Part shown: positions 1 to 64,000 of the stretch, one piece after another
How positions within the stretch are numbered: position 1 is the first letter of the stretch
How the letters are laid out: each line of letters opens with the position of its first letter
NCBI RefSeq assembly: GCF_004570975.1
Contig: NZ_SPPC01000005.1
Span: forward strand, 1-64,000
Reading direction: 5' to 3'
DNA length: 64,000 bases
Source: Barnesiella sp. WM24
GTDB lineage: Bacteria > Bacteroidota > Bacteroidia > Bacteroidales > Muribaculaceae
Program-made: the position numbers and the translations under genes
Notes under the pieces: generated by a model
The model's database searches: none
What the model was told of the DNA's origin: nothing
The model's input: only the letters and a program-made list of their open reading frames with translations

Positions 1-267
1 TAATTGGGGGGGGTGATAGAGGGGTGGAAAAATACCGTTTTTTCAAAATAGACCCCCGATTTTTGCATTTCACTATTAAGAAAAAACCATCACTCTGCGA
101 GTTTGCACCTTATTAAATAAGGTAATTTCAGTGATTTAGGTGGTTTTATGACCCGTTTTGAGGGGGGGTAACACCCCGGAAAAGGGCGGTTCGGTGATCC
201 GCCGGGGTTCCCTTTGGTATCCATTTCGTTCAGTTGGGACATATCCCATATTTATCCCACATCTCTT
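1..267. other. Probable left-end region of the Mu-like prophage
   Basis: No gene is seen here. The repressor stop codon lies 268 bases in, much as the Mu repressor lies close to attL, so the prophage terminus may be near or just before base 1. CGTTTT-type elements at about 35-51, 152-167 and 222-238 resemble the three repeats near 36.2 kb and could be MuA-type binding sites, but the match is weak. Two G tracts occur, eight G at 6-13 and seven G at 162-168. The host junction and target duplication cannot be identified. Confidence 0.35.
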
Positions 268-675
268 TTAGTCTGCCGGGGAAGTCGAAAGTTCCCTTGG
301 GGCATCTTGATAGGGTGCCGTGGGTTCGTTTTTTTCGCGCTCAAGCTGCTCAATGCGCTCCTTGAGGTGACCTATCTCTTCTGCCTGAGCAACAATACGG
401 TCAAGGAATTGATTCTCATCTTTTGCAACTTCTTTTGTGGGTATTGGTGCTTCATCAAGGTGTAGTGCAGGTGTTCCTCTACCTGTGATAAGCCAATCGA
501 TATTGACCTGTTCACAAACTGAAAACACAAGTGGCAAATCTATCGAATTACGGTTTCGCCAATTAGAAAGTGTGGCCTTCTTGATGCCAAGAAGGTCAGC
601 TAATTCAGTATCAGTTCCTACTGATAAGGCCGTTTTTAGACGGTTTAGAATGTCATCTGAAGAAAAAGTTTTCAT
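268..675 (-). CDS. Phage CI-like repressor with N-terminal HTH
   Basis: 135 aa. Residues 1-70 form a helix-turn-helix of the phage CI repressor/BetR type (TELADLLGIKKATLSNW as recognition region, followed by the IDWLITGRGTP turn common in this family). Residues about 90-113 are a predicted coiled coil suited to dimerisation. There is no S24 peptidase domain, so RecA-dependent self-cleavage is not expected. It is divergent from the early operon and separated from it by a region with a strong promoter and two palindromes. This position and domain suggest it is the lysogeny repressor (Mu c equivalent). Family assignment is good; the operator assignment is inference. Confidence 0.8.
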   Translation of the reverse strand: MKTFSSDDILNRLKTALSVGTDTELADLLGIKKATLSNWRNRNSIDLPLVFSVCEQVNIDWLITGRGTPALHLDEAPIPTKEVAKDENQFLDRIVAQAEEIGHLKERIEQLEREKNEPTAPYQDAPRELSTSPAD

Positions 676-700
676 TTTGTGTATCTTTTTCGTCCTAAAA

Positions 701-751
701 TTTGGTGGTTCACAATTTGTGTACTATCTTTGTGTCGTATTCCAATTGGAA
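701..751 (+). promoter_or_regulatory. Early promoter with two operator-like palindromes
   Basis: TTTG at 701-704 and TATCTTTG at 725-732 are spaced 20 bases, matching the Bacteroides -33/-7 consensus. The palindrome CACAATTTGTG (711-721) sits between the two boxes, and TTCCAATTGGAA (740-751) overlaps or follows the start of transcription. Such placement fits repression by the divergent CI-like protein. The palindromes share only the CAATT core. Confidence 0.6.
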
Positions 752-800
752 CGAGCGGTCAAATATACTAAAAAACCGCGAGTTCACAAAATTTAAGATT

Positions 801-1013
801 ATGAGTGAGACAGACGAAATAAAAGAGTGGCAGACGCAGAGTGCTAAGCACAAGGTGGCCTTCGTGCTGATGATGGACGGCGTGTCCTTCCGCTACGATG
901 AAGAGAACGGCATCACGTTCACGGCCCCGGACTTCTATGTAGAGAAGTTGAAAGATCGCCTGGTTTATGCCCACGGCTGCTCAGTAAGACCTATTATTAA
1001 AGAAATCAAATAA
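801..1013 (+). CDS. Small phage early protein, unknown
   Basis: 70 aa, first gene of the early operon, starting about 65 bases after the predicted early promoter. The ATG at 801 is preferred over an upstream in-frame ATG at 702 because that one lies inside the promoter. The protein is charged, without signal peptide or membrane segment. I do not recognise it. Position as the first early gene is where Mu-like phages keep regulatory or host-takeover proteins, but nothing in the sequence supports a specific role. Confidence 0.6.
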   Translation: MSETDEIKEWQTQSAKHKVAFVLMMDGVSFRYDEENGITFTAPDFYVEKLKDRLVYAHGCSVRPIIKEIK

Positions 1014-1019
1014 AAGACA

Positions 1020-1340
1020 ATGAGAATAACACTTAAAGACCTTCTGCACGCAATTAACATTCTTGGCGATGACCGCGATGTAACAGTTGATGGAATGGAC
1101 TCAATCGCAGTATGTCCTCCCGTAAAGATTACCCCGGAAGGAGAAAAGCATTTTCATAAGGCACTTGAAGCAACCGTGGAGGTGGAATACAAAAACGACT
1201 GCCATTACAGCACATATGTCAGCGATGACGAAGAGGATATCAACGAAGAAGCATGGGACTTGTTAGTCTCGCTCGCCGGATGCTGTACAGAGAATAAATT
1301 CAATAAATGGTTTGAAGGTGACACTGCCAAGGTTATTTGA
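1020..1340 (+). CDS. Acidic small phage protein, unknown
   Basis: 106 aa, six bases after the preceding gene and so in the same operon. It is rich in Asp and Glu, with an acidic run around residues 68-80, and has no membrane segment or recognisable motif. Small acidic early phage proteins are sometimes DNA mimics or inhibitors, but nothing here shows that. Function unknown. Confidence 0.6.
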   Translation: MRITLKDLLHAINILGDDRDVTVDGMDSIAVCPPVKITPEGEKHFHKALEATVEVEYKNDCHYSTYVSDDEEDINEEAWDLLVSLAGCCTENKFNKWFEGDTAKVI

Positions 1341-1341
1341 A

Positions 1342-1457
1342 AACTTCAAAATACAGGGTTAGACCCAAGAGAGGGCAATCCTCCGGCAAGAGAGCCGGTT
1401 AAAGCCGAAAGGCACAACATTAGAACCCTCGGCGTTGCCAAATGCGCCGAGGAATTC
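1342..1457 (+). ncRNA. Folded RNA leader upstream of the tRNA-like element
   Basis: This non-coding stretch is dense in short complementary segments: GGG-TTAGA-CCC (1356-1366), GAGG/CCTC around 1371-1383, CCGGC/GCCGG (1383-1398), a GNRA-capped GCC-GAAA-GGC (1404-1413), and an 8-bp stem CCTCGGCG/CGCCGAGG (1427-1452). AGGGTT at 1355-1360 can also pair with AACCCT at 1424-1429, competing with the last stem. It ends five bases before the tRNA-like sequence. I cannot assign it to a known RNA family. Confidence 0.4.
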
Positions 1458-1538
1458 GGGAGGATAGTTCAGTTGGCAGAACAAGCGGCGGTAACCAATC
1501 CGACTGTATAGTCCTCGGTTCGAGTCCGAGTCCTCCCA
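1458..1538 (+). tRNA. tRNA-like element with aberrant anticodon arm
   Basis: Acceptor stem GGGAGGA/TCCTCCC (7 bp) is perfect and followed by A. The D arm is GTTC-AGTTGGCA-GAAC and the T arm is CTCGG-TTCGAGT-CCGAG, both canonical. The remaining 30 bases do not make a 5-bp/7-nt anticodon arm. The best fold is AGCGG pairing with CCG(A)CT around an 11-nt loop, leaving a long variable region, so no anticodon can be read safely. It may be a decayed tRNA, a phage tRNA with an odd anticodon arm, or a tRNA mimic. No CCA is encoded; the bases after the discriminator are CTA. Confidence 0.5.
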
Positions 1539-1553
1539 CTAACAATTCAAACG

Positions 1554-1775
1554 ATGAAACGACTTTCAGAACAAAGGACAGACCGAGCCATAAGGCTGCT
1601 GTTGCAGACGCTGGAGCAGAACGTGGCCGATGCCGGGACAATTCTCGACGAGTTCGAGGCTACCCACGACGACTGCGAGTTGTGCGACTCAAAGCAATAC
1701 AACGCGCTCAATGCCGGCTACTTTGCCATGAAGGATGCCATCGAAAAAATCAACAACCGACTAAACAAAAAGTGA
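1554..1775 (+). CDS. Small phage protein, unknown
   Basis: 73 aa, starting 16 bases after the tRNA-like element. Helical and charged, with a C-x2-C pair (ELCDS region) too small to call a zinc site. It lies in the early operon and is followed four bases later by the next gene. The start has no strong Shine-Dalgarno, as is common in Bacteroidales. Not recognised. Confidence 0.55.
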   Translation: MKRLSEQRTDRAIRLLLQTLEQNVADAGTILDEFEATHDDCELCDSKQYNALNAGYFAMKDAIEKINNRLNKK

Positions 1776-1779
1776 GACT

Positions 1780-2106
1780 ATGAAGATTATGTATCTGGTG
1801 CTGAAATTTCTTGGACTTCAGCTGTATATGAAAATTGCGAAGAGGAACCAAGCGCACATAGTGAGAAGACTATCTGAGACAAATGCACGACTGACTGCGG
1901 TCTCACACAAGATTTATCAATGTGAATCTGAACTCCGGCAAATTCTATTCAGCGAGCTTCAGCCTCTTCGTCAGGATGGAAGTAAAAGCGCTTGCTCTGC
2001 AATTCAAACCCAAGAGGGCGAAGAATCCCAGCAAGCTCGGCAACGCGAGAGTCCAGTATGGCTCCGGGCAGTTTCCGGGCAGTGGACGGATACTGATCTT
2101 CATTGA
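1780..2106 (+). CDS. Small phage protein, unknown; C-terminal frame uncertain
   Basis: 108 aa. The N-terminus (residues 1-18) is hydrophobic, followed by a helical charged stretch. From about residue 60 another frame (1922-2113) is equally open and reads as a basic segment (KALALQFKPKRAK), so the true C-terminus is unclear and a frameshift cannot be excluded. It is co-directional with its neighbours. About 75 bases after its end hold no gene. No function can be assigned. Confidence 0.4.
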   Translation: MKIMYLVLKFLGLQLYMKIAKRNQAHIVRRLSETNARLTAVSHKIYQCESELRQILFSELQPLRQDGSKSACSAIQTQEGEESQQARQRESPVWLRAVSGQWTDTDLH

Positions 2107-2182
2107 AAGATGATACATAATTGTTCTATTTGGAATTCTGCCATAAAGTTAACAAAAATATCAATATACATAAGTGAGAACA

Positions 2183-2566
2183 ATGAATAAGTACATTTCA
2201 GTCAACAAGGAGGGTATCAAGGCCCTACAGCGAACCTTCAAGGTCAACGGAAAGGAAATCTGCGAGCGGTGCGTCAAGAACGCCCTGGCTTACCGCACGA
2301 ATAACGAGCTTGCCCGGAAGATACGTTTCGCTGCTATCAAGCATCATGGCGGCTGCACCTACTACAACATCCCGGAAGGCGAGTTCTTCTTTGACTCGGA
2401 CAGTTGCTGGCATGCTGTCTACCCCAACGGAGCCGAGGTATATCTGGATAAGCAGACAGGTGAGGGAGTTGTCTACGGGCCCAAGGGTAATGTGGTGGCA
2501 AAATACGCCAACGTTTTGCTAAGTCAGATCGATGATATAAAAGAACAGGCAGCAGCCTTGAGATAA
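2183..2566 (+). CDS. Phage early protein, unknown
   Basis: 127 aa from the ATG at 2183; a GTG at 2174 would add three residues. It contains a C-x2-C (ICERCVK) and aromatic-rich segments near residues 60-90, but no recognised domain. It ends 11 bases before the transposase gene, so it is probably co-transcribed with it. In Mu the gene between ner and A is small and regulatory; whether this is equivalent is unknown. Confidence 0.6.
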   Translation: MNKYISVNKEGIKALQRTFKVNGKEICERCVKNALAYRTNNELARKIRFAAIKHHGGCTYYNIPEGEFFFDSDSCWHAVYPNGAEVYLDKQTGEGVVYGPKGNVVAKYANVLLSQIDDIKEQAAALR

Positions 2567-2577
2567 GGGTTAGGGAT

Positions 2578-4578
2578 ATGGAATACTACGGTGACAGACT
2601 TTGCATCTCGATGCGCGACCTTGTAGCTGGCGGCATTATGTCGGAACCCAACTACAAGCAGCTTGCCGCCCGTGGCCGCTTTGATGTGGTGCGGAAAGGT
2701 CGCGGTCAGGGATGTTATGCGTTGGTTGCCGTTGACAGCTTACCCCAACGCTACCAAGACAAAGTCAAAGAGGTTTATCCCGACGGCGCACAGGCTCGAC
2801 TTGAGGGTTGGATAAAGAGCAACTACGAAATTGACCAACAGGCTACCGTCTTCTTCTTCTCAAAAGAGAAGTGCGGAGTGGCACTCCCACGCGAGAAGGC
2901 ACAGGAATACATCACCAACGCCTCAGTGCTCAACACATGCATCAAGCTCTATGAGAGAGCAGCCACCGCGCAGAAACTCTTCGGAGGCAAGTATGATTGG
3001 GGTATGATGACAGCGACCATCGAGATATTGCGCAAGCATTTCGGCCACACCCTCCCGGCATCGACACTGCGGTTCCGCAAAAAGGTCAATGACTACAAGG
3101 CCAACGGATATGCCTGTCTGATCAGCGGCAAGTTCGGCAATCAGTCGGCACGAAAGGTCGATTACAAGACTGAGCGTCTTATCCTTGGCATCGCAGTTCA
3201 GCCCAACAAGCCTTGGAACACCAACGTCCTCGAATTATACAACTCCTTTGTGACAGGCGAATTTGATGTCTTTGACCCGGATACAGGCGAACTCTTCAAT
3301 CCCGATGACTTTACCGACAAGAACGGAGAACCGATGGTTCTAAGCGAAGCTACAATATGTAACTACCTCAACAAGCCGAAAAACAGGGCACTAATAGACC
3401 ATCGCCTCATGACTCCGATAACCTTCATGCACGAGGTAATGCCCCACATGCACCGCCATCACGGCGAGTTCTCACTGTCGAAGGTATCATTCGACGACCG
3501 TGACCTTCCGCGAAAGCTCAAGGATACCCGGATTCGCCCGAAGGCATACTACGCCTATGATGTCACAAGTGGATGCTGCATCGGCTACGCCTACAACCGA
3601 ACCAAGAACGTCGACCTTGTTGTGGATATGTTCCGGAATATGTTCCGGCTGCTTGACCGCCAAGGCTGGGGTTGCCCTGCCGAGGTAGAGGTAGAAAACC
3701 ACCTCATGAGCCAATGGCGAGATTCCTTCCTCCGAGCCGGAGTCATGTTCCCCTTTGTGCGGTTCTGCGCCCCCATGAACTCACAGGAGAAACACGCCGA
3801 GCAGTTCAACGGCGCAAAAAAGCGGAGTATCGAGCACCGCAACCATGTTGGCATCGGCAAGTTCTTCGCCAAGAGCAGACAGTATCGCACTGAGAGCAAC
3901 AAGGTATTCGATGAGTTTAACAACACCTACGTCGAGAAAGAATACTACACTTGGGACGAATTGATCGCTGACGATATGCGTGACATCTACGAATACAACC
4001 ATGCCCTGCACCCCAATCAGAAAAAGTACAAGGGCATGACACGATGGGATGTGCTTGTCGCCAACATCAACCCGACACTGCAACCCCTCGACAAAGCGAC
4101 CATCGCCCGGTATGTAGGCGAGAGAGTCGGCACCACAATCCGGCGAAACTCATATTGCCGGGTAGCCGGAGAGGATTGGTGGCTTAGCAAGACAGAGGCC
4201 ATTGAGCTGCTCTCACCGAATGACTATAAGGTCGAGGCTTACTATCTAACCGACGAAGAGGGCAAAGTAACTGATATGTTCATCTACCAAGGCGATATGT
4301 ATATCGACCGCCTTGAAAATATCGGAACCTACAACACAGCCCGTGCCGAGCAGACCGAGGCGGACGAGAGAATCTTCGTGGAGCAGCGCAAAAAAATCAG
4401 CCAGTTCAACAAATATGTAGAGGATAACGCTATCGGGCGTGTGGGCGTAATAGAGCGCGACACACGGTCTCAGACTATCGAGGTGGAAGAAGTTATCGTC
4501 CCGGAGCCGGAAACGCGAGAAACGCAAGATTATGGCCTCAGTGAAGATTACGCTGCACGAGCCTTGCAAGACTTATAG
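2578..4578 (+). CDS. MuA-like DDE transposase
   Basis: 666 aa, close to Mu A (663 aa). Residues 1-80 look like the MuA N-terminal DNA-binding module. The catalytic core begins near residue 295: D306/D307 in SFDDRD is the first acidic residue, and E408 in KHAEQFN fits the third. At the place of the second catalytic Asp the sequence is VEVENHL, giving E373 in place of D. A charged C-terminus (about 580-666) would contact MuB. It makes strand transfer for both integration and replication of the phage. MuB lies directly downstream, which supports the call. Confidence 0.9.
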   Translation: MEYYGDRLCISMRDLVAGGIMSEPNYKQLAARGRFDVVRKGRGQGCYALVAVDSLPQRYQDKVKEVYPDGAQARLEGWIKSNYEIDQQATVFFFSKEKCGVALPREKAQEYITNASVLNTCIKLYERAATAQKLFGGKYDWGMMTATIEILRKHFGHTLPASTLRFRKKVNDYKANGYACLISGKFGNQSARKVDYKTERLILGIAVQPNKPWNTNVLELYNSFVTGEFDVFDPDTGELFNPDDFTDKNGEPMVLSEATICNYLNKPKNRALIDHRLMTPITFMHEVMPHMHRHHGEFSLSKVSFDDRDLPRKLKDTRIRPKAYYAYDVTSGCCIGYAYNRTKNVDLVVDMFRNMFRLLDRQGWGCPAEVEVENHLMSQWRDSFLRAGVMFPFVRFCAPMNSQEKHAEQFNGAKKRSIEHRNHVGIGKFFAKSRQYRTESNKVFDEFNNTYVEKEYYTWDELIADDMRDIYEYNHALHPNQKKYKGMTRWDVLVANINPTLQPLDKATIARYVGERVGTTIRRNSYCRVAGEDWWLSKTEAIELLSPNDYKVEAYYLTDEEGKVTDMFIYQGDMYIDRLENIGTYNTARAEQTEADERIFVEQRKKISQFNKYVEDNAIGRVGVIERDTRSQTIEVEEVIVPEPETRETQDYGLSEDYAARALQDL

Positions 4579-4634
4579 AACGAAATTCTTTGCCTTGCAA
4601 AGCGATTAAAATCGATAAATAACACTGTTAGAAT

Positions 4635-5507
4635 ATGATTACAACAGAAGTCAAAAACAAAATCCTCGCCGCAATCAAGGCGAACCGCGCCAACTATCCA
4701 AGCGACGCAAAGCATGCCGCCTCCCTCGGCATCACTACCTCGGTTTACAGCGCGGTCAAGAACGGTCAGACCGACCGTGTTCTGAGCGATGCCAACTGGA
4801 TAAGCATCGCCCGGAAGCTCGGAGTCAGCCTCCGGGGAGAGATTGAATGGAAGGTGGCTAAGACCCCGACATTCATGTTCATTACAGCGCAGTTGGAGGC
4901 CTGTCAGTCGAGCGGCATCAGCGCAATCCTCTGTGACCTGCCCAATATCGGCAAGACCTTCACTGCCCGGCACTACGTCAAGACGCACCCCAACACCATC
5001 TACATTGACTGCTCGCAGGTCAAGACCAAGCTCAAGCTCGTGCGTAAGATAGCCGCAGAGTTCGGCGTGGACAGCAAAGGGCGGTACTCAGATGTGTATG
5101 AAGACCTCGTTTACTACCTCGGCTCCATCGACAGCCCCCTCATCATTCTCGATGAAGCCGGTGACCTTCAGTATGAGGCTTTCCTTGAGCTGAAAGCACT
5201 GTGGAACGCTACCGAGCGGTGCTGTGCATGGTATATGATGGGAGCCGACGGTCTCAAGGAGAAAATCAACCGCTCCATCGAGTGCAAGAAGGTTGGCTAC
5301 ACCGAGATGCTCAGCCGCTACGGCGACCGCTACAGCAAGGTCACGCCGGACGACAGCAAGGAGCGTACCAAGTTCCTCATAGAACAGGCACGAATCGTGG
5401 CCAAGCTCAATGCCCCGGAAGGAGTCGATGCCGGGGAGATAGCCCGGAAGACCGGCGGCGGACTTCGACGAGTTTATACCGAAATCGAAAAACTTAAAAG
5501 ACAATGA
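4635..5507 (+). CDS. MuB-like AAA+ target-selection ATPase
   Basis: 290 aa (Mu B is 312). An N-terminal helical HTH-like region (residues 1-60) is followed by Walker A at LPNIGKT (about residue 100) and Walker B at LIILDEAGD (about residue 173). In the Mu family this ATPase coats target DNA, delivers it to the transposase and gives target immunity. The gene follows the transposase with a 56-base gap and overlaps the next start by four bases. Confidence 0.88.
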   Translation: MITTEVKNKILAAIKANRANYPSDAKHAASLGITTSVYSAVKNGQTDRVLSDANWISIARKLGVSLRGEIEWKVAKTPTFMFITAQLEACQSSGISAILCDLPNIGKTFTARHYVKTHPNTIYIDCSQVKTKLKLVRKIAAEFGVDSKGRYSDVYEDLVYYLGSIDSPLIILDEAGDLQYEAFLELKALWNATERCCAWYMMGADGLKEKINRSIECKKVGYTEMLSRYGDRYSKVTPDDSKERTKFLIEQARIVAKLNAPEGVDAGEIARKTGGGLRRVYTEIEKLKRQ

Positions 5508-5737
5508 TAATGATAAGTGTAATTGAAAAAGAATACATGGAGACCGTCATCAGAATGGGTAAGCGTCTCCAAAGCGGCCAACCCGATTGGGAGCAGCGTC
5601 GATATGAAATAGCTTTGACTATCTATATGAAACGGAGAGAACACATTCTTTCATCAAGAGAAGATGATGCCAGAGGAGCTGTAGAAGAAGCAAATTTGCT
5701 TATTGCAGAACTGAAAAAGACTCAAGATAAGAAGTAA
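5504..5737 (+). CDS. Small helical phage protein, unknown
   Basis: 77 aa, start overlapping the MuB stop, so translationally coupled. Predicted almost entirely helical and charged, no cysteine motif and no membrane segment. It sits between two ATPase genes in the replication part of the early operon; an accessory role in transposition is possible but unsupported. Confidence 0.6.
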   Translation: MIMISVIEKEYMETVIRMGKRLQSGQPDWEQRRYEIALTIYMKRREHILSSREDDARGAVEEANLLIAELKKTQDKK

Positions 5738-5739
5738 CG

Positions 5740-6366
5740 ATGGCCAAGCGAGCATATAGTCCGAAAGAGGTTCTTGCCAAGACCTACAAAACCTTGCCTT
5801 GGGGTGTGCGGTGGAGCCGACCATTCGGCTTCCCGACCACCAACGAGGCGTGGTTCATCAGCGGCGCGTCCGCTTCCGGCAAGAGCAGTTTTGTGATGCA
5901 GCTCGCCAAGGAACTTTGCAACTACGGCATGACACTCTACTGCTCCTACGAGGAAGGTGTGAGCCAATCGTTCAAAGAGCGTGTCGAACGGTTTAAAATG
6001 GGTGATGTTCAGGGAAGGTTCCGTGTCGCTACAAGTGACTCCTACGATGAACTTATAGAACGTCTCGCTAAACCCAAGAGTCCACACTTTGTGATAGTGG
6101 ACAGCTTTCAAGTTGCCGGGTGGTCATACGACCAAGCAAAGCAACTCATAGACCGCTTCCCCTCAAAGAGCTTCATCTTCATATCGCAGGAACATAAAGG
6201 TCAGCCAATGGGTAAAGCAGCCGTCCGGCTCCGCTACATCGCCGGACTCAAAGTCCGAGTGGTAGGCTACAAGGCGTTTTGCCAAGGCCGCTTCACCGAA
6301 GACCCCGGCAGCTACTATGTGGTGTGGGAAGAAGGCATTTTAAGAACCTCAAACAATATCGGATAA
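5740..6366 (+). CDS. RecA/KaiC-fold P-loop ATPase
   Basis: 208 aa. Walker A is GASASGKSS (residues about 41-49) and Walker B is HFVIVDS (about 111-117). The order of motifs and the YCSYEEG segment after strand 2 fit RecA/KaiC/DnaB-type ATPases. No helicase N-terminal domain is present. The stop overlaps the next start (TAATG). Phages of this type may use it in recombination or replication; the exact role is not shown by sequence. Confidence 0.7.
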   Translation: MAKRAYSPKEVLAKTYKTLPWGVRWSRPFGFPTTNEAWFISGASASGKSSFVMQLAKELCNYGMTLYCSYEEGVSQSFKERVERFKMGDVQGRFRVATSDSYDELIERLAKPKSPHFVIVDSFQVAGWSYDQAKQLIDRFPSKSFIFISQEHKGQPMGKAAVRLRYIAGLKVRVVGYKAFCQGRFTEDPGSYYVVWEEGILRTSNNIG

Positions 6367-6581
6367 TGAGTAAGAAAAGAGAAATGATAATACTTGAGCC
6401 GGATGGGCGCATCCACAAAGAAGGGTTCTGCTCCCGGCCAATGACGTGTCCTTACTGCGGAGGCAAAGGATGGTTCTACAGTGGGCGGCAGGAGCCGGAG
6501 ACAATACCATGTCCCGACTGTGAAGGAACCGGCGAGGTCATCGCCTTAGTAACGATAGATTGGAAACCTAATAAACAATAA
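6366..6581 (+). CDS. Small zinc-ribbon protein with DnaJ-type CxxCxGxG motifs
   Basis: 71 aa. Two CxxCxGxG motifs (CPYCGGKG and CPDCEGTG) spaced about 20 residues make one four-cysteine zinc site like half of the DnaJ central zinc finger. There is no J domain. It is coupled to the preceding ATPase by overlapping stop and start. A second protein of the same kind is at 7994. Possible roles are chaperone mimicry or nucleic-acid binding. Confidence 0.65.
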   Translation: MSKKREMIILEPDGRIHKEGFCSRPMTCPYCGGKGWFYSGRQEPETIPCPDCEGTGEVIALVTIDWKPNKQ

Positions 6582-6586
6582 ATAAA

Positions 6587-6805
6587 ATGGCACAAAACAT
6601 TGATCAGGCCTTCCGTCAGTTAGGCCGAACCGAAAAGGCTCGATTCATCGAGAAGAATCTTGAGTATGCCTCTGAACAGGCAATTGCAGAATTTGTGGAT
6701 ACCTACTTCTTGGGGGTAGCACGTCATCTGCCCATAGAGACACTTGAGGCGATGCTTCATTCAAAGGAAGATCAAAACAAGAGCAATGAAGCAACAGGTA
6801 ACTAA
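6587..6805 (+). CDS. Small phage protein, unknown
   Basis: 72 aa, six bases after the zinc-ribbon gene and overlapping the next start by 20 bases. Helical, soluble, no motifs. Likely part of the same operon; function unknown. Confidence 0.55.
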   Translation: MAQNIDQAFRQLGRTEKARFIEKNLEYASEQAIAEFVDTYFLGVARHLPIETLEAMLHSKEDQNKSNEATGN

Positions 6806-7298
6806 TTTCGGACGGTTCTACTCCGCTTTCCATAAGCTCACCATTCATGGCGAGCCGGATGAGGCAAAGCGTCAGTTTGTGTTGCAGTACACAGCCGGGC
6901 GCACCGACTCCCTCAAGGAGATGACTCGAAAGGAGTACACCGACCTCTGCATCGCCATCGAGGGCATGAACGGCACCAAAGACGAACTGAAGCGTCGCCG
7001 GAGCATCGTTCTCAAGCTGATGCAGGAACTTGAGGTTGACACAACCGATTGGGCGCAGATAAACGACTTCTGCCGACATCCCCGAATCTCCGGTAAAGCC
7101 TTCGGGCAGCTATCAATCGATGAACTGATGGAACTCGCTACCAAACTTCGTTCGATAAAGCGTAAGGGGTGGCAACGCAAGAAGTCCTTGCAAAGCAATG
7201 CACCGGGAGCGATGGGAGAACCGACACAAGACCCGGCAAATCCACACCAACACATAACATATCTTATAACCCTTGCCTCCCCCGGCATGACTAACTAA
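6786..7298 (+). CDS. GemA/gp16-like Mu regulatory protein
   Basis: 170 aa from the ATG at 6786; a longer start at 6744 lies deep inside the previous gene. The N-terminal half (FYSAFHKLTIHG, then MTRKEYTDLCIAIEGM) resembles the GemA/gp16 family of Mu-like phages, in which the protein modulates host gene expression. The pattern of a helical N-terminus, a basic KRRRS stretch and a C-terminal helical repeat fits, but similarity is judged by eye. Its position between replication genes and DUF3164 is roughly conserved in Mu-like phages. Confidence 0.6.
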   Translation: MKQQVTNFGRFYSAFHKLTIHGEPDEAKRQFVLQYTAGRTDSLKEMTRKEYTDLCIAIEGMNGTKDELKRRRSIVLKLMQELEVDTTDWAQINDFCRHPRISGKAFGQLSIDELMELATKLRSIKRKGWQRKKSLQSNAPGAMGEPTQDPANPHQHITYLITLASPGMTN

Positions 7299-7321
7299 CA
7301 ATATAAATTAAAGTAACTATC

Positions 7322-7981
7322 ATGAACAAAGAAAAAGTAGAAATGACAGCCGAAGAGCGTCAGGAATTCGAGGCTTACAGAGCCGAAAAAGAAAAAAAGC
7401 GTCGTGAGCAGGAACGCAAAGAGCAGCGCAAGCAGTACGCCGACATGGTGGATGACGAAATATCCACCACGATTCCTCAGCTCCGCGAACTGAGCGACCA
7501 GATCAAACTGGTCAAGGAAACCATCTTTGGCAACTTCGAGACAATCCTCAAGATGAAGTCCGAGATTACCGGCGTTGCCCGTGACAATCAGAACAGCCAC
7601 ACGTTCACCAATTCCGACAGCACCCTGCGCGTCATCCTCGGGGTGAACACTGTCGATGGCTACCGCGACACAGTCGAGGATGGTATCGCGATGGTCAAAG
7701 GTTACATCGAGAGTCTTGCTAAGGATGATGCCACAAAGGCTCTTGTCAACGCTGTGCTGCGCCTGTTGAGCCGTGACGGGCAGGGCAACATAAAGGCCAG
7801 CCGAGTGCTTCAGCTCCGCAAAATGGCAGAGGACAGCGGCAACGAACAGTTCCTCGAGGGAGTGAAAATCATCGAGGAGGCTTACCAGCCCACTATCTCC
7901 AAGAAGTTCATCCGCGCCCAGTACAAAAACGACAAGGGCGCATGGTGTTATATTCCTCTCGGCATGACCGATGTCGACTAA
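7322..7981 (+). CDS. DUF3164 family phage protein
   Basis: 219 aa. A charged coiled-coil N-terminus (residues 1-40, rich in K/E/R) is followed by the DUF3164 pattern common in Mu-like phages (FETILKMKSEITGVARD then a DSTLRVILG segment and a C-terminal IEEAYQPT). The family is widespread in transposable phages; its biochemical role is not known to me. Spacing and strand fit the early/middle operon. Confidence 0.65.
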   Translation: MNKEKVEMTAEERQEFEAYRAEKEKKRREQERKEQRKQYADMVDDEISTTIPQLRELSDQIKLVKETIFGNFETILKMKSEITGVARDNQNSHTFTNSDSTLRVILGVNTVDGYRDTVEDGIAMVKGYIESLAKDDATKALVNAVLRLLSRDGQGNIKASRVLQLRKMAEDSGNEQFLEGVKIIEEAYQPTISKKFIRAQYKNDKGAWCYIPLGMTDVD

Positions 7982-7993
7982 AACGTAACGAAA

Positions 7994-8185
7994 ATGGAAA
8001 AAGAAATCAAAAGACCGCCCCGGATCGCAGTGTGCCGGGAGTGCAACGGAACCGGGCTTCAGCAGACCGAGTCACCGCAAAGATACCCGGCGAGATGCTC
8101 CCAGTGCGATGGCAGCGGCAGGGTTACTGTCAGCAGTGTGATGAGGCTCGATATTCGACCTTATAAACCGATACCTCTAAACTGA
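7994..8185 (+). CDS. Second small zinc-ribbon protein, DnaJ-type
   Basis: 63 aa with CRECNGTG and CSQCDGSG, the same pair of CxxCxGxG motifs as the protein at 6366 but with little identity elsewhere. It lies 12 bases after the DUF3164 gene. One zinc ion could be bound by the four cysteines. Two such proteins in one early operon is unusual. Confidence 0.6.
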   Translation: MEKEIKRPPRIAVCRECNGTGLQQTESPQRYPARCSQCDGSGRVTVSSVMRLDIRPYKPIPLN

Positions 8186-8194
8186 TATTGATAA

Positions 8195-8443
8195 ATGGGT
8201 AAGAAACCCGGAAAGAGTTATCAAAAGAGAGTTACAGACATCAACAGGATATATGACCAACACGCCAAACAAGGAATTCCCAACCGGGAAATATGGCGCA
8301 GGTACATATATCCTGTGTATGGTATCTGTGAGCGTACTTTTTACAACCTTTTGAAAGCTCCGACCAAGCCGGGTTTCAGTGAAACATTACCCAATTTACC
8401 CAATCTTTTCGATATGTTTGACAATAAGAACGATGGCGAATAA
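8195..8443 (+). CDS. Small basic protein, possible HTH
   Basis: 82 aa, basic N-terminus (KKPGKSYQKR) and a possible helix-turn-helix near residues 35-60 (REIWRRY ... CERTFYNLLK). It ends 10 bases inside the gpG-like gene. Being the last small gene before structural genes, it is a candidate middle or late activator (Mor/C-type role), but I cannot show this. Confidence 0.5.
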   Translation: MGKKPGKSYQKRVTDINRIYDQHAKQGIPNREIWRRYIYPVYGICERTFYNLLKAPTKPGFSETLPNLPNLFDMFDNKNDGE

Positions 8444-8990
8444 TTATGACCAAATAATCAAAAATATCCTCCGCGACATACAAGTGGAGATGACCGATGA
8501 GTTTGACCGCAATTTCGAACGACAGGCCTTCTTCTCCGAGGCATGGCAACGCAGGAAGAGTCCCACTCGCCCCGGTGGTCATATCCTTGTTGACAGCGGC
8601 GGTCTTCGCCGGAGCATCATGAGCTATCAGACCGAGAACAGTATCGTGTTCCGAACCGAACATCCAGCAGCGGCCATTCATAACGAGGGCGGTGAAATCA
8701 AGGTAACCGCTAAAATGAAACGCTTCTTTTGGTATAAATACTATTCGGCCACAGGCTCCTTTGGCAGACGCAAGGACGGCTCACTGCGCAAGGATAAGAG
8801 AACGGTACAATTGTCAACCGAGGCAGAGTTCTGGAAATTCATGGCATTAATGAAAGTTGGATCCACAATCAGGATACCGCGCCGACGATTCCTTGGTACA
8901 GCTCCGGAGGTCGAGCAGACAGTCCGACAAATTATCGAAGAGAATATCACAGAATTTTTCAACACCGATTTTGACATCATAGAACGATGA
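8433..8990 (+). CDS. Phage virion morphogenesis protein (Mu gpG-like)
   Basis: 185 aa from the ATG at 8433, chosen over 8379 because the latter is deep in the upstream gene. The segment SPTRPGGHILVDSGGLRRSI is characteristic of the phage virion morphogenesis/tail completion family that includes Mu gpG, and RRRFLGTAPE near the C-terminus is also typical. It probably acts at head-tail joining. It is encoded at the end of the early/middle operon, far from the other structural genes. Confidence 0.75.
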   Translation: MANNYDQIIKNILRDIQVEMTDEFDRNFERQAFFSEAWQRRKSPTRPGGHILVDSGGLRRSIMSYQTENSIVFRTEHPAAAIHNEGGEIKVTAKMKRFFWYKYYSATGSFGRRKDGSLRKDKRTVQLSTEAEFWKFMALMKVGSTIRIPRRRFLGTAPEVEQTVRQIIEENITEFFNTDFDIIER

Positions 8991-9469
8991 GAGAAGAATT
9001 ATACCGTAAACTCAAGGCTCAGCTTGAGACATTGTGTATCAATGCATCCGGAGAGTATTTTGAATGCTCAAGCGAAGCGGATGCCGATGATTCACTATAT
9101 CCTCGTGCGATAAAACACATAGATCTTTGGAATCATAATATTGAGTTCATCGAACAAGAGAACGCATGGGCACGACCGGCTGTATTCATCGAGTTCGTGC
9201 CTTTTAAGTGGCGTGCTATCGTGCCTGGAGTTGAATACCGGGCTAAACCTCTAATTAATCTCCACATAGTGACCGACTGGGCGGAGCAAAAGAATATCGG
9301 CGAGTTCCAGCTGCTCGATAAGATTCATGGACTGCTTGCCGGGCTGGAGGGTGAGACTTTTATGGAATTTGACATTGACAGTTCTGCCACCAATCATAAT
9401 CACGAGGATATTGTAGAAAACATTGAGACATTTACTTGTGTAGGTTTTAGACATTTACATAAGAATTGA
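8987..9469 (+). CDS. Probable tail terminator-like protein
   Basis: 160 aa, start overlapping the gpG-like stop by four bases. The pattern (N-terminal helix, central WARPAVFIEF strand, LINLHIVTDW strand, then QLLDKIHGLL helix) matches small tail terminator/gp37-like proteins that follow the head-tail joining protein in many siphophages. Identification rests on context and secondary-structure pattern. Confidence 0.5.
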   Translation: MREELYRKLKAQLETLCINASGEYFECSSEADADDSLYPRAIKHIDLWNHNIEFIEQENAWARPAVFIEFVPFKWRAIVPGVEYRAKPLINLHIVTDWAEQKNIGEFQLLDKIHGLLAGLEGETFMEFDIDSSATNHNHEDIVENIETFTCVGFRHLHKN

Positions 9470-9470
9470 T

Positions 9471-9478
9471 TATTTTTG
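9471..9478 (+). promoter_or_regulatory. -7 box for the lipoprotein gene
   Basis: TATTTTTG matches TAnnTTTG 16 bases before the ATG at 9494. No clear TTTG -33 element is seen at the right distance. Together with the terminator at 9846 it makes the downstream gene a self-contained unit. Confidence 0.5.
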
Positions 9479-9493
9479 CAAAAAAATACGGAC

Positions 9494-9823
9494 ATGAAGA
9501 AGGCTATATTGTTTATTTCACTGATTATTCTCCTTGTATCATGCAAAGAGGAGCTGGAGATTGAAGGGCATCCTGAAAATCAGTATGGGGTAATTTTTGA
9601 GAATTATACCAATGGGCAACTGTACATTCAGAGTCATCAATTAGTCATGGGGATGCCCGAAATTTATCCCGGAGAATCTACTGACCCAATTTATGGCAAT
9701 ACTCCGAATGTAAGCATTACCTATTTTGGAGAAGGCACACATTTCCAAAAAATCGAAAAAGAGATTATACTTACTAAGGATAAGATTAGTACAATAAGAC
9801 TTGAATATCCCCCTGTCTCATAA
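9494..9823 (+). CDS. Phage-encoded lipoprotein (moron-like)
   Basis: 109 aa. Signal peptide and lipobox at residues 1-17 (LLVSC with Cys as the acylated residue), then a short beta-rich mature domain. The ATG at 9494 is chosen over 9476 because it gives a normal signal peptide. The gene has its own -7 box and a terminator, so it can be expressed from a lysogen independently of phage operons. Phage lipoproteins often cause superinfection exclusion or change the surface; that is inference here. No homologous family recognised. Confidence 0.7.
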   Translation: MKKAILFISLIILLVSCKEELEIEGHPENQYGVIFENYTNGQLYIQSHQLVMGMPEIYPGESTDPIYGNTPNVSITYFGEGTHFQKIEKEIILTKDKISTIRLEYPPVS

Positions 9824-9845
9824 ACACATTGTATCACAAGAAAAG

Positions 9846-9877
9846 AGAGCCGTTACCTTATTGAGTGACGGCTCTTT
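9846..9877. terminator. Hairpin terminator between convergent genes
   Basis: AGAGCCGT pairs with ACGGCTCT around a 14-base loop and is followed by TTT on the plus strand; A-rich sequence on the other side makes it work for the minus-strand methylase gene as well. Confidence 0.7.
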
Positions 9878-9903
9878 TGCGATATATGAGCCCGGAAATG
9901 ACC

Positions 9904-10749
9904 TTATGTGGCATTGTAAGTCGGTGACGTGAATAACATCATGTCAGTATAATGGGCATTGTAGTTCATCGTCGCGTTAAACTCCTTGCGGCTGCAACGC
10001 TCGAACGGGTTGCCGAGTGACGGGTTGCGGCCCATCCATTCGCACAACTCCACGAGGCATGATTTCTCGGAAGTAAAATAAACAAAGTTATGGCCCGACA
10101 GCACCGACAGCACATCGAGGTAATCCGCGAGTCGCCAGTACATGCGGTATGTGCCCACGTCGGTAGACAGATAAGGCGGGTCTACGAGGAACACCACACC
10201 GGGCACATCCTTGAAACGCTCGAACAGTTCCCGGTAGTCGCACGATTCAATTTCCAGTCCGGCGAGATAATCCGGACATTCGGCATATCCGGCCTTGCGC
10301 ACATTATTGTAGAGCGTTTCCTTGCGCATCTCCGGGATGCTCATCTTATACTTCATAGAGAACATTAGCGACGAGGACAGGGTGATGAAGTCGAGGTAGC
10401 CTGTTTCCTGCTCTTCCTGCTTAAGCAGGGCGAATATACGCTCCCTTGCCTCTCCTGTAATGGGCTTGTGCCGCCCGAAACCGTCGGATATTGGTCTGAT
10501 AAGGTCAAGTAGGACATTGGTGCGCGGAATATTGGCTATGCGCAGCCGGTAGTCGTCGAAGTCATTGTAGATGACCCGTGAATCGGGATGGGTGTGCTTG
10601 GTGATGTGTGACAACAGTCCCGAGCCACCGAAAAGGTCAACGAAGACGGTGCCGGCCGGATATTGCTTTATTACTTCGATGAAGTGTTTGGCGAACATAC
10701 GCTTCTGCCCGACGAATGGCAGGGGAGCGGACAGATAAAGGCGGCTCAT
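9904..10749 (-). CDS. D12-class DNA adenine N6-methyltransferase
   Basis: 281 aa. Motif X PFVGQKR (residues about 11-17), motif I DLFGGSG (about 38-44) and motif IV DPPY (about 191-194) define a Dam-like D12-class enzyme that methylates the exocyclic amine of adenine. Target site cannot be read from sequence. Its ATG overlaps the stop of the TS-like gene (ATGA), so the two are translationally coupled. In Mu the comparable slot is filled by the mom DNA modification genes; here a methylase with a nucleotide-modifying partner may serve anti-restriction. No restriction enzyme is nearby. Confidence 0.85.
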   Translation of the reverse strand: MSRLYLSAPLPFVGQKRMFAKHFIEVIKQYPAGTVFVDLFGGSGLLSHITKHTHPDSRVIYNDFDDYRLRIANIPRTNVLLDLIRPISDGFGRHKPITGEARERIFALLKQEEQETGYLDFITLSSSLMFSMKYKMSIPEMRKETLYNNVRKAGYAECPDYLAGLEIESCDYRELFERFKDVPGVVFLVDPPYLSTDVGTYRMYWRLADYLDVLSVLSGHNFVYFTSEKSCLVELCEWMGRNPSLGNPFERCSRKEFNATMNYNAHYTDMMLFTSPTYNAT

Positions 10750-11390
10750 ACGTTCAGTTCGAATTTGACGCTGTCCTCTCCGGCGAGAAGTCGGCGGGTA
10801 TTGTCAATATTGTTGTCATACACATGTACGTTGCCCAGGAACAGTGTTATTGACTTGAGGGGGAAGTCGATGTGCCGGGCCATGAGGTAGAGGTGGTATA
10901 TGTCGGCCGGCAGTCCGAGGTTGGCGTCGGAGCTGCGCTGGTAGGCGGACACCACCAGCTCGCCGTCCTCGATCTGGAACTGAACGAGTGACAAGCATGG
11001 GGTCTGATTGCTCTCTGCCTCGGTCGCTCCGAGGAACAGCACATAGTTCTTTGACGGTCGACGCTCGGTATTGATCCTGGCGAGCAGCGGCGGGAGCTTC
11101 TCGAAATAGGTGGGATAGGAGTTGACCAGGATCGAACCACAGTAGTCCCACCAGTTTATGCCGGCCTCGCGGTACTTCTCCACAGAGCGCTCGCCGCTCA
11201 TGAAGAGCCTCAGCTCGGAGCGTAGCTTCTTGCGGGCCAGTCCGTGTCCCTCGAAAATTTCAAGCAGGTCGGCAGGAGTAAGTGAGAGCTGCTCATTGAT
11301 AAGGTAAGTTATATTGCCCTTCTTGTTGACCTGGTGCCTGCCGTTGTCAAGAATCCTGGCGAGGATTTGGTGATATTTGTTGCGTGCCAT
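10746..11390 (-). CDS. Thymidylate-synthase-fold enzyme, predicted dCMP-type
   Basis: 214 aa from the ATG at 11390 (27 bases inside the longest frame). Alignment by eye to ThyA is clear: E59 in SELRLF matches the catalytic Glu of HELLWF, INWWDY matches the active-site Trp region, C132 in TPC is the nucleophile, QRSSD (151-155) is the phosphate and folate motif QRSCD, and VHVY (188-191) matches THLY. The Asn that selects dUMP (PFNIA in ThyA) is Asp163 (PADIY). Asn to Asp at this site is the signature of dCMP hydroxymethylases, and the same change turns L. casei TS into a dCMP methylase. His after the Cys is Leu, and the protein is about 50 residues shorter than ThyA. Operon with adenine methylase. 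Confidence 0.8.
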   Translation of the reverse strand: MARNKYHQILARILDNGRHQVNKKGNITYLINEQLSLTPADLLEIFEGHGLARKKLRSELRLFMSGERSVEKYREAGINWWDYCGSILVNSYPTYFEKLPPLLARINTERRPSKNYVLFLGATEAESNQTPCLSLVQFQIEDGELVVSAYQRSSDANLGLPADIYHLYLMARHIDFPLKSITLFLGNVHVYDNNIDNTRRLLAGEDSVKFELNV

Positions 11391-11460
11391 TTCTGTTGAT
11401 TGTTGGTGATGGTGCAAAGGTAGACATGCGCCATCAGCGGCACACTATCGGAATTGGGAA

Positions 11461-11733
11461 TCACACTGCACGCGGATTGCAGTCATTCTTTGCCGGGCAA
11501 ATCGGCAGAGCCGATGACTGGAAACGCTTTATCAGGCTGTATACCTTCCTCTCGCTCACGCCATATTTGTCGGCCAGAACCGCCACTGCATACGATACCT
11601 TGTCGCCGGCGCCGACCATATTGTTGAAGTCAACAAAAAGGTCGATGTAGGCGATGTCCTCGAGCCTTACGCCAATGCGGCGCAGTCTTTCGAGCAGTTC
11701 GCGGTTGAAATTCAGCACTTCAAATATTGTCAT
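11461..11733 (-). CDS. Small HTH protein (Mor-like position)
   Basis: 90 aa. The C-terminal half contains LADKYGVSERKVYSLIKRF, a helix-turn-helix recognition region like that in Mor/C-type activators and small sigma-like regulators. The N-terminus is a leucine-rich helix. It is first in the minus-strand block with the TS-like and methylase genes (71-base gap). Its start lies a few bases from a divergent promoter for the structured RNA at 11761. It may regulate this block or the late operons. Confidence 0.5.
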   Translation of the reverse strand: MTIFEVLNFNRELLERLRRIGVRLEDIAYIDLFVDFNNMVGAGDKVSYAVAVLADKYGVSERKVYSLIKRFQSSALPICPAKNDCNPRAV

Positions 11734-11756
11734 GTCGGCGAAAATTGCTAATTTTG
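11727..11756 (+). promoter_or_regulatory. Promoter reading into the structured RNA
   Basis: TTG at 11727-11729 and TAATTTTG at 11749-11756, spacing 19, fit the Bacteroides consensus on the plus strand. Transcription would start at about 11761, exactly at the first base of the outer stem of the RNA. Confidence 0.55.
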
Positions 11757-11760
11757 CAGT

Positions 11761-11900
11761 GTCTCACTTATTCAAATAAACACCGTATCATGGGCTGGGA
11801 AGGCATTTGCCCCCGGCGGCCCGTGATACGGTGTTTGTTGTTAAAGAGTAAGTGAGACGACTATTTAACAGGCCGGGGGCATTTTTTGTGCCCCCGGAAA
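11761..11900 (+). ncRNA. Highly structured phage RNA with possible pseudoknot
   Basis: Outer stem GTCTCACTTA (11761-11770) pairs perfectly with TAAGTGAGAC (11849-11858). Inside, after an asymmetric bubble of 7 and 12 bases, an 18-bp stem (11778-11795 with 11819-11836, one G-U) carries a 23-base loop. TGCCCCCGGC in that loop (11808-11817) is complementary over 10 bases to GCCGGGGGCA (11872-11881), which alternatively forms a 9-bp hairpin with TGCCCCCGG (11889-11897). So the 3' segment can make either a pseudoknot or a hairpin. A promoter ends five bases upstream. No coding frame of note. Family unknown. Confidence 0.6.
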
Positions 11901-11932
11901 AAGCTTTGGATTAAAACTCAGTTATATGTCGG

Positions 11933-12463
11933 TCAGAATTCGAGACCGATACCTCCGAATAAGGTATGCCGAGTCGCTCCAAGGTTTACGATAAGCTTCC
12001 TGTGATTGAACACCAGATGTGCCCCGTAATCAAATTTATATTTTATGTTTGTGGTCACCTTGTTGTCAATCCCTGTCAGATTTCCGAATGCATCGTATGA
12101 TAACTTCCAATCATATCCATCTGTCTGCACTTCCCCCACTCCGGCGACTCCGATAACTGGAATGACGCGCAATGATTTTATGACTGGAATCTGGTAACCG
12201 AACTGGAACATAAAGGATGCATCCTCGTTCCAAGTGTCAAGGCGGGGGTCGTTTTCATGAGTCGAACCAAAGCCGCCGATTGTGAGGTGAAAGCCTCGAA
12301 CAGTGGCTCCAAGACCATACACTGCCACACGTCCAGAAGGTGAATAACCACCATTGACGGAGATGTTCCATTTGTGATTTACCGTGTTGAAAGGGAACCA
12401 GTCGGTGGCTGCCGCCGAGAAATGGAGCGCCAGCACCATGAGCAGAAATGTGATTTTTTTCAT
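11933..12463 (-). CDS. Small secreted/outer-membrane beta-barrel-like protein
   Basis: 176 aa from the ATG at 12463, where a signal peptide (KKITFLLMVLALHFSAAA) begins; the longer frame starts before the promoter. The mature part is beta-rich with alternating hydrophobic residues and ends in GGIGLEF, a terminal aromatic typical of outer-membrane barrels. It has its own promoter (12524-12531). As an independently expressed surface protein within the prophage it is a candidate moron. Not recognised as a named family. Confidence 0.6.
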   Translation of the reverse strand: MKKITFLLMVLALHFSAAATDWFPFNTVNHKWNISVNGGYSPSGRVAVYGLGATVRGFHLTIGGFGSTHENDPRLDTWNEDASFMFQFGYQIPVIKSLRVIPVIGVAGVGEVQTDGYDWKLSYDAFGNLTGIDNKVTTNIKYKFDYGAHLVFNHRKLIVNLGATRHTLFGGIGLEF

Positions 12464-12523
12464 TGGTTTATATTTTGAAGGATGAATTGTGCCCAAGCGA
12501 TGAAGATATTGATCTGTCAATGG

Positions 12524-12531
12524 CAAAGTTA
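12524..12531 (-). promoter_or_regulatory. -7 box for the barrel-like gene
   Basis: TAACTTTG read on the minus strand matches TAnnTTTG, about 60 bases before the ATG at 12463. It leaves an untranslated leader of about 55 bases. Confidence 0.5.
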
Positions 12532-12584
12532 CGCAAAATTTTACATTAAATCCCATAAATCAGGACAAATCTATCCCATAAACT

Positions 12585-12614
12585 TTTGTGTTTCAAGAAT
12601 TGTTCCTATCTTTG
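12585..12614 (+). promoter_or_regulatory. Promoter for a short plus-strand RNA
   Basis: TTTG (12585-12588) and TATCTTTG (12607-12614) with an 18-base spacer. There is no plus-strand gene downstream, only two hairpins and a T run, so the product would be a short RNA. Confidence 0.55.
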
Positions 12615-12619
12615 TACTA

Positions 12620-12690
12620 ACGATTCCGTGGCTAATGACCACCGATTCGTTGCAGAAGGAGGAATGAGCGATCATTCCTCTGACTTTTTA
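12620..12690 (+). ncRNA. Candidate short RNA antisense to the MuF gene end
   Basis: Predicted transcript of about 70 bases. First hairpin at 12621-12649 has two mismatches. The second is GAGGAATGA-GCGA-TCATTCCTC (12659-12680), a perfect 9-bp stem with a tetraloop, followed by TGAC and TTTTT, a good intrinsic terminator on this strand. The 3' part overlaps the last codons and stop of the minus-strand MuF gene. It may regulate that gene or simply end convergent transcription. Confidence 0.45.
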
Positions 12691-14006
12691 TATAGCAGCC
12701 TTAGGTGGCCATTTTCGTTTAACCATACTTCTGAGATATGATGACCATCCTTTAACCGTTGATTTATTACGCGCTTCATGTACGCGTCAGTAAGGTCTGG
12801 TTTGTCAATGATAATTCGGTCAGATTGTTTTAGTCCGTGGTTTACCATATTAGAGAAAGCGCGTTTGGGATTGTCGGTCACAAAGCCCTCATGCTCGTAC
12901 CAGTAATCGTCTATTTTTAGGTCAGGACACTTGCCGTAATAACGGGTTCCGCGTAGCGAGCCGTATACACAGTCGTATTCAAACCTTGCAGGGCGAGTCA
13001 TTTTGGGCGTCAGAACAACCCTTGCGCCATCGGCGGCAAAATGCCGTGCGACAGACAGCAGCCGATCATAATCCCCGTCAGTACGATCGACAAGGTGACT
13101 TATCTCGATTGTGCCTTTGCCGTGCTTTATCACTTCGCCCCGTAGCTGTTCACATTGGTGAACGAGGGCACATGCCTGGCACACCTCGTTATCCGGCACA
13201 AACGCCAGTTTGCGGCCTTTGCCACCTTTCGCGATAGGGCAGGTCGAGCAACGGCGGATGGTATATGGATTGTAGTCCGGGACGGATTTGCCCTCCTTGC
13301 CGGCGTTGAACCGAAAGATACCTTTTGTGTCGCGCTGCAGGGCCTCATCTCCAAGGCGCATCGCCTCGTCATGGGGAGTTTCAGGATACTTTGATTTGCG
13401 CACCTGGACGACAGTGCAGCGGCAGTTCCAACCGTTCGGCGGGTAGAACTCCTCCCAGAATGAATCAGAAAGCGGCAGAGTCACACGGTCGAGTGCGGCA
13501 TGTTCCGGGCGCACCTTGTCATCGCGCTGTGTACGGTACTGGAGATTGTATCGGTCGCCGTCGCGCATGAACTGCTCCCACCGGCCGGCCATCTCCGCAG
13601 ATGCGGCCACGAAGTTATATTCAGCCCGGAGGTAATTGGAATTATAGGTTTTGTCGATGCTTTGAACATCATTCAAAAACCGTTCGAATGGCTTTCTATT
13701 GCCGTTCTCGTCAAGCAGCGACGGGAACGCCTCGTGCAGCTCATGAAATGCCTTCATGCCGGAGAAAATGTAATTCGACCGGGTCAGGCGCCGGCGCATC
13801 GCATCAGACATCTCCAACTTCTGAAAGGCAGAGTCGAGAGCCGAGGCATGAGCATTGACAAACTCCTGCACAGCCGGATCGGCTACAAGCTCGACACGGA
13901 ACTGCGCTCCTTGCTCTTTGAAAAGCGACTTCATCATGCCTGAGAACAGCAAGGACAGACGCTTGCGCAAATCATCGCCGGGAGCGGCAAGGTTCTCTAT
14001 GACCAC
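12672..14006 (-). CDS. MuF head protein with toxin-like C-terminus
   Basis: 444 aa from a GTG. Residues about 100-215 form the Mu gp30/SPP1 gp7 (MuF) domain, with the hallmark TLPLSDSFWEEFYPPNGWNC(RC). A cysteine cluster follows (CSTCPIAKG, CQACALVHQC). Residues about 340-444 (CPDLKIDDYWYE, QSDRIIIDK, EVWLNENGHLRLLY) resemble the CdiA-type tRNase/BECR nuclease domains fused to MuF in other phages. Coding-like sequence continues in frame upstream to about 14063 (SPSDYEGLHRRYA), so the real start is probably there at a non-ATG codon. Last gene of the leftward head operon. No immunity gene recognised. Confidence 0.75.
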   Translation of the reverse strand: MVIENLAAPGDDLRKRLSLLFSGMMKSLFKEQGAQFRVELVADPAVQEFVNAHASALDSAFQKLEMSDAMRRRLTRSNYIFSGMKAFHELHEAFPSLLDENGNRKPFERFLNDVQSIDKTYNSNYLRAEYNFVAASAEMAGRWEQFMRDGDRYNLQYRTQRDDKVRPEHAALDRVTLPLSDSFWEEFYPPNGWNCRCTVVQVRKSKYPETPHDEAMRLGDEALQRDTKGIFRFNAGKEGKSVPDYNPYTIRRCSTCPIAKGGKGRKLAFVPDNEVCQACALVHQCEQLRGEVIKHGKGTIEISHLVDRTDGDYDRLLSVARHFAADGARVVLTPKMTRPARFEYDCVYGSLRGTRYYGKCPDLKIDDYWYEHEGFVTDNPKRAFSNMVNHGLKQSDRIIIDKPDLTDAYMKRVINQRLKDGHHISEVWLNENGHLRLLYKKSEE

Positions 14007-14059
14007 TCCATCGAGTAAGGAGGCATAGCGTCTGTGCAGCCCCTCGTAGTCAGAGGGGC

Positions 14060-15328
14060 TCAGTCGAAAAAATGTTTTTTCTCCTCTTTGTCGTTATCAT
14101 CTTCTTTGCCATTTTCAGCCGAGGAGAGAGTCATAGGATTGCGTCGTTCACCGACCGGCATATTGTATTTGTCGGCGAAATACGACGGGTCGACCTCGTA
14201 GCGGTCGACAATCATTGTTTCGTATGCCACCTGCTGCTCCGGCGTATAGTCAACCGCGTCATTCCACTCGAAGCGCAGCCCTTTGACCGGGAAGCCGTGC
14301 AGAACCATGATGGGGATAAGTTGATTGTTTATGATGTCGCGCAGGAAGTCGCGGTCAGACTCCACCAGATTCATGAACACCTCGAGGTGGGTCTGTGACT
14401 GGGAGAGCGACGAGCCGTCCTCGATGGTCATGGTCTGACCTATCACCAGTTTTGACAATTCAGAGTTGGCGCGATCGATTCTCTTGTCATAGACGTTGAA
14501 GGCATCCCCCTTGCCGGATTCCACGAACTGAATCTCCGTTTCCATGCCGGCAACCATGCCCTGGTTGGCTCCGCCGTTGTAGATCATGTCCTGCAGACGC
14601 TTGAACTCATTCGGGTCGCGGGTCGATGTGCGGGCTATTCTCCACGGCATGCCGAATATTTCCGCGAAACAATCCCAGAACGTCATCGCGTGCTTTTTGG
14701 GGATGGTATGAAGTGCGGCCTTCAGCAGCAACCCGAGGTCATCCGGACGCCCGGCCTCGATAAGCCAGTCGCGCCAGGGCCGCTCCCGGAACTCGATGCC
14801 GGTTTCCCAGTTCATGCCCACGCGCTGCACCACTCGACCCTTTTCAGGAATTACATGCTTGCGGGGTATGAGCGACACACTGGAGAAAGCCGGGTGGCCG
14901 TCGCCGTCGGTAATGACATCGCCAAGCTCGATGAGCGAGTGGCCGTACCATATCGACTCCAGGCAGAGCCGGCACAAGTCCTTGAACCAGGACTGGTCGA
15001 ACAGGTGCCCTGCGGCATCGTCCTGGTCGCCGTTCTCATTGACGAGTTTGAACGAGCGTGACATAACAAACCCCACGCGCTGCTGTATGCAGCCCGAAAG
15101 ATGCGAGTCGGTCATGGCGTCGCGGTAGATGTCGTACAGTTTCTGTCGGGACGGGTGGCGCGGATCAATCGCGCTCTGCCACGCCCGGCGCCAGTCCTCG
15201 ATGTCATTCTTTGAGAAAAACTCCGCATAGCGGTGCAGCTCCAGGATAACGGAGGTCTGCTTTTGTATCCTGCCTTTGGCATCCTTCTGCGCCCGGCTGA
15301 GTTTCGGTCTGTTCTGTCTGCGGCCCAT
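14060..15328 (-). CDS. Portal protein (DUF935, Mu gp29-like)
   Basis: 422 aa. DUF935 features: PRHPSRQKLYDIYRD near the start, WYGHSLIELGD, a motif DPNEFKRLQ, and FMNLVESDRDFLRDIINNQLIP near residues 320-345. In Mu this is gp29, the dodecameric portal for DNA packaging. The ATG at 15328 is preferred over a GTG at 15334. It lies between the gp36-like and MuF genes, the usual head-gene order. Confidence 0.85.
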   Translation of the reverse strand: MGRRQNRPKLSRAQKDAKGRIQKQTSVILELHRYAEFFSKNDIEDWRRAWQSAIDPRHPSRQKLYDIYRDAMTDSHLSGCIQQRVGFVMSRSFKLVNENGDQDDAAGHLFDQSWFKDLCRLCLESIWYGHSLIELGDVITDGDGHPAFSSVSLIPRKHVIPEKGRVVQRVGMNWETGIEFRERPWRDWLIEAGRPDDLGLLLKAALHTIPKKHAMTFWDCFAEIFGMPWRIARTSTRDPNEFKRLQDMIYNGGANQGMVAGMETEIQFVESGKGDAFNVYDKRIDRANSELSKLVIGQTMTIEDGSSLSQSQTHLEVFMNLVESDRDFLRDIINNQLIPIMVLHGFPVKGLRFEWNDAVDYTPEQQVAYETMIVDRYEVDPSYFADKYNMPVGERRNPMTLSSAENGKEDDNDKEEKKHFFD

Positions 15329-15330
15329 AA

Positions 15331-15747
15331 TCACCAGTTGTGTCTAAGTTTGGGAAATGAATAATAGGAGGTGCCGAAGCCGGGGCTGTCGTCATTAGAT
15401 CCGGCAAGAGGAAGGTCGGGGACGATTTTGCCTGCCTGTACGCCCTCGAGCCATTTTATGGCGCGCTCATATCGCTCCTTGCGGATTTCGCTGCCCATCT
15501 TCTGCGGCTGCGAAGCTGTGAGGTGATAAAGTACAATGTCAGCGGTGTACATCACTAAAAGCTTGTTGCGGTCATTGCCTGTTGCTGCGAAAATGGCCGC
15601 TGTGTCATATACGGGGCGAAGATAGCCTGATATTTCCTCAATGGCCTCTGCCTCGGCATTGGCTATATTTTCAGGTGATGACTGCGACACGACTTTCAAG
15701 GCCGCATCACCAATCACCACTTTGTAATCTTCGGTATCTATAAACAT
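15331..15747 (-). CDS. DUF1320/gp36-like head-completion protein
   Basis: 138 aa from the ATG at 15747; a longer frame overlaps the terminase and is unlikely. The order FIDTEDYKVVIGD ... EEISGYLRPVYD ... NKLLVMYTADIVLYHLTA is that of DUF1320 (Mu gp36) and other head-tail adaptor proteins. It lies one base from the terminase stop and three from the portal start, all coupled. Confidence 0.75.
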   Translation of the reverse strand: MFIDTEDYKVVIGDAALKVVSQSSPENIANAEAEAIEEISGYLRPVYDTAAIFAATGNDRNKLLVMYTADIVLYHLTASQPQKMGSEIRKERYERAIKWLEGVQAGKIVPDLPLAGSNDDSPGFGTSYYSFPKLRHNW

Positions 15748-15748
15748 A

Positions 15749-17317
15749 TTACCACATATTTTTAGGCGAGCGACGGGGAATCGCCACCGGTTTGAAAACT
15801 TCCTGACGAGTGCTGCGCTGCAGATACCAGATAGCACCCTCGTCGGCATCCGGCGCGTCATCATGCACGCGGGAGCCCCGCTCGATAGCCAGGGTCTGCT
15901 CGATGCCGACCTCCATGTCAGGGGACTCCTTCAGAGCCTCGTTGTAAAATACGAAGCCACGCTCCCACAGCGGCGACACCGCTTCGATGCGCTGCACCTT
16001 TTCCGGCTTCATCCTGGTGTCCGGCAGTATGGGCAACTGGTACCCACGGATATTTCCCTCGGCGGCGAACTCGTCGAGGATGATGTCCTGCATGAAATTG
16101 GCCTCCATGAAGAAGGATATTGCCACACGGTCACGTGTGCGCTCATAGAGGTCATAGAGCCAGCGCACCATTCCGGACACTGTGTCCTGGCGGACATAGC
16201 AGGCAATGAGGTGCAGCTCTGTTCCGATCTTGCCCCACAGGCGGCATGCCTTGTAGTCGTTTGCCGTTGTCGATTTGAATGACGGGTCAGTATAGCACAC
16301 GAGCATCTCGTACTTTTCGAGTTTCGGCATACGCTTGAAGCGTATCCACTCATGCCGGAATATGGAGCCGTCATTGATGGGGTTGTGCATCATCTCCTTT
16401 TCCCAGGCACGGTATCCCATGAAATCCTTGACAGCCTGCGCCTCTTCTTTAGTCCACTTCTCAGCCCACACCGGGTTGCCGTCACGGTCGACAGCCTTTA
16501 TCTCGGACACATGCACACCCTTTGAAGCGGCGATATTGGCAAGCACCGATTTTTTAGAAATAAGGTTGCCTACCATGATAAAGCGGCCACGGCCAACATC
16601 GAGCGCACCGAACAGAGCCTCCTTGACCCAGTCTGTGAGCTCCTTGACGCGCTTTTCATTGCGGCAGAGCTCGTCATCGTCAAGGTCATCGATCACAATA
16701 TAGTCTGGACGGGCCTCACGGTCGCGGAGGCCGCGCGGCGACTGTCCGCGGCCCACGGCGAGGAATTTTGCCCCGCCTTTGGTTTTGAACTCACCCTGCA
16801 GCCATAAGCCAAGGTTTTTCTGTTCACCAAAATCAGCGATGAACTTCTGGTTGTATTCCAGTTCCGCCTGAAGGTCACCAAGCAGACGGTTGGCGCTATC
16901 CTCAGACTTGCCGACAGTGACCATAAAATTGATAAGCCTCTTCGGCTGGAAAATCAGCCAAAGGGGAATGAACACTCCGATGTGGGTGGATTTGGCGTGG
17001 CTGCGCGGCCATTTGAACACCGCCTTCAGATTCGGCGTGTTCTTTATCGTGAGCGCCGCTTTGGTGTGGAACGGCGCATTGTGTATCACTCGGATAACCT
17101 CCCCAGTGGTCTTGTCGCTCAGGGTGAGGTAGTGTGCGAAATAATACTCGCAGAATTCGTCATAATTGGAGAGCAGCCGTTTGATGCGACGCTCCTTCTC
17201 TACAGGCGACTCCTTTACGATAGACAGGGACGCCGCCGTCATGGCCTGGACTTCGCGGCAGTGTTCCTTCCACTGCGCGAATGCCTCCTTCTGTTCCTTT
17301 GTAAGTTTAGTCGCCAT
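15749..17317 (-). CDS. Terminase large subunit
   Basis: 522 aa. ATPase domain: Walker A-like KWPRSHAKST (about residues 97-106), Walker B YIVIDDLDDDE (about 208-218). The nuclease domain has CYTDPSFKS (about 341-349) and HDDAPDADEGA near 487-497, giving the metal-binding acids. It packages headful DNA with the small subunit just upstream. Length and motif order are typical of Mu gp28-type terminases. Confidence 0.9.
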   Translation of the reverse strand: MATKLTKEQKEAFAQWKEHCREVQAMTAASLSIVKESPVEKERRIKRLLSNYDEFCEYYFAHYLTLSDKTTGEVIRVIHNAPFHTKAALTIKNTPNLKAVFKWPRSHAKSTHIGVFIPLWLIFQPKRLINFMVTVGKSEDSANRLLGDLQAELEYNQKFIADFGEQKNLGLWLQGEFKTKGGAKFLAVGRGQSPRGLRDREARPDYIVIDDLDDDELCRNEKRVKELTDWVKEALFGALDVGRGRFIMVGNLISKKSVLANIAASKGVHVSEIKAVDRDGNPVWAEKWTKEEAQAVKDFMGYRAWEKEMMHNPINDGSIFRHEWIRFKRMPKLEKYEMLVCYTDPSFKSTTANDYKACRLWGKIGTELHLIACYVRQDTVSGMVRWLYDLYERTRDRVAISFFMEANFMQDIILDEFAAEGNIRGYQLPILPDTRMKPEKVQRIEAVSPLWERGFVFYNEALKESPDMEVGIEQTLAIERGSRVHDDAPDADEGAIWYLQRSTRQEVFKPVAIPRRSPKNMW

Positions 17318-17795
17318 GGTAAACGAGTGCTCCCTTGTTGAATGATTCGATGAGGAATCCGTCCTGCAGCTTGTTGACCTTCTTGATGAACTCGATAGTT
17401 ACCTCCGGGTCTGTCTTAGCGCGGAATTCAAGATATTTGGAGAAAGCAGTGAACACCTCTATGGCGGCCACGACATTGGCCTGTGACTTGTCGAGCTTGT
17501 CGATGGCGGCGGTCAGCTTCGAGAGCTTGTCGCCGAGGCTGTCTATAAGGGCGAGGTCGCCGGATTCGTTGACTTTATCGAGCAATGTGTTTGTCGCCAG
17601 GAGTAATTTCTTTATGAGTTCCGGGCGAGTGATGGTCTTGGCAGCGCGGGTGGCCTTCCACCCGTCAGCGGTACACCATTTGGATATAGTGACTCGTGAC
17701 ACGCCTATCATCTCGGCGATTTCGGTCTGCTCCTTCCCTGAAAGATACAGGGTGCGTGCCAGGTTTCTTTTATTTTCAAGTTCAGCTTTTGTCAT
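17307..17795 (-). CDS. Terminase small subunit-like HTH protein
   Basis: 162 aa from the ATG at 17795; the longer frame runs through the promoter palindromes. N-terminal HTH (EQTEIAEMIGVSRVTISKW) followed by a long helical domain. It overlaps the large terminase start by 11 bases and is first in the leftward late operon, the usual place of the small terminase (DUF1804-type in Mu-like phages). Confidence 0.75.
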   Translation of the reverse strand: MTKAELENKRNLARTLYLSGKEQTEIAEMIGVSRVTISKWCTADGWKATRAAKTITRPELIKKLLLATNTLLDKVNESGDLALIDSLGDKLSKLTAAIDKLDKSQANVVAAIEVFTAFSKYLEFRAKTDPEVTIEFIKKVNKLQDGFLIESFNKGALVYHGD

Positions 17796-17820
17796 GTCGA
17801 TAATGATTTTGGCGCTTTTG

Positions 17821-17950
17821 CACTGCAAAAGTGCGAATATGAGGTGTGCCTTCAAAAAAAGTGTGCAACCATTGCATACAAGTGTGCAACCATTGCACAC
17901 TTTTTTGGAAACAAGCGGTTTATCTCTCACTTTTGCACCGAAAAAATCAT
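17821..17950. promoter_or_regulatory. Divergent late promoter region with palindromic operators
   Basis: Two adjacent 20-21 base repeats (17860-17880 and 17881-17900) each hold GTGTGCAA-N3-TTGCACAC, perfect in the second and with one mismatch in the first. Outside them, CACTTTTGCA occurs once facing each way (17930-17936 region plus; 17824-17836 region minus), just upstream of each operon start, as a degenerate -7 box. CTTTTGCACTGCAAAAG on the left side is also an 8-bp dyad. The symmetry suggests one activator controlling both late operons. Confidence 0.6.
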
Positions 17951-17962
17951 TATCGCACAGAC

Positions 17963-18841
17963 ATGGGCAACAGAGTAAGACTGACAAACGACACGCTCAA
18001 CAGCTACGGGTACCGCGTCCTGACCGATGGTGTGGACATCACCCAGTATGAGCGCAACCCCATACTCCTTTATATGCACAACCGCGGCAAGGCTATCGGA
18101 CTTATAAAGGACATAAAGAAAGAGAATGGCGAGATCACCGGCGAGCTCGCATTTGACGAGGCCACCGAACTTTCCACCCAGTGCAAGAAGCAGTGGGACT
18201 TCGGCTCGCTACGCATGGTGAGCATCGGCTTCGAGGTGATCGAGACAAGCGAAGCCGCGGAGCTTATCGTGCCGGGGCAGCGCTATGCGACAGTGACAAA
18301 GGCGCGCCTTATCGAAGTGTCGCTTGTCGACATCGGAGCCAACAACGATGCCATCCGGCTCCACAAGGACGGACAGTTAATAACGCTGAGCGAGGGTGGT
18401 GACTGCCCCCTTCCAAGGCTGAATCATAAACCAACCAACAACCAACCGCAAATGGACATCAAGACACTCGCCCTGACACTGGGCTTGCCGGAAACGGCAG
18501 ACGAGGCGGCCGTCAACGCGAAACTCGCGGAACTCAAAACCGCCAACGACGATGTGGAGAACATCCGCAGGGAAAACGAGCAGCTCAAACTATCACAGGT
18601 CACAGCCGCCGTAGACGCGGCCATCGCCGCCAAAAAGATCCCGGCGGAGAAGAAGCAGCACTTCCTCGACCTCGGCAAGAAGGTCGGTATCGAAACCCTT
18701 AACGCCACCCTCGACTCCATCGCTCCGGCGCAGAAACTCAGCGCCACACTCCAGACCGAACCGACTTCCGACGACGCCCCTAAGGCCGGCCCGTGGGAAC
18801 TGCGCATGGCCGAGATCCGCGAAAACCTCAAGAAACAATAA
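17963..18841 (+). CDS. Prohead protease with C-terminal scaffold
   Basis: 292 aa from the ATG at 17963; the longer frame passes through the operators. Residues 1-150 look like an HK97/Mu-type head maturation protease (YERNPILLYMHNRGKAIG, GSLRMVSIGFEV, ARLIEVSLVDIGANNDA). Residues about 165-292 are a helical, charged scaffold-like domain ending in ENLKKQ. Fusion of protease and scaffold is common just before the capsid gene. Confidence 0.75.
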   Translation: MGNRVRLTNDTLNSYGYRVLTDGVDITQYERNPILLYMHNRGKAIGLIKDIKKENGEITGELAFDEATELSTQCKKQWDFGSLRMVSIGFEVIETSEAAELIVPGQRYATVTKARLIEVSLVDIGANNDAIRLHKDGQLITLSEGGDCPLPRLNHKPTNNQPQMDIKTLALTLGLPETADEAAVNAKLAELKTANDDVENIRRENEQLKLSQVTAAVDAAIAAKKIPAEKKQHFLDLGKKVGIETLNATLDSIAPAQKLSATLQTEPTSDDAPKAGPWELRMAEIRENLKKQ

Positions 18842-18860
18842 CCGCTAACACCATACACCA

Positions 18861-19730
18861 ATGGCAATCAAAGTAGACAACACCAACTACAACGGCGAGG
18901 TACTCGAGCGCATCCTCACCGTGGCCGCCACGGGCAACGAACTCGTGGAGAAGGGTCTGATAATGGTCATCCCCGGCGTCACCAAGAAAATCAGCATCCC
19001 GCGCCTGAAAGTGGGCAAGATGCTCCAGAAGCGCAAGGAGAATCCTATTGTCGAGGACAGCAAGGGCGACTTCAACTGGTCGGAGCAGGTGCTCGAGCCC
19101 CACGACTTCATGGCCTTCACAGTGTTCAACCCCCGCTCTTTCGAGCATATCTGGCGCAAGTGGCAGTCCACCGGCAACCTCGTGTTCCGCAACCTGCCCC
19201 CCGTAGGTCAGAACGCGCTGCTCGACGCGCTCTCCAAGCAGGTGCAGTTTGAACTCGGCGACCACTATGTCAACGGAGAATATGCCGACGGCACCGACGA
19301 CACCAAGCTCATGAACGGCATCCTCACCCAGGCCGCCAAGGACAAGGACTGCGTCATCGTCGACGGAGCCGGAGAGACCACCATGCTCGGCAAGCTCAAG
19401 AAGATCCGCCGCGCCATCCCCAAGGCGATGCGTCCGAATCCGAACCTCCGCATCATCATGGGTGTCGATGACTTTGACACCTATGATGACGAACTTAAGG
19501 CTCGTGAGGCCAAGAATGCCGACGAGACCGAGGTCAACCGCAAACGCTACAATGGCATCACCATCGAGACAGTGGCCGCATGGCCCGACGGCGTGATAGT
19601 GGCCACCCTCTGCTCACCGGATGCCGACGGCAACTTCTTCGCCGCGGTCAATCTGCAGAACGACGAGTCGGTGATACAGATCGACAAGGTGAGCAACGCC
19701 TCTGAGCTGTATTCTTCAAGCTGCTCATGA
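18861..19730 (+). CDS. Major capsid protein, C-terminus lost by frameshift
   Basis: 289 aa as read. HK97-fold-like capsid with an N-arm (residues 1-80), a central QVQFELGDHYVNGEYADG helix and an NLRIIMGVDDFDTYDDEL segment. It follows the protease/scaffold gene and precedes the lysis genes. The reading ends in SSSCS at 19730, while the next frame gives a smooth continuation (FFKLLMMADTN...) to 19825. One base, probably a T at about 19711-19713, seems missing. Intact length would be about 321 aa. This is either a disabling mutation or a sequencing error. Confidence 0.75.
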   Translation: MAIKVDNTNYNGEVLERILTVAATGNELVEKGLIMVIPGVTKKISIPRLKVGKMLQKRKENPIVEDSKGDFNWSEQVLEPHDFMAFTVFNPRSFEHIWRKWQSTGNLVFRNLPPVGQNALLDALSKQVQFELGDHYVNGEYADGTDDTKLMNGILTQAAKDKDCVIVDGAGETTMLGKLKKIRRAIPKAMRPNPNLRIIMGVDDFDTYDDELKAREAKNADETEVNRKRYNGITIETVAAWPDGVIVATLCSPDADGNFFAAVNLQNDESVIQIDKVSNASELYSSSCS

Positions 19731-19825
19731 TGGCCGATACCAACATCGCCTTCGGCGAGGAATTCATCGTGATGGACACCCGCGCCACTCCCAAGTTCAC
19801 CAAAAAGGCGGCAGCCACTGAATAA
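19712..19825 (+). pseudogene. Out-of-frame C-terminal tail of the capsid gene
   Basis: In this frame the sequence encodes FFKLLMMADTNIAFGEEF and 19 more residues to a TAA at 19823-19825, four bases before the amidase gene. It reads as the natural capsid C-terminus. No slippery heptamer is present at the junction, so programmed frameshifting is unlikely; reinitiation at the ATGATG at 19727 is possible. Confidence 0.6.
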
Positions 19826-19828
19826 GCG

Positions 19829-20296
19829 ATGGCCCGGCTTAAGTATCTCGTACTGCACTGCACAGCGACACCCGAGGGGCGTGAGGTGACAGCCGCCGAC
19901 ATCAGGCGGATGCACCTTAGCCCGGTGTCGGCTGGCGGCAGGGGGTGGAAGCAGGTCGGCTATACCGACATCATCCACCTTGACGGCACCGTCGAGCGGC
20001 TTATCGATAACAACGAGGACGCCAATGTCGATCCGTGGGAAATTACCAATGGGGCCAAAGGCTACAACTCCGTCAGCCGTCATGTCGTCTATGCCGGCGG
20101 CTGTGACAGGTCGATGAATCCCAAAGACACTCGGACGCCGGCACAGTGCAAGGCTATGGAGGCGTATGTGAAAGACTTTCACCGCCGCTTCCCTGATGTG
20201 CGTATCATAGGCCACAACGAGGTCGCAGCTAAAGCCTGTCCGAGCTTCGATGTTCAAAAATGGCTCAAGTCCATTGGCATCAACCAAGCAGCCTAA
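19829..20296 (+). CDS. N-acetylmuramoyl-L-alanine amidase endolysin
   Basis: 155 aa Amidase_2 domain. Zinc ligands fit H in LVLHCTAT (residue about 9), H in SVSRHVVYAGG and H in IIGHNEV with C/D in KACPSFDV. It cuts the amide bond of peptidoglycan at the end of the lytic cycle. There is no signal peptide, so it depends on a holin or other export. It is followed by the spanin-like pair, forming a lysis cassette. Confidence 0.88.
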   Translation: MARLKYLVLHCTATPEGREVTAADIRRMHLSPVSAGGRGWKQVGYTDIIHLDGTVERLIDNNEDANVDPWEITNGAKGYNSVSRHVVYAGGCDRSMNPKDTRTPAQCKAMEAYVKDFHRRFPDVRIIGHNEVAAKACPSFDVQKWLKSIGINQAA

Positions 20297-20322
20297 ATCT
20301 CACTAACTAAATCCGAGTGGCA

Positions 20323-20829
20323 ATGACATTCAGTGAAATCCTCAACATACTTCTTGGCGGTGGCCTCCTTGCCCTTGTGGTGGGTGTCATCACGCTCAAG
20401 GCAACAGTCCGAAAGGCTAATGCCGATGCCGAGAGAGCAAAGGCCGATGCCGAAAGTGTGCGCATCACCAACACTGAGAATGCCACTCGGATTCTTGTCG
20501 AGAATATTGTAAAACCCTTAAAAGAGGAACTCAATGCAACCAGAGAAGACCTACAGGCAACGAAAAAGGAAATGGCCTCTACCAAGAGAGAGATGGCACG
20601 TCTCCGCAAAGCTGTCGAGGCTGCCTCCGCCTGCCCTTATTCTACTAATTCTAATGGCTGTCCTGTGCTTTACAAGCTGCGCGACAACCAAAAAGGCTCA
20701 GACGGAGCAGATTCAGACTGTGGTGACGGTAGAGAAGCACGATACCGTCACCGTAATAAGGCAGACCCTCAAGGAGACAGTGCCGATGAGTCAGGCTCAG
20801 ATAGCAATATCCGTGGACAGCCTCCTTAA
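20323..20829 (+). CDS. Membrane-anchored coiled-coil lysis protein (i-spanin/holin-like)
   Basis: 168 aa from the ATG at 20323. One N-terminal membrane segment (ILLGGGLLALVVGVIT) is followed by a long charged coiled coil (residues 28-105) and a cysteine motif CPYSTNSNGCPV. The last third overlaps the next gene in another frame, so composition is constrained there. Topology matches an inner-membrane spanin (Rz type), though small Bacteroidales phage proteins of this kind have also been called holins. Confidence 0.6.
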   Translation: MTFSEILNILLGGGLLALVVGVITLKATVRKANADAERAKADAESVRITNTENATRILVENIVKPLKEELNATREDLQATKKEMASTKREMARLRKAVEAASACPYSTNSNGCPVLYKLRDNQKGSDGADSDCGDGREARYRHRNKADPQGDSADESGSDSNIRGQPP

Positions 20830-21133
20830 ACTTCCGGCTGGAGCATCGTATCACAAGCGGAGCGGTCAAGCCGGAGCCGAGGTTTCCTTAAGGGGCGACA
20901 CTATATTCGTCACGGCTACCTGCGACAGCCTTCAGCGCGAAGTCGAATACTACGAGGAGCAATACCATGCCACCCTCGAAGCTCTCGATAGGCTCAAGGA
21001 GAGAGTTGAAGCGGAGCGCGAACATCGTTTAAATCCAATTAAAATCGCATTGGCGGCATTAATAACCGGGCTATTTGTCGGCGTAATTTCAACAATAATC
21101 ATTCTAACAAAGATTCAACATGGAAAAAAATAA
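20534..21133 (+). CDS. Predicted unimolecular spanin (lipoprotein plus C-terminal TM)
   Basis: 199 aa from the ATG at 20534, which has AAAGAGGAA five bases upstream. A hydrophobic run LILLILMAVLCFTSC ends in a lipobox Cys near residue 49, and the C-terminus carries a second membrane segment (IALAALITGLFVGVISTIIIL). A lipid anchor in the outer membrane and a transmembrane anchor in the inner membrane joined by a helical linker are the features of u-spanins. The N-terminal 48 residues before the Cys are long; a non-ATG start nearer the signal is possible. It overlaps the upstream gene by 296 bases. Confidence 0.6.
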   Translation: MQPEKTYRQRKRKWPLPRERWHVSAKLSRLPPPALILLILMAVLCFTSCATTKKAQTEQIQTVVTVEKHDTVTVIRQTLKETVPMSQAQIAISVDSLLKLPAGASYHKRSGQAGAEVSLRGDTIFVTATCDSLQREVEYYEEQYHATLEALDRLKERVEAEREHRLNPIKIALAALITGLFVGVISTIIILTKIQHGKK

Positions 21134-21626
21134 AAACTTCCTGTATGGCATCGGCTCTCTTGCTTTCGAGGACTTTACGATGGGCTACATTGAAAAAGGA
21201 TCATTCGATTTCGGAGGCACCAAGCCGGAGTCTGTCGATATCGATGCCGAACAGGTTCCCGATGCACCGGTTCTGACCCTCCTTCAGAAGAATGGTCAGA
21301 TTGCGCCGACCTTCAACCTCATTCAGCTCAACTACGAGAATATCGCCGCAGTCCTCGGTGGCAAACTTGTCGGGACCAAACCCAACTATACCGGCTGGGA
21401 GGCTCCTTCCGACCTCGTTCAGAAGTCCGGCAGATGGACAATCAATCTCGTGTCCGGCCAAATAATCACCATCCCAAACGGCACCATTCTCGCAAGCCTC
21501 GCTGGAAAGCTCACGCTTACCGAGGTGGCCAAAATCGAATGTCAGCTCAAGGTCAACAAGCCTGCTGACGGTTCCTCACCTTACACTATCAACGATGCGC
21601 CATCGACTACACCCGCCGGTTCGTAA
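21120..21626 (+). CDS. Probable tail tube protein
   Basis: 168 aa. Beta-rich protein starting inside the end of the spanin gene and followed immediately by the tail assembly chaperone, which is the normal place for the major tail tube protein. Segments such as GYIEKGSFDFGGTKPESVDIDAEQ and KLTLTEVAKIECQLKV fit a tube fold. Family assigned by context. Confidence 0.6.
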   Translation: MEKNKNFLYGIGSLAFEDFTMGYIEKGSFDFGGTKPESVDIDAEQVPDAPVLTLLQKNGQIAPTFNLIQLNYENIAAVLGGKLVGTKPNYTGWEAPSDLVQKSGRWTINLVSGQIITIPNGTILASLAGKLTLTEVAKIECQLKVNKPADGSSPYTINDAPSTTPAGS

Positions 21627-21629
21627 CGT

Positions 21630-22106
21630 ATGGATGATAAGACAATCAGACTAATCCAACAGGAGGCAGCGGAGGCACTCTTAAATGTGGGCGTCTCCCT
21701 CCCCCTGAAGGAGTTCCGGCTACCGTTCCGAAAGCGACCGATAGTCTTGCGGGTGACGATGCGCCGCCCCTGTATGTCCGGCCAAATCGAAATTGCTCGG
21801 ACATATTTGTCAATGGGAGTCAAAAGCTCTGAGATGGAGAAATTCTCCAAGGAGGAGCAGATGCAGTTCCTCGCCAAACATGGAAATAAGGTCTGCCGGA
21901 TGATTGCCCTTACTCTTGGCAGAACAGTATTTGCAAGACCTCTTACATGGTTCGTGCGGCACTTTGTACGCTACGAGTATCAGATGGCGGCTGTGAGGAA
22001 GTTTGTCAGCCTCATGGGAACCGACCCTTTTATTCCTATTATCAAATCAGCCGAGAAGACAAATCCGATGCGGCTGAGACTGAGCCAAAAAAAGAAGGGG
22101 AGTTAA
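21630..22106 (+). CDS. Tail assembly chaperone, short form
   Basis: 158 aa, helical. It has no obvious motif but lies between tube and tape measure, contains a slippery site just before its stop, and overlaps a second frame that continues into the tape measure start. This is the layout of gpG/gpGT in siphophages: chaperones that coat the tape measure during tail assembly. Confidence 0.7.
   Translation: MDDKTIRLIQQEAAEALLNVGVSLPLKEFRLPFRKRPIVLRVTMRRPCMSGQIEIARTYLSMGVKSSEMEKFSKEEQMQFLAKHGNKVCRMIALTLGRTVFARPLTWFVRHFVRYEYQMAAVRKFVSLMGTDPFIPIIKSAEKTNPMRLRLSQKKKGS
22088..22094 (+). promoter_or_regulatory. -1 frameshift slippery site A AAA AAG
   Basis: The heptamer A-AAA-AAG is in the correct phase with the short-form frame (CAA AAA AAG). 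A slip moves the ribosome into the frame open to 22342, twelve bases before the zero-frame stop at 22106. It is the strongest class of -1 site in bacteria. Confidence 0.75.
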
Positions 22107-22342
22107 CGACTCACTACGAGAATTCCCATAGCCCCTTCGGATTCCTGTGGCAAGTGGCTACCGCTACAGGGTGGACTATTGACTATATACTCCACAAGGT
22201 CAATTATCAAACACTAATCATGATGCTGAGCGATGCACCCCGGTACATTGAGAAACGAAACTCAAAGCCGGATGCCGGAACTTCGGCAGAGGATGAAGCC
22301 AACGAAATAGCAGGATTTTTCAGAAGCAACCTCTCACAATGA
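22094..22342 (+). CDS. Frameshifted C-terminal extension of the tail chaperone
   Basis: Continuation in the -1 frame from the slippery site adds about 82 residues (start EGELTTHYENSHSP). The fusion with the upstream frame would be about 236 aa, the gpGT equivalent. The extension has its own stop, overlapping the tape measure ATG by four bases. An independent start at 21947 is possible but less likely. Confidence 0.65.
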   Translation, partial: EGELTTHYENSHSPFGFLWQVATATGWTIDYILHKVNYQTLIMMLSDAPRYIEKRNSKPDAGTSAEDEANEIAGFFRSNLSQ

Positions 22343-25300
22343 AACCGGTCGAAATAGAATTCTTGATGAAAGACGGACTGACTCCCGGATTGAAAAACGC
22401 CGGAAGGATAGTCCGTCAGTTCTCCGATGACGCAGCTGCCGAGCTAAAGGAAGTGTCAGAGTCTCTCAAATTGCAGAGGCAGCACGTGTCGCGCCTTGAA
22501 AAGACTCTCAAGGAGTTGGAGAAAGCATCCAAGAGTGCTGCGCCCGGCGCGGAGTGGAGCAAGGCCAAGGCTCGAATCGAAGAAGTCAAGAAAGAGCTTG
22601 AAGAGGAGAAAGCCGGACTTGCCGAACTTGTCGATATGGAAAATCAACTCAAGGCTGCGTCGGAGGGGGCAGATGTCTCCCTCCGTCAGCAGCTCCGCAA
22701 TCTTACCCAAGAGATAGCTACACTCATGGTGGCATACGCGCAACTCAGTGATGAGGAACGAGCCACCGCTGAAGGCAAAGCTCTACAGCGGCATATCGAG
22801 GAACTGACCGAACAGGCAGGTGTACTTAGGGATGCTATGGGCGACACCACTGCGGCCATTAACAATGCTGCCTCTGACACGCGAGGTTTCGATCAGCTCG
22901 CAGGTGCCTTGCAACTTGCCATCGACAGTTTCGGTCTGGCCACCGCCGGAGCCGAGATGTTCGGAGTCAGCCAAGAGGATTTGGTGGAGGCTCAGACGAA
23001 ATTGCAAGCTGCCCTTGTAGCGAGCAATGCGTTAAGCTCCATGCAGAACAATCTGCAGAAGCAGTCTGCCCTCATGCAGGGTATAGGCATTATTCAGACC
23101 AAGACTGCTACAGCTGCCGAAAATATAAAGACCGCAGCGCAGGGTCGAGGAGTTATCGTAACAAAGGCCGCTACGGTCGCACAGGCGGCGTTTAACGCCG
23201 TTGCCAAGGCGAACCCATACGTTTTACTCGCTATTGCCTGTGTGACGGTTGTCGGGGCTTTATATGCCTTTGCCAAGGGAAGCAAGGAGGCTAAAAAGGT
23301 AGAGGAGGAACGTCAGAAGCAGATGGAGAAGGCTCGTGAGGAACAGGAGGAATTCGCCAAGGCTGTCGCCACTTCTGCCGGAGAGCAGATAGCCTCGTTC
23401 CTCAAACTCAAAAAGTCATGGGAGAACCTTGGTGACAGTTTCGACAAAAAGAAGAAGTTCATTACTGACACTAAAGAGGAATGGCGCAAGCTCGGCAAGG
23501 AGATCGATAATGTCAATGACATGGAGAAGATCTTCCGTCAGCACACCAAGGACATGTTGACAGCCATAATACTCCGAGCAGAACTTAAAGCCTACGAAAC
23601 CCGGATTCAGAACGTTGCCGATCAGATGGTGGAGGATGTTGAGCGTAACAAGACCTATAAATATAAATCAGCCACCACTGAGACTAAATTCAATGATCTG
23701 ACTGAAGAGGAGAAGGCTGCACTCTCTGACCGGGATAGTGCCGGGAATTTCATTATAGGAGACCGAAGCAGAAGAAATCTTCGCTCCGTCAATGGAGCGT
23801 CCTCATATTGGGCACTCTCAGAAGAGGGTGCAAGGATTGTAACCAATATGCGCAAGGCTGCAGGGAATTCGGCTGCATTGGCCGCACAGAACAATGCCCG
23901 AACCAATGCCGAGCGTACTATCAGCGGATATGTCGATGAAATAAATCGTCTTTCCGGTCAGCTTGAGACCACTATGTCAAATATGCCCGGCAAGGATGTT
24001 GATCCGGACGGAAAATCAGGGAAGCCGGACAAACCGGATAAACCCGACAAACCCGATAAGGATGATCGTGTCGAGCAGGAGCGTCGTGTTGCCGAGGAAT
24101 TGCGCAAACTGCGTTGGCAGAACCAACAGGAGGAGATAGATCAACTTGAGGATGGCGCAGAAAAACGTCGTCGTCAAATTGCTCTCGACTACGAGAAGCA
24201 GATGGCCGAAATACAGGCTCAAGAGGATAAATGGAGAGAGTTGCAGAATGGCGCACTCACACCGGATCAGACCGATGCCCTTGCAGAATCCCGGCGACTT
24301 GCCAACCAAGGTATGCAGAACGCTATCCAGGAAGTCGAGAAGGACGAAGTCGCAAAGAGCCGGGAAAAGCTCAATGAGCTACTTGAGCAATACAAGGACT
24401 TCGATCAACGCCGCCGGGACATCGAGATTTCCCACAAGGCAGATATGGAAGTTCTCAATGCCGAGCTTGCCCGGCTTGAGGCGGAGGGTCTTGACACTAC
24501 AGCAGTAAAGTCTGCCATTTCTGCAAGGGAGGAAGCCTACCGATCATCGATAGTATCCCTTGAGGGAGAGATTCTGCAAGCGAGTGATTTCTATGACAAA
24601 TTATTCGGCACTGTGTCTGACCGAGGCTACAAGGTTCTCAAGGATTTCTACGCACAGGCCAAAGAGACTCTTGAGAATGCCAAGATCGACGGTGACGGTG
24701 TCGAGATATCCATTCCGGTAAAGGATGCAGACGGAAAGTTTGTAAAAAAGGCTGTAAAGATCACTGTCGATGAATACCGGCGAATGCTGAAGCAGGTACA
24801 GGATATCAGGAAGCAGCTTGAAAAGGATAATCCCTTTGCCGCTTTCCGAACGTCTTGGTCTGATCTCAACAAGGCGATAAAGGAAGGTGGCGATGTGTCC
24901 GGAGCGTTGAAAGACCTTAACTCCAAAGGAAAGGAGGTGACCAATACCATCAGAGGGTGGGGAGAGCCGCTCGGTTCGGTCTTCGGTGACAACTTCAAGA
25001 ACTCTATGAACGAGATTCTGACATTCTGCGATGGTGCTATGGATATGGGAACCGGCATCGCTCAGATATGGGCGGGTGATATTGTCGGAGGCATCACAAG
25101 CACACTCAGCGGTCTGTCATCTATCATTTCTCTCTTTACCTCGTGGAAAGAGAAAATGGAGGAAATGAAACGAGAGTGGTATATCGCCGAGATAGAAACC
25201 AACCGTGCGCTCCGGGAGCGTTCTGCCGAGTACGCCGCCAACCGCAGTCAGATCTCTGACATCATCAAAGATGTCGAGCTGCTGAATTGGCTCATAGAAA

Positions 25301-26220
25301 AAGGCTATGCCAAGCCGTCAAGTGTCAGCGTTTGGGAGGCGCAATCATCGGCTCTATCAGAATATACCAACAATCTCCGAAAGGAAAGTGCCGTGTATGA
25401 TGAATTGTGGGAGAAATTGCAGGGCAGCGAGGGTCACTATGAGTGGGGCAACTCCCTCAATGGCGGCTCCGCTACATGGAGCCTTCGTGGAGCAAACGCC
25501 GATATGATTGAGTTGTGGTACAACCAAAATAAACTCAGTGATGCTGCAAAGGCTTATTATGAGGCATGGGTGGAAAGCGGCAAGACCATCGAGGAGCTTA
25601 TAGAGAAAATCAACGAGTGCAAGGAATCCATGCGCGAAATGGTCATGGGAGTTTCCTTTGACAGTTTCCTGTCCAATGCCAAAGACGCATTAAGAGAAAT
25701 GCGAGGAGATATCTCCAAACTTGGCGAGTTTACCGAGGATACTCTTGCCAACGCCATACTCAATGGCTTTATGTACCGCGACCTTGCCAACGTGCTTGAA
25801 CCTCTCTATAACGAATTGTCAGATGCCTTCATCGATGGAACTGCTGATGCCGCCTACATTGAGGAATGGCGTAGGAGATTCGAGGAGGTTATGACCGCAG
25901 CCGGAAACCGTCTCGATGAGATAGCCGATGCCGCCGGAGTTGACCTTAACGGAGGTTCCGGCACTTCCCAATCGGGGAAAGCCGGAGGGTTCACAGCCAT
26001 GAGCCAAGACCAAGGTACAAAACTCGAAGGGCTGTTTGTCAGTGTTCAGATGCATACCGCATCAATTGATGAGCAGATGGAAGATGTATCCGACAAGATG
26101 GGGCAAGCGGTTGAACGCCTCCGCAAGATCGAGGAGAATACAGGCCGGACGGCAGACAGGCTCGATGCCGTGGCCGATGACATCAAGAAGATAATTCGTG
26201 ACGGAATAAAGACAAAATAA
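22339..26220 (+). CDS. Tape measure protein
   Basis: 1293 aa, the longest gene. Predicted coiled coils at about 30-100 and 560-690, a hydrophobic segment near 285-310 (ANPYVLLAIACVTVVGALYAF), and a Lys-Pro-Asp repeat near 558-575. Tape measures set tail length and are ejected with DNA. If the siphophage rule of about 1.5 angstrom per residue holds, the tail would be near 190 nm. Location after the chaperone confirms the call. Confidence 0.88.
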   Translation: MKPVEIEFLMKDGLTPGLKNAGRIVRQFSDDAAAELKEVSESLKLQRQHVSRLEKTLKELEKASKSAAPGAEWSKAKARIEEVKKELEEEKAGLAELVDMENQLKAASEGADVSLRQQLRNLTQEIATLMVAYAQLSDEERATAEGKALQRHIEELTEQAGVLRDAMGDTTAAINNAASDTRGFDQLAGALQLAIDSFGLATAGAEMFGVSQEDLVEAQTKLQAALVASNALSSMQNNLQKQSALMQGIGIIQTKTATAAENIKTAAQGRGVIVTKAATVAQAAFNAVAKANPYVLLAIACVTVVGALYAFAKGSKEAKKVEEERQKQMEKAREEQEEFAKAVATSAGEQIASFLKLKKSWENLGDSFDKKKKFITDTKEEWRKLGKEIDNVNDMEKIFRQHTKDMLTAIILRAELKAYETRIQNVADQMVEDVERNKTYKYKSATTETKFNDLTEEEKAALSDRDSAGNFIIGDRSRRNLRSVNGASSYWALSEEGARIVTNMRKAAGNSAALAAQNNARTNAERTISGYVDEINRLSGQLETTMSNMPGKDVDPDGKSGKPDKPDKPDKPDKDDRVEQERRVAEELRKLRWQNQQEEIDQLEDGAEKRRRQIALDYEKQMAEIQAQEDKWRELQNGALTPDQTDALAESRRLANQGMQNAIQEVEKDEVAKSREKLNELLEQYKDFDQRRRDIEISHKADMEVLNAELARLEAEGLDTTAVKSAISAREEAYRSSIVSLEGEILQASDFYDKLFGTVSDRGYKVLKDFYAQAKETLENAKIDGDGVEISIPVKDADGKFVKKAVKITVDEYRRMLKQVQDIRKQLEKDNPFAAFRTSWSDLNKAIKEGGDVSGALKDLNSKGKEVTNTIRGWGEPLGSVFGDNFKNSMNEILTFCDGAMDMGTGIAQIWAGDIVGGITSTLSGLSSIISLFTSWKEKMEEMKREWYIAEIETNRALRERSAEYAANRSQISDIIKDVELLNWLIEKGYAKPSSVSVWEAQSSALSEYTNNLRKESAVYDELWEKLQGSEGHYEWGNSLNGGSATWSLRGANADMIELWYNQNKLSDAAKAYYEAWVESGKTIEELIEKINECKESMREMVMGVSFDSFLSNAKDALREMRGDISKLGEFTEDTLANAILNGFMYRDLANVLEPLYNELSDAFIDGTADAAYIEEWRRRFEEVMTAAGNRLDEIADAAGVDLNGGSGTSQSGKAGGFTAMSQDQGTKLEGLFVSVQMHTASIDEQMEDVSDKMGQAVERLRKIEENTGRTADRLDAVADDIKKIIRDGIKTK
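24019..24063 (+). repeat. Pro-Asp-Lys repeat in the tape measure gene
   Basis: Imperfect repeats of about 9-12 bases encode KPDKPDKPDKPDK. This makes a flexible, charged linker between the N-terminal hydrophobic part and the coiled-coil middle. It may vary in length between strains. Confidence 0.6.
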
Positions 26221-26221
26221 C

Positions 26222-26689
26222 ATGGATACCGAAGCATTGAAAAATCTTGTCGTAATCAACGGCACTGATATATGGACTGAGTTCGGAGCCTTTCTGACCG
26301 AGGAGAAGAAGGGTGGCCGGGAGAACCTCACCGCAATCATGACGGCCTCCAAGGTTAAAGCTCATGTGGCAGTCAATATCCGGGAACAGAACGGTTCCAA
26401 GTATTCCAAGCATCTCGATGTCAAGAACGAGGAGCGTGATGTCACCCTGCATTTCGCCCTGTTCGCCGAGACCAAGAGCGAATGGCTGCGCCGTTACATG
26501 GATTTTATCACATTCCTCAAAACCGGGGATAATGGCTGGCTCAATGTGCGCTTTACTGAATTGAACCTCACCATGCGGATGTTCTTTGTCGAAAGTCCGG
26601 CCTATAAACCGCTCACATACCTATGGAAAGAGGGAGTACAGGCAAGTCGTTTCAAGGTGAAATTCCGTGAGCCTGTACCCTCGTTTTAA
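26222..26689 (+). CDS. Tail protein, probable distal-tail type
   Basis: 155 aa, starting one base after the tape measure stop. Mixed alpha/beta without motif. In siphophages the gene after the tape measure is the distal tail protein that joins tube to baseplate; order is the only support. The next gene, a long tail hub protein, agrees with this. Confidence 0.5.
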   Translation: MDTEALKNLVVINGTDIWTEFGAFLTEEKKGGRENLTAIMTASKVKAHVAVNIREQNGSKYSKHLDVKNEERDVTLHFALFAETKSEWLRRYMDFITFLKTGDNGWLNVRFTELNLTMRMFFVESPAYKPLTYLWKEGVQASRFKVKFREPVPSF

Positions 26690-26712
26690 CGAAATTATAA
26701 CGCTGTTCAAAT

Positions 26713-29652
26713 ATGCTTATAACGATATACGACTCGGTCGGTAACCACAAGGTTGACCTTTCGCCGAATGACAGCTCAATACAGGTCAAGGAGGTGCAGG
26801 GCGACAGCGTCCTTACACTGTCCTTTACCCACAATGAGCATATAGAACTCGATGTCGATGACTATGCCGATTTCCTTGGTGAGCGTTTTTGGCTGACCGA
26901 AAAGTACAGGCCGCGTCAGAACTCCAAAATGGAGTGGGTGTATGACATCAAACTCTACGGAGTCGAAAGTATGATAAAGCGTCTGCTTGTCATTAAGACC
27001 GTCGATAACGAGGATGACCCCGTGTTCACACTGACCGCGCCGCCGCGAGACCATGTCGCAATGATTGTCAAATGCATGAACGACGGCATGGGCAACATCA
27101 CCGATTGGAAAGTCGGACAGGTGAACGGCACGGAGAATATTGTCATCGACTATTTCGGCAAATATTGCGACGAGGCTCTCAAGGAGATTGCCGAAAAGGT
27201 CGGTGCTGAGTGGTGGGTGGAAGGTCAGACCGTCAATATCTGCAAGTGTGAGCATGGGGAGCCAATCCCGATGGGCTACGATAAAGGACTCCTGTCGATC
27301 GATCCCGGTACTGCAGACAATGTCAAGTTCTACACCCGGCTTTATCCTGTCGGTAGCAGCCGGAACATAGATCGGGAAAAATACGGATACTCCCGGCTTC
27401 AGTTGCCCGGTGGACAGAAATATGTCGAGATCAATGCTGACAAGTATGGCCGTGTTGACCACTTTGAGCAGTCCGCCTTCGAGGATATATATCCAAGACG
27501 CATCGGCTCAGTGAGCAGTGTGCGCAGCGAGGTCAAGACAGGCGAGGATGGGAACCCGTTCACCATCTACTATTTCACTGACAACAGTCTACCGTTCGAC
27601 CCCAACGATTACAAGATTAGCGGTCTTGTCATCCGTGTGTCATTCCAAGAGGGCAGCGAGCTTGCCGGACTTGGCGATGAGGAGGACGGCACATACTTTT
27701 TTGAGGTGAATTTCAACAGCTCGACACGCGAGTTTGATATTATCACGATATGGCCGTATGACAATGATATGCAGCTCCCCGGCGACAAGCTAATTCCTAA
27801 AGCTGGAGATAAATATATCCTGTGGAATCTCCGTATGCCGGATGAGTATTATGCGCTTGCCGAGGAGGAATTTCTGACAGCGGTCAACAAATACAATGCC
27901 GACCACAATCTTGACATATCGGTCTATAAGGCACCGACCGACCATGTGTGGATTGAAGACAATAATGTCGAGCTGACAATTGGTCGCCGTGTGCGCCTTG
28001 AGAGCGAGGAATACTTCCCCGGCATCGGATTCCGGGACAGCCGAATCACAAAGATAACCCGGAAAGTCAATCTTCCATCCTCGATGGATATTGAAATCAG
28101 TGATGCACTGAGCCGGACATCTCAAGAGAAAATGTCCGACTCTATTGCCGATGTCCGCAGTTATGCTCGGTCGATAGAGGCCTCCATCTCATTGCCTGAT
28201 ATAATACGCACAGGGGACAGGACTTTCCCTACAGATAACAACCTCTTTTCAGCACGGCGCTCGCAAAAAGAATTTCTTTCCAAGCTCAAGGATGACCGGA
28301 GCGCGGGGAAGATAGCGAGTGACGCGGGCTTCGAGGCGGGGCGGTATGTGAGAGGTCTTGCCGGTGGATTCATCGATGACCACGGGGATGCAGACCTGGG
28401 GCATGCGCGACTTCGTGACGGGGCGCACTTCGGCGACTTCGTGGCGGGGCTGTACGCAGGCACCGGCGCGGGTGTCGACCGTGACGGCAACATGGAGGTG
28501 CAGAGCCTCAGGGTGCGCTCATTCTTCGAGGCTATGGAGTATATCGTTAATAGGCTGTCGGCCATCGAGGGCGACGAGCTGCTTACCGAGGCTGACACCA
28601 TAGAGCGCGTGGTGCATATAGAGGGGGATGTCTACGGGCTGTATCTCCGCCCGAAATGGGAGGGTTATTTCACCGCCATCTCGGAGGGCTCGGTGCTTAA
28701 AGGCATCATCAACACCCTGGCGCAGGGAAGCGGCACATACTACACGGCATGGTCGAGGGTCAACAGCGTCAACACCGCGCTTAACTATATTGAGGTCTCG
28801 ATGTACCCCGACAGCGAGGTGCCGGGCGGCAGGAACTTCCCTCCGTGCGAGATGATGAACGTGGCGCGGTGGGGACACCAGACCGACCCGCGCCGTCAGT
28901 CGTGCATATACCTGTCGTCGACCGAGGGGCGCATAGTGAGACTCACCGCCGTCACCAGGCCCATCATCGACAAGAGCAATTACGGGCTCGTGCTCGGTGA
29001 GATTCCCGACGGGCTTGTCGACGACCCGAATATCATACCCGGGCGCGACTATCTCTTTGCCCAGGGCATAATCACCAACCAGATAATACATGTCGACCGC
29101 ACGGGCAGGCCTGTGGCGACTCTCGTCGACTGTGGACCGTGGCAGCAGGGCGGGAAATATCGCTTCGAGACCGTCAACCCCGACACCGACATCCTGGAGA
29201 CCTCGACCGTGTGGCACTACGGATGCCGGTGGAAGTGCATGTTAGACGGCACGACAGACGAGCCGACCTATAAGTCGACGGCATGGGCGTTCCTTGAGGG
29301 CAACCCCTATTTCACGGTGCGCTTTGACGCAGGTGATCATGTCGTCATAGACCCCGACGACTTCAGGCTGCCGCTTGACATCATCGCCGAGCTGTATAAC
29401 CGTGACGTGACAGCCGACGTGGCTGACACCGACGTGGAGTGGTCGCGATACTCGGAGGATGCGGAGGGCAACCCGCGCACCGCCTCTGACAACGCATGGG
29501 CAATCGCGCATGCCGCCGCAGGAAAGGGGCTGACGCTGACACCTGCCGACCTTGACCTGAACGGCACCGGACTGCCGAAGACGATGGTGTTCCGCGCCAC
29601 GGTCAGGTTTCGTGACGGGCACACGTCCACAGCCGACTTCGCTTACCTATAA
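26713..29652 (+). CDS. Baseplate hub/tail-tip protein (Tal-like)
   Basis: 979 aa. Residues 1-380 resemble phage tail-associated hub proteins (NSSIQVKEVQGDSVLTLSF ... KMEWVYDIKLYGVESMIKRLLV ... AEKVGAEWWVEGQTVNI), which form the trimeric tip. From about residue 530 the sequence changes in style (GDADLGHARLRDGAHFGDF, a region shared by many Bacteroidales phage tails) and becomes GC-rich, a likely mosaic joint. The C-terminal 150 residues look like a beta-sandwich. It probably contacts the host surface or carries the fibres. Confidence 0.7.
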   Translation: MLITIYDSVGNHKVDLSPNDSSIQVKEVQGDSVLTLSFTHNEHIELDVDDYADFLGERFWLTEKYRPRQNSKMEWVYDIKLYGVESMIKRLLVIKTVDNEDDPVFTLTAPPRDHVAMIVKCMNDGMGNITDWKVGQVNGTENIVIDYFGKYCDEALKEIAEKVGAEWWVEGQTVNICKCEHGEPIPMGYDKGLLSIDPGTADNVKFYTRLYPVGSSRNIDREKYGYSRLQLPGGQKYVEINADKYGRVDHFEQSAFEDIYPRRIGSVSSVRSEVKTGEDGNPFTIYYFTDNSLPFDPNDYKISGLVIRVSFQEGSELAGLGDEEDGTYFFEVNFNSSTREFDIITIWPYDNDMQLPGDKLIPKAGDKYILWNLRMPDEYYALAEEEFLTAVNKYNADHNLDISVYKAPTDHVWIEDNNVELTIGRRVRLESEEYFPGIGFRDSRITKITRKVNLPSSMDIEISDALSRTSQEKMSDSIADVRSYARSIEASISLPDIIRTGDRTFPTDNNLFSARRSQKEFLSKLKDDRSAGKIASDAGFEAGRYVRGLAGGFIDDHGDADLGHARLRDGAHFGDFVAGLYAGTGAGVDRDGNMEVQSLRVRSFFEAMEYIVNRLSAIEGDELLTEADTIERVVHIEGDVYGLYLRPKWEGYFTAISEGSVLKGIINTLAQGSGTYYTAWSRVNSVNTALNYIEVSMYPDSEVPGGRNFPPCEMMNVARWGHQTDPRRQSCIYLSSTEGRIVRLTAVTRPIIDKSNYGLVLGEIPDGLVDDPNIIPGRDYLFAQGIITNQIIHVDRTGRPVATLVDCGPWQQGGKYRFETVNPDTDILETSTVWHYGCRWKCMLDGTTDEPTYKSTAWAFLEGNPYFTVRFDAGDHVVIDPDDFRLPLDIIAELYNRDVTADVADTDVEWSRYSEDAEGNPRTASDNAWAIAHAAAGKGLTLTPADLDLNGTGLPKTMVFRATVRFRDGHTSTADFAYL

Positions 29653-29665
29653 AACTATAACAATC

Positions 29666-30850
29666 ATGGCTACAAAATTTTTCGGATTTAATTTCAAGCC
29701 GCTGCGGGTGTCCCGCTCGATGGAGGTGCTCGGCTCCGTGCCGGCGCGCCAGAAGGTCAACCCCGCCGACGGCGGTCACTCGCCCGACTACACCCTGACA
29801 CCGCTGACGCTGTTCCCCCATGTCACGGTGCGCGACCCCAACGGCATCACCCCCTCGGGTGACGGCAACCAGCGGCTCGCAAACATAAGGTGGCATGTCG
29901 TGCGCGACGGCGTCAAGTCGCTCATCGACTTCACCAAGCCGTCGGGCTATGTGCTGCTTGGCGCGGAGGGCTCTGCTAACGCAGGCTGTCTTGAGGTGGG
30001 TGTCAACGCCGACCCGGGACGCCCGCTGACGCTGGTGTTCTCCGCCGACCTGCCAGACACGGCGACCTCCCAGGTGCATCACGTGGAGATGTCGTTTCCG
30101 GTAGTCGCCTATGCCGACACTTGCGAGTCCCGCATAGAGCTTGACTGCGCCCCGCAGGTGCCTTATAACCCGCTCCGCATGCCGGCGCAGATGACGGTCA
30201 ACGCCCGCCTGATGTACGGCGGCACGGAGGTGACACCGCCTGATGTGAGGTTTGTGTGGCAGCGGCTGCGTGATGACGGCACATGGGGGCTGACCGGCAC
30301 CGACGTGCTTGACTACGACGTGGAGGTCAGCGCCGACACCGCCTCTGCGACAGTGCGCCGCGACCTGATGGGTCAGCGTCTCTGCCTGCGGGTCATCGCC
30401 CTTTATGAGCCGGGGACCGACCCGACCACGCTTGCGCCGGCCGACGACAGCCCGCACTCGGTAGTGACCCTGAACAGGTACATACCGGAGATGCACTGTG
30501 ATATCGCGGGAGTGCCGATGAACGTGACTCCCGGGCTGACCGCCGTATATCCGGAGGCGGTGGTGACCGACAACTGCGGTGTGGTCACCGGATGGGAGTC
30601 GGTCTTTGACGCAGTGTGGCGCATAGGCAAGAACCGCCGTCCTGAAGCGTCGGGTGCCGCGCAGCCCACCATCTCCTATGTGACCGTGGGCAGGGGCTCG
30701 GGCATAGCCGTCCCGCTGTCGGCTGTGGCTGACATGAGCAGCGGCGCCATCATCGACCTTACCCTTGAAGACCGCGGCCCGCTGTGTGCGCTCGCCGACT
30801 CCGACGGGGCGGTGCTCACCGATGATGACGGTGCCATACTGCTTGCGTGA
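29666..30850 (+). CDS. Baseplate/tail-tip structural protein
   Basis: 394 aa from the ATG at 29666; the longer frame overlaps the previous gene. Beta-rich, cysteine-poor, ending in DGAVLTDDDGAILLA. The FVWQRLRDDGTWGLTG segment resembles Ig-like phage tail domains, also seen in the gene at 31245. No enzyme motif. It belongs to the GC-rich tail module 28.3-33.7 kb. Confidence 0.5.
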   Translation: MATKFFGFNFKPLRVSRSMEVLGSVPARQKVNPADGGHSPDYTLTPLTLFPHVTVRDPNGITPSGDGNQRLANIRWHVVRDGVKSLIDFTKPSGYVLLGAEGSANAGCLEVGVNADPGRPLTLVFSADLPDTATSQVHHVEMSFPVVAYADTCESRIELDCAPQVPYNPLRMPAQMTVNARLMYGGTEVTPPDVRFVWQRLRDDGTWGLTGTDVLDYDVEVSADTASATVRRDLMGQRLCLRVIALYEPGTDPTTLAPADDSPHSVVTLNRYIPEMHCDIAGVPMNVTPGLTAVYPEAVVTDNCGVVTGWESVFDAVWRIGKNRRPEASGAAQPTISYVTVGRGSGIAVPLSAVADMSSGAIIDLTLEDRGPLCALADSDGAVLTDDDGAILLA

Positions 30851-30882
30851 ATAACAGAAAACCATATTAACACCATATAATC

Positions 30883-31248
30883 ATGTCATACTACATCAAA
30901 GTAAACAAGAAGGTACGTGACTTCCTGTCACTCCCGAACCGCCCGACGCAGCTGCCGGACGGCAATTTCCTGCTATGGCAAGCCGACATGCTTGCCTTCG
31001 GACCCGTCTACAGGCTCATGGAGACATGTGCCTCGATAGGCGCGGTGGCACTCACCCCGGCACAGGCGGCACAGGAGCAGCGCGGCATCATCACGACCAC
31101 GCTTCCCGTGGCGACCGACCCGCGCTTTATCATGGATGAAGAGCCCGCTGACGTCGACCCCGGGTCTGACGAGACCGCGGATGATGAAAGCACCACGGAT
31201 GATGACGGTGACGCCGACATCACAGCGGAGGAAGGAGGCGGGCGATGA
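30883..31248 (+). CDS. Small tail-region protein with acidic C-terminus
   Basis: 121 aa. N-terminal two thirds are a compact domain (GNFLLWQADMLAFGPVYRLMETC), the last 35 residues are almost all Asp, Glu, Thr and Ser. Stop overlaps the next start (ATGA). Coupling with tail genes suggests a tail accessory or chaperone. Confidence 0.5.
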   Translation: MSYYIKVNKKVRDFLSLPNRPTQLPDGNFLLWQADMLAFGPVYRLMETCASIGAVALTPAQAAQEQRGIITTTLPVATDPRFIMDEEPADVDPGSDETADDESTTDDDGDADITAEEGGGR

Positions 31249-32321
31249 GCAAGGGAAGCGCGTCATGCACCGTGAAGTACCGCCGCAAGACAGGCACGTT
31301 CTCGGCGGTGGTGATGGACCCGAAAGGGAACGTCTATCAGGAGTACACCGACTACACCGGCGGCAAGGCTACCGGGGTGTCGCCCGACTTCTCCCGGACA
31401 CAGCCCGAGCTGGCGTTTGTGTGTACATCGTCGCGCGTCACCGAGGGGCTGGCACAGGTGGCGTCGCTCAGGGTGACGTTCGGCACGCGGCAGGTGGTGT
31501 TTGACACCTCCGGCAGCTCCCTGGGGCTTCAGACGGTGTCGGGGGTCGACTCCTCGGCCGCCGGCACGTTCAGGCTCCTGCCGCCCGACAACGACAGCCC
31601 CTACTGGAGGGTAAGGATAATGAAAGACATCGTGGAGCTTGCCGGCGGTCAGCCTGTCAACATCACGCTCACGGGCAGTGTCTCCGATGCCGACGGGAAC
31701 CTCGACGAGATACAGGCGTCGTATCAGGTCGCCATCTCCAAGAGGACGGGCACGGGCTACAGGCTGTCGATAGTCGCCGGTGACTCCAACATGTTCACCA
31801 TCCGCGAGAAAGGCGGCTCGTGTGTGCTCAGGGGCGAGGTCTACGGCACCGACGGCTCGGTCGTGACATCCGGCATCACATGGCAGTGGCAGAGGATGTC
31901 GCAGTCGGGATGGGTGGACTGCACCGGAAAGACCGCGGCGACGCTGACAGTCAACGAGGCTGACGTGGACACCTATGGGGAGTTCCGCCTGAAGGCGACC
32001 GTCGGCTCGGACACATACACCGACGTGCAGGGTGTCATGGATGTCTCCGACCCTTATGTGCTTGAGCCAAACCCGACGCCCATCGACGAGGTGATCGACG
32101 ATGACGACCCCGCGGGCAAGGTGAGCTATTCCCCACGGCTGTTCAAGCGTGGCAGCAACACGGCAATAGCCGGACAGAAGTTTGACTTCGTGGCGATGTC
32201 GGCGGCAGGGGTCAGGATAGGCTCCGCGACGGCGGTGACGACTTTTGAGGTGACCCACGCGATGGCGCAGCAGGCGGCGTCGGAGGGTGACATAACCGTG
32301 ACCATATATGCGTGTGACTGA
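31245..32321 (+). CDS. Ig-like tail protein
   Basis: 358 aa. Residues about 180-270 form an Ig/BIG-like module (GITWQWQRMSQSGWVDCTGKTAATLTVNEADVDTYGEF has the Trp and DxYG pattern). Starts with an overlapping ATGA and ends sharing bases with the next start (TGATG). Probably part of the tail tip where Ig domains bind surface sugars weakly. Confidence 0.55.
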   Translation: MSKGSASCTVKYRRKTGTFSAVVMDPKGNVYQEYTDYTGGKATGVSPDFSRTQPELAFVCTSSRVTEGLAQVASLRVTFGTRQVVFDTSGSSLGLQTVSGVDSSAAGTFRLLPPDNDSPYWRVRIMKDIVELAGGQPVNITLTGSVSDADGNLDEIQASYQVAISKRTGTGYRLSIVAGDSNMFTIREKGGSCVLRGEVYGTDGSVVTSGITWQWQRMSQSGWVDCTGKTAATLTVNEADVDTYGEFRLKATVGSDTYTDVQGVMDVSDPYVLEPNPTPIDEVIDDDDPAGKVSYSPRLFKRGSNTAIAGQKFDFVAMSAAGVRIGSATAVTTFEVTHAMAQQAASEGDITVTIYACD

Positions 32322-33733
32322 TGAAGGCGAGTGCGACCACAACGGTAAGAATCGCCCGTAAGGGGCGGGACGGGGTGTCGGTGAACGTGTCACCGCAGAA
32401 TGTAGTGTTCAGTCAGGGCGGCGCAGTGCGCACCGTGGAGGTATATGTCGACCTGTATTCGGGCGGCGACAGGATACCCTATCAGGACGCGGACAGGGGC
32501 GACATGCAATGCTCGGTTCTCGGTCCGAGTAGCAGCATCGTGCTCGGTGCCGACGGGGAGCGCATCGGAGGGCTGTTCTGGCGCTACGGGACGACTGACG
32601 AGGGGCGGTTCTATTATGTGTTGTCAAAGTCGCCCGGTGTTGTCGTTAACGCGACCGTGCCGTTCACGGTACTGTGGGACGGCATGAGACTGCCGGGCAC
32701 CATCGAGGTTGTCACTGTCCCCGACGGGGAGCGCGGGCCTGTGCCGCGTGGGCCGGTGTACTGGAAGGACTACCCCGGGGAGTTCCCGTTTGAGAGCGGC
32801 GCATCGGGCGAGACATATTTTGACACGGTGTATAACATAATATCCGGGCAGAAGAAATTCTACACATGCAGGCACAGCCACACAAAGGCCGCCGCACGTG
32901 AGCCGGGGGTGTCGGCAAACTGGGACACCTATTGGGAGGCCGCGTCGGAGATTCCGTTTCTTGTCACAAGATACGCGCTTGTCGACTTCCTCAGCACCGA
33001 GCAGGTGACCCTGAAAAACCTTTCGCTGATTGACAGCCACGTCCCCACCATCGGGGAGATATACGGCATACCGAAGGACATAGCCACGGAAGTCACGGCA
33101 CAGACCGGGGCGAGCGGCAGCGGCAGCAGCGATGTCGGGTCGGCGTCAAGCCCGAGGACTGTCACCGTGACAAAGACCGTCTCCATTTCAGGCAGGGGTT
33201 ATGGACGCTGCTACTTCGGCACGTCGCTTGTCAACACCTCCGGCTCGGCTTCGCGGCACACGGTAAACATCATGTCGGTCACGGCAAAGGTCAACGGTAT
33301 CGCGGTGACCGATGACGGCAGCGGCTTCAGCTTCACGGTGGCACCAGGCGTGACGAGCTACAGAATCGAGGTCACATACAGCTACTGGCTCCGTTATGCC
33401 GGCTCGACATCAGGCTCGGTGTCTCAGCTGTCGGTCTACAATGTCGAGGCGCGCATAGGCGGCGCCGGTATGACCGGCTACATGAGGTTTTTCCCGAAAC
33501 CCGCGCCCGAAGACCGTGACCCGCGCACAATAGTAGGCACAAACGGGTTTGTGACCACCGATGATGACGAGATGCTTTTCCATGTGCAGCACACCGAGGA
33601 GAGCCATGACGGTCACACATACCCCAAGGCTGTCACGATGCTTGTGGGTAATTTCGGGATAAGGATAACCGGCAGGGGTATAGAGCGGACGCTTGACGGC
33701 GGTCTCGGATGGCTGTCGGGAATCGACATATAG
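32321..33733 (+). CDS. Tail-tip/fibre-base protein
   Basis: 470 aa, beta-rich. A segment FYTCRHSHTKAAAREPGVSANW ... YWEAA is common in Bacteroidales phage tail proteins. The C-terminus ends in IERTLDGGLGWLSGIDI, typical of proteins to which fibres attach. It is followed after 32 bases by the row of small fibre genes. Function inferred from order. Confidence 0.55.
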   Translation: MKASATTTVRIARKGRDGVSVNVSPQNVVFSQGGAVRTVEVYVDLYSGGDRIPYQDADRGDMQCSVLGPSSSIVLGADGERIGGLFWRYGTTDEGRFYYVLSKSPGVVVNATVPFTVLWDGMRLPGTIEVVTVPDGERGPVPRGPVYWKDYPGEFPFESGASGETYFDTVYNIISGQKKFYTCRHSHTKAAAREPGVSANWDTYWEAASEIPFLVTRYALVDFLSTEQVTLKNLSLIDSHVPTIGEIYGIPKDIATEVTAQTGASGSGSSDVGSASSPRTVTVTKTVSISGRGYGRCYFGTSLVNTSGSASRHTVNIMSVTAKVNGIAVTDDGSGFSFTVAPGVTSYRIEVTYSYWLRYAGSTSGSVSQLSVYNVEARIGGAGMTGYMRFFPKPAPEDRDPRTIVGTNGFVTTDDDEMLFHVQHTEESHDGHTYPKAVTMLVGNFGIRITGRGIERTLDGGLGWLSGIDI

Positions 33734-33765
33734 AAATATAAATCAATCATTTAATACTGTTTTTT

Positions 33766-34305
33766 ATGAATAAGACAAAAACATTAAAGGAGACTCCGGA
33801 GGTGACGGCACTCGCCGCCACTGACCAGGTACTCGTTACGGATTCTGCGGGCAAGGCGCACAGAATCTCAAAGGCGAATCTGCTCGCGGACAGAGTGCGG
33901 TTTAACGGCACCGGCGCGGGGTGTTGGGTGAGGGTCGCGAAGTTTTTTGATTCAGCAGGCTGTCTGTTGGCTATCACTTCTAATTGGTATTCAAAACCGG
34001 TGCATCGGATTCTTGCGGACTCGCTTCTGCACTCAAATCAATGTAGTTACTGTCACATGTCGGTTTTGTCATCGGGGAACGCCATCGCTACGCCTATGAA
34101 CATCACAAAAGCAAGGGTTGTTGCTAGTTTCAATAAGGTCGGCTATATCGACATTTATTGTAACATGACTTCGGCTGACACCATTATTATCGACCTTATA
34201 AACTCGCTGAATGTCACCTTGATGACCCCCGTGGTCAACGCGGAGGTGCCCGACGGTTACAGCACGAAAGAGTTTGACCTGACCCAAACAGCGTGGGGGG
34301 GGTAA
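33766..34305 (+). CDS. Tail fibre/adhesin, first of a series
   Basis: 179 aa. The N-terminus (LKETPEVTALAATDQVLVTDSAGKA) is the short attachment module found in the fibre genes at 34670 and 35162. The rest is beta-rich and cysteine-containing. The gene ends in TAWGG at an eight-G run (34295-34302) directly before TAA; a change of one G would add 16 or more residues. This suggests a phase-variable C-terminus or a frame error. Confidence 0.6.
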   Translation: MNKTKTLKETPEVTALAATDQVLVTDSAGKAHRISKANLLADRVRFNGTGAGCWVRVAKFFDSAGCLLAITSNWYSKPVHRILADSLLHSNQCSYCHMSVLSSGNAIATPMNITKARVVASFNKVGYIDIYCNMTSADTIIIDLINSLNVTLMTPVVNAEVPDGYSTKEFDLTQTAWGG

Positions 34306-34353
34306 AATACTCCCTATCAGCGCGTTACAGCGTAGCGCAGAAAGGAGGGCGGC

Positions 34354-34644
34354 ATGAGCACCACAAAAACAAAACCGCTTACCAAGGCGCTGCTGGCAGG
34401 CATCATGGACAATGCTGTTATATCCAGAGGCAGGGCAACAGATTTCAACGCAAGTATGGCATCCGGAGTTTATTCATGTTATCAGGCGGAGAACGGTCCG
34501 GAGAAAGACCTCTGGGGTGTTCTGATACACGCGAAAGTATTGGAGAATATATGCGCTCAGTTGTTCTTAACGAACACAGGCAGACTCTATTTCCGCGTTC
34601 TATGGGACAGATGGGACGGCTGGAAAAGAGTGACTACAAGCTGA
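34354..34644 (+). CDS. Small fibre protein with pyocin-knob-like end
   Basis: 96 aa. The segment LTNTGRLYFRVLWDRWDGWKRV resembles the knob domain of R-pyocin-type fibres, which recognise surface polysaccharide. A Shine-Dalgarno-like AAGGAGGGC precedes the ATG. It may be a separate fibre tip that assembles with its neighbours. Confidence 0.5.
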   Translation: MSTTKTKPLTKALLAGIMDNAVISRGRATDFNASMASGVYSCYQAENGPEKDLWGVLIHAKVLENICAQLFLTNTGRLYFRVLWDRWDGWKRVTTS

Positions 34645-34669
34645 CCCTCGGAAAGGAGGTGGTTGCTGC

Positions 34670-35095
34670 ATGAGTACGGTAAAATTGCTCACTGACATGG
34701 TAAAAGCCTTGCCGGAGCTGTCGGGAATAGGCTCTAACATGGTGCTTGCAGCCGCCACCTCGGGTGACCTCGGAAAGATTTCCAAAGAGGCGCTTACGGG
34801 AATGGATGTCACAGTTACGCAGAGCGGCGATTATGTGATTCAAAAAACTGGTGTTCATCTCGTTGCGATATGGGATACTGACGCTTCATCGACTAAATAT
34901 TGGGTCGGTCTGTTCATCAACAGAAACGCGAATACTGACGGCAACATTACCATGATTACCATAGCCGGGGAAGGTTTCCCAGTTTATTATAGCAAATGGG
35001 GCACCTTATTCTTCGGAAATTACAGTGGTAATCTCACTATTGCTTGCATCACCTTGCCCGCTTCCTCTGCCATTTTAGGGGGGGTAAGCGACTGA
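34670..35095 (+). CDS. Tail fibre/adhesin, second of a series
   Basis: 141 aa. N-terminal module KALPELSGIGSNMVLAAATSGDLGKISKEAL is like that of the other two fibre genes. The C-terminus ends AILGGVSD across a seven-G run (35079-35085). AAAGGAGG precedes the ATG. Beta-rich body without enzyme motif. Confidence 0.55.
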   Translation: MSTVKLLTDMVKALPELSGIGSNMVLAAATSGDLGKISKEALTGMDVTVTQSGDYVIQKTGVHLVAIWDTDASSTKYWVGLFINRNANTDGNITMITIAGEGFPVYYSKWGTLFFGNYSGNLTIACITLPASSAILGGVSD

Positions 35096-35161
35096 CTTCC
35101 AACGTATTGAAAATCCCATTGCCGAGTCATTTGAGGCATGGCGCACGAGAGATCAAACATT

Positions 35162-35932
35162 ATGAACTTAATTGACACGACAATGGGAAAAACAAGGAAA
35201 CTTAGCGAAAAGATAAAGGAATTGCCTACAGTGAACGACATGACAGGCAGGACTATCATTACCAACGGCAGTGACGGCTCACTCGGAAAGATGTCGGCTG
35301 AGCTGATGCTCGACGGGGTGTTCATCATGTACCACCGCAAAAGCGACGATACTCCGCTCATGGTGAAACCCCACAAGTGGACGGCGATACAGAACGCTGG
35401 AGAAATCGCCGACGGTGTGGTAGTCGTCGAGGGCGGCAAAGTGCTGGTAGTGGCACCCACCGAAGCCGACAGCGCAGGTATAACGTGGAGTAGCGCGGCG
35501 GTCAGCGGTGGCGCGACCACAACGACCGACCGCGTAACGGCGATGAACGACTGGAACGGTCCGGCAAACACCGCGTCTATCATTTCAAAAAGCACGTCGT
35601 CGGCTGTCACAAATACCAGCGCATGCGCCCCCGGTTTTTGTAACCTCTACAGCCGAGCCAACGCCAACGGCAAAGGACTGACCGCCGGTAAATGGTGGCT
35701 TCCGTCGATAGGCGAAATGATGATGATTTACGCCAACATGACTAAGATAAACTACTGTCTTAGTCTTATCGCCGGGGCAACCCAGTTGATTCAAAACTGG
35801 TACTGGACAAGTACAGAGCACAGCGCGGCTCGCGCATGGGGTCTGTACCTCTACGACGGCGGCCTCGACGGCATGTATACTAAGGCCAGCAGCAAGGGTA
35901 GAGTGCGCCCTGTGTCGACATTCACTCAGTAG
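35162..35932 (+). CDS. Fibre with C-type-lectin domain (DGR variable-protein type)
   Basis: 256 aa from the ATG at 35162, chosen because the attachment module (LPTVNDMTGRTIITNGSDGSLGKMS) then sits as in its neighbours; 35138 is also possible. Residues about 165-256 are a C-type-lectin/DUF1566-like domain (KWWLPSIGEMMMIYANM ... WYWTSTEHSAARAWGLYLYDGG ... RVRPVSTF), the family that carries the variable region in diversity-generating retroelements of Bacteroidales phages. No reverse transcriptase, Avd or template repeat is visible in the window. Confidence 0.7.
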   Translation: MNLIDTTMGKTRKLSEKIKELPTVNDMTGRTIITNGSDGSLGKMSAELMLDGVFIMYHRKSDDTPLMVKPHKWTAIQNAGEIADGVVVVEGGKVLVVAPTEADSAGITWSSAAVSGGATTTTDRVTAMNDWNGPANTASIISKSTSSAVTNTSACAPGFCNLYSRANANGKGLTAGKWWLPSIGEMMMIYANMTKINYCLSLIAGATQLIQNWYWTSTEHSAARAWGLYLYDGGLDGMYTKASSKGRVRPVSTFTQ

Positions 35933-35936
35933 CCTA

Positions 35937-35964
35937 ATCCCCGGCGGCTGCGAATAGCCGGGGA
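35937..35964 (+). terminator. GC-rich hairpin after the lectin gene
   Basis: CCCCGGC and GCCGGGG form a 7-bp stem around a short loop five bases after the stop. There is no T run, so it may not be a terminator. DGR targets often carry a hairpin just downstream of the variable region that is needed for retrohoming. Confidence 0.5.
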
Positions 35965-35986
35965 ACAACTTTAAAGCAATGGAAAA

Positions 35987-36070
35987 ATGACAGAAACAAA
36001 CAACATTTTCGCAGTCGCCATGACTGCATGCGGGACTATGATGCTTATCAAGGATGTAATCGGTGAGTAG
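35987..36070 (+). CDS. Very small ORF, 27 aa
   Basis: ATG at 35987 to TAG at 36068 encodes MTETNNIFAVAMTACGTMML and seven more residues. A hydrophobic middle suggests a short membrane-interacting peptide. It follows the fibre genes and precedes a hairpin. Too short to be sure it is expressed. Confidence 0.35.
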   Translation: MTETNNIFAVAMTACGTMMLIKDVIGE

Positions 36071-36093
36071 TCATAGCTCTAATTGAAAAATAG

Positions 36094-36124
36094 AATGGCC
36101 TTCGGATGATATTCGGAGGCCATT
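36094..36124. terminator. Hairpin near the prophage right end
   Basis: AATGGCCTTCG pairs with CGGAGGCCATT over 11 bp with one G-U. No T run follows on the plus strand, though the upstream AATTGAAAAATAG gives some T on the minus side. It probably ends late transcription before the phage end. Confidence 0.5.
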
Positions 36125-36195
36125 AACTGATCCAAGCAAAGACAAACTCAATCCAACGAAGCAGACTTTTTAGAAAGATGGTGATTTGGGATACG

Positions 36196-36253
36196 TTTCG
36201 TTTTTCAGAACTGAACACCTCGTTTTCAGGAGCAGGAACATTTCGTTTTGCGG
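36196..36253. repeat. Candidate right-end transposase binding sites
   Basis: Three CGTTTT-centred elements, TTTCGTTTTTCAG (36196), CCTCGTTTTCAGG (36218) and TTTCGTTTTGCGG (36241), are spaced 22 and 23 bases. Contiguous 22-bp sites are the layout of R1-R3 in Mu. The phage terminus would be just beyond, at about 36260-36270. Confidence 0.4.
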
Positions 36254-36269
36254 ATTATAAATATTCACC

Positions 36270-36764
36270 ATGAAGAAAATATTAATATTATTTACTTTAT
36301 TGACATTTAGCCTGTCAGGCTATTCAAATGAGCCTATTTCCCGTCTCAATAATGATAGTATATTATCCAAATTAATAAAAGGTGAACAGGTTATCTTACA
36401 TGACTCGCTGAATCCCTGCGATAGCCTGTACAGAGTAATCGGAAGTAGGAGCTACTATTTAGACAAGAATAAATTCTCAGGGACTGTAATAAAAATAATT
36501 GTTTTTCCGAAAAAAGGCAACAATATTATAATCTCCTTGTACACCGTCGACAAATATAACGGCTATGAATCCATCTATAAACGCGAACTAAATAGAGTAT
36601 CAGAATGGATAGACATGGTTGACATCACCAAACTGATCAAGGACAAGGAACCATGTATCTTTAACGGACTTGCATTTGCCAAAATCTTAGACGTGTTTTT
36701 TATATATGATATAGTACCAAAAACGGCTGAGAAAACAACTGTCAAAAATGATTCCATTAAATGA
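36270..36764 (+). CDS. Small secreted protein, unknown
   Basis: 164 aa with a signal peptide (KKILILFTLLTFSLSGYS). AT-rich, unlike the phage genes. Overlaps the next gene by four bases. It has no recognised domain. As a neighbour of duplicated secreted proteins it may be an immunity or effector-related protein. Confidence 0.55.
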   Translation: MKKILILFTLLTFSLSGYSNEPISRLNNDSILSKLIKGEQVILHDSLNPCDSLYRVIGSRSYYLDKNKFSGTVIKIIVFPKKGNNIIISLYTVDKYNGYESIYKRELNRVSEWIDMVDITKLIKDKEPCIFNGLAFAKILDVFFIYDIVPKTAEKTTVKNDSIK

Positions 36765-37312
36765 AAAGAATTGTAATTCTCGTGGCAAGTCTTATTTTCA
36801 TGGTTGGCATAAGTGGTAAAACCAGGGTCTATACCGCTAATGACCATATTCTCATGGAAATATATAGCGCCTATTTGGCATTAGCCCTATTAAACGCAGA
36901 AAATCACGATTTGCTGCTTACTCTACTTAATGACCCCAATGAGAGGTTTGTAATACTATCACTGCTAAAGCCAGACGATAACTTAGAAAAGATAAAAGTG
37001 TCCAAAAAACCTATTTCATTTTCTGCAGAAGATTCTGACTATATTTGCTCAAGAGTAAAAGAAGAGTTTTTTAAATCAGACACTATTGTTTGCTTTGCGC
37101 TCTATGATGGTTACGGTCTTATTCCGAAAGAAGACTTTGACTTTCTTGACTGCGTTCATACCGTACCTTTCGGCTCTTACTCTTTTCAAAAAGCGATCCA
37201 AAAATCAGGGGCTAAAACTAACGATGAGAAAATACAAGTGCTAAAGGAATGGATAGATGAAACAATGAAGTCATTAAGACTTATGTCTACAGATCCGCGG
37301 AAATGTTTATGA
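36761..37312 (+). CDS. Secreted protein of a duplicated pair, copy 1
   Basis: 183 aa with signal peptide (IVILVASLIFMVGISG). About half identical by eye to the protein at 37545: both share GKTRVYT, SAYLALALL, HDLL, FKSDTI or LKSDTI, and the C-terminal SGAKT-DEKIQ-LKEWID. Function not recognised. The repeated gene-fragment pattern suggests periplasmic immunity proteins kept as orphans. Confidence 0.6.
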   Translation: MKRIVILVASLIFMVGISGKTRVYTANDHILMEIYSAYLALALLNAENHDLLLTLLNDPNERFVILSLLKPDDNLEKIKVSKKPISFSAEDSDYICSRVKEEFFKSDTIVCFALYDGYGLIPKEDFDFLDCVHTVPFGSYSFQKAIQKSGAKTNDEKIQVLKEWIDETMKSLRLMSTDPRKCL

Positions 37313-37548
37313 CAATGCCACTATATACCGATCAAGCCACGATAATGGATATGCCAATACCCGACTGCTTCACAAACGGGGCGGTCAAGCGGGTGATTCT
37401 GAATAGGCCTGATGCGTCTTCTATGTCTTTCGAATCGAAATACAAACTATATGGTAACAAATTTGCCAATTCGTATAAACACATACCTAATTATAATATT
37501 CCTGTAAATAAAGTCCCAAATACATTAAAATATCTGTTACGGAAATGA
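37303..37548 (+). CDS. Short cassette ORF between the duplicated genes
   Basis: 81 aa, overlapping the upstream stop and the downstream start. No signal peptide. It ends in a basic tail (NTLKYLLRK) and contains FESKYKLYGNKFANSYKHIPNYNIP. It has the size of a displaced toxin tip or a fragment of one, but shows no motif. Confidence 0.4.
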   Translation: MFMTMPLYTDQATIMDMPIPDCFTNGAVKRVILNRPDASSMSFESKYKLYGNKFANSYKHIPNYNIPVNKVPNTLKYLLRK

Positions 37549-38099
37549 AAAAAATAATTATTTTATTGACAAGCTTCGTTTTTATCATAAATGTCTATGG
37601 TAAAACTCGTGTCTACACTACTAATGACCACGCATATCTTGACATAGAAAGTGCCTATTTAGCCTTAGCTCTATTAAAGACTGAATACCACGATTTGTTA
37701 TTTACACTACTTGATGACACTAATGAAAGATTGGTGTTTATATCAAATTTGAAGCCGGATAATGATTTAGAACTGGTAAGAATAAGACGTAAACCTAATT
37801 CACTTACAGATAAAGAAGTGGACTCTATTTCAAAAAGTATAAAAGTTGAATTTTTGAAATCAGACACAATTTTTTGTCTGGTCTTACATGAAAATCTTTA
37901 TCACACTAAAGCACAGAGGGACTACGAATATCTTAACAGATATCAGTATCCTGTTTTCAACTCAAGTTTGTTCCAAGACGCAGTAAAAGCCTCAGGAGCA
38001 AAGACTCACGATGAAAAAATACAAGCATTGAAAGAATGGATCGACAAAGTCATGAAACAACCGATAAGAGCATCATCTGACCCATGGAAACTGTTATGA
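37545..38099 (+). CDS. Secreted protein of a duplicated pair, copy 2
   Basis: 184 aa with signal peptide (KKIIILLTSFVFIINVYG), clearly paralogous to the protein at 36761 along its whole length. Both copies end before TTATGACAA and a different short insert. AT-rich. Function unknown. Confidence 0.6.
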   Translation: MKKIIILLTSFVFIINVYGKTRVYTTNDHAYLDIESAYLALALLKTEYHDLLFTLLDDTNERLVFISNLKPDNDLELVRIRRKPNSLTDKEVDSISKSIKVEFLKSDTIFCLVLHENLYHTKAQRDYEYLNRYQYPVFNSSLFQDAVKASGAKTHDEKIQALKEWIDKVMKQPIRASSDPWKLL

Positions 38100-38250
38100 C
38101 AAAGCGGTCACGCGTCGACTTATCCGGTGGTCTACGAGAACGGGCAATTGACCTGTGTTACGTTGCCGCCGGGTACACCACGTTTGCCGATGCCGGGAAA
38201 GGGCGCCTCGGTGCAGCCCTGCAAGTTCGGGGGCAAGCCCCATAGTTTTC
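38100..38250 (+). pseudogene. GC-rich coding fragment
   Basis: In one frame it reads SGHASTYPVVYENGQLTCV and on to KFGGKPHSFL, with no start. Its GC content is visibly higher than on either side, so it was brought in from another source. It sits where the 37303 cassette sits in the previous unit, so it may be the end of a lost toxin or adhesin gene. Confidence 0.4.
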
Positions 38251-38460
38251 TAAATCAGATACTATTTGCTCAGAGGGTTTATATCACACAAAAGCCCAAA
38301 GAGACTATGAATATCTTAACCAATATCAGATAATTATTTTCAATTCAGACTTATTGCAAGAAGCGGTTAAAGCCTCAGAGGGTAAAAACCTCTGATGAGA
38401 AAATACAAGCATTGAAAGAATAGATCTATGACGCATTGTGGCAATTGAGACTAATGTCTG
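38251..38460 (+). pseudogene. Degenerate third copy of the secreted protein
   Basis: Stretches such as AAAGCCCAAAGAGACTATG, TTCAATTCAGACTTATTGC and GAGAAAATACAAGCATTGAA correspond to the end of copy 2 but are interrupted by stops and frame changes. Only the C-terminal third remains. Together with the two intact copies it shows repeated duplication. Confidence 0.5.
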
Positions 38461-38880
38461 ATGAAGGAAATAATTTACATCATGAATATATTATTAATTA
38501 TGAAGGATATTATAGACGGAATCAATTACTGGATTTATTGGTATGAATACAAAATATGGGGCGGAAGCTGGAGTATATTTGAACATTTATGTATAATGTT
38601 TCTGATGTTTTGTATGCTGGCTTTTGGCGTTATGTTCGTACGCTATAACATAATTCTCCATGCCTTGTCTACTGCGCCACTTAAAATGATACCGATTATT
38701 TCTCTTTGTTTAACTACATGTCTCGCCATATATTTATTATGGGGAAAGAGATACAAGGTAATTTTGTCACAACACGATAAATTTCGCAGACCTAAATATA
38801 TAATCTGGACAATATCCATTGTCACCATTACAATGATATGTTATATAGGACCATGGTCCTATCTTGCGCTTACCGAATGA
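38461..38880 (+). CDS. Small integral membrane protein, unknown
   Basis: 139 aa with about three membrane segments (residues 43-61, 72-98 and 117-133). Several in-frame ATG codons near the start leave the first residue uncertain. It closes the AT-rich accessory patch. No family recognised. Confidence 0.5.
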   Translation: MKEIIYIMNILLIMKDIIDGINYWIYWYEYKIWGGSWSIFEHLCIMFLMFCMLAFGVMFVRYNIILHALSTAPLKMIPIISLCLTTCLAIYLLWGKRYKVILSQHDKFRRPKYIIWTISIVTITMICYIGPWSYLALTE

Positions 38881-39020
38881 CACAAAGAAAGGCACATGCA
38901 TGATTAATCGGAGAGCGACAATGAAGCCAGAGTGAGGCAACCGGTGAGTCAGGCTGCCATAGCAGATTTTAGGTATATGCATCCATGCTGCAAAACGATA
39001 GTTATTTCAATGGAATTTCG

Positions 39021-39028
39021 TAATTTTG
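39021..39028 (+). promoter_or_regulatory. -7 box directly before glsA
   Basis: TAATTTTG ends four bases before the ATG at 39033, so transcription would begin at or next to the start codon. This would give a leaderless mRNA. Confidence 0.45.
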
Positions 39029-39032
39029 CGAC

Positions 39033-39881
39033 ATGAATACCAATCAGAAAGAACCCGCCGACAGTCGCTTGCATGTCGACGTGGCTGCCACATTGCGCAG
39101 CAGGCTTCCGAAAAAATACCTTAGATTCATACCGGACTTTGCGGTAAGATGGCTTGAGCGCACAATATGTCAGGATGACCTCAACGGCATCCTTGACCGC
39201 ACACGCGGAAAGAAAGGGAAAGAGTTTTGCAGCGCGATGCTCAATGACCTTGGCATAACGTACACTGTCAACGGCACAGAAAACCTTCCCGCCGACGGAA
39301 GAGCGATTTTTGTATCCAATCATCCGCTTGGCGCCCTTGACGGGATTGTGATGATAGACTTTATCGCAAAGCACTACGACTGTGATGTAAAATTCATTGT
39401 CAACGACATACTTATGGCAGTAAAACCGCTTGACAACGTGTTTCTGCCCGTAAACAAGCACGGCAAACAGAGCCGCCGGTCGTCAAGCTACATAGACGCC
39501 TGTCTTTCAGGCGACATGCCTGTCATAATTTTTCCCGCCGGTCTCGTGTCGCGCAAGCAAAACGGGGGCATAAAAGATCTAAAATGGCAGAAAATGTTTA
39601 TAAACAAAGCCATTCAATCAAAACGCGACATAATTCCCCTACATTTTGGTGGCGAAAATTCATCGTTTTTTTATAATTTTGCAAAACTGCGCTTACGCCT
39701 CGGAATAAAATTCAATATCGAGATGATTTATCTGCCACGAGAGATATTCCGGAACCGTGGCGCACGGTTTGAAATAAATGTCGGGAAACCCGTTTCCTTC
39801 CATTCCTTGAAAGGCGGCATAAACGCTGCCGACGAGGCAAGCCGCATAAAAGAAATTGTATATAGATTAAAAACACGATAA
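39033..39881 (+). CDS. glsA: Lysophospholipid-type O-acyltransferase, GlsA-like
   Basis: 282 aa PlsC-family acyltransferase. The catalytic block is SNHPLGALDG (NHxxxxxD type, residues about 91-100) and IIFPAGLVSR is the glycerophosphate-site motif. With the N-acyltransferase next door it matches the Bacteroides GlsA/GlsB pair: GlsB makes N-acyl-3-hydroxyacyl glycine (commendamide) and GlsA adds the second fatty acid to give glycine lipids. Inner-membrane associated. The identity rests on family and pairing. Confidence 0.75.
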   Translation: MNTNQKEPADSRLHVDVAATLRSRLPKKYLRFIPDFAVRWLERTICQDDLNGILDRTRGKKGKEFCSAMLNDLGITYTVNGTENLPADGRAIFVSNHPLGALDGIVMIDFIAKHYDCDVKFIVNDILMAVKPLDNVFLPVNKHGKQSRRSSSYIDACLSGDMPVIIFPAGLVSRKQNGGIKDLKWQKMFINKAIQSKRDIIPLHFGGENSSFFYNFAKLRLRLGIKFNIEMIYLPREIFRNRGARFEINVGKPVSFHSLKGGINAADEASRIKEIVYRLKTR

Positions 39882-39905
39882 GCATTTTAGCATATTACTG
39901 CGACA

Positions 39906-40844
39906 ATGGACATGAAAATAATCGACCCTATACCTGTCGAGACACTGGAAAGCGAACTTACTGCCGACAAGTTTCTGCGTCACACCAACAAAGGCGGCAA
40001 CCATATATATATAGTAGACGCCTTCGACTCTCCTAATGTAATGAGAGAGATCGGGCGACTGCGTGAAATCGCGTTCCGCACCGCCGGAGGCGGCACAGGA
40101 AAGGAGTGTGACATTGACGAGTTTGACACCATGCAGCCCCCCTGCCGCCAACTAATCGTCTGGAATCCCGAAGCACGCGAAATCATAGGCGGCTACCGGT
40201 TTATCACCGGAGAGGACATCCACATCGACGAGCAGGGACGCCCGCGCATAGCGACAGGCCACATGTTTAGCTTCTCTCAAAAGTTTATCAAAGATTACCT
40301 ACCCTATACACTTGAGCTCGGACGTTCATTTGTGTCGCTCGACTATCAGTCGACACGCGCCGGCTCAAAAGCCCTCTACGCCCTTGACAATCTTTGGGAC
40401 GGTCTCGGAGCCTTGACGGTCATATATCCCTCGATAAAGTATCTGTTCGGAAAAGTGACCATGTATCCGAGCTACAACCCGGAGTGCCGCAACATGATAC
40501 TTTATTTCCTTAACAAGCATTTTCCCGACACGGAAGGTCTGGTCAAGCCGTTCCGGCAGCTTGAGACCAACATGAATCGCGATGACATGGACAAGCTCTT
40601 CACAGGCACATGCTTCAAGGATGACTATAAGATACTCAACAAGGCTATACGCGACCACGGCTACAATATACCGCCGCTTGTAAACGCCTACATGAGCCTG
40701 TCGCCGTCGATGAAGATGTTTGGCACCGCAATCAACGATGAATTCGGCGATGTAGAGGAGACCGGTATATTTTTTGCCATATCCGACATATTTGAAGAGA
40801 AAAAAGACAGGCATATAGGCACTTACAATCCTGCGGAGTCATGA
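39906..40844 (+). CDS. glsB: Glycine N-acyltransferase, GlsB-like
   Basis: 312 aa. GNAT-type domain of the hemolysin/ornithine-acyl N-acyltransferase family (LREIAFRTAGGGTGKECDIDEFDT, LIVWNPEAREIIGGYRF, LELGRSFVSLDYQ). It follows the O-acyltransferase by 24 bases and overlaps the next start by four. In Bacteroides this enzyme starts glycine-lipid synthesis, lipids that matter for stress survival and gut colonisation. Confidence 0.75.
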   Translation: MDMKIIDPIPVETLESELTADKFLRHTNKGGNHIYIVDAFDSPNVMREIGRLREIAFRTAGGGTGKECDIDEFDTMQPPCRQLIVWNPEAREIIGGYRFITGEDIHIDEQGRPRIATGHMFSFSQKFIKDYLPYTLELGRSFVSLDYQSTRAGSKALYALDNLWDGLGALTVIYPSIKYLFGKVTMYPSYNPECRNMILYFLNKHFPDTEGLVKPFRQLETNMNRDDMDKLFTGTCFKDDYKILNKAIRDHGYNIPPLVNAYMSLSPSMKMFGTAINDEFGDVEETGIFFAISDIFEEKKDRHIGTYNPAES

Positions 40845-42355
40845 TAATCCGTCTACTGCTCTCCTTTTGCCTTTTATTGGTGGCTGCCGTCCCGGCTGTC
40901 GCGACCTGTCCCGTCAATTATAAAGGCGAGATAATAGCCAACGCGGGCAGCGGCAACTTCGCGCCCTACTACATTGCATCAAATAACTACGGAATACTCA
41001 CCCAGCCCAAGTCAACCCTGGCGCGTGGCGCGGCATGGAAAGAGATGGAGACAGGCGAGCGTTTCAGCTACGGATTCGGAATCGACATCATTGGCGGATA
41101 TGCCTCATCCACTCCCTACCTTAGATATTCAGAGTCCACCCTGTCTTTTTACCCCGTAAAGCGACACCCCGCTTACCTGTGGCTGCAACAGCTGTATGGC
41201 GAAGTCAAATACAGGTGTCTCTTCATATCGGCAGGACTGAAAGAGACCGGATCGGCACTGCTTGACAACCGCCTCTCAAGCGGCGACATCACATGGAGCG
41301 CAAATGCGCGTCCCATGCCCGGGTTAAGAGCCGGATTCCACGGTTTTGAAAATATCCCGTTCACCAACGGATGGGTGCAGATCAACGGTGAATTTTTCTT
41401 CGGAAAGCCCACTGACAACGACTGGCTTGAAGAGCGCTATAACTACTACAATTCATTTATAACCACGGGGCGATGGATTAACTATAAGCGCGTGTATTTC
41501 CGCACAAAACCGTCAAAACCGCTGTCACTCACCATAGGCATGCAGGCGGCGGCACAGTTTGGCGGCACGCAGGCGACCTATTCCGACGGTGTATGTAACA
41601 AGACAGAAAAAGCGTCGGCGTCAATTAAAGACTTTTTCCAAATGATTATCCCCGGAAAAGATGACGACTACTGGTCAGGCAATCATCTCGGCAGCTGGGA
41701 CGTAGTGTTTCGTTACCGGTTCAAAAACGACGATGAGGTCAAGCTATATATGCAATCGCCCTGGGAAGACGGATCCGGCATAGGCAAGCTGAACGGATTT
41801 GACGGGTTGTGGGGCATAGAATACAGGAAAGCGGGCAACGGCTTGATAAGCGGCGCGGTAATCGAATATCTTGATTTCACCAATCAGTCAGGACCGCTTC
41901 ACTGGGACCCGGTAGACAATTCCGGCTCAACCATAGCCAACCAGGCAACAGGAGCCGACTCCTATTACAACAACTACTTCTATAACGGCTATGCCTACTA
42001 CGGGATGTCGCAGGGCACACCGTTTCTCATGTCGCCGCTTTACAATCTTGACGGTTACATGCGTTATATCGACACGCGTGTGCGCGGATTTCACGCAGCC
42101 GCCGAAGGTCGACTCACGGATTGCCTTGAATACAGGGTAATGGCATCTTACCGCATATCTTACGGAGACAGCTATGTGCCACGCCTTAAAAAAGCCCGCG
42201 ACATGTCATGGATGATCGAGGCTCAATGGCACCCGTCATCCATTCCCGGAATGACGCTGAAAGGACAGGTAGCCATGGACCGCGGCAACATGTATGGCGA
42301 TAATTTCGGAGCATTGTTATCGCTCTCCTATCGTGGCATATTTAAATTCAAATGA
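40841..42355 (+). CDS. Wzi-like capsule-assembly outer-membrane protein
   Basis: 504 aa with signal peptide (residues 1-22, cut near AVA-T). Rich in aromatic, alternating strands and ending SYRGIFKFK, an outer-membrane barrel end. Motifs such as YLWLQQLYGEVKYRCLFISAGLKE and GSWDVVFRYRF are those of the Bacteroidales capsule assembly Wzi family. It is translationally coupled to glsB. Whether it touches capsule here is inferred from the family. Confidence 0.7.
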   Translation: MIIRLLLSFCLLLVAAVPAVATCPVNYKGEIIANAGSGNFAPYYIASNNYGILTQPKSTLARGAAWKEMETGERFSYGFGIDIIGGYASSTPYLRYSESTLSFYPVKRHPAYLWLQQLYGEVKYRCLFISAGLKETGSALLDNRLSSGDITWSANARPMPGLRAGFHGFENIPFTNGWVQINGEFFFGKPTDNDWLEERYNYYNSFITTGRWINYKRVYFRTKPSKPLSLTIGMQAAAQFGGTQATYSDGVCNKTEKASASIKDFFQMIIPGKDDDYWSGNHLGSWDVVFRYRFKNDDEVKLYMQSPWEDGSGIGKLNGFDGLWGIEYRKAGNGLISGAVIEYLDFTNQSGPLHWDPVDNSGSTIANQATGADSYYNNYFYNGYAYYGMSQGTPFLMSPLYNLDGYMRYIDTRVRGFHAAAEGRLTDCLEYRVMASYRISYGDSYVPRLKKARDMSWMIEAQWHPSSIPGMTLKGQVAMDRGNMYGDNFGALLSLSYRGIFKFK

Positions 42356-42816
42356 CGATGAAAAGTATATACACCCTGCTATTGGCGTCGGTATTCATCC
42401 TGATGACCGGATGCACCCATAATGACGGGGACATCGGCCCGTGGTTTGGCACCTGGCAGCTTGAAAATGTCATGATTGACGACAAGCCCGAAGAGGACTA
42501 TCATCACGACATATTCTGGCAGTTCCAGAACACTGTGTTCTGCATGCGCAAGGTCACTGAAATGCATGACGCCTATCCACGATGGGGGACATGGCGGGAG
42601 ACTGACGACAACACGACATTACAACTTGACTTCACCCACCATGACAATACCCACCCCGAAGGCAGCACAATCTACACCCCGTTTCCTGAAACCCACATAA
42701 AAGCCGACGGCGTGACCCGACTCAAAATCGTGGAAATGAGCCGGTCAAAATTACATCTGCAGCACACTGCCGACGATGGCATAACCTACAGCTATTATCT
42801 TAAAAAATGGGATTAA
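42352..42816 (+). CDS. Lipocalin-like lipoprotein
   Basis: 154 aa. Signal peptide with lipobox LMTGC (Cys at about residue 21). The mature protein begins with GDIGPWFGTWQLENVMID, the lipocalin-like GxW start common to Bacteroidales lipoproteins. Overlaps the Wzi-like stop by four bases. Confidence 0.65.
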   Translation: MTMKSIYTLLLASVFILMTGCTHNDGDIGPWFGTWQLENVMIDDKPEEDYHHDIFWQFQNTVFCMRKVTEMHDAYPRWGTWRETDDNTTLQLDFTHHDNTHPEGSTIYTPFPETHIKADGVTRLKIVEMSRSKLHLQHTADDGITYSYYLKKWD

Positions 42817-42861
42817 AATAAAATCCTCCGTTCCTTTCTGCAATATCTGCCGATTATTTGT

Positions 42862-42869
42862 TATTTTTG
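42862..42869 (+). promoter_or_regulatory. -7 box for rpoN
   Basis: TATTTTTG, 19 bases before the rpoN ATG. The upstream element is not clear. Confidence 0.45.
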
Positions 42870-42888
42870 TAATTGAAAGGTAAGTTGT

Positions 42889-44322
42889 ATGGAAGAATCA
42901 CTGAGTTTGTCACAACAGCAACGGCTGCAACAAAAACTTTCTCCCCTTCAGGTCAAGTTTGTAAGAATGCTTGAAATGAGCGGTCCTGAAGTGGAGGATG
43001 AGGTGCAACGTGCGCTGGACGACAACCCCGCCCTGGAGGCAGCCGACCTCACTGACGCAGCCCCTTCGGAAGAATCATTCAATGAGAGCGCCGAGGAATT
43101 GCGCATGGCTGACTACGCCAACGACGATGAAATCCCGTCCTATAGGCTTGAAGCGCGCAATCACAGTTATTCCGACCCCTATTACGAGCCTGTGGCGGTC
43201 GACTCCTCATCTACGCTTATTGACACCCTCTCCGCCCAACTTGCAGAACACAGCCTGTCGGAACGCGAACACAGGATTGCCATATATGTAATCGGGAATC
43301 TTGACGACAACGGTTACATAACCCGCGATTCGGCATCAATAGCCTATGACATCGAGGAACAGACAGGCACCCCGACCACCACTGCCGACGTCAAGCGCAT
43401 GCTTGAGCTTGTAAGGAAACTTGAACCGGCAGGAGTAGGCGCTGTCGATCTCCGTGACTGCCTCCTGCTTCAGCTCCGACGCCGCAAATCATCACCGGCG
43501 GTAAAAACAGCCATTGAGATTGTATCTCACAATTTTGACCTTTTTTCGCGCAAGCACTACGACAAACTGGCGTCATCCACCGGGTGTACGCCCGAAGAGC
43601 TTAAAGACGCGATAGCGCTCATCCGCACCCTCAACCCCAAGCCTGCCGGAATCCTTGGCGATGACCCGGCAGAAGAGCGCACGCGCCACATCATCCCCGA
43701 CTTTTCAGTCGAGATTGATGACGGTGAAATCCATCTTGCACTGCTGAACAATATCCCGGAGCTGCGCATCGAAGAGACATTCAGGGAAAACGACACCGAC
43801 CGGCTGCAGCAGGACACGCGCCGGAACCGTGAGGCATCACTATTCGTCAGGCAGAAACGCGATGAAGCCACAGAGTTTATCAAACTTCTGCGCATGCGCC
43901 AGGAAACACTCTTCAACGTAATGCGCGCGATTGTAAAAATCCAGCGTGACTTTTTCCTTAGCGGGGATGATGAAAGCCGCCTGAAGCCAATGATACTCAA
44001 AGACATCTCTTCCCTTACAGGCTATGACCTGTCGGTGATATCTCGCGCCACATCGGGTAAATATGTCGCCACGTCTTATGGAGTCCACCCCCTGAAAATG
44101 TTTTTCAACGAGCGCCCCAAAGACAATGATGACACATCGTCTCATGAGATACTGTCGGCGATAAAAGAGATAATCGCAAATGAAAACAAGCATAAGCCGA
44201 TGAGTGATGAGGCAATAACTTCAGCCATAGCGGCAAAAGGCTATGACATAGCCCGCCGAACAGTCGCCAAATACCGTGAGAAACTCGGGATACCGGTAGC
44301 ACGGCTTAGAAAGGAGCTATAA
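42889..44322 (+). CDS. rpoN: RNA polymerase sigma-54 factor
   Basis: 477 aa. Region I is glutamine- and leucine-rich (SLSQQQRLQQKLSPLQVKFVRML), region II acidic, then the core-binding domain (LEPAGVGAVDLRDCLLLQL) and the DNA-binding domain. The RpoN box is ARRTVAKYREKLGIP near the C-terminus. It directs RNA polymerase to -24/-12 promoters with enhancer-binding proteins, none of which are in the window. Confidence 0.93.
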   Translation: MEESLSLSQQQRLQQKLSPLQVKFVRMLEMSGPEVEDEVQRALDDNPALEAADLTDAAPSEESFNESAEELRMADYANDDEIPSYRLEARNHSYSDPYYEPVAVDSSSTLIDTLSAQLAEHSLSEREHRIAIYVIGNLDDNGYITRDSASIAYDIEEQTGTPTTTADVKRMLELVRKLEPAGVGAVDLRDCLLLQLRRRKSSPAVKTAIEIVSHNFDLFSRKHYDKLASSTGCTPEELKDAIALIRTLNPKPAGILGDDPAEERTRHIIPDFSVEIDDGEIHLALLNNIPELRIEETFRENDTDRLQQDTRRNREASLFVRQKRDEATEFIKLLRMRQETLFNVMRAIVKIQRDFFLSGDDESRLKPMILKDISSLTGYDLSVISRATSGKYVATSYGVHPLKMFFNERPKDNDDTSSHEILSAIKEIIANENKHKPMSDEAITSAIAAKGYDIARRTVAKYREKLGIPVARLRKEL

Positions 44323-44364
44323 ACAATTGTTTTAACATTCCGTTAATAATAGAAACTGACATAG

Positions 44365-44964
44365 ATGAACAAGATATCACATATTATTTCCTGGGTGCTT
44401 AGTCCGGTACTTATACCTACCTACGCCGTATTCACGTCATTATGGATAACTACGCTCGCCGTGCTTCCCGCCGGCTTGCGGATTAATGTCGTGCTCATGA
44501 CATTCTTATTGACAAGCATAGTCCCGATGCTTGCAATAATACTACTCTACAAGATGAAACTCATTTCCCACCCCGGACTTAACAACAGAAAAGAGCGATA
44601 CATCCCGTATGTAATCACAGCCATATGCTATCTCGGCGCGGCATGGTACATGTTACGCATACACGCCCCCTCGTGGCTATACATGTTCCTTATTGCCGGA
44701 GCGATAGCGGCAGTCGTGTCTTGTATCGTCAACATATGGTGGAAAATCAGCGCTCACCTTGCAGCGATGGGTGGCTTTGTCGCTCTGTTATTCAGAATAT
44801 TATCCGACGGCATCTGTATATATGACATATGGATACCGATTTCTGTGGCGGTATTGCTTACCGGAATGCTTGGAAGCGCACGCATACAGCTCCACTGCCA
44901 CACATTCTGGCAGGTAATCGCCGGAGCCGCCAACGGCTTCCTGTGGGTATATCTGCTTACATGA
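44365..44964 (+). CDS. PAP2-like membrane protein
   Basis: 199 aa, six predicted membrane segments. NNRKERYIPY, WWKISAHLAAMGG and RIQLHCHTFWQVIAGA correspond to the three phosphatase motif regions of the PAP2 superfamily, with His in the second and third (SAH and HCH). It could dephosphorylate a lipid such as undecaprenyl or phosphatidylglycerol phosphate. Motif 1 is weak, so activity is uncertain. Confidence 0.6.
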   Translation: MNKISHIISWVLSPVLIPTYAVFTSLWITTLAVLPAGLRINVVLMTFLLTSIVPMLAIILLYKMKLISHPGLNNRKERYIPYVITAICYLGAAWYMLRIHAPSWLYMFLIAGAIAAVVSCIVNIWWKISAHLAAMGGFVALLFRILSDGICIYDIWIPISVAVLLTGMLGSARIQLHCHTFWQVIAGAANGFLWVYLLT

Positions 44965-45010
44965 CCCGCGGGGCATGAACTTGAATTTTCAACAAAACTA
45001 AACTTATATT

Positions 45011-45517
45011 ATGAAACCGATCGTCAGCATTATCATGGGCAGCACGTCTGACCTGCCCATAATGGGAAAGGCAGCACAGCTACTTGATGACTTTGAAATC
45101 CCGTTTGAAATAAACGCCCTGTCGGCCCACCGCACTCCTGCACAGGTGGAAGAGTTTGCCTCAGGCGCAGCCGACCGTGGACTGAAGGTAATCATCGCCG
45201 CAGCAGGAATGGCAGCGGCGCTACCCGGCGTAATAGCCGCAAACACCACGCTTCCGGTAATCGGAGTGCCTATCGCGTCGACACTTGACGGCATAGACGC
45301 CCTGCTCTCCATCGTCCAGATGCCTCCGGGCATTCCTGTCGCAACTGTAGGCATAAACGGAGGCTACAATGCCGCTCTTCTTGCAGTAGAGATGCTTGCC
45401 ATTAGCGACGAGAAGATTGCAGCCCGCTTTGCCGACTTTAAAAAATCGCTTGCCGGCAAAATCGTAAAAGCCAATGCCGAACTTGCCGAAGTAAAATACA
45501 AGTTCAAGACCAATTGA
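45011..45517 (+). CDS. purE: N5-carboxyaminoimidazole ribonucleotide mutase
   Basis: 168 aa. GSTSDLPIM (nucleotide-binding), SAHRTPAQV and the GINGGYNAALLAVEML end are class I PurE hallmarks. It moves the carboxyl group in purine synthesis, working with PurK. Sixteen bases separate it from ispG, so the two are probably co-transcribed. Confidence 0.93.
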   Translation: MKPIVSIIMGSTSDLPIMGKAAQLLDDFEIPFEINALSAHRTPAQVEEFASGAADRGLKVIIAAAGMAAALPGVIAANTTLPVIGVPIASTLDGIDALLSIVQMPPGIPVATVGINGGYNAALLAVEMLAISDEKIAARFADFKKSLAGKIVKANAELAEVKYKFKTN

Positions 45518-45533
45518 CATCACGCAGCGACCG

Positions 45534-47201
45534 ATGAGTGTATTTGATTACCAACGCAGACTGTCGCGCGAGGTAAACATAGGCGGTGTGCCGCTCGGAG
45601 GCAGCAATCCCGTGCGCGTACAATCGATGACCAATACCTCGACGATGGACACCGACGGCTCTGTGGCACAATGCAAGCGCATAGCCGATGCAGGAGCCCA
45701 TTATGTAAGACTTACCGCACAGGGAGTGAGGGAGGCTGAAAACATCGGCATCATCCGTAACCGGCTCCGCGAAGAAGGCTATACCGTGCCGCTCGTAGCC
45801 GACATCCATTTCAACCCGCGCGCCGCCTTTGCAGCCGCTGAAGTCACTGACAAAGTGCGCATCAATCCGGGAAACTTCGTTGACCCGGGACGCACGTTCA
45901 AGAAACTGGAGTACACTGACGCAGAGTATTCAGCCGAGCTTGACCGCATTGACAAAGCGTTTAGCCCGTTCATTGAAGTGTGTCGCCAACATTCCACGGC
46001 AATACGCATCGGGGTGAACCACGGTTCGCTCAGCGACCGCATAATGAGTCGCTACGGCGACACCCCCGCCGGCATGGTAGAGAGTGCGATGGAGTTTTTG
46101 CGCGTTGCGGTAAAGCGTGAGTTTTTTGACATCGTAATCTCGATAAAAGCGAGCAATGTGGTGGTGATGGTCGAGACTGTGCGCCGTCTTGTCAAAGCTA
46201 TGGAAGCCGAAGGCATGTCATTTCCGCTTCATCTCGGCGTAACAGAAGCCGGTGACGGAGAAGACGGAAGAGTCAAGAGCGCTGTAGGCATAGGCACTCT
46301 GCTCGCGGAAGGCATAGGCGATACGATCCGTGTGTCACTTAGCGAGGACCCTGAAGCCGAAATCCCTGTGGCGAAAGCCCTCGTGGATTATATATGCGCC
46401 CGCGGCGGCTCGCCATCCGTCGGAGGGGAATATGCACCGGGCTATAATCCTGTTATGCCGCAGCGCCGCAAGTCAACAGCAATCGCAGGAATCGGAGGTG
46501 ACAATATCCCTGCCGTCATTGCCGATGGAGAAACAACGCTCGACTGCTACGTGACACTCGACGCTGCCGACACGGCTGAAAGCAACATAGCCCTGGCAAA
46601 GGCTAATCCCGACAAAATACTTGTCGTCACCACTTCCCACATAAACCGCTCCGGCTCGATACAGGCTCTTGCCCACAGCCTCACCACAGCAGGCATCGAC
46701 AATCCTGTAATCCCGATGATTGATTACGGCGATGCCCCGGTGGAGGACGTAACACTGATGGCGGCAGCCGATTTCGGAGCGATGCTCCTCAACGGCATAC
46801 GTGACGGAATATGGATAAAAGGTGACCGTCTTGACAATGCCACGACTGTGCGCATAGCCCTCGGCATACTTCAGGCGACACGTCTTCGCATAAGCAAGAC
46901 CGAGTATATCGCCTGCCCCGGATGTGGACGAACCCTCTTTGACCTGCAATCGACTCTGAAAGCGGTAAAAGAAGCCACATCCCATCTTAAAGGACTGAAA
47001 ATCGGAGTTATGGGGTGTATCGTAAACGGACCGGGCGAAATGGCGGATGCCGACTATGGTTATGTAGGCGCAGCCTCAGGGCACGTAAGCCTCTACAAAA
47101 ACAAGGAGTGTGTCGAAAAAAACATTCCACAAAGTGAAGCCATACCTCGCCTTATCGCCCTTATAAAATCATCAGGCGACTGGCAGGAGCCCGCCAACTG
47201 A
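45534..47201 (+). CDS. ispG: 4-hydroxy-3-methylbut-2-enyl diphosphate synthase
   Basis: 555 aa. N-terminal TIM barrel starts at GGVPLGGSNPVRVQSMTNTST; the C-terminal Fe-S domain has CPGCGRTLFDLQ and GVMGCIVNGPGEMADADYGYVG giving three cysteines for the 4Fe-4S cluster. It is longer than the E. coli enzyme (372 aa) because of the insertion domain found in Bacteroidetes and plants. It makes HMBPP in the MEP isoprenoid pathway, using reduced flavodoxin or ferredoxin. Confidence 0.93.
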   Translation: MSVFDYQRRLSREVNIGGVPLGGSNPVRVQSMTNTSTMDTDGSVAQCKRIADAGAHYVRLTAQGVREAENIGIIRNRLREEGYTVPLVADIHFNPRAAFAAAEVTDKVRINPGNFVDPGRTFKKLEYTDAEYSAELDRIDKAFSPFIEVCRQHSTAIRIGVNHGSLSDRIMSRYGDTPAGMVESAMEFLRVAVKREFFDIVISIKASNVVVMVETVRRLVKAMEAEGMSFPLHLGVTEAGDGEDGRVKSAVGIGTLLAEGIGDTIRVSLSEDPEAEIPVAKALVDYICARGGSPSVGGEYAPGYNPVMPQRRKSTAIAGIGGDNIPAVIADGETTLDCYVTLDAADTAESNIALAKANPDKILVVTTSHINRSGSIQALAHSLTTAGIDNPVIPMIDYGDAPVEDVTLMAAADFGAMLLNGIRDGIWIKGDRLDNATTVRIALGILQATRLRISKTEYIACPGCGRTLFDLQSTLKAVKEATSHLKGLKIGVMGCIVNGPGEMADADYGYVGAASGHVSLYKNKECVEKNIPQSEAIPRLIALIKSSGDWQEPAN

Positions 47202-47226
47202 CCCAACCATCGGGAATCAGCAAAAA

Positions 47227-47262
47227 CAATCGGGGGATGCCTTTTTTGGCATCCCCCGATTG
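47227..47262. terminator. Strong terminator between convergent genes
   Basis: A 15-bp perfect stem (CAATCGGGGGATGCC with its complement) with a six-T loop. It ends ispG transcription and, from the other side, the lipoprotein gene at 47300. Confidence 0.85.
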
Positions 47263-47299
47263 CTTTATAATTGACTCTGAATTTATAACTTTCAGGATA

Positions 47300-47773
47300 T
47301 TAGTTGCGAGTAAAAGTCATTTTTTCATAAACCTCATATGGATTGTGCTCTGTCGGTGCAGAATAATATTCAAGCACTAAGGTAGTTTCGGTTAATAAAC
47401 CCACCTTATATGTGTCATATGAATCATGTCCATCATAACTGTCATATATCACCAGTTCACTGCCATTCAATACATATTCATAATCTTTAATCAGACCTTG
47501 ATATAACTCCATCTCTCCGGATTTGTCGGAATTAAATTTCATACTAAATATTTCTGAATCGGAGACAGAATTGCTTTCCCAGTCCAATTCGCCATTAGTC
47601 TTGCTCCAACCTTCATATCCGGTAAGCTTCCAAGAACCCACAATCAAGTTAGAATTAACAGCCTCTTCCTTGTCATTGTCATCATCATCTCCGCATGCTG
47701 AAAATCCAATGCCAAATGTCATCGCAACAAGACTAATCAACAACAGCTTTCTTAAAAATTTAAATTTCATCAT
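47300..47773 (-). CDS. Lipocalin-like lipoprotein
   Basis: 157 aa from the ATG at 47773. Signal peptide and lipobox GFSAC, then an acidic linker (DDDDNDKEE). The mature domain LIVGSWKLTGYEGW is lipocalin-like, as in many Bacteroidales lipoproteins exported to the surface by an acidic signal. Function unknown. Confidence 0.65.
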   Translation of the reverse strand: MMKFKFLRKLLLISLVAMTFGIGFSACGDDDDNDKEEAVNSNLIVGSWKLTGYEGWSKTNGELDWESNSVSDSEIFSMKFNSDKSGEMELYQGLIKDYEYVLNGSELVIYDSYDGHDSYDTYKVGLLTETTLVLEYYSAPTEHNPYEVYEKMTFTRN

Positions 47774-47883
47774 TTGCTCTGTGTTTTTAATTAATAAAAA
47801 TTTCCGTACAAAGATACGAAATCTCACTTCTACCCCCCCCCATTAACATATATTAACCACACTCTTCAATTGAATTCTTCACG

Positions 47884-48645
47884 TCAGGTCTTGACTATCA
47901 TTGAGAAATTACGACCGGAATTGATGCCCAGCGCACGTGCCGAGAAATAACGGTCGCTGTCACACTTGGTGCAGGCAAAGGGCATCGCGACCGCCTCCGG
48001 CGCGACACCACCGGCAATCAATATTGACGCTACATAGGCAGGCAAGTCGACATGAGGTTTTCGACCTTCCTCGTCTATGACACAATCGTGGGGAAATTGT
48101 CGAGCTACCTCCTCGCCCACTTCAAAACAATCCTTGCATATACATGGGCCCATCACCGCTTTTATATAGTGCGGGTCAGCGCCAAGAGCAATCATCCGGT
48201 CGAGCGTAACACCGACGATTCCGCCTACCGCTCCGCGCCATCCGGCATGAGCCGCTCCGACAACCCCGTTTACCGGGTCGGCAAGAAGCACCGGCACACA
48301 ATCAGCCGTCGACACCCCGATTGCCACCCCTGGTAACGAAGTGACAAGCGCATCGACACTTTCAAGGTCTTCTGCTACGACAGGAAGCGAATCAATGACG
48401 CGGCAATTGATTGAATGAGTCTGCCGCGGCATGATAAGCTTACAGGGGTCTATACCTGCTTTACCGGCAATATAGACGCGGCAACGCTCCACCTTCGCAG
48501 GGTCGTCGCCGGTGTAATGACAAACGTTAAACCCTGAATATGGCGAAGCAGTCACTTCGCCACGCGACGTGAAGTAAGCATTTATTCCACCGGCGATATT
48601 GACGGTCGCGATACAGCCGTCATTCGTAATCGCCGCTCCCGTCAT
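47884..48645 (-). CDS. pgeF: Multi-copper laccase-domain protein (YfiH/PgeF)
   Basis: 253 aa from the ATG at 48645, which has GGGAGGA just upstream; the longer frame overlaps obgE by 125 bases. Motifs [24 protein letters not shown] and GAAHAGWRG are the His/Cys zinc site of the family, with the [13 protein letters not shown] segment. It is reported as a purine nucleoside phosphorylase and as a cytoplasmic peptidoglycan editing factor. Overlaps the obgE stop by 26 bases. Confidence 0.8.
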
Positions 48646-49807
48646 AATCCTCCCAACTGTCGTCCCAGTCTCCATCAAACTCATCATCCTCATAGAGTTC
48701 TTCATCAGGTTCCGGAGCCTCGGGATTCTCAAAGATAAATTCATCTTCCTCCCTTACCCTGTGGTGTCCGTCAAGACGACGGTGAGTTATCTTGACAGGC
48801 TCTATGCGGTTTGACTCATCGGTAATCGCAGTCCAGAGCAGATCTTTAAGAGTCTGTATGCCAAATCCTGACACAGAAGATATAAACACATGGGGCACAT
48901 CGTCGGGAAGCTCCTTCTCTATCTCCGCCATAAGCTCCTCGTCAAGCATGTCGCTCTTGCTTATCGCCAAAACCTTCTGCTTGCTCATAAGCTCGGGATT
49001 GAAGCGCTCAAGCTCGTTAAGCAATATCTGATATTCCTTGCTTATATCATCGGCATCAGCCGGCACCATGAACAACAATACGGCATTTCGCTCAATATGT
49101 CGCAGGAAACGCAATCCGAGACCCTTACCCTCGCTTGCACCTTCGATAATACCCGGTATGTCAGCCATTACAAATGAACGGTTGTCACGATAGCTCACAA
49201 TGCCGAGCTGCGGCTCCATCGTAGTAAACGGATAGTCGGCAATCTTTGGGCGCGCCGCCGATATCGAAGATAGCAGAGTTGACTTTCCGGCATTAGGAAA
49301 TCCGACAAGACCCACATCGCCAAGCAGCTTCAGCTCAAGGATTACAGTCTTCTCGATAGCCGGCTCTCCGGGCTGGGCATAACGCGGCGTACGGTTGGTA
49401 GCGCTTTTGAAATGCCAGTTGCCAAGACCGCCTTTTCCGCCTTTCAACAGCTTTATCTCCTCTCCGTGGTCAGTCACTTCACAAAGGAAGTCGCCCGTCT
49501 CCGCGTCAAACACAACCGTTCCACACGGCACTTCGATCACCTTGTCTTCACCATCTTTTCCAAAGCTCCTGCCGCCGGATCCCGACTGACCGTTACCGGC
49601 AAAGACATGGCGCTGGTATTTAAGAGGAAGAAGTGTCCACATATTTTTATTGCCGCGCAATATCACATGACCGCCGCGACCGCCGTCACCACCGTCGGGA
49701 CCTCCCTTAGGCACATATTTTGCACGATAGAAATGACGCGAGCCGGCACCGCCCTTTCCTGAGCGACACATAATCTTAACGTAGTCAATAAAGTTGGATT
49801 CTGCCAT
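48620..49807 (-). CDS. obgE: GTPase Obg
   Basis: 395 aa. Glycine-rich OBG domain (residues 1-160), then the G domain with GFPNAGKST (G1, about 167-175), [12 protein letters not shown] (G3) and the SKSD (G4). The C-terminus is a long acidic tail (about 345-395). It works in ribosome assembly and stress control. First gene of a two-gene minus-strand operon. Confidence 0.93.
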
Positions 49808-49982
49808 ATTGTTTTGTCTTATTTATTAGAAAAACACTTTGCGCCGTGAGGGGTTCAGCGGCGCAAAGTCCTTTTACTCTCACAAAGTTAACACTTTTTT
49901 CTTAAAAAACTGTCAATCCATGCCCGAAGAGCTGACAATACAACCCCGAAGCAGCGAGGATAGACATGTCTTTTTCAAGTAT

Positions 49983-50237
49983 TTACTCTACTATCGTTTC
50001 AGGTGATATTCCATATTCGGCAATGATTTTCTCCACATCTTTTTTGAGTTCGGGAATATGGCGTACAACCAAACTCCACAGAAATTCGGGTTTCACAGAA
50101 TCGTAGCCATGTATAATGCGGTTGCGTGTGTCAATCACAGCTTTTGCATTTGGCAACTGCAATAATTTTTCTGAATCCACCCTACAAAATTGAGAATCAT
50201 TGAAAAATGTACTGTCTTTCAATCCAATCCATGACAT
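49983..50237 (-). CDS. HepT-like RNase toxin remnant
   Basis: 84 aa. RNRIIHGY is the RX4HXY active-site motif of HepT toxins in MntA/HepT systems. Normal HepT is about 110-140 aa, so the N-terminal helix is missing. No MntA nucleotidyltransferase is adjacent. It is probably a decayed toxin, or a stand-alone HEPN protein with an unidentified start. Confidence 0.55.
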   Translation of the reverse strand: MSWIGLKDSTFFNDSQFCRVDSEKLLQLPNAKAVIDTRNRIIHGYDSVKPEFLWSLVVRHIPELKKDVEKIIAEYGISPETIVE

Positions 50238-50346
50238 AAACTATGTTTTCACAAGAAAAAGAGCGTTGTTTGTCCGATTTTTAGTATCTTAGCGGATATT
50301 CTGTGTTTCAGAAATAAAGAACGGATAAACAATAGTATATATATTA

Positions 50347-53040
50347 ATGAAACTTATTAGCGCCATGTCGGGAGTTGCCTTGATTTCAATTGCGGCAACC
50401 GGTTGCGACAACACATCACAGCCCACTGACGTACTTTACTCGTCGGAAGAGTTCTCAGTCTATACTGACCGAGTCGTACAAGGCGGATTCACAGCCAGGG
50501 CAGTCAGTCCGACGGAGATAACAAGCAGCTATGAAAGCCCTGAAGAGAGCGGCATATCTCAACTTCTCCACTTCAAGCTATCGCTCAACAGCCGCGACAA
50601 CGAGCTGCCTCAAGGCAAGACCCACGATGTCATCATCGGTGCCGACACTGTGTTTACATTCGGGGAAGCTCTCTCCATAGCCGACTCCATAAAAGCCGAC
50701 ATCCCCGCGAAACTGGACAAGAACACCCGGTGGACACTGAAGGTAAACATGAATCCGGTGCTTGATTCGTTTAAAAAGAGAGGCTATTATGTCACGCCGA
50801 CCAACGACACCATTTTCAAGGATGATTTCAAAGGAGTGTGGGTGGCAGGCAGCGTCGAGCCGCTGACATGGGACTTTGAAAACCTCTACGGCAAGCATGA
50901 CCAAAAACTCAATGACCGTGGCGACGGCGTCTACGAGGTAACGCTCAATCTTAATCCCGACAAGGAGTTGCAGCCCAATAAGGATGGATGGAAAATCGAC
51001 TCCATTGCCGCTGACATGCCGCGTTACAAATCAGACCAGCCGCTTGTCGACGCGCTCTACAACATGGCAATAGCGGAAATAAAGAGCAATCTTCGACCCG
51101 ATTCAACCTATCGCGCAGGAAAAGAATGGGACGGAGTGTGGACACGCGATGTCAGCTACTCGATATATCTCTCATTGGCAATGCTCGACCCGGAAAACTC
51201 ATTACGGAGTCTGCGCGCCAAGCTGAAAGAGGGCAAAAACGGCACGATAATAATCCAGGACACCGGCACCGGAGGCTCATGGCCCGTTTCGAGCGACCGC
51301 ATTGTATGGGCGATGGCGGCGTGGGAGATATATAAAGTGACCGGTGACAAGTCGATGCTTGACGAAGCCATCCACGCAATCGAAAATACGCTTAACGATG
51401 ACATGCGTGTCGTGTGGAATGACTCCTACAAGCTCATGCAGGGCGAACAAAGCTACCTCGACTGGCGCGAGCAGACTTATCCCAAGTGGATGCAGCCGAA
51501 GGACATCTATGAGTCGATGTGTCTCGGCACCAACGTAATGTTTGCCGAAGCGTTCAAGGTTCGTGACGCCATGATAGCCGAGTCGCCCGACAACAACACG
51601 ATACCGATGTGGCTCGGCATAGATAAGGAAATTGCCAATTCAATCAACAACAACCTGTGGATTCCCAACATGGGATATTACAGCGAATACCTTTACGGCG
51701 GTGTCTATCCCATACAATCACAGGCGGTCGACAATCTCGGACAGGCACTTGCAATAATATTCAACGTCGCCAATCCCGAGATGGCGCGGTCAATCATAAG
51801 CAAGACACCTTACACGCCCTATGGAATATCGTCGGTATATCCTCAGCAGCCCGACACGAAACCCTACCACAATGACGCTGTGTGGCCATTTGTACAGGCT
51901 TACTGGAACCTTGCCGCGGCTAAAGCGCGCAACATCCCAGCTGTGGAAAAGGGGCTTGCCGCGATGTTCAGGGCAGCAGCGCTATTTGGCACAAACAAGG
52001 AGCTGTTTGTAGCCCATAACGGTGACTTCCGTGGCACAGCCGTCAATTCCGACAGCCAGCTATGGAGCTGCACGGGCATGGCGGCAATGGTGTTCCGTGT
52101 GATAATGGGCATTGATTTCAAGCCCGACGGCATAAGTTTTGCCCCTGTCGTGCCCCCTGCCCTATCGGGAGAAAAGACCCTGAGCAACATCCATTACCGC
52201 GATGCCAACCTGACAGTCAAGGTGATAGGCACCGGAGTGAATGTAAAGTCATTCACTGTCAACGGAAAAGAAGAAAGCACATGCTCCATCCCTGCCGACA
52301 TAAAGGGCGACGTGGAAGTTGTCGTGACGATGGACAACAAGCCTGCGCCAAAGTCAGAAATCAACAACCAGCCACAGGCGTGGATGCCGTCGACACCGAT
52401 TATAACATGGAACAGCGACGGGAAAGGCACAATCGAGAATTTCAAAGAAGGAATATCCTATAATATAACTGTTAATTCCAACTTCCTTGACCAGACCACA
52501 ACGCCTTCAGTCAACTTTGTGCCCCAAGGAGTCTACTCCCTGATGGATATAGTGCCGGTGCTTAAAGAGACCTATAGCGGATTTACCAACCGCCCCTACG
52601 AATACATCCCCGCCGACGCACTCACTACCATAGACGCGGCAGCAATGGGTAAAACCGGCACCGCATTTATAAAAAACAAAGACCTTGCATCACAATTTAT
52701 CGAAACAGGCAAGAACAAAAACCGGGAAATCGACTTCGATGTCACGGTAAAGGATGGCGGCGACTACTTCATTGACCTGCGTTATGCCAACGGCAGCGGA
52801 CCGATAAATACCGAAAACAAGTGTGCGATACGCATGCTCTATATCAACGGTGCTGAAGCGGGAGCCATTGTAATGCCACAACGCGGAACAGACGAATGGC
52901 TGTCGACCGGCTACAGCAACATGCTTCCGGTGAAGCTCAACCCGGGAGTCAACCACCTTTCACTACGTCTTGACATCGACAACATGAACGGCGAAGTCAA
53001 CACCGCACTGATAAGACATGTCAGAATCATAAAACAATAA
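50347..53040 (+). CDS. Lipoprotein glycosidase with six-hairpin domain and CBM-like end
   Basis: 897 aa. Lipobox AATGC near residue 20. Residues about 60-225 are an N-terminal beta domain, about 226-600 an (alpha/alpha)6 barrel (EWDGVWTRDVSYSIYLSLAML, GGSWPVSSDRIVWAMAAW, YHNDAVWPFVQAYWNLA), and the last 150 a CBM35-like beta-sandwich. The barrel resembles glycogen-debranching or other amylo-glucosidase-type enzymes; the exact GH family is not certain. It is six bases from the amylase gene, so a starch or alpha-glucan role is likely. Confidence 0.65.
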   Translation: MKLISAMSGVALISIAATGCDNTSQPTDVLYSSEEFSVYTDRVVQGGFTARAVSPTEITSSYESPEESGISQLLHFKLSLNSRDNELPQGKTHDVIIGADTVFTFGEALSIADSIKADIPAKLDKNTRWTLKVNMNPVLDSFKKRGYYVTPTNDTIFKDDFKGVWVAGSVEPLTWDFENLYGKHDQKLNDRGDGVYEVTLNLNPDKELQPNKDGWKIDSIAADMPRYKSDQPLVDALYNMAIAEIKSNLRPDSTYRAGKEWDGVWTRDVSYSIYLSLAMLDPENSLRSLRAKLKEGKNGTIIIQDTGTGGSWPVSSDRIVWAMAAWEIYKVTGDKSMLDEAIHAIENTLNDDMRVVWNDSYKLMQGEQSYLDWREQTYPKWMQPKDIYESMCLGTNVMFAEAFKVRDAMIAESPDNNTIPMWLGIDKEIANSINNNLWIPNMGYYSEYLYGGVYPIQSQAVDNLGQALAIIFNVANPEMARSIISKTPYTPYGISSVYPQQPDTKPYHNDAVWPFVQAYWNLAAAKARNIPAVEKGLAAMFRAAALFGTNKELFVAHNGDFRGTAVNSDSQLWSCTGMAAMVFRVIMGIDFKPDGISFAPVVPPALSGEKTLSNIHYRDANLTVKVIGTGVNVKSFTVNGKEESTCSIPADIKGDVEVVVTMDNKPAPKSEINNQPQAWMPSTPIITWNSDGKGTIENFKEGISYNITVNSNFLDQTTTPSVNFVPQGVYSLMDIVPVLKETYSGFTNRPYEYIPADALTTIDAAAMGKTGTAFIKNKDLASQFIETGKNKNREIDFDVTVKDGGDYFIDLRYANGSGPINTENKCAIRMLYINGAEAGAIVMPQRGTDEWLSTGYSNMLPVKLNPGVNHLSLRLDIDNMNGEVNTALIRHVRIIKQ

Positions 53041-53046
53041 TGCCTC

Positions 53047-54897
53047 ATGAAAAAAATCATTCTATTTCTTACTGTCATGATTGCAGCAATGACATCTTCA
53101 GCACAGCCCAAAATCGACCGTATAGAACCGCCCTATTGGTGGACGGGCATGAAGCAGGACACCTTGCAACTGATGGTCTATGGTCCACATATCGCTGAGA
53201 GCGAAGTTACATTGAAATATCCCGGAGTCAACATCGCCGAGACCGTGCGCCTTGACAATCCCGACTACCTTATATTGTATCTAAACATCTCCGACGCGGC
53301 AAAGCCCGGTGACATGAAACTTACATTTACCGGGAAAAAAGGTAAAAAGACAACCGTCAGTTATCAGCTTAAACAACGCGACCGTGAGCCGGAGGCATAT
53401 ACAGGTTTTGACGCCTCCGACGTGCTTTATCTGATAATGCCCGACCGCTTTGCCAAAGGTGCCACAACCGATGACGCTACAAAATGCAATGCACTCCAAT
53501 ACCCCACCGTCGATGACCGTGATAATCCAAATGCCCGACATGGCGGCGACATCGACGGCATGAGGCAACATCTCGGTTATCTTGACTCCCTCGGTGTCAC
53601 AGCCGTGTGGGTTAACCCCGTACTCACCAACGACATGCCCGGAGGTGCCTACCACGGCTACGCGACTACCGATTACTATAACATCGACCCGCGATTCGGC
53701 AGCAACAAAGAGTGGCGCGAATTTGTCGCGGAGGCTCATAAACGAGGCATCAAGGTAGTCATGGACATGATTTTCAACCATTCCGGAAGCAACCACCCAT
53801 GGTTTACCAACCGACCGTCAAAAGACTGGTTTAACTTCCCTGACAAATTTGTACAGACCAACTACCGTCTATCCACAATCCATGACCCCTACGCAAGCGA
53901 CTATGACAAGAAACGCACTGTCGACGGATGGTTTGTAGAAAGCATGCCCGACCTCAACCAGCGCAACACTCACCTGATGAAGTATCTTGTACAAAATTCA
54001 ATATGGTGGATTGAAGACTCCAAGATAAACGGCATAAGAATGGACACATACCCCTATGCCGACATGGACGCGATGGCAGAATGGATTAAAGCGGTAGAGC
54101 TGGAATATCCTGATTTCAACATCGTCGGCGAGTGCTGGTACAACAACGAGGGCAGCGAAGCTTTCTGGCAACGCAACTCTTACGTAAACCGTCAGCGCAA
54201 TCCGGAGTTGCCGACAGTGATGGACTTCGTGCTGTCAATCAAAGCCAGAGACGCCTTTTCAGGACAGACCGACCGCCTTACCGGACTAAATGACATCTAC
54301 GACCACCTTTCACTTGACTTCCTCTTCCCCGAACCTCAGAAAATACTTACATTTCTTGACAACCACGATACCGACCGCTTCCTGCTTGAAGAGCCCGACT
54401 CGCTCGGATGGTGGAAACAAGCGGTAGCATTTCTGCTTACATCGCGAGGCATACCTCAGATTTACTACGGTACAGAAATTCTGATGAACGGCAGCAAAGA
54501 GAAAAGCGACGGATATGTGCGCCGCGATTTCCCCGGCGGATTTCCCGGTGACAAAAACGACAAATTCACCCCGCAGGGTCGCTCACCGAAAGAAAACGAA
54601 GCCCATGACTTCATGGCAAAGCTTCTGAACTGGCGTAAAGGCAATAAAGTAATTTCGGAAGGCAGCCTGAAACACTTCATGCCTGAGAATGGCATTTATG
54701 TATATCAGCGTAAACTCGGTGACAATGACATCATCGTAATGATGAACGGAAATGACACTCCGGTCACAACCACAATGGAGCGCACCCTGGAGATTCTTCC
54801 TTACGGGACCACACGCCGTGACATGCTCTCCGGCAAAGAGATAACCATAACTGAAGAAATGACCTTCCCGCCGAGAGCGCTATATATACTTGAATAA
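53047..54897 (+). CDS. SusA-like neopullulanase/alpha-amylase (GH13)
   Basis: 616 aa. Signal peptide (residues 1-19), N-terminal Ig-like amylase domain (about 20-115), then the GH13 barrel. D333 (IRMDTY) is the nucleophile, E362 (VGECW) the acid/base and D441 (DNHDTDR) the transition-state stabiliser. DMIFNHSGSNHPW and AVWVNPVLTND are further conserved regions. Size and layout match SusA of B. thetaiotaomicron, a periplasmic neopullulanase; signal type I fits that location. Confidence 0.88.
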   Translation: MKKIILFLTVMIAAMTSSAQPKIDRIEPPYWWTGMKQDTLQLMVYGPHIAESEVTLKYPGVNIAETVRLDNPDYLILYLNISDAAKPGDMKLTFTGKKGKKTTVSYQLKQRDREPEAYTGFDASDVLYLIMPDRFAKGATTDDATKCNALQYPTVDDRDNPNARHGGDIDGMRQHLGYLDSLGVTAVWVNPVLTNDMPGGAYHGYATTDYYNIDPRFGSNKEWREFVAEAHKRGIKVVMDMIFNHSGSNHPWFTNRPSKDWFNFPDKFVQTNYRLSTIHDPYASDYDKKRTVDGWFVESMPDLNQRNTHLMKYLVQNSIWWIEDSKINGIRMDTYPYADMDAMAEWIKAVELEYPDFNIVGECWYNNEGSEAFWQRNSYVNRQRNPELPTVMDFVLSIKARDAFSGQTDRLTGLNDIYDHLSLDFLFPEPQKILTFLDNHDTDRFLLEEPDSLGWWKQAVAFLLTSRGIPQIYYGTEILMNGSKEKSDGYVRRDFPGGFPGDKNDKFTPQGRSPKENEAHDFMAKLLNWRKGNKVISEGSLKHFMPENGIYVYQRKLGDNDIIVMMNGNDTPVTTTMERTLEILPYGTTRRDMLSGKEITITEEMTFPPRALYILE

Positions 54898-54912
54898 TAG
54901 CCTGACGCAGAC

Positions 54913-55416
54913 ATGAGACGAATAGGCATATTGTCCGACACCCATTCCTACTGGGATGAACGTTACGAAAAATATTTCTCCTGTTGCGATGAGATATGGC
55001 ATGCAGGAGACATCGGCGACATATCCATCCTACAGCGGCTGCGCGACATCTGCCCTATTGTGCGCGCTGTAGCAGGCAACATCGACCACGGCTATGTGAG
55101 ACGCGAATGTCAGGAAGTGGAGATGTTTATGGCAGAAGGCGTGAAAGTGTGGATGACCCACATTGGCGGATATCCCGGAAAATATGCGCGAGGAGTGAAG
55201 CAGATATTGCGCGACAATGACATTCAGCTTATGGTCACCGGTCACAGCCACATCCTGAAAGTGATCTATGACCCGGATCTGAAACTGCTGCATGTCAACC
55301 CCGGGGCGGCAGGTGTACAGGGGTGGCAACAACAGCGCACCCTGATTCGCCTCTCCATTGACAACGGGACAATCAAAGACCTTGAAGTAATCGAACTGCA
55401 TAAACCGATAAAATAA
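54913..55416 (+). CDS. YfcE/MJ0936-type metallophosphodiesterase
   Basis: 167 aa. Metal ligands in the order SDTHSYW, HAGDIGD, VAGNIDH and GHSHILK match the calcineurin-like phosphodiesterase subfamily. It hydrolyses phosphodiester bonds with two metal ions. Cytoplasmic. Its physiological substrate is not known. Confidence 0.8.
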   Translation: MRRIGILSDTHSYWDERYEKYFSCCDEIWHAGDIGDISILQRLRDICPIVRAVAGNIDHGYVRRECQEVEMFMAEGVKVWMTHIGGYPGKYARGVKQILRDNDIQLMVTGHSHILKVIYDPDLKLLHVNPGAAGVQGWQQQRTLIRLSIDNGTIKDLEVIELHKPIK

Positions 55417-55431
55417 AAAAATACGACAGAA

Positions 55432-55956
55432 ATGAGACTTACAAGCAAAATAGCATTGGTCGCGCTCACGGCGTTTACCATAACCGCGACTTCATGCAAG
55501 ACAAACGAAGCAAACTACCGTGCCGCCTACGAAGCGGCAAAACAAAAAAATGAAGACAGTCGCGGCATTGAAGGCACCATCTACGAGAAAATAAGAAACG
55601 AGGCTATCGACTCGCGGCTTATAGTCGACGGCGACTCGATACCGATGATGACAGTAAATGTCAAAATCGCGGCAGAAACAGCCACTTCCGAACAAGTAAA
55701 AAAGTATTCAGTCGTGATAAACCAGTTCAAACAGATATTCAACGCAAAGTCTCAGATGACGCGCCTTCGCGAAAACGGATATCCCGATGCGTTTGTCCTG
55801 GAGACGGCAGAACCTCTTTATTATGTAGTGGCGACCACAACCGACAACGGAGAAGAAGCCCGGCAATCCTACATAAAAATCCAAAAAGACAAATCAATTG
55901 TATTAAAGTCACCATTCCCATGGATACTGCAACCGTCAAGTTTGCCGGTAAAATAA
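55432..55956 (+). CDS. SPOR-domain-like lipoprotein
   Basis: 174 aa. Lipobox TATSC (Cys at about residue 22). The C-terminal 70 residues (NAKSQMTRLRENGYPDAFVLETAEPLYYVV) have the SPOR pattern that binds denuded peptidoglycan at division sites. The middle is helical and charged. Located in the periplasm, probably at the septum; inference from the domain. Confidence 0.6.
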   Translation: MRLTSKIALVALTAFTITATSCKTNEANYRAAYEAAKQKNEDSRGIEGTIYEKIRNEAIDSRLIVDGDSIPMMTVNVKIAAETATSEQVKKYSVVINQFKQIFNAKSQMTRLRENGYPDAFVLETAEPLYYVVATTTDNGEEARQSYIKIQKDKSIVLKSPFPWILQPSSLPVK

Positions 55957-56069
55957 CATGTTTTGCAACATAAACGCTTGTCGATTAAGAATAGAATACC
56001 TACATTTGGAAATCATTCTTCTTTGACCGTTTTTTCAAAATATATATGTTTTTATAGATTGTAGATTAT

Positions 56070-56107
56070 AAAGTGAGGCGTCGCGAGACACCTCACTTTT
56101 ATTTTTA
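56070..56107 (+). terminator. Intrinsic terminator after the SPOR lipoprotein
   Basis: AAAGTGAGG and CCTCACTTT (9 bp) around a 12-base loop, followed by TATTTTT. Confidence 0.8.
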
Positions 56108-56203
56108 GCAGGAAAGCCATCCCGCTTATTGTACTATGTACAAATACTTTACGTCTTGACGCCATAACATGTTACATAGACAGAGGCTTATGTTACAACT
56201 TAT

Positions 56204-56235
56204 TTTGGCATAATTTAAACGATGACTTATTTTTG
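56204..56235 (+). promoter_or_regulatory. Promoter of the secreted protein pair
   Basis: TTTG at 56204-56207 and TATTTTTG at 56228-56235, spacing 20. The leader to the ATG is about 55 bases. The two following genes (19-base gap) look like one transcript. Confidence 0.6.
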
Positions 56236-56293
56236 CAGCAACTGAAACATTGGACAGTACAAACCAACTTAATACCGCACAGAAGCATCATTT

Positions 56294-58675
56294 ATGAAAC
56301 AACTGCCAATTTTATTAGCCGGATGCATAGCTCTTTCAGCTGACGCTGCAGAGCTAAAAATCCACGACTTTGAGGACAACGCCATCGGCGATGTCTTCGA
56401 CATGAAACACATTAAAGGAGAGACTGCAAATGCATCAGCTACCGTTACAGAGGATCACACAAAAGATGCCAACAAAGTATTGTGTATAAAGTCAGATTCA
56501 TGGGAGACCCTCGTGTCTATTCCATTACCGGAAGGAATAACCGGACAAAACTTCTGTGACACATATCAGACCATTCAATTTGACCTACTCCGTCTCGCCT
56601 CTTCAGATGATGACTATATGCAATGGGTAATTATGCTCGGCGATGACGAACTGTATCGTGACGAAGGATATCCCCATCAGGGTGAAGAAGAGAAATGGCA
56701 ACAGCGCAATTACAATTTTAAATCAGTAAAGAATAACGCGACTGCTCTCTATATCGGGTTTAATAATGACAAAGCCGACTACTATATTGACAACATAATT
56801 CTGTCGGGATCAGCATCTCAGACCACAGGAACCGCAATTTGGACTGGAGAAAAGTCAAATGTATGGGACATGGCGACGACACCAAACTTCACCGACGGAA
56901 CCACGCCTGTAACGTTTAGGGAAGGTAACAGCGCAATATTCAATGATGAACCCGGTGCCGACCAAATCGTAAGAACAGAAGCTATTATCAAGGCTTTTGA
57001 TGTCACATTTAACAATAATCGTTACTCTTACACCATTCTGCCCGGGGAAAACGGTGGAAAGATTACTGGTCGGGGAACCCTTGTCATAGACAACGGGGCT
57101 GACGTGACATTAGGTGTGGCAAACGAACTTGAGGGCGGCACTAATCTAATAAACGGAAGATTACGCCTGGCGTCAGTCAATACTACAGCCGGATTTGGAA
57201 AATCAATCAATGTTAACGAGGGTGCAATCGACTTCTGTATTGACAATACGTCAAGCAGCTATGCTGAAGTCACAACTCCAATTATCCTTAACGGCAATTC
57301 AGTTGATGTGTACACCTCTCGCTATACTTACTGGACCTCTCCCATGACAGGAACCGGTGATATAAATATATATTGCGGAGGAGAACGATCATATATGGGA
57401 CACCAGAAAAAGAAGGAACAACCCGACTGGAGTGCATATACCGGTACAGTGACCCTATATCCCTACAAAGATGTCATTTCAACCGCAGGCTTTTACGGAC
57501 TTGTTTTTGAAGGCAACAAGACGTTCAGTCCGGAAGATTACAGTATAAATCGCACAAATCACGTATTTGAGCATTGCAAAGTAATTGCCACTGACGGAAC
57601 AGCGCTTGCAACTGAAAGCAACGACCGCGGAGTGTGCATAGGTGAGCTGCATCTCGCCGAAAAAGCCAATCTTTACGGTTACTATAAGTCATCGGAAAAA
57701 GCTCGTTCCTATTTCATAATAGGAACTACCGGTACTGACGGAATATTGTCAGGACGCATGTGTCCGCCGGAAAAAGAAGGCAAAGTCGTAAAAGGTCAGC
57801 TCCTCGGATTGATTAAGGAAGGCAAGGGCACTTACACTATCACCAATAATAACAACCGCCTTACAGGTGGTATAAGAATACAAGACGGAAGGATACTTGT
57901 AAGCAATAACACGGAAGAAGCCCGCAACGGCAATCTATCGGGTGCCACCGGTAGCATGCACGAAATCGATGAGACGCAGATATTTGTAAAAAGCAGTGCA
58001 ATACTTGGTGGCTCAGGCAATATCAGCGGGAATGTCGACCTCTTTGGCTCGCTACAGCCCGGAAACGACAATATCGGCACTCTGACACTTGCTGACTTCG
58101 CCGGAGGCTCACCGGTATCACTAATCGTACGCCCGTCAACTCGGATCGAAATTGAGCTTGGAACAGACGGCTGCGATAAAATAGAAGTAAGCAATGCCAT
58201 TCGTTATTATAATCTGACGGAAGAATTTGAAGAGAGCGACAAGATGCCGCTTATAAAACTCTCCGTAGCCCCCGGTGCCGTTTTCAACGATGGCGACGAG
58301 TTTACCATTATCTCTGCCAAAAAGAAAGAAGCTCTCGACGAGTCGGCGAAATGGATGTTTGACCTTGACGCACCGAAGGGATGGCGTATTGAAGAGCGCG
58401 AGTGTGCCGACAACTATTCAGTCGTACTCATCACCGACAAAAACGCATCGCTCGCCAAACTGACCGACAGCAACAATCAACCATATATAAAGGATGGCAT
58501 ACTCATAGTAAGCAATGCCGTAGCCGGAGAAACAATCAATCTCTACTCAACCGACGGGCTATTGCTTGGACATACAGTCGCAACAAATGGAGTTAATGCA
58601 ATTCCGGTCAATAAACTCAATGGCATAATCATCGTGAATTACGGCGACTGTTCTGCCAAACTTACAGTAAAATAA
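56294..58675 (+). CDS. Secreted beta-helix protein with N-terminal jelly-roll and sorting tail
   Basis: 793 aa. Signal peptide (residues 1-18), then a jelly-roll domain of about 150 residues (DFEDNAIGDVFDM ... ADYYIDNIILSG) shared with the GH10 gene next door. Residues about 180-650 are autotransporter-like strand repeats (GRGTLVIDNGADVTLG, GGIRIQDGRILVSNNT, ILGGSGNISGNVDLFGSLQPG). The final 60 residues resemble a T9SS sorting domain (INLYSTDGLLLGHT). Probably a surface carbohydrate-binding protein. No catalytic motif seen. Confidence 0.6.
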   Translation: MKQLPILLAGCIALSADAAELKIHDFEDNAIGDVFDMKHIKGETANASATVTEDHTKDANKVLCIKSDSWETLVSIPLPEGITGQNFCDTYQTIQFDLLRLASSDDDYMQWVIMLGDDELYRDEGYPHQGEEEKWQQRNYNFKSVKNNATALYIGFNNDKADYYIDNIILSGSASQTTGTAIWTGEKSNVWDMATTPNFTDGTTPVTFREGNSAIFNDEPGADQIVRTEAIIKAFDVTFNNNRYSYTILPGENGGKITGRGTLVIDNGADVTLGVANELEGGTNLINGRLRLASVNTTAGFGKSINVNEGAIDFCIDNTSSSYAEVTTPIILNGNSVDVYTSRYTYWTSPMTGTGDINIYCGGERSYMGHQKKKEQPDWSAYTGTVTLYPYKDVISTAGFYGLVFEGNKTFSPEDYSINRTNHVFEHCKVIATDGTALATESNDRGVCIGELHLAEKANLYGYYKSSEKARSYFIIGTTGTDGILSGRMCPPEKEGKVVKGQLLGLIKEGKGTYTITNNNNRLTGGIRIQDGRILVSNNTEEARNGNLSGATGSMHEIDETQIFVKSSAILGGSGNISGNVDLFGSLQPGNDNIGTLTLADFAGGSPVSLIVRPSTRIEIELGTDGCDKIEVSNAIRYYNLTEEFEESDKMPLIKLSVAPGAVFNDGDEFTIISAKKKEALDESAKWMFDLDAPKGWRIEERECADNYSVVLITDKNASLAKLTDSNNQPYIKDGILIVSNAVAGETINLYSTDGLLLGHTVATNGVNAIPVNKLNGIIIVNYGDCSAKLTVK

Positions 58676-58678
58676 TAA

Positions 58679-60439
<1,761 letters not shown>

Positions 60440-60454
60440 AATGATATATTTGTA

Positions 60455-60511
60455 CAGAGCACGTACAGGGCAGGTAAAAAACATCGGATTTTTTACCCGC
60501 TCTGTACCTAA
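60455..60511 (+). terminator. Structured end of the xylanase transcript
   Basis: GTACAGAGC (60455) pairs with GCTCTGTAC (60500-60508) and encloses GGTAAAAAA/TTTTTTACC. The inner hairpin has a T run in its 3' arm, so termination can occur there. It is also palindromic enough to serve both strands. Confidence 0.6.
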
Positions 60512-60592
60512 TTAAACGATAAAAAGCAAGCATAATCACCGTCATTACTGTTAAAACCGGCATTTGCCATTTACAATATGCAAGATTTTGTT

Positions 60593-60600
60593 TAATTTTG
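60593..60600 (+). promoter_or_regulatory. -7 box for the hybrid sensor gene
   Basis: TAATTTTG, 48 bases before the ATG at 60648. The upstream TTTG is at 26 bases rather than 19-20, so the -33 element is uncertain. Confidence 0.4.
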
Positions 60601-60647
60601 TAATAGAAATTAGCTTGAATACCCAAAACGATATCGCCTTAAAATCC

Positions 60648-63600
60648 ATGACAATCAAAAGAGTAATTCTGCTATTGTCGCTGACCTTTATATGCTTATT
60701 GTCAGCAAAAGCTCAGTCTCACAGGTACTTTTCTTCTGACCATGAACTGTCAAGCAGTCTTATCAATCAACTGTTTCAAGACAGCTACGGAATGATATGG
60801 ATTGCCACCGAAGACGGACTTAACCGATACGACGGTTCTAAATTCACGGTCTATCACAACATTCCGGGTGATTCGACATCACTCTGCCATAACTTTGTCA
60901 ACCTGATTTTCGAGCATAGTAACCGGGAATTATTTATCAGCACATATGCCGGACTTCAGATTTATGACCGTGGAGCCGACCGTTTCTCTAAAAAGCTGCC
61001 TGTGGTTACACGTGAGGGCGTCGAGAAGATTCAGCCCGTATCGCGTATTCTCGAGCGCAAAAACGGAGATGTGTTGTTTCTAAACGATGACATCTATAAA
61101 TTTGAAGAGATAAAAGACGGAAAAGCCATAATCAGCCGGCTAAAGTATGACAAAGAGATAAATGCCTCTCCTTACCGAATTATCGAGGATAACGACAGCA
61201 ATCTCTGGGTGCTTGGCAGGGATGCTGAAAACAACTATATCTACCGCATCGACACAAAGGGTCACACGACCGTAATGAAGCATCATCCGGCAAAACGCTT
61301 CCTTGAAACCATCGTAATGGGAAATGACGGTAAAATATATACCGGAAGCATGCGCACAGGGCTATACCGCTATGAACCCGCCACCGACACGTTTACCCGA
61401 TTCACCACAGCCGACGGCTCCGACCTGTCGATAAAAAACCTTATCAACGACCCGGCGAGCGGACTCATACTGATAGCAACCGACGGACAGGGACTGAAGA
61501 CTTTTAATCCACGCACCGAGCAGATAAAAGAGTTCTTCCGAGGCCAGCTTGACTTCAATCTTCCCGGAGAAAAGGTCCATCACGTGCTGAAAGACAATTT
61601 TGACAATTTCTGGCTTGGGATATTCCAGAAAGGAGTTGTCATGTTTCCTGAACGTCAGAGTACATTCGGCTATATCGGCAACCGCTCCGCCATACATAAT
61701 GTAATCGGCGACAAATGTGTCACCGCGCTCTGCAAGGACGACCGCGGTGTTTTGTGGGTAGGAACCGACAAAGGAGGCATCTACGCCCTTAACCCTGACC
61801 TTACCTTGAGAAATCATTATGAAAAAGGGTTGCCTACGGTGATAATGGGCATGATGGACGACAAAGACCATCTGCTCATCGGCTCTTATCTCGAAGGCTG
61901 GGGTCTGCTTGACAAAAACACCGGCAATGTAGAGTATATCGAGACCGGCGACACTCGCAAATCACTGAGTGTATATGGATTTTCCGGTGACGATGACGGC
62001 AATGTATGGATTGCGTCAATGGGCAGCGGTGTGTTCACCTACAATCCCAAAGAAAAGAAGGCGGTAAAAAACGAGACTATCTCCTCTCATATAAATCTAT
62101 GGGTAGGCAGCATTCTATATTCCGCCAACAAACGGCGTCTATATCTCGGCACCTACGACGGACTGTTTGCTGCCGATAACTGCAACGACAGTAACTCGGT
62201 AAAGGTATCATCGATAAAGCGCGGCACAATAGTTTACTGCATCCAGGAGGAGCCGACCGGAAAGATATGGTGTGGCACCTCTACCGGATTGCTCGGCTAC
62301 GACCCGGAAAGCGGAGAGATCGTAAACTATACCACCGCCGACGGACTCCCGTCAAACACAGTATATGCAATCCAGAGAGAAAGCATAAACGCCCTTTGGC
62401 TCAGTACCAGTTCCGGGCTGTCGCGCTTCGACATAACAGGACGTAAATTTTCCAACTATCATGCCGATAACGGACTGCAAAGCAATGAATTTTACAAAAA
62501 TGTTTCGTATAAAGACAACAGAGGCATAATGTATTTCGGCGGCATGAACGGCATAACCTTCTTCTCGCCAAACGACATAAAAAACAGCGGTATAAAATAC
62601 ACGACACGAATAGTGGACTTCTATCTTCACGGCAATCCGGTAAAGGTAGGCTCCAAGTCAGGATTTCGCGACATTATTGACCGCCCGATCTACGAAGCGG
62701 AGAGAATCAACCTGTCTCACTACGACAATTCATTTTCAATTGAGTTCAGCACATATGAGCTAAACCGTCCGGAATCGGTAGTGTTCATGTATTCACTTGA
62801 CGACGATGACTGGGAAACACTACCCTACAATGTCAATAGAGTGAACTTCAGCAATATAAACCCGGGCATGCACACCCTAAAGGTCAAAGCTGTCGACAAC
62901 GATGTCGAGTCAGATGTTTTGTCAATAAAAATCGACATTGCACCGGTGTGGTACAACTCCATGCTCGCGCGTCTTGTATATATCCTGCTTATCGCTCTTG
63001 TCGCATGGTACTTTCTCAATCAGTACAAGAAGCGCCAGCTTCACAGAAAAGAGATCATGGAGAGAGAAAACAGCGACCAGATGAAAGAGGCACGCCTGCA
63101 ATTTTTCACCAATATCTCCCATGAGATCAGGACACCGATGACCCTTGTGATCAGTCCTATCGAGAAACTGATTAACAACGACCCCGACCCGTCGCGACAG
63201 AAAGAGTACAGGCTCATCCACCGCAATGCAAAACGCATCCTGCGCCTTGTTAATGAAATCATGGACATAAGAAAGATTGACAAGAGTCAGATGCACCTTA
63301 CATTTACCGAAGCCAACCTTGTCCCGATGATTGAGGACTTGTGTGCCACATTCTCCCAGGTCACTTCCGACCATAACATCACTCTTTCATTCAATCACGG
63401 AGAGAATGATGAAATTTCAGCCTGGGTAGACGCCGCCAACTTTGACAAGATAATAATGAACCTGCTGTCCAATGCCGTAAAGTTTACTCCCGACGGCGGC
63501 AAGATTGACATCGACCTCAAGACCGGAGTAAATCCCGACGACGATTCTCCGCTCGGTGAATATGTGGAGATTTCAGTAAGCGATACCGGCATCGGCATAC

Positions 63601-64000
63601 CGGAAGAAGACCGACTTCACATCTTCGAGCGCTTCTATCAAGTCGACACCAGCAACATCAAGGGAACAGGTATAGGACTTCACCTCGTCAATTCTCTCGT
63701 ACAGCTACATTACGGCACAATAGAAGTATCGGATAATCCCGATGGTCAAGGCTCCCGTTTTGTCATCCGCCTCCCTCAGGGCAATTCCCATCTTAAAGTA
63801 AGCGACATCGCTCTTGAGCCTGTCGCTGCCGAGACGGGAGATGAGGCGGTCACTCCCGACCTGCCCGAAGAGCCGGCGGAAGAGAACAATCCAAAATCAG
63901 TCTCCAACGAGCGAATACTCATCGTTGAGGATGACGAGGAGATACGCCACTATATCAAAAAGGAACTTTCATCGCGCTATAAGGTGGAAGAGTGCAGTAA
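60648..64000 (+). CDS. Hybrid two-component sensor (partial, cut by window end)
   Basis: More than 1117 aa, open to the last base. Signal peptide (residues 1-22), a sensor of two propellers with Reg_prop repeats (QDSYGMIWIATEDGLNRYDG, DDRGVLWVGTDKGG, YAIQRESINALWL), a Y_Y_Y domain, one membrane segment near 63000, HisKA with H825 (NISHEIRTP), HATPase (NLLSNAVKFT, GTGIGLHL), then the start of a receiver (RILIVEDDEE). An AraC HTH is expected beyond the edge. Such HTCS proteins sense oligosaccharide in the periplasm and switch on adjacent polysaccharide genes, here probably the GH10 xylanase region. Confidence 0.9.
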   Translation, partial: MTIKRVILLLSLTFICLLSAKAQSHRYFSSDHELSSSLINQLFQDSYGMIWIATEDGLNRYDGSKFTVYHNIPGDSTSLCHNFVNLIFEHSNRELFISTYAGLQIYDRGADRFSKKLPVVTREGVEKIQPVSRILERKNGDVLFLNDDIYKFEEIKDGKAIISRLKYDKEINASPYRIIEDNDSNLWVLGRDAENNYIYRIDTKGHTTVMKHHPAKRFLETIVMGNDGKIYTGSMRTGLYRYEPATDTFTRFTTADGSDLSIKNLINDPASGLILIATDGQGLKTFNPRTEQIKEFFRGQLDFNLPGEKVHHVLKDNFDNFWLGIFQKGVVMFPERQSTFGYIGNRSAIHNVIGDKCVTALCKDDRGVLWVGTDKGGIYALNPDLTLRNHYEKGLPTVIMGMMDDKDHLLIGSYLEGWGLLDKNTGNVEYIETGDTRKSLSVYGFSGDDDGNVWIASMGSGVFTYNPKEKKAVKNETISSHINLWVGSILYSANKRRLYLGTYDGLFAADNCNDSNSVKVSSIKRGTIVYCIQEEPTGKIWCGTSTGLLGYDPESGEIVNYTTADGLPSNTVYAIQRESINALWLSTSSGLSRFDITGRKFSNYHADNGLQSNEFYKNVSYKDNRGIMYFGGMNGITFFSPNDIKNSGIKYTTRIVDFYLHGNPVKVGSKSGFRDIIDRPIYEAERINLSHYDNSFSIEFSTYELNRPESVVFMYSLDDDDWETLPYNVNRVNFSNINPGMHTLKVKAVDNDVESDVLSIKIDIAPVWYNSMLARLVYILLIALVAWYFLNQYKKRQLHRKEIMERENSDQMKEARLQFFTNISHEIRTPMTLVISPIEKLINNDPDPSRQKEYRLIHRNAKRILRLVNEIMDIRKIDKSQMHLTFTEANLVPMIEDLCATFSQVTSDHNITLSFNHGENDEISAWVDAANFDKIIMNLLSNAVKFTPDGGKIDIDLKTGVNPDDDSPLGEYVEISVSDTGIGIPEEDRLHIFERFYQVDTSNIKGTGIGLHLVNSLVQLHYGTIEVSDNPDGQGSRFVIRLPQGNSHLKVSDIALEPVAAETGDEAVTPDLPEEPAEENNPKSVSNERILIVEDDEEIRHYIKKELSSRYKVEECS

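Follow-up and report, generated by a model that had tools for sequence, protein, structure and literature searches.

Within the thymidylate synthase (TS) superfamily, published work assigns the preference for cytosine over uracil to an Asn to Asp change at site 177 (PMC8670742; PMC6400193), and sites 177 and 147 were the top two separating TS proteins of modified from those of unmodified phage DNA in MetaGPA (PMC8670742). For hydroxymethylation, the published signature is an Asp or Glu three residues before the Cys (hereafter Cys-3), plus a Ser followed at +2 by a Tyr, and the D145N variant of the T4 dCMP hydroxymethylase (T4dCH) did not make 5hm-dCMP (PMC6400193). In the genus of phage RB69, 5-hydroxy-dCMP is reported to be made with a TS-superfamily enzyme (PMC13390438), and MilA carries a Lys at the first phosphate-site position (Lys133', linked to ribose use) and Ala176 for Ser167 (PMC5175136). 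Hankyphages are widespread in gut Bacteroides, and their records label a TS-like gene as routine nucleotide metabolism. Among the open-licence PMC papers we found none treating this gene or its activity: a term search for "thymidylate" had no match in PMC6199706, and the excerpts of PMC12135933 did not describe the activity.

We analysed a stretch of 64,000 nucleotides from Barnesiella sp. WM24 (hereafter the window), in which a relative of this gene lies in a Mu-type prophage with the following features:

268..675, - strand: CI-type repressor, at the left end (PF07022, 1.3e-13)
2578..4578, + strand: Mu A-type transposase, in the same prophage as the TS-like gene (phrog_310, 8.6e-51)
4635..5507, + strand: transposition ATPase, Mu B type (phrog_296, 5.5e-40)
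9904..10749, - strand: D12-class DNA adenine methyltransferase, 281 aa, directly 3' of the TS-like gene (PF02086, 7e-9; phrog_56, 2.7e-32; PADLOC MTase_II, 8e-47)
10746..10749, - strand: ATGA shared by the stop codon of the TS-like gene and the start codon of the methyltransferase gene (read from the sequence)
10746..11390, - strand: TS-like protein, 214 aa, with Asp163 at the base-selecting site (ATG start, TGA stop)
11461..11733, - strand: small helix-turn-helix protein, 90 aa, 5' of the TS-like gene, weakly Mor-like (phrog_17790, 6.1e-31; Pfam Mor, 0.001, 19.5 bits, below the cut-off of 24.9)
12672..14006, - strand: Mu F-like head protein (PF04233, 2.5e-13)

The prophage also contains DUF3164 and a Mu-like protease. 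The closest described arrangement is that of hankyphage (Bacteroides phage p00), whose "thymidylate synthase" (BK010646, 41030-41668) belongs to the same family, with 79% identity and the same Asp, and likewise has a small helix-turn-helix protein upstream and an N6 DNA methyltransferase downstream; the cassette is the last in the hankyphage genome, whereas in the window prophage it is internal, between early and head genes.

The TS-like protein matched PF00303 with 71.3 bits (curated cut-off, 24.3), and a monomer structure model, with pLDDT below 50 at residues 80-90 and 122-130, predicted the TS fold that had been expected, residues 3..214 matching 1..264 of E. coli TS. MAFFT and the structural ranges allow a short C-terminal tail, VKFELNV, in the place of the TS tail (pLDDT about 65); the YGxQW strand of TS is missing in the family, the counterpart of TS Tyr94 being Tyr92 or Tyr95. 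PADLOC gave no match for the protein, and T4dCH was not among its best 50 VIA-align rows, which carries no weight either way. Among named relatives the hankyphages came closest: 21 phage records matched at 76.8-79.4% identity along 99-100% of the protein. Every one of the 19 annotated records names it "thymidylate synthase"; the other 2 are unannotated. At least 209 distinct family proteins were collected (aligned match parts of 202-214 residues, none dropped, with the best 80 matches taken from each viral-contig scan), and among the matches listed the lowest identity to the window protein was 64%. They form a gut Bacteroidales group plus a looser set (L166, L197-L271) that is not one clade in the tree and whose one genome match, L166, comes from another order of the same class as the window host. 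Genome sampling recovered the family in 2 of 395 genomes for the phylum and in 7 of 393 for the order, the window's own genome being counted each time. No sequences bridging the family and the remaining TS proteins were found, whether among the 395 Bacteroidota genomes, where scores drop from 362 to 55 bits, among the matches listed (best 80) in the viral-contig scans, or in the scan with the KF-1 query (51 loci). The gene is under purifying selection (pN/pS 0.04-0.24 against ten relatives). An unannotated stretch of 120 nt in a marine Nonlabens phage, P12024L (L272:1378-1497), corresponds with 63% identity to the C-terminal 41 residues of the TS-like protein; there is no longer ORF there, and it is apparently a remnant.

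The original prediction placed Asp163 at the base-selecting site of TS. This reading was borne out: the residue aligned to site 177, and it was Asp in all 209 distinct family proteins, against Asn in 28/28 Bacteroidota ThyA. The Leu after the catalytic Cys, described as a further departure, fits as well, since it occupies site 147, one of the two MetaGPA sites; it was Leu in 208/209 and Ile in 1, with His in all 28 ThyA. Non-His residues at this site are also found in T4 gp42, both BF503P1 proteins, Mercedes and Ioannes (Thr) and AXL1 (Pro). The KF-1-type Asp177 enzymes retain His147 in 50/52 rows, so a non-His residue at 147 is not necessary for a cytosine enzyme. Altogether, five sites identical in the 28 ThyA (Asn177, His147, Leu at Cys-3, Arg126 and Arg127) are all changed in the family. 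The catalytic elements said to be retained were found intact in 209/209, namely Cys132, Glu59 (Glu58 in TS), RSxD (Arg152, Ser153, Asp155) and HxY (His189, Tyr191). Equally invariant were Trp80, Trp81, Asn90, Tyr92, Tyr95, Arg111, Ser113, Lys114, Asn115, Gln129, Pro131, Gln151 and Asn187, and Ser91 and Leu133 were kept in 208/209. Asp155 corresponds to TS site 169, which is bound to folate chemistry in TS, and the invariance of the Cys, the Glu, RSxD and HxY suggests that catalysis and folate use are probably retained. The Asp at the published cytosine/uracil switch site argues, if indirectly, for the predicted action on dCMP, and we regard a cytosine nucleotide as the probable substrate.

The phosphate site departs from TS in another way. 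The R126'/R127' pair, supplied by the second protomer, is replaced by Lys114-Asn115 or Ser113-Lys114, depending on the register, and the substrate thus need not be a plain 5'-monophosphate. The invariant Arg111 may stand in for the lost arginines, and some relaxation of the protein towards CMP is possible. With these arginines gone, it is also conceivable that the TS fold may act on something other than free dCMP.

Ancestry was examined in a tree of 44 rows (12 family members, 10 KF-1-type proteins, 10 of the 28 ThyA and 12 panel proteins). The family fell inside the ThyA/KF-1 side (98/97), separately from T4, SPO1 and the remaining hydroxymethylase-type proteins (97/89); its stem measured 4.8 changes per column, and there were long-branch warnings. 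Joining it with the seven hydroxymethylase-type rows, of which two are uracil-type at site 177, gave an AU p of 0.067, above the 0.05 level for rejection, and joining it with the KF-1 type a p of 0.206. For all Asp177 enzymes of the panel a common origin was rejected (AU p 0.020), which indicates that Asp177 was probably gained more than once. Kinship of the family with T4 gp42 appears doubtful.

Two other kinds of phage "thymidylate synthase" share the Asp. The KF-1/VPMS1-type proteins (52 matches, one of which, below 200 aa, was dropped; the 52 rows contain identical ones, with 43 distinct) resemble the family in having Asp177 in 51/52 rows, mostly with Ser or Ala before it, and in hhalign against the family they scored 98.2, the highest of four Asp177 sets, with 99.6 for the ThyA profile. 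They differ from the window protein in their length (265 aa for KF-1), full C-terminal part, His147, Leu at Cys-3 and retained Arg pair, and from the family in the NTP pyrophosphohydrolase found near 44/51 of their loci. As an observation on these proteins themselves (L278:783-1580, L283-L333, L334:1477-2289), the combination of Asp177 with a nearby pyrophosphohydrolase suggests that they are perhaps misnamed dCMP-modifying enzymes. The second kind is AXL1 gp63 (L282:16623-17564, - strand), annotated as a thymidylate synthase though it has Asp at 177. Like the family, it has a non-His residue at 147 and an amide rather than an acid at Cys-3 (Asn); unlike the window protein, it has 313 aa and adjoins genes for a nucleotide pyrophosphohydrolase, a dCMP deaminase and a DHFR. 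Its counterpart with the same gene neighbours was read as a dTMP synthase in the DLP4 paper. AXL1 is related to the 5mC phage Xp12 (PMC9206674), and by analogy the product of gp63 may be 5-methyl-dCMP.

The neighbours of the TS-like gene were counted in 238 of the loci collected, of 0.7-42.8 kb (median, 7.6 kb), leaving out L081, L082, L165 and L167-L196 (the window itself, ThyA loci and reference phages) as well as loci obtained at a later stage. Some contigs are present twice among them (e.g., L017 and L243), and counts are therefore also given by distinct protein. A D12 methyltransferase of the window type directly followed the TS-like gene in 103 loci and directly preceded it in 72; in 5 loci it was partial or lay elsewhere, and in 58 it was not found, 29 of these reaching less than 700 nt beyond the TS-like gene on its downstream side. 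By distinct protein, a DNA methyltransferase lay within 2.5 kb for 146/192; it was missing for 33 with cut flanks and for 13 despite at least 1.5 kb on both sides. The partner can be of another kind, being a different D12 enzyme in L226, L254 and, by likeness, L227, and an N6_N4 enzyme in L223. A partner that varies both in type and in the side it occupies points to a functional link between the methyltransferase and the TS-like gene. In the reverse view, a TS-like gene was near the hankyphage methyltransferase in 45/72 loci, with none in the stretch examined in 27. A homologue of the helix-turn-helix gene was upstream in 151/238 loci and missing in 81 despite at least 600 nt of sequence. A reverse-transcriptase-like gene lies 5' of the TS-like gene at L163:3461-5110 (RVT_1, 9e-7, 29.2 bits against a cut-off of 29.6); one is also upstream in hankyphage, and similar-looking ORFs occur in L152, L157, L126 and L070.

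Among contigs of at least 30 kb, the TS-like gene lay within 2.5 kb of a contig end, that is, of the end of a public record rather than a mapped phage end, in 36/41 from one viral-contig set and 13/33 from another; in the second it was well inside in 19/33, including L001, an identical relative of the window. In fF4-like transposable phages of Bacteroidetes a DNA-modification gene is among the last ORFs and was likened by the authors to mom (PMC7761591). In many members the cassette resembles Mu mom and the fF4 adenine methylase in placing DNA modification close to the right end of a transposable phage. The original prediction had called a transposable phage an odd place for such an enzyme; with a methyltransferase usually adjoining and this end-of-genome precedent, it is less odd than stated. 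The likeness has a limit: mom acts on adenine in DNA, and the TS-like fold is known for acting on free nucleotides.

Partner enzymes were sought in the same loci. Queries with the KF-1, VPMS1 and AXL1 pyrophosphohydrolases found nothing in the 238 loci or in the window prophage, and recovered 44/51 KF-1-type loci as a control. A profile of 47 pyrophosphohydrolases recovered the same 44 and gave only L098, at E 0.2, among the family loci. As most of the queries derive from relatives of the control itself and the loci have a median of 7.6 kb, a distant or remote enzyme could escape them. Within this scope the earlier statement that no dCTPase is seen agrees with our searches for KF-1/AXL1-type pyrophosphohydrolases, and since no dCTP-removing enzyme was found, full cytosine replacement is not expected. 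T4 has a dCTPase. No matches to dut, DHFR or T4 beta-glucosyltransferase queries were obtained in the 238 loci, and the dCMP deaminase query had one, in L136.

From these results we infer a substrate, a product, a route of incorporation and an anti-restriction role. The short, phage-specific TS-superfamily member would accept a cytosine nucleotide, most likely dCMP, and place one carbon from methylene-tetrahydrofolate at C5, the favoured product being 5-methyl-dCMP. Host kinases would convert this to the triphosphate, and in a phage in which no dCTP-removing enzyme was found the mark would end up on part of the cytosines of the replicating DNA. Together with the product of the adjoining adenine methyltransferase, it could blunt restriction on entry into the next cell, as mom does in Mu. 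As a whole, this explanation is our leading one, held at somewhat less than an even chance; its last part, the partial marking of cytosine alongside adenine methylation, is suggested by the neighbours and position. Against the explanation weigh the 13 distinct proteins and the 27 hankyphage-methyltransferase loci that lack the partner gene, and the internal cassette of the window prophage and of 19/33 contigs. In its fullest form, a two-base cassette, often at the mom position and with one half made on nucleotides, would put a scattered C5-cytosine mark on phage copies and host DNA beside site-specific adenine methylation, which we consider tentative and on balance unlikely. If the gene does mark cytosine, hankyphages would protect their genomes by way of the nucleotide building blocks and not of finished DNA, an unusual route for a phage replicating inside the host chromosome and one that could bear on their broad host range.

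The best of the alternatives is a dCMP hydroxymethylase, in which the exocyclic methylene is quenched by water to give 5-hydroxymethyl-dCMP, as in T4. T4 gp42 shares the Asp at the base-selecting site (179) and a non-His residue after the Cys; the window protein reads VNS before Tyr, similar to INSNY in T4 gp42 and VNSNY in BF503P1, and stops shortly past the HxY helix, as T4dCH does (PMC6400193). In the region of hydroxymethylase Ser94/Tyr96 it reads VNSYPTY, with Tyr at +1 or +4 from the Ser. However, Cys-3 in the family is Gln129 in 209/209 (Leu in 28/28 Bacteroidota ThyA), against Asp in 7/7 hydroxymethylase-type panel proteins, five of which are typed by label or likeness only. The window protein is only 18% identical to T4 gp42, has Lys/Asn or Ser/Lys for its Arg pair (R123/R124), and groups apart from it in the tree, although weakly (p 0.067); the T4 gene adjoins a beta-glucosyltransferase gene, with no such match in the 238 family loci. 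The T4 likeness of the original prediction was thus not upheld as to enzyme type: membership of the T4-type family was rejected on the Cys-3 site, while the likeness in substrate was retained. The choice of methyl over hydroxymethyl draws on one site and a long-stemmed tree, and we judge the hydroxymethylase unlikely, though a serious competitor to 5-methyl-dCMP formation.

Considerably less probable is another cytosine-nucleotide enzyme, either one using CMP as well as dCMP, like MilA, or a 5-hydroxy-dCMP synthase, as in RB69. In one register Lys114 takes the place of MilA Lys133', but Ser153 is present in 209/209 where MilA has Ala176 (PMC5175136). The RB69 protein, ORF48, whose record notes a resemblance to dCMP hydroxymethylase, reads RSQN for RSxD and has no clear Glu58; the family retains RSSD, with Asp155 in 209/209, and the Glu, which argues for folate use. 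As an aside from this one protein, RB69 ORF48 may be the 5-hydroxy-dCMP synthase, with loss of Asp169 defining the type.

Rather improbable, too, is a dTMP route, in which a host dCMP deaminase would turn 5-methyl-dCMP into dTMP, aiding replication instead of marking: the host genome has five PF00383 matches, without substrate assignment, but already encodes ThyA and DHFR, and the neighbours are DNA methyltransferases rather than dut, DHFR (0/238 loci each) or dCMP deaminase (1/238). Least probable, and rejected as the main reading, is an ordinary dTMP synthase with a tolerated Asp, in line with the hankyphage annotation, the predicted TS fold and the catalytic Cys, given that all five ThyA-invariant sites examined are changed and that the protein scores below every listed NCBIfam TS cut-off (e.g., 56.2 against 327 bits and 50.2 against 108.35).

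Elsewhere in the window, a series of short genes with similar starts lies at 33766-35932 (+ strand). The last of them closes with an Lcl_C (C-type-lectin-like) part, which scored 29.9 bits against a cut-off of 34.9; ends of this type are of the sort varied by diversity-generating retroelements. For this series no long repeat pair was found in 30000-39000. At 36761-38459 (+ strand) there is a related gene pair (36761-37312 and 37545-38099), followed by an apparent degraded third copy at about 38282-38459.
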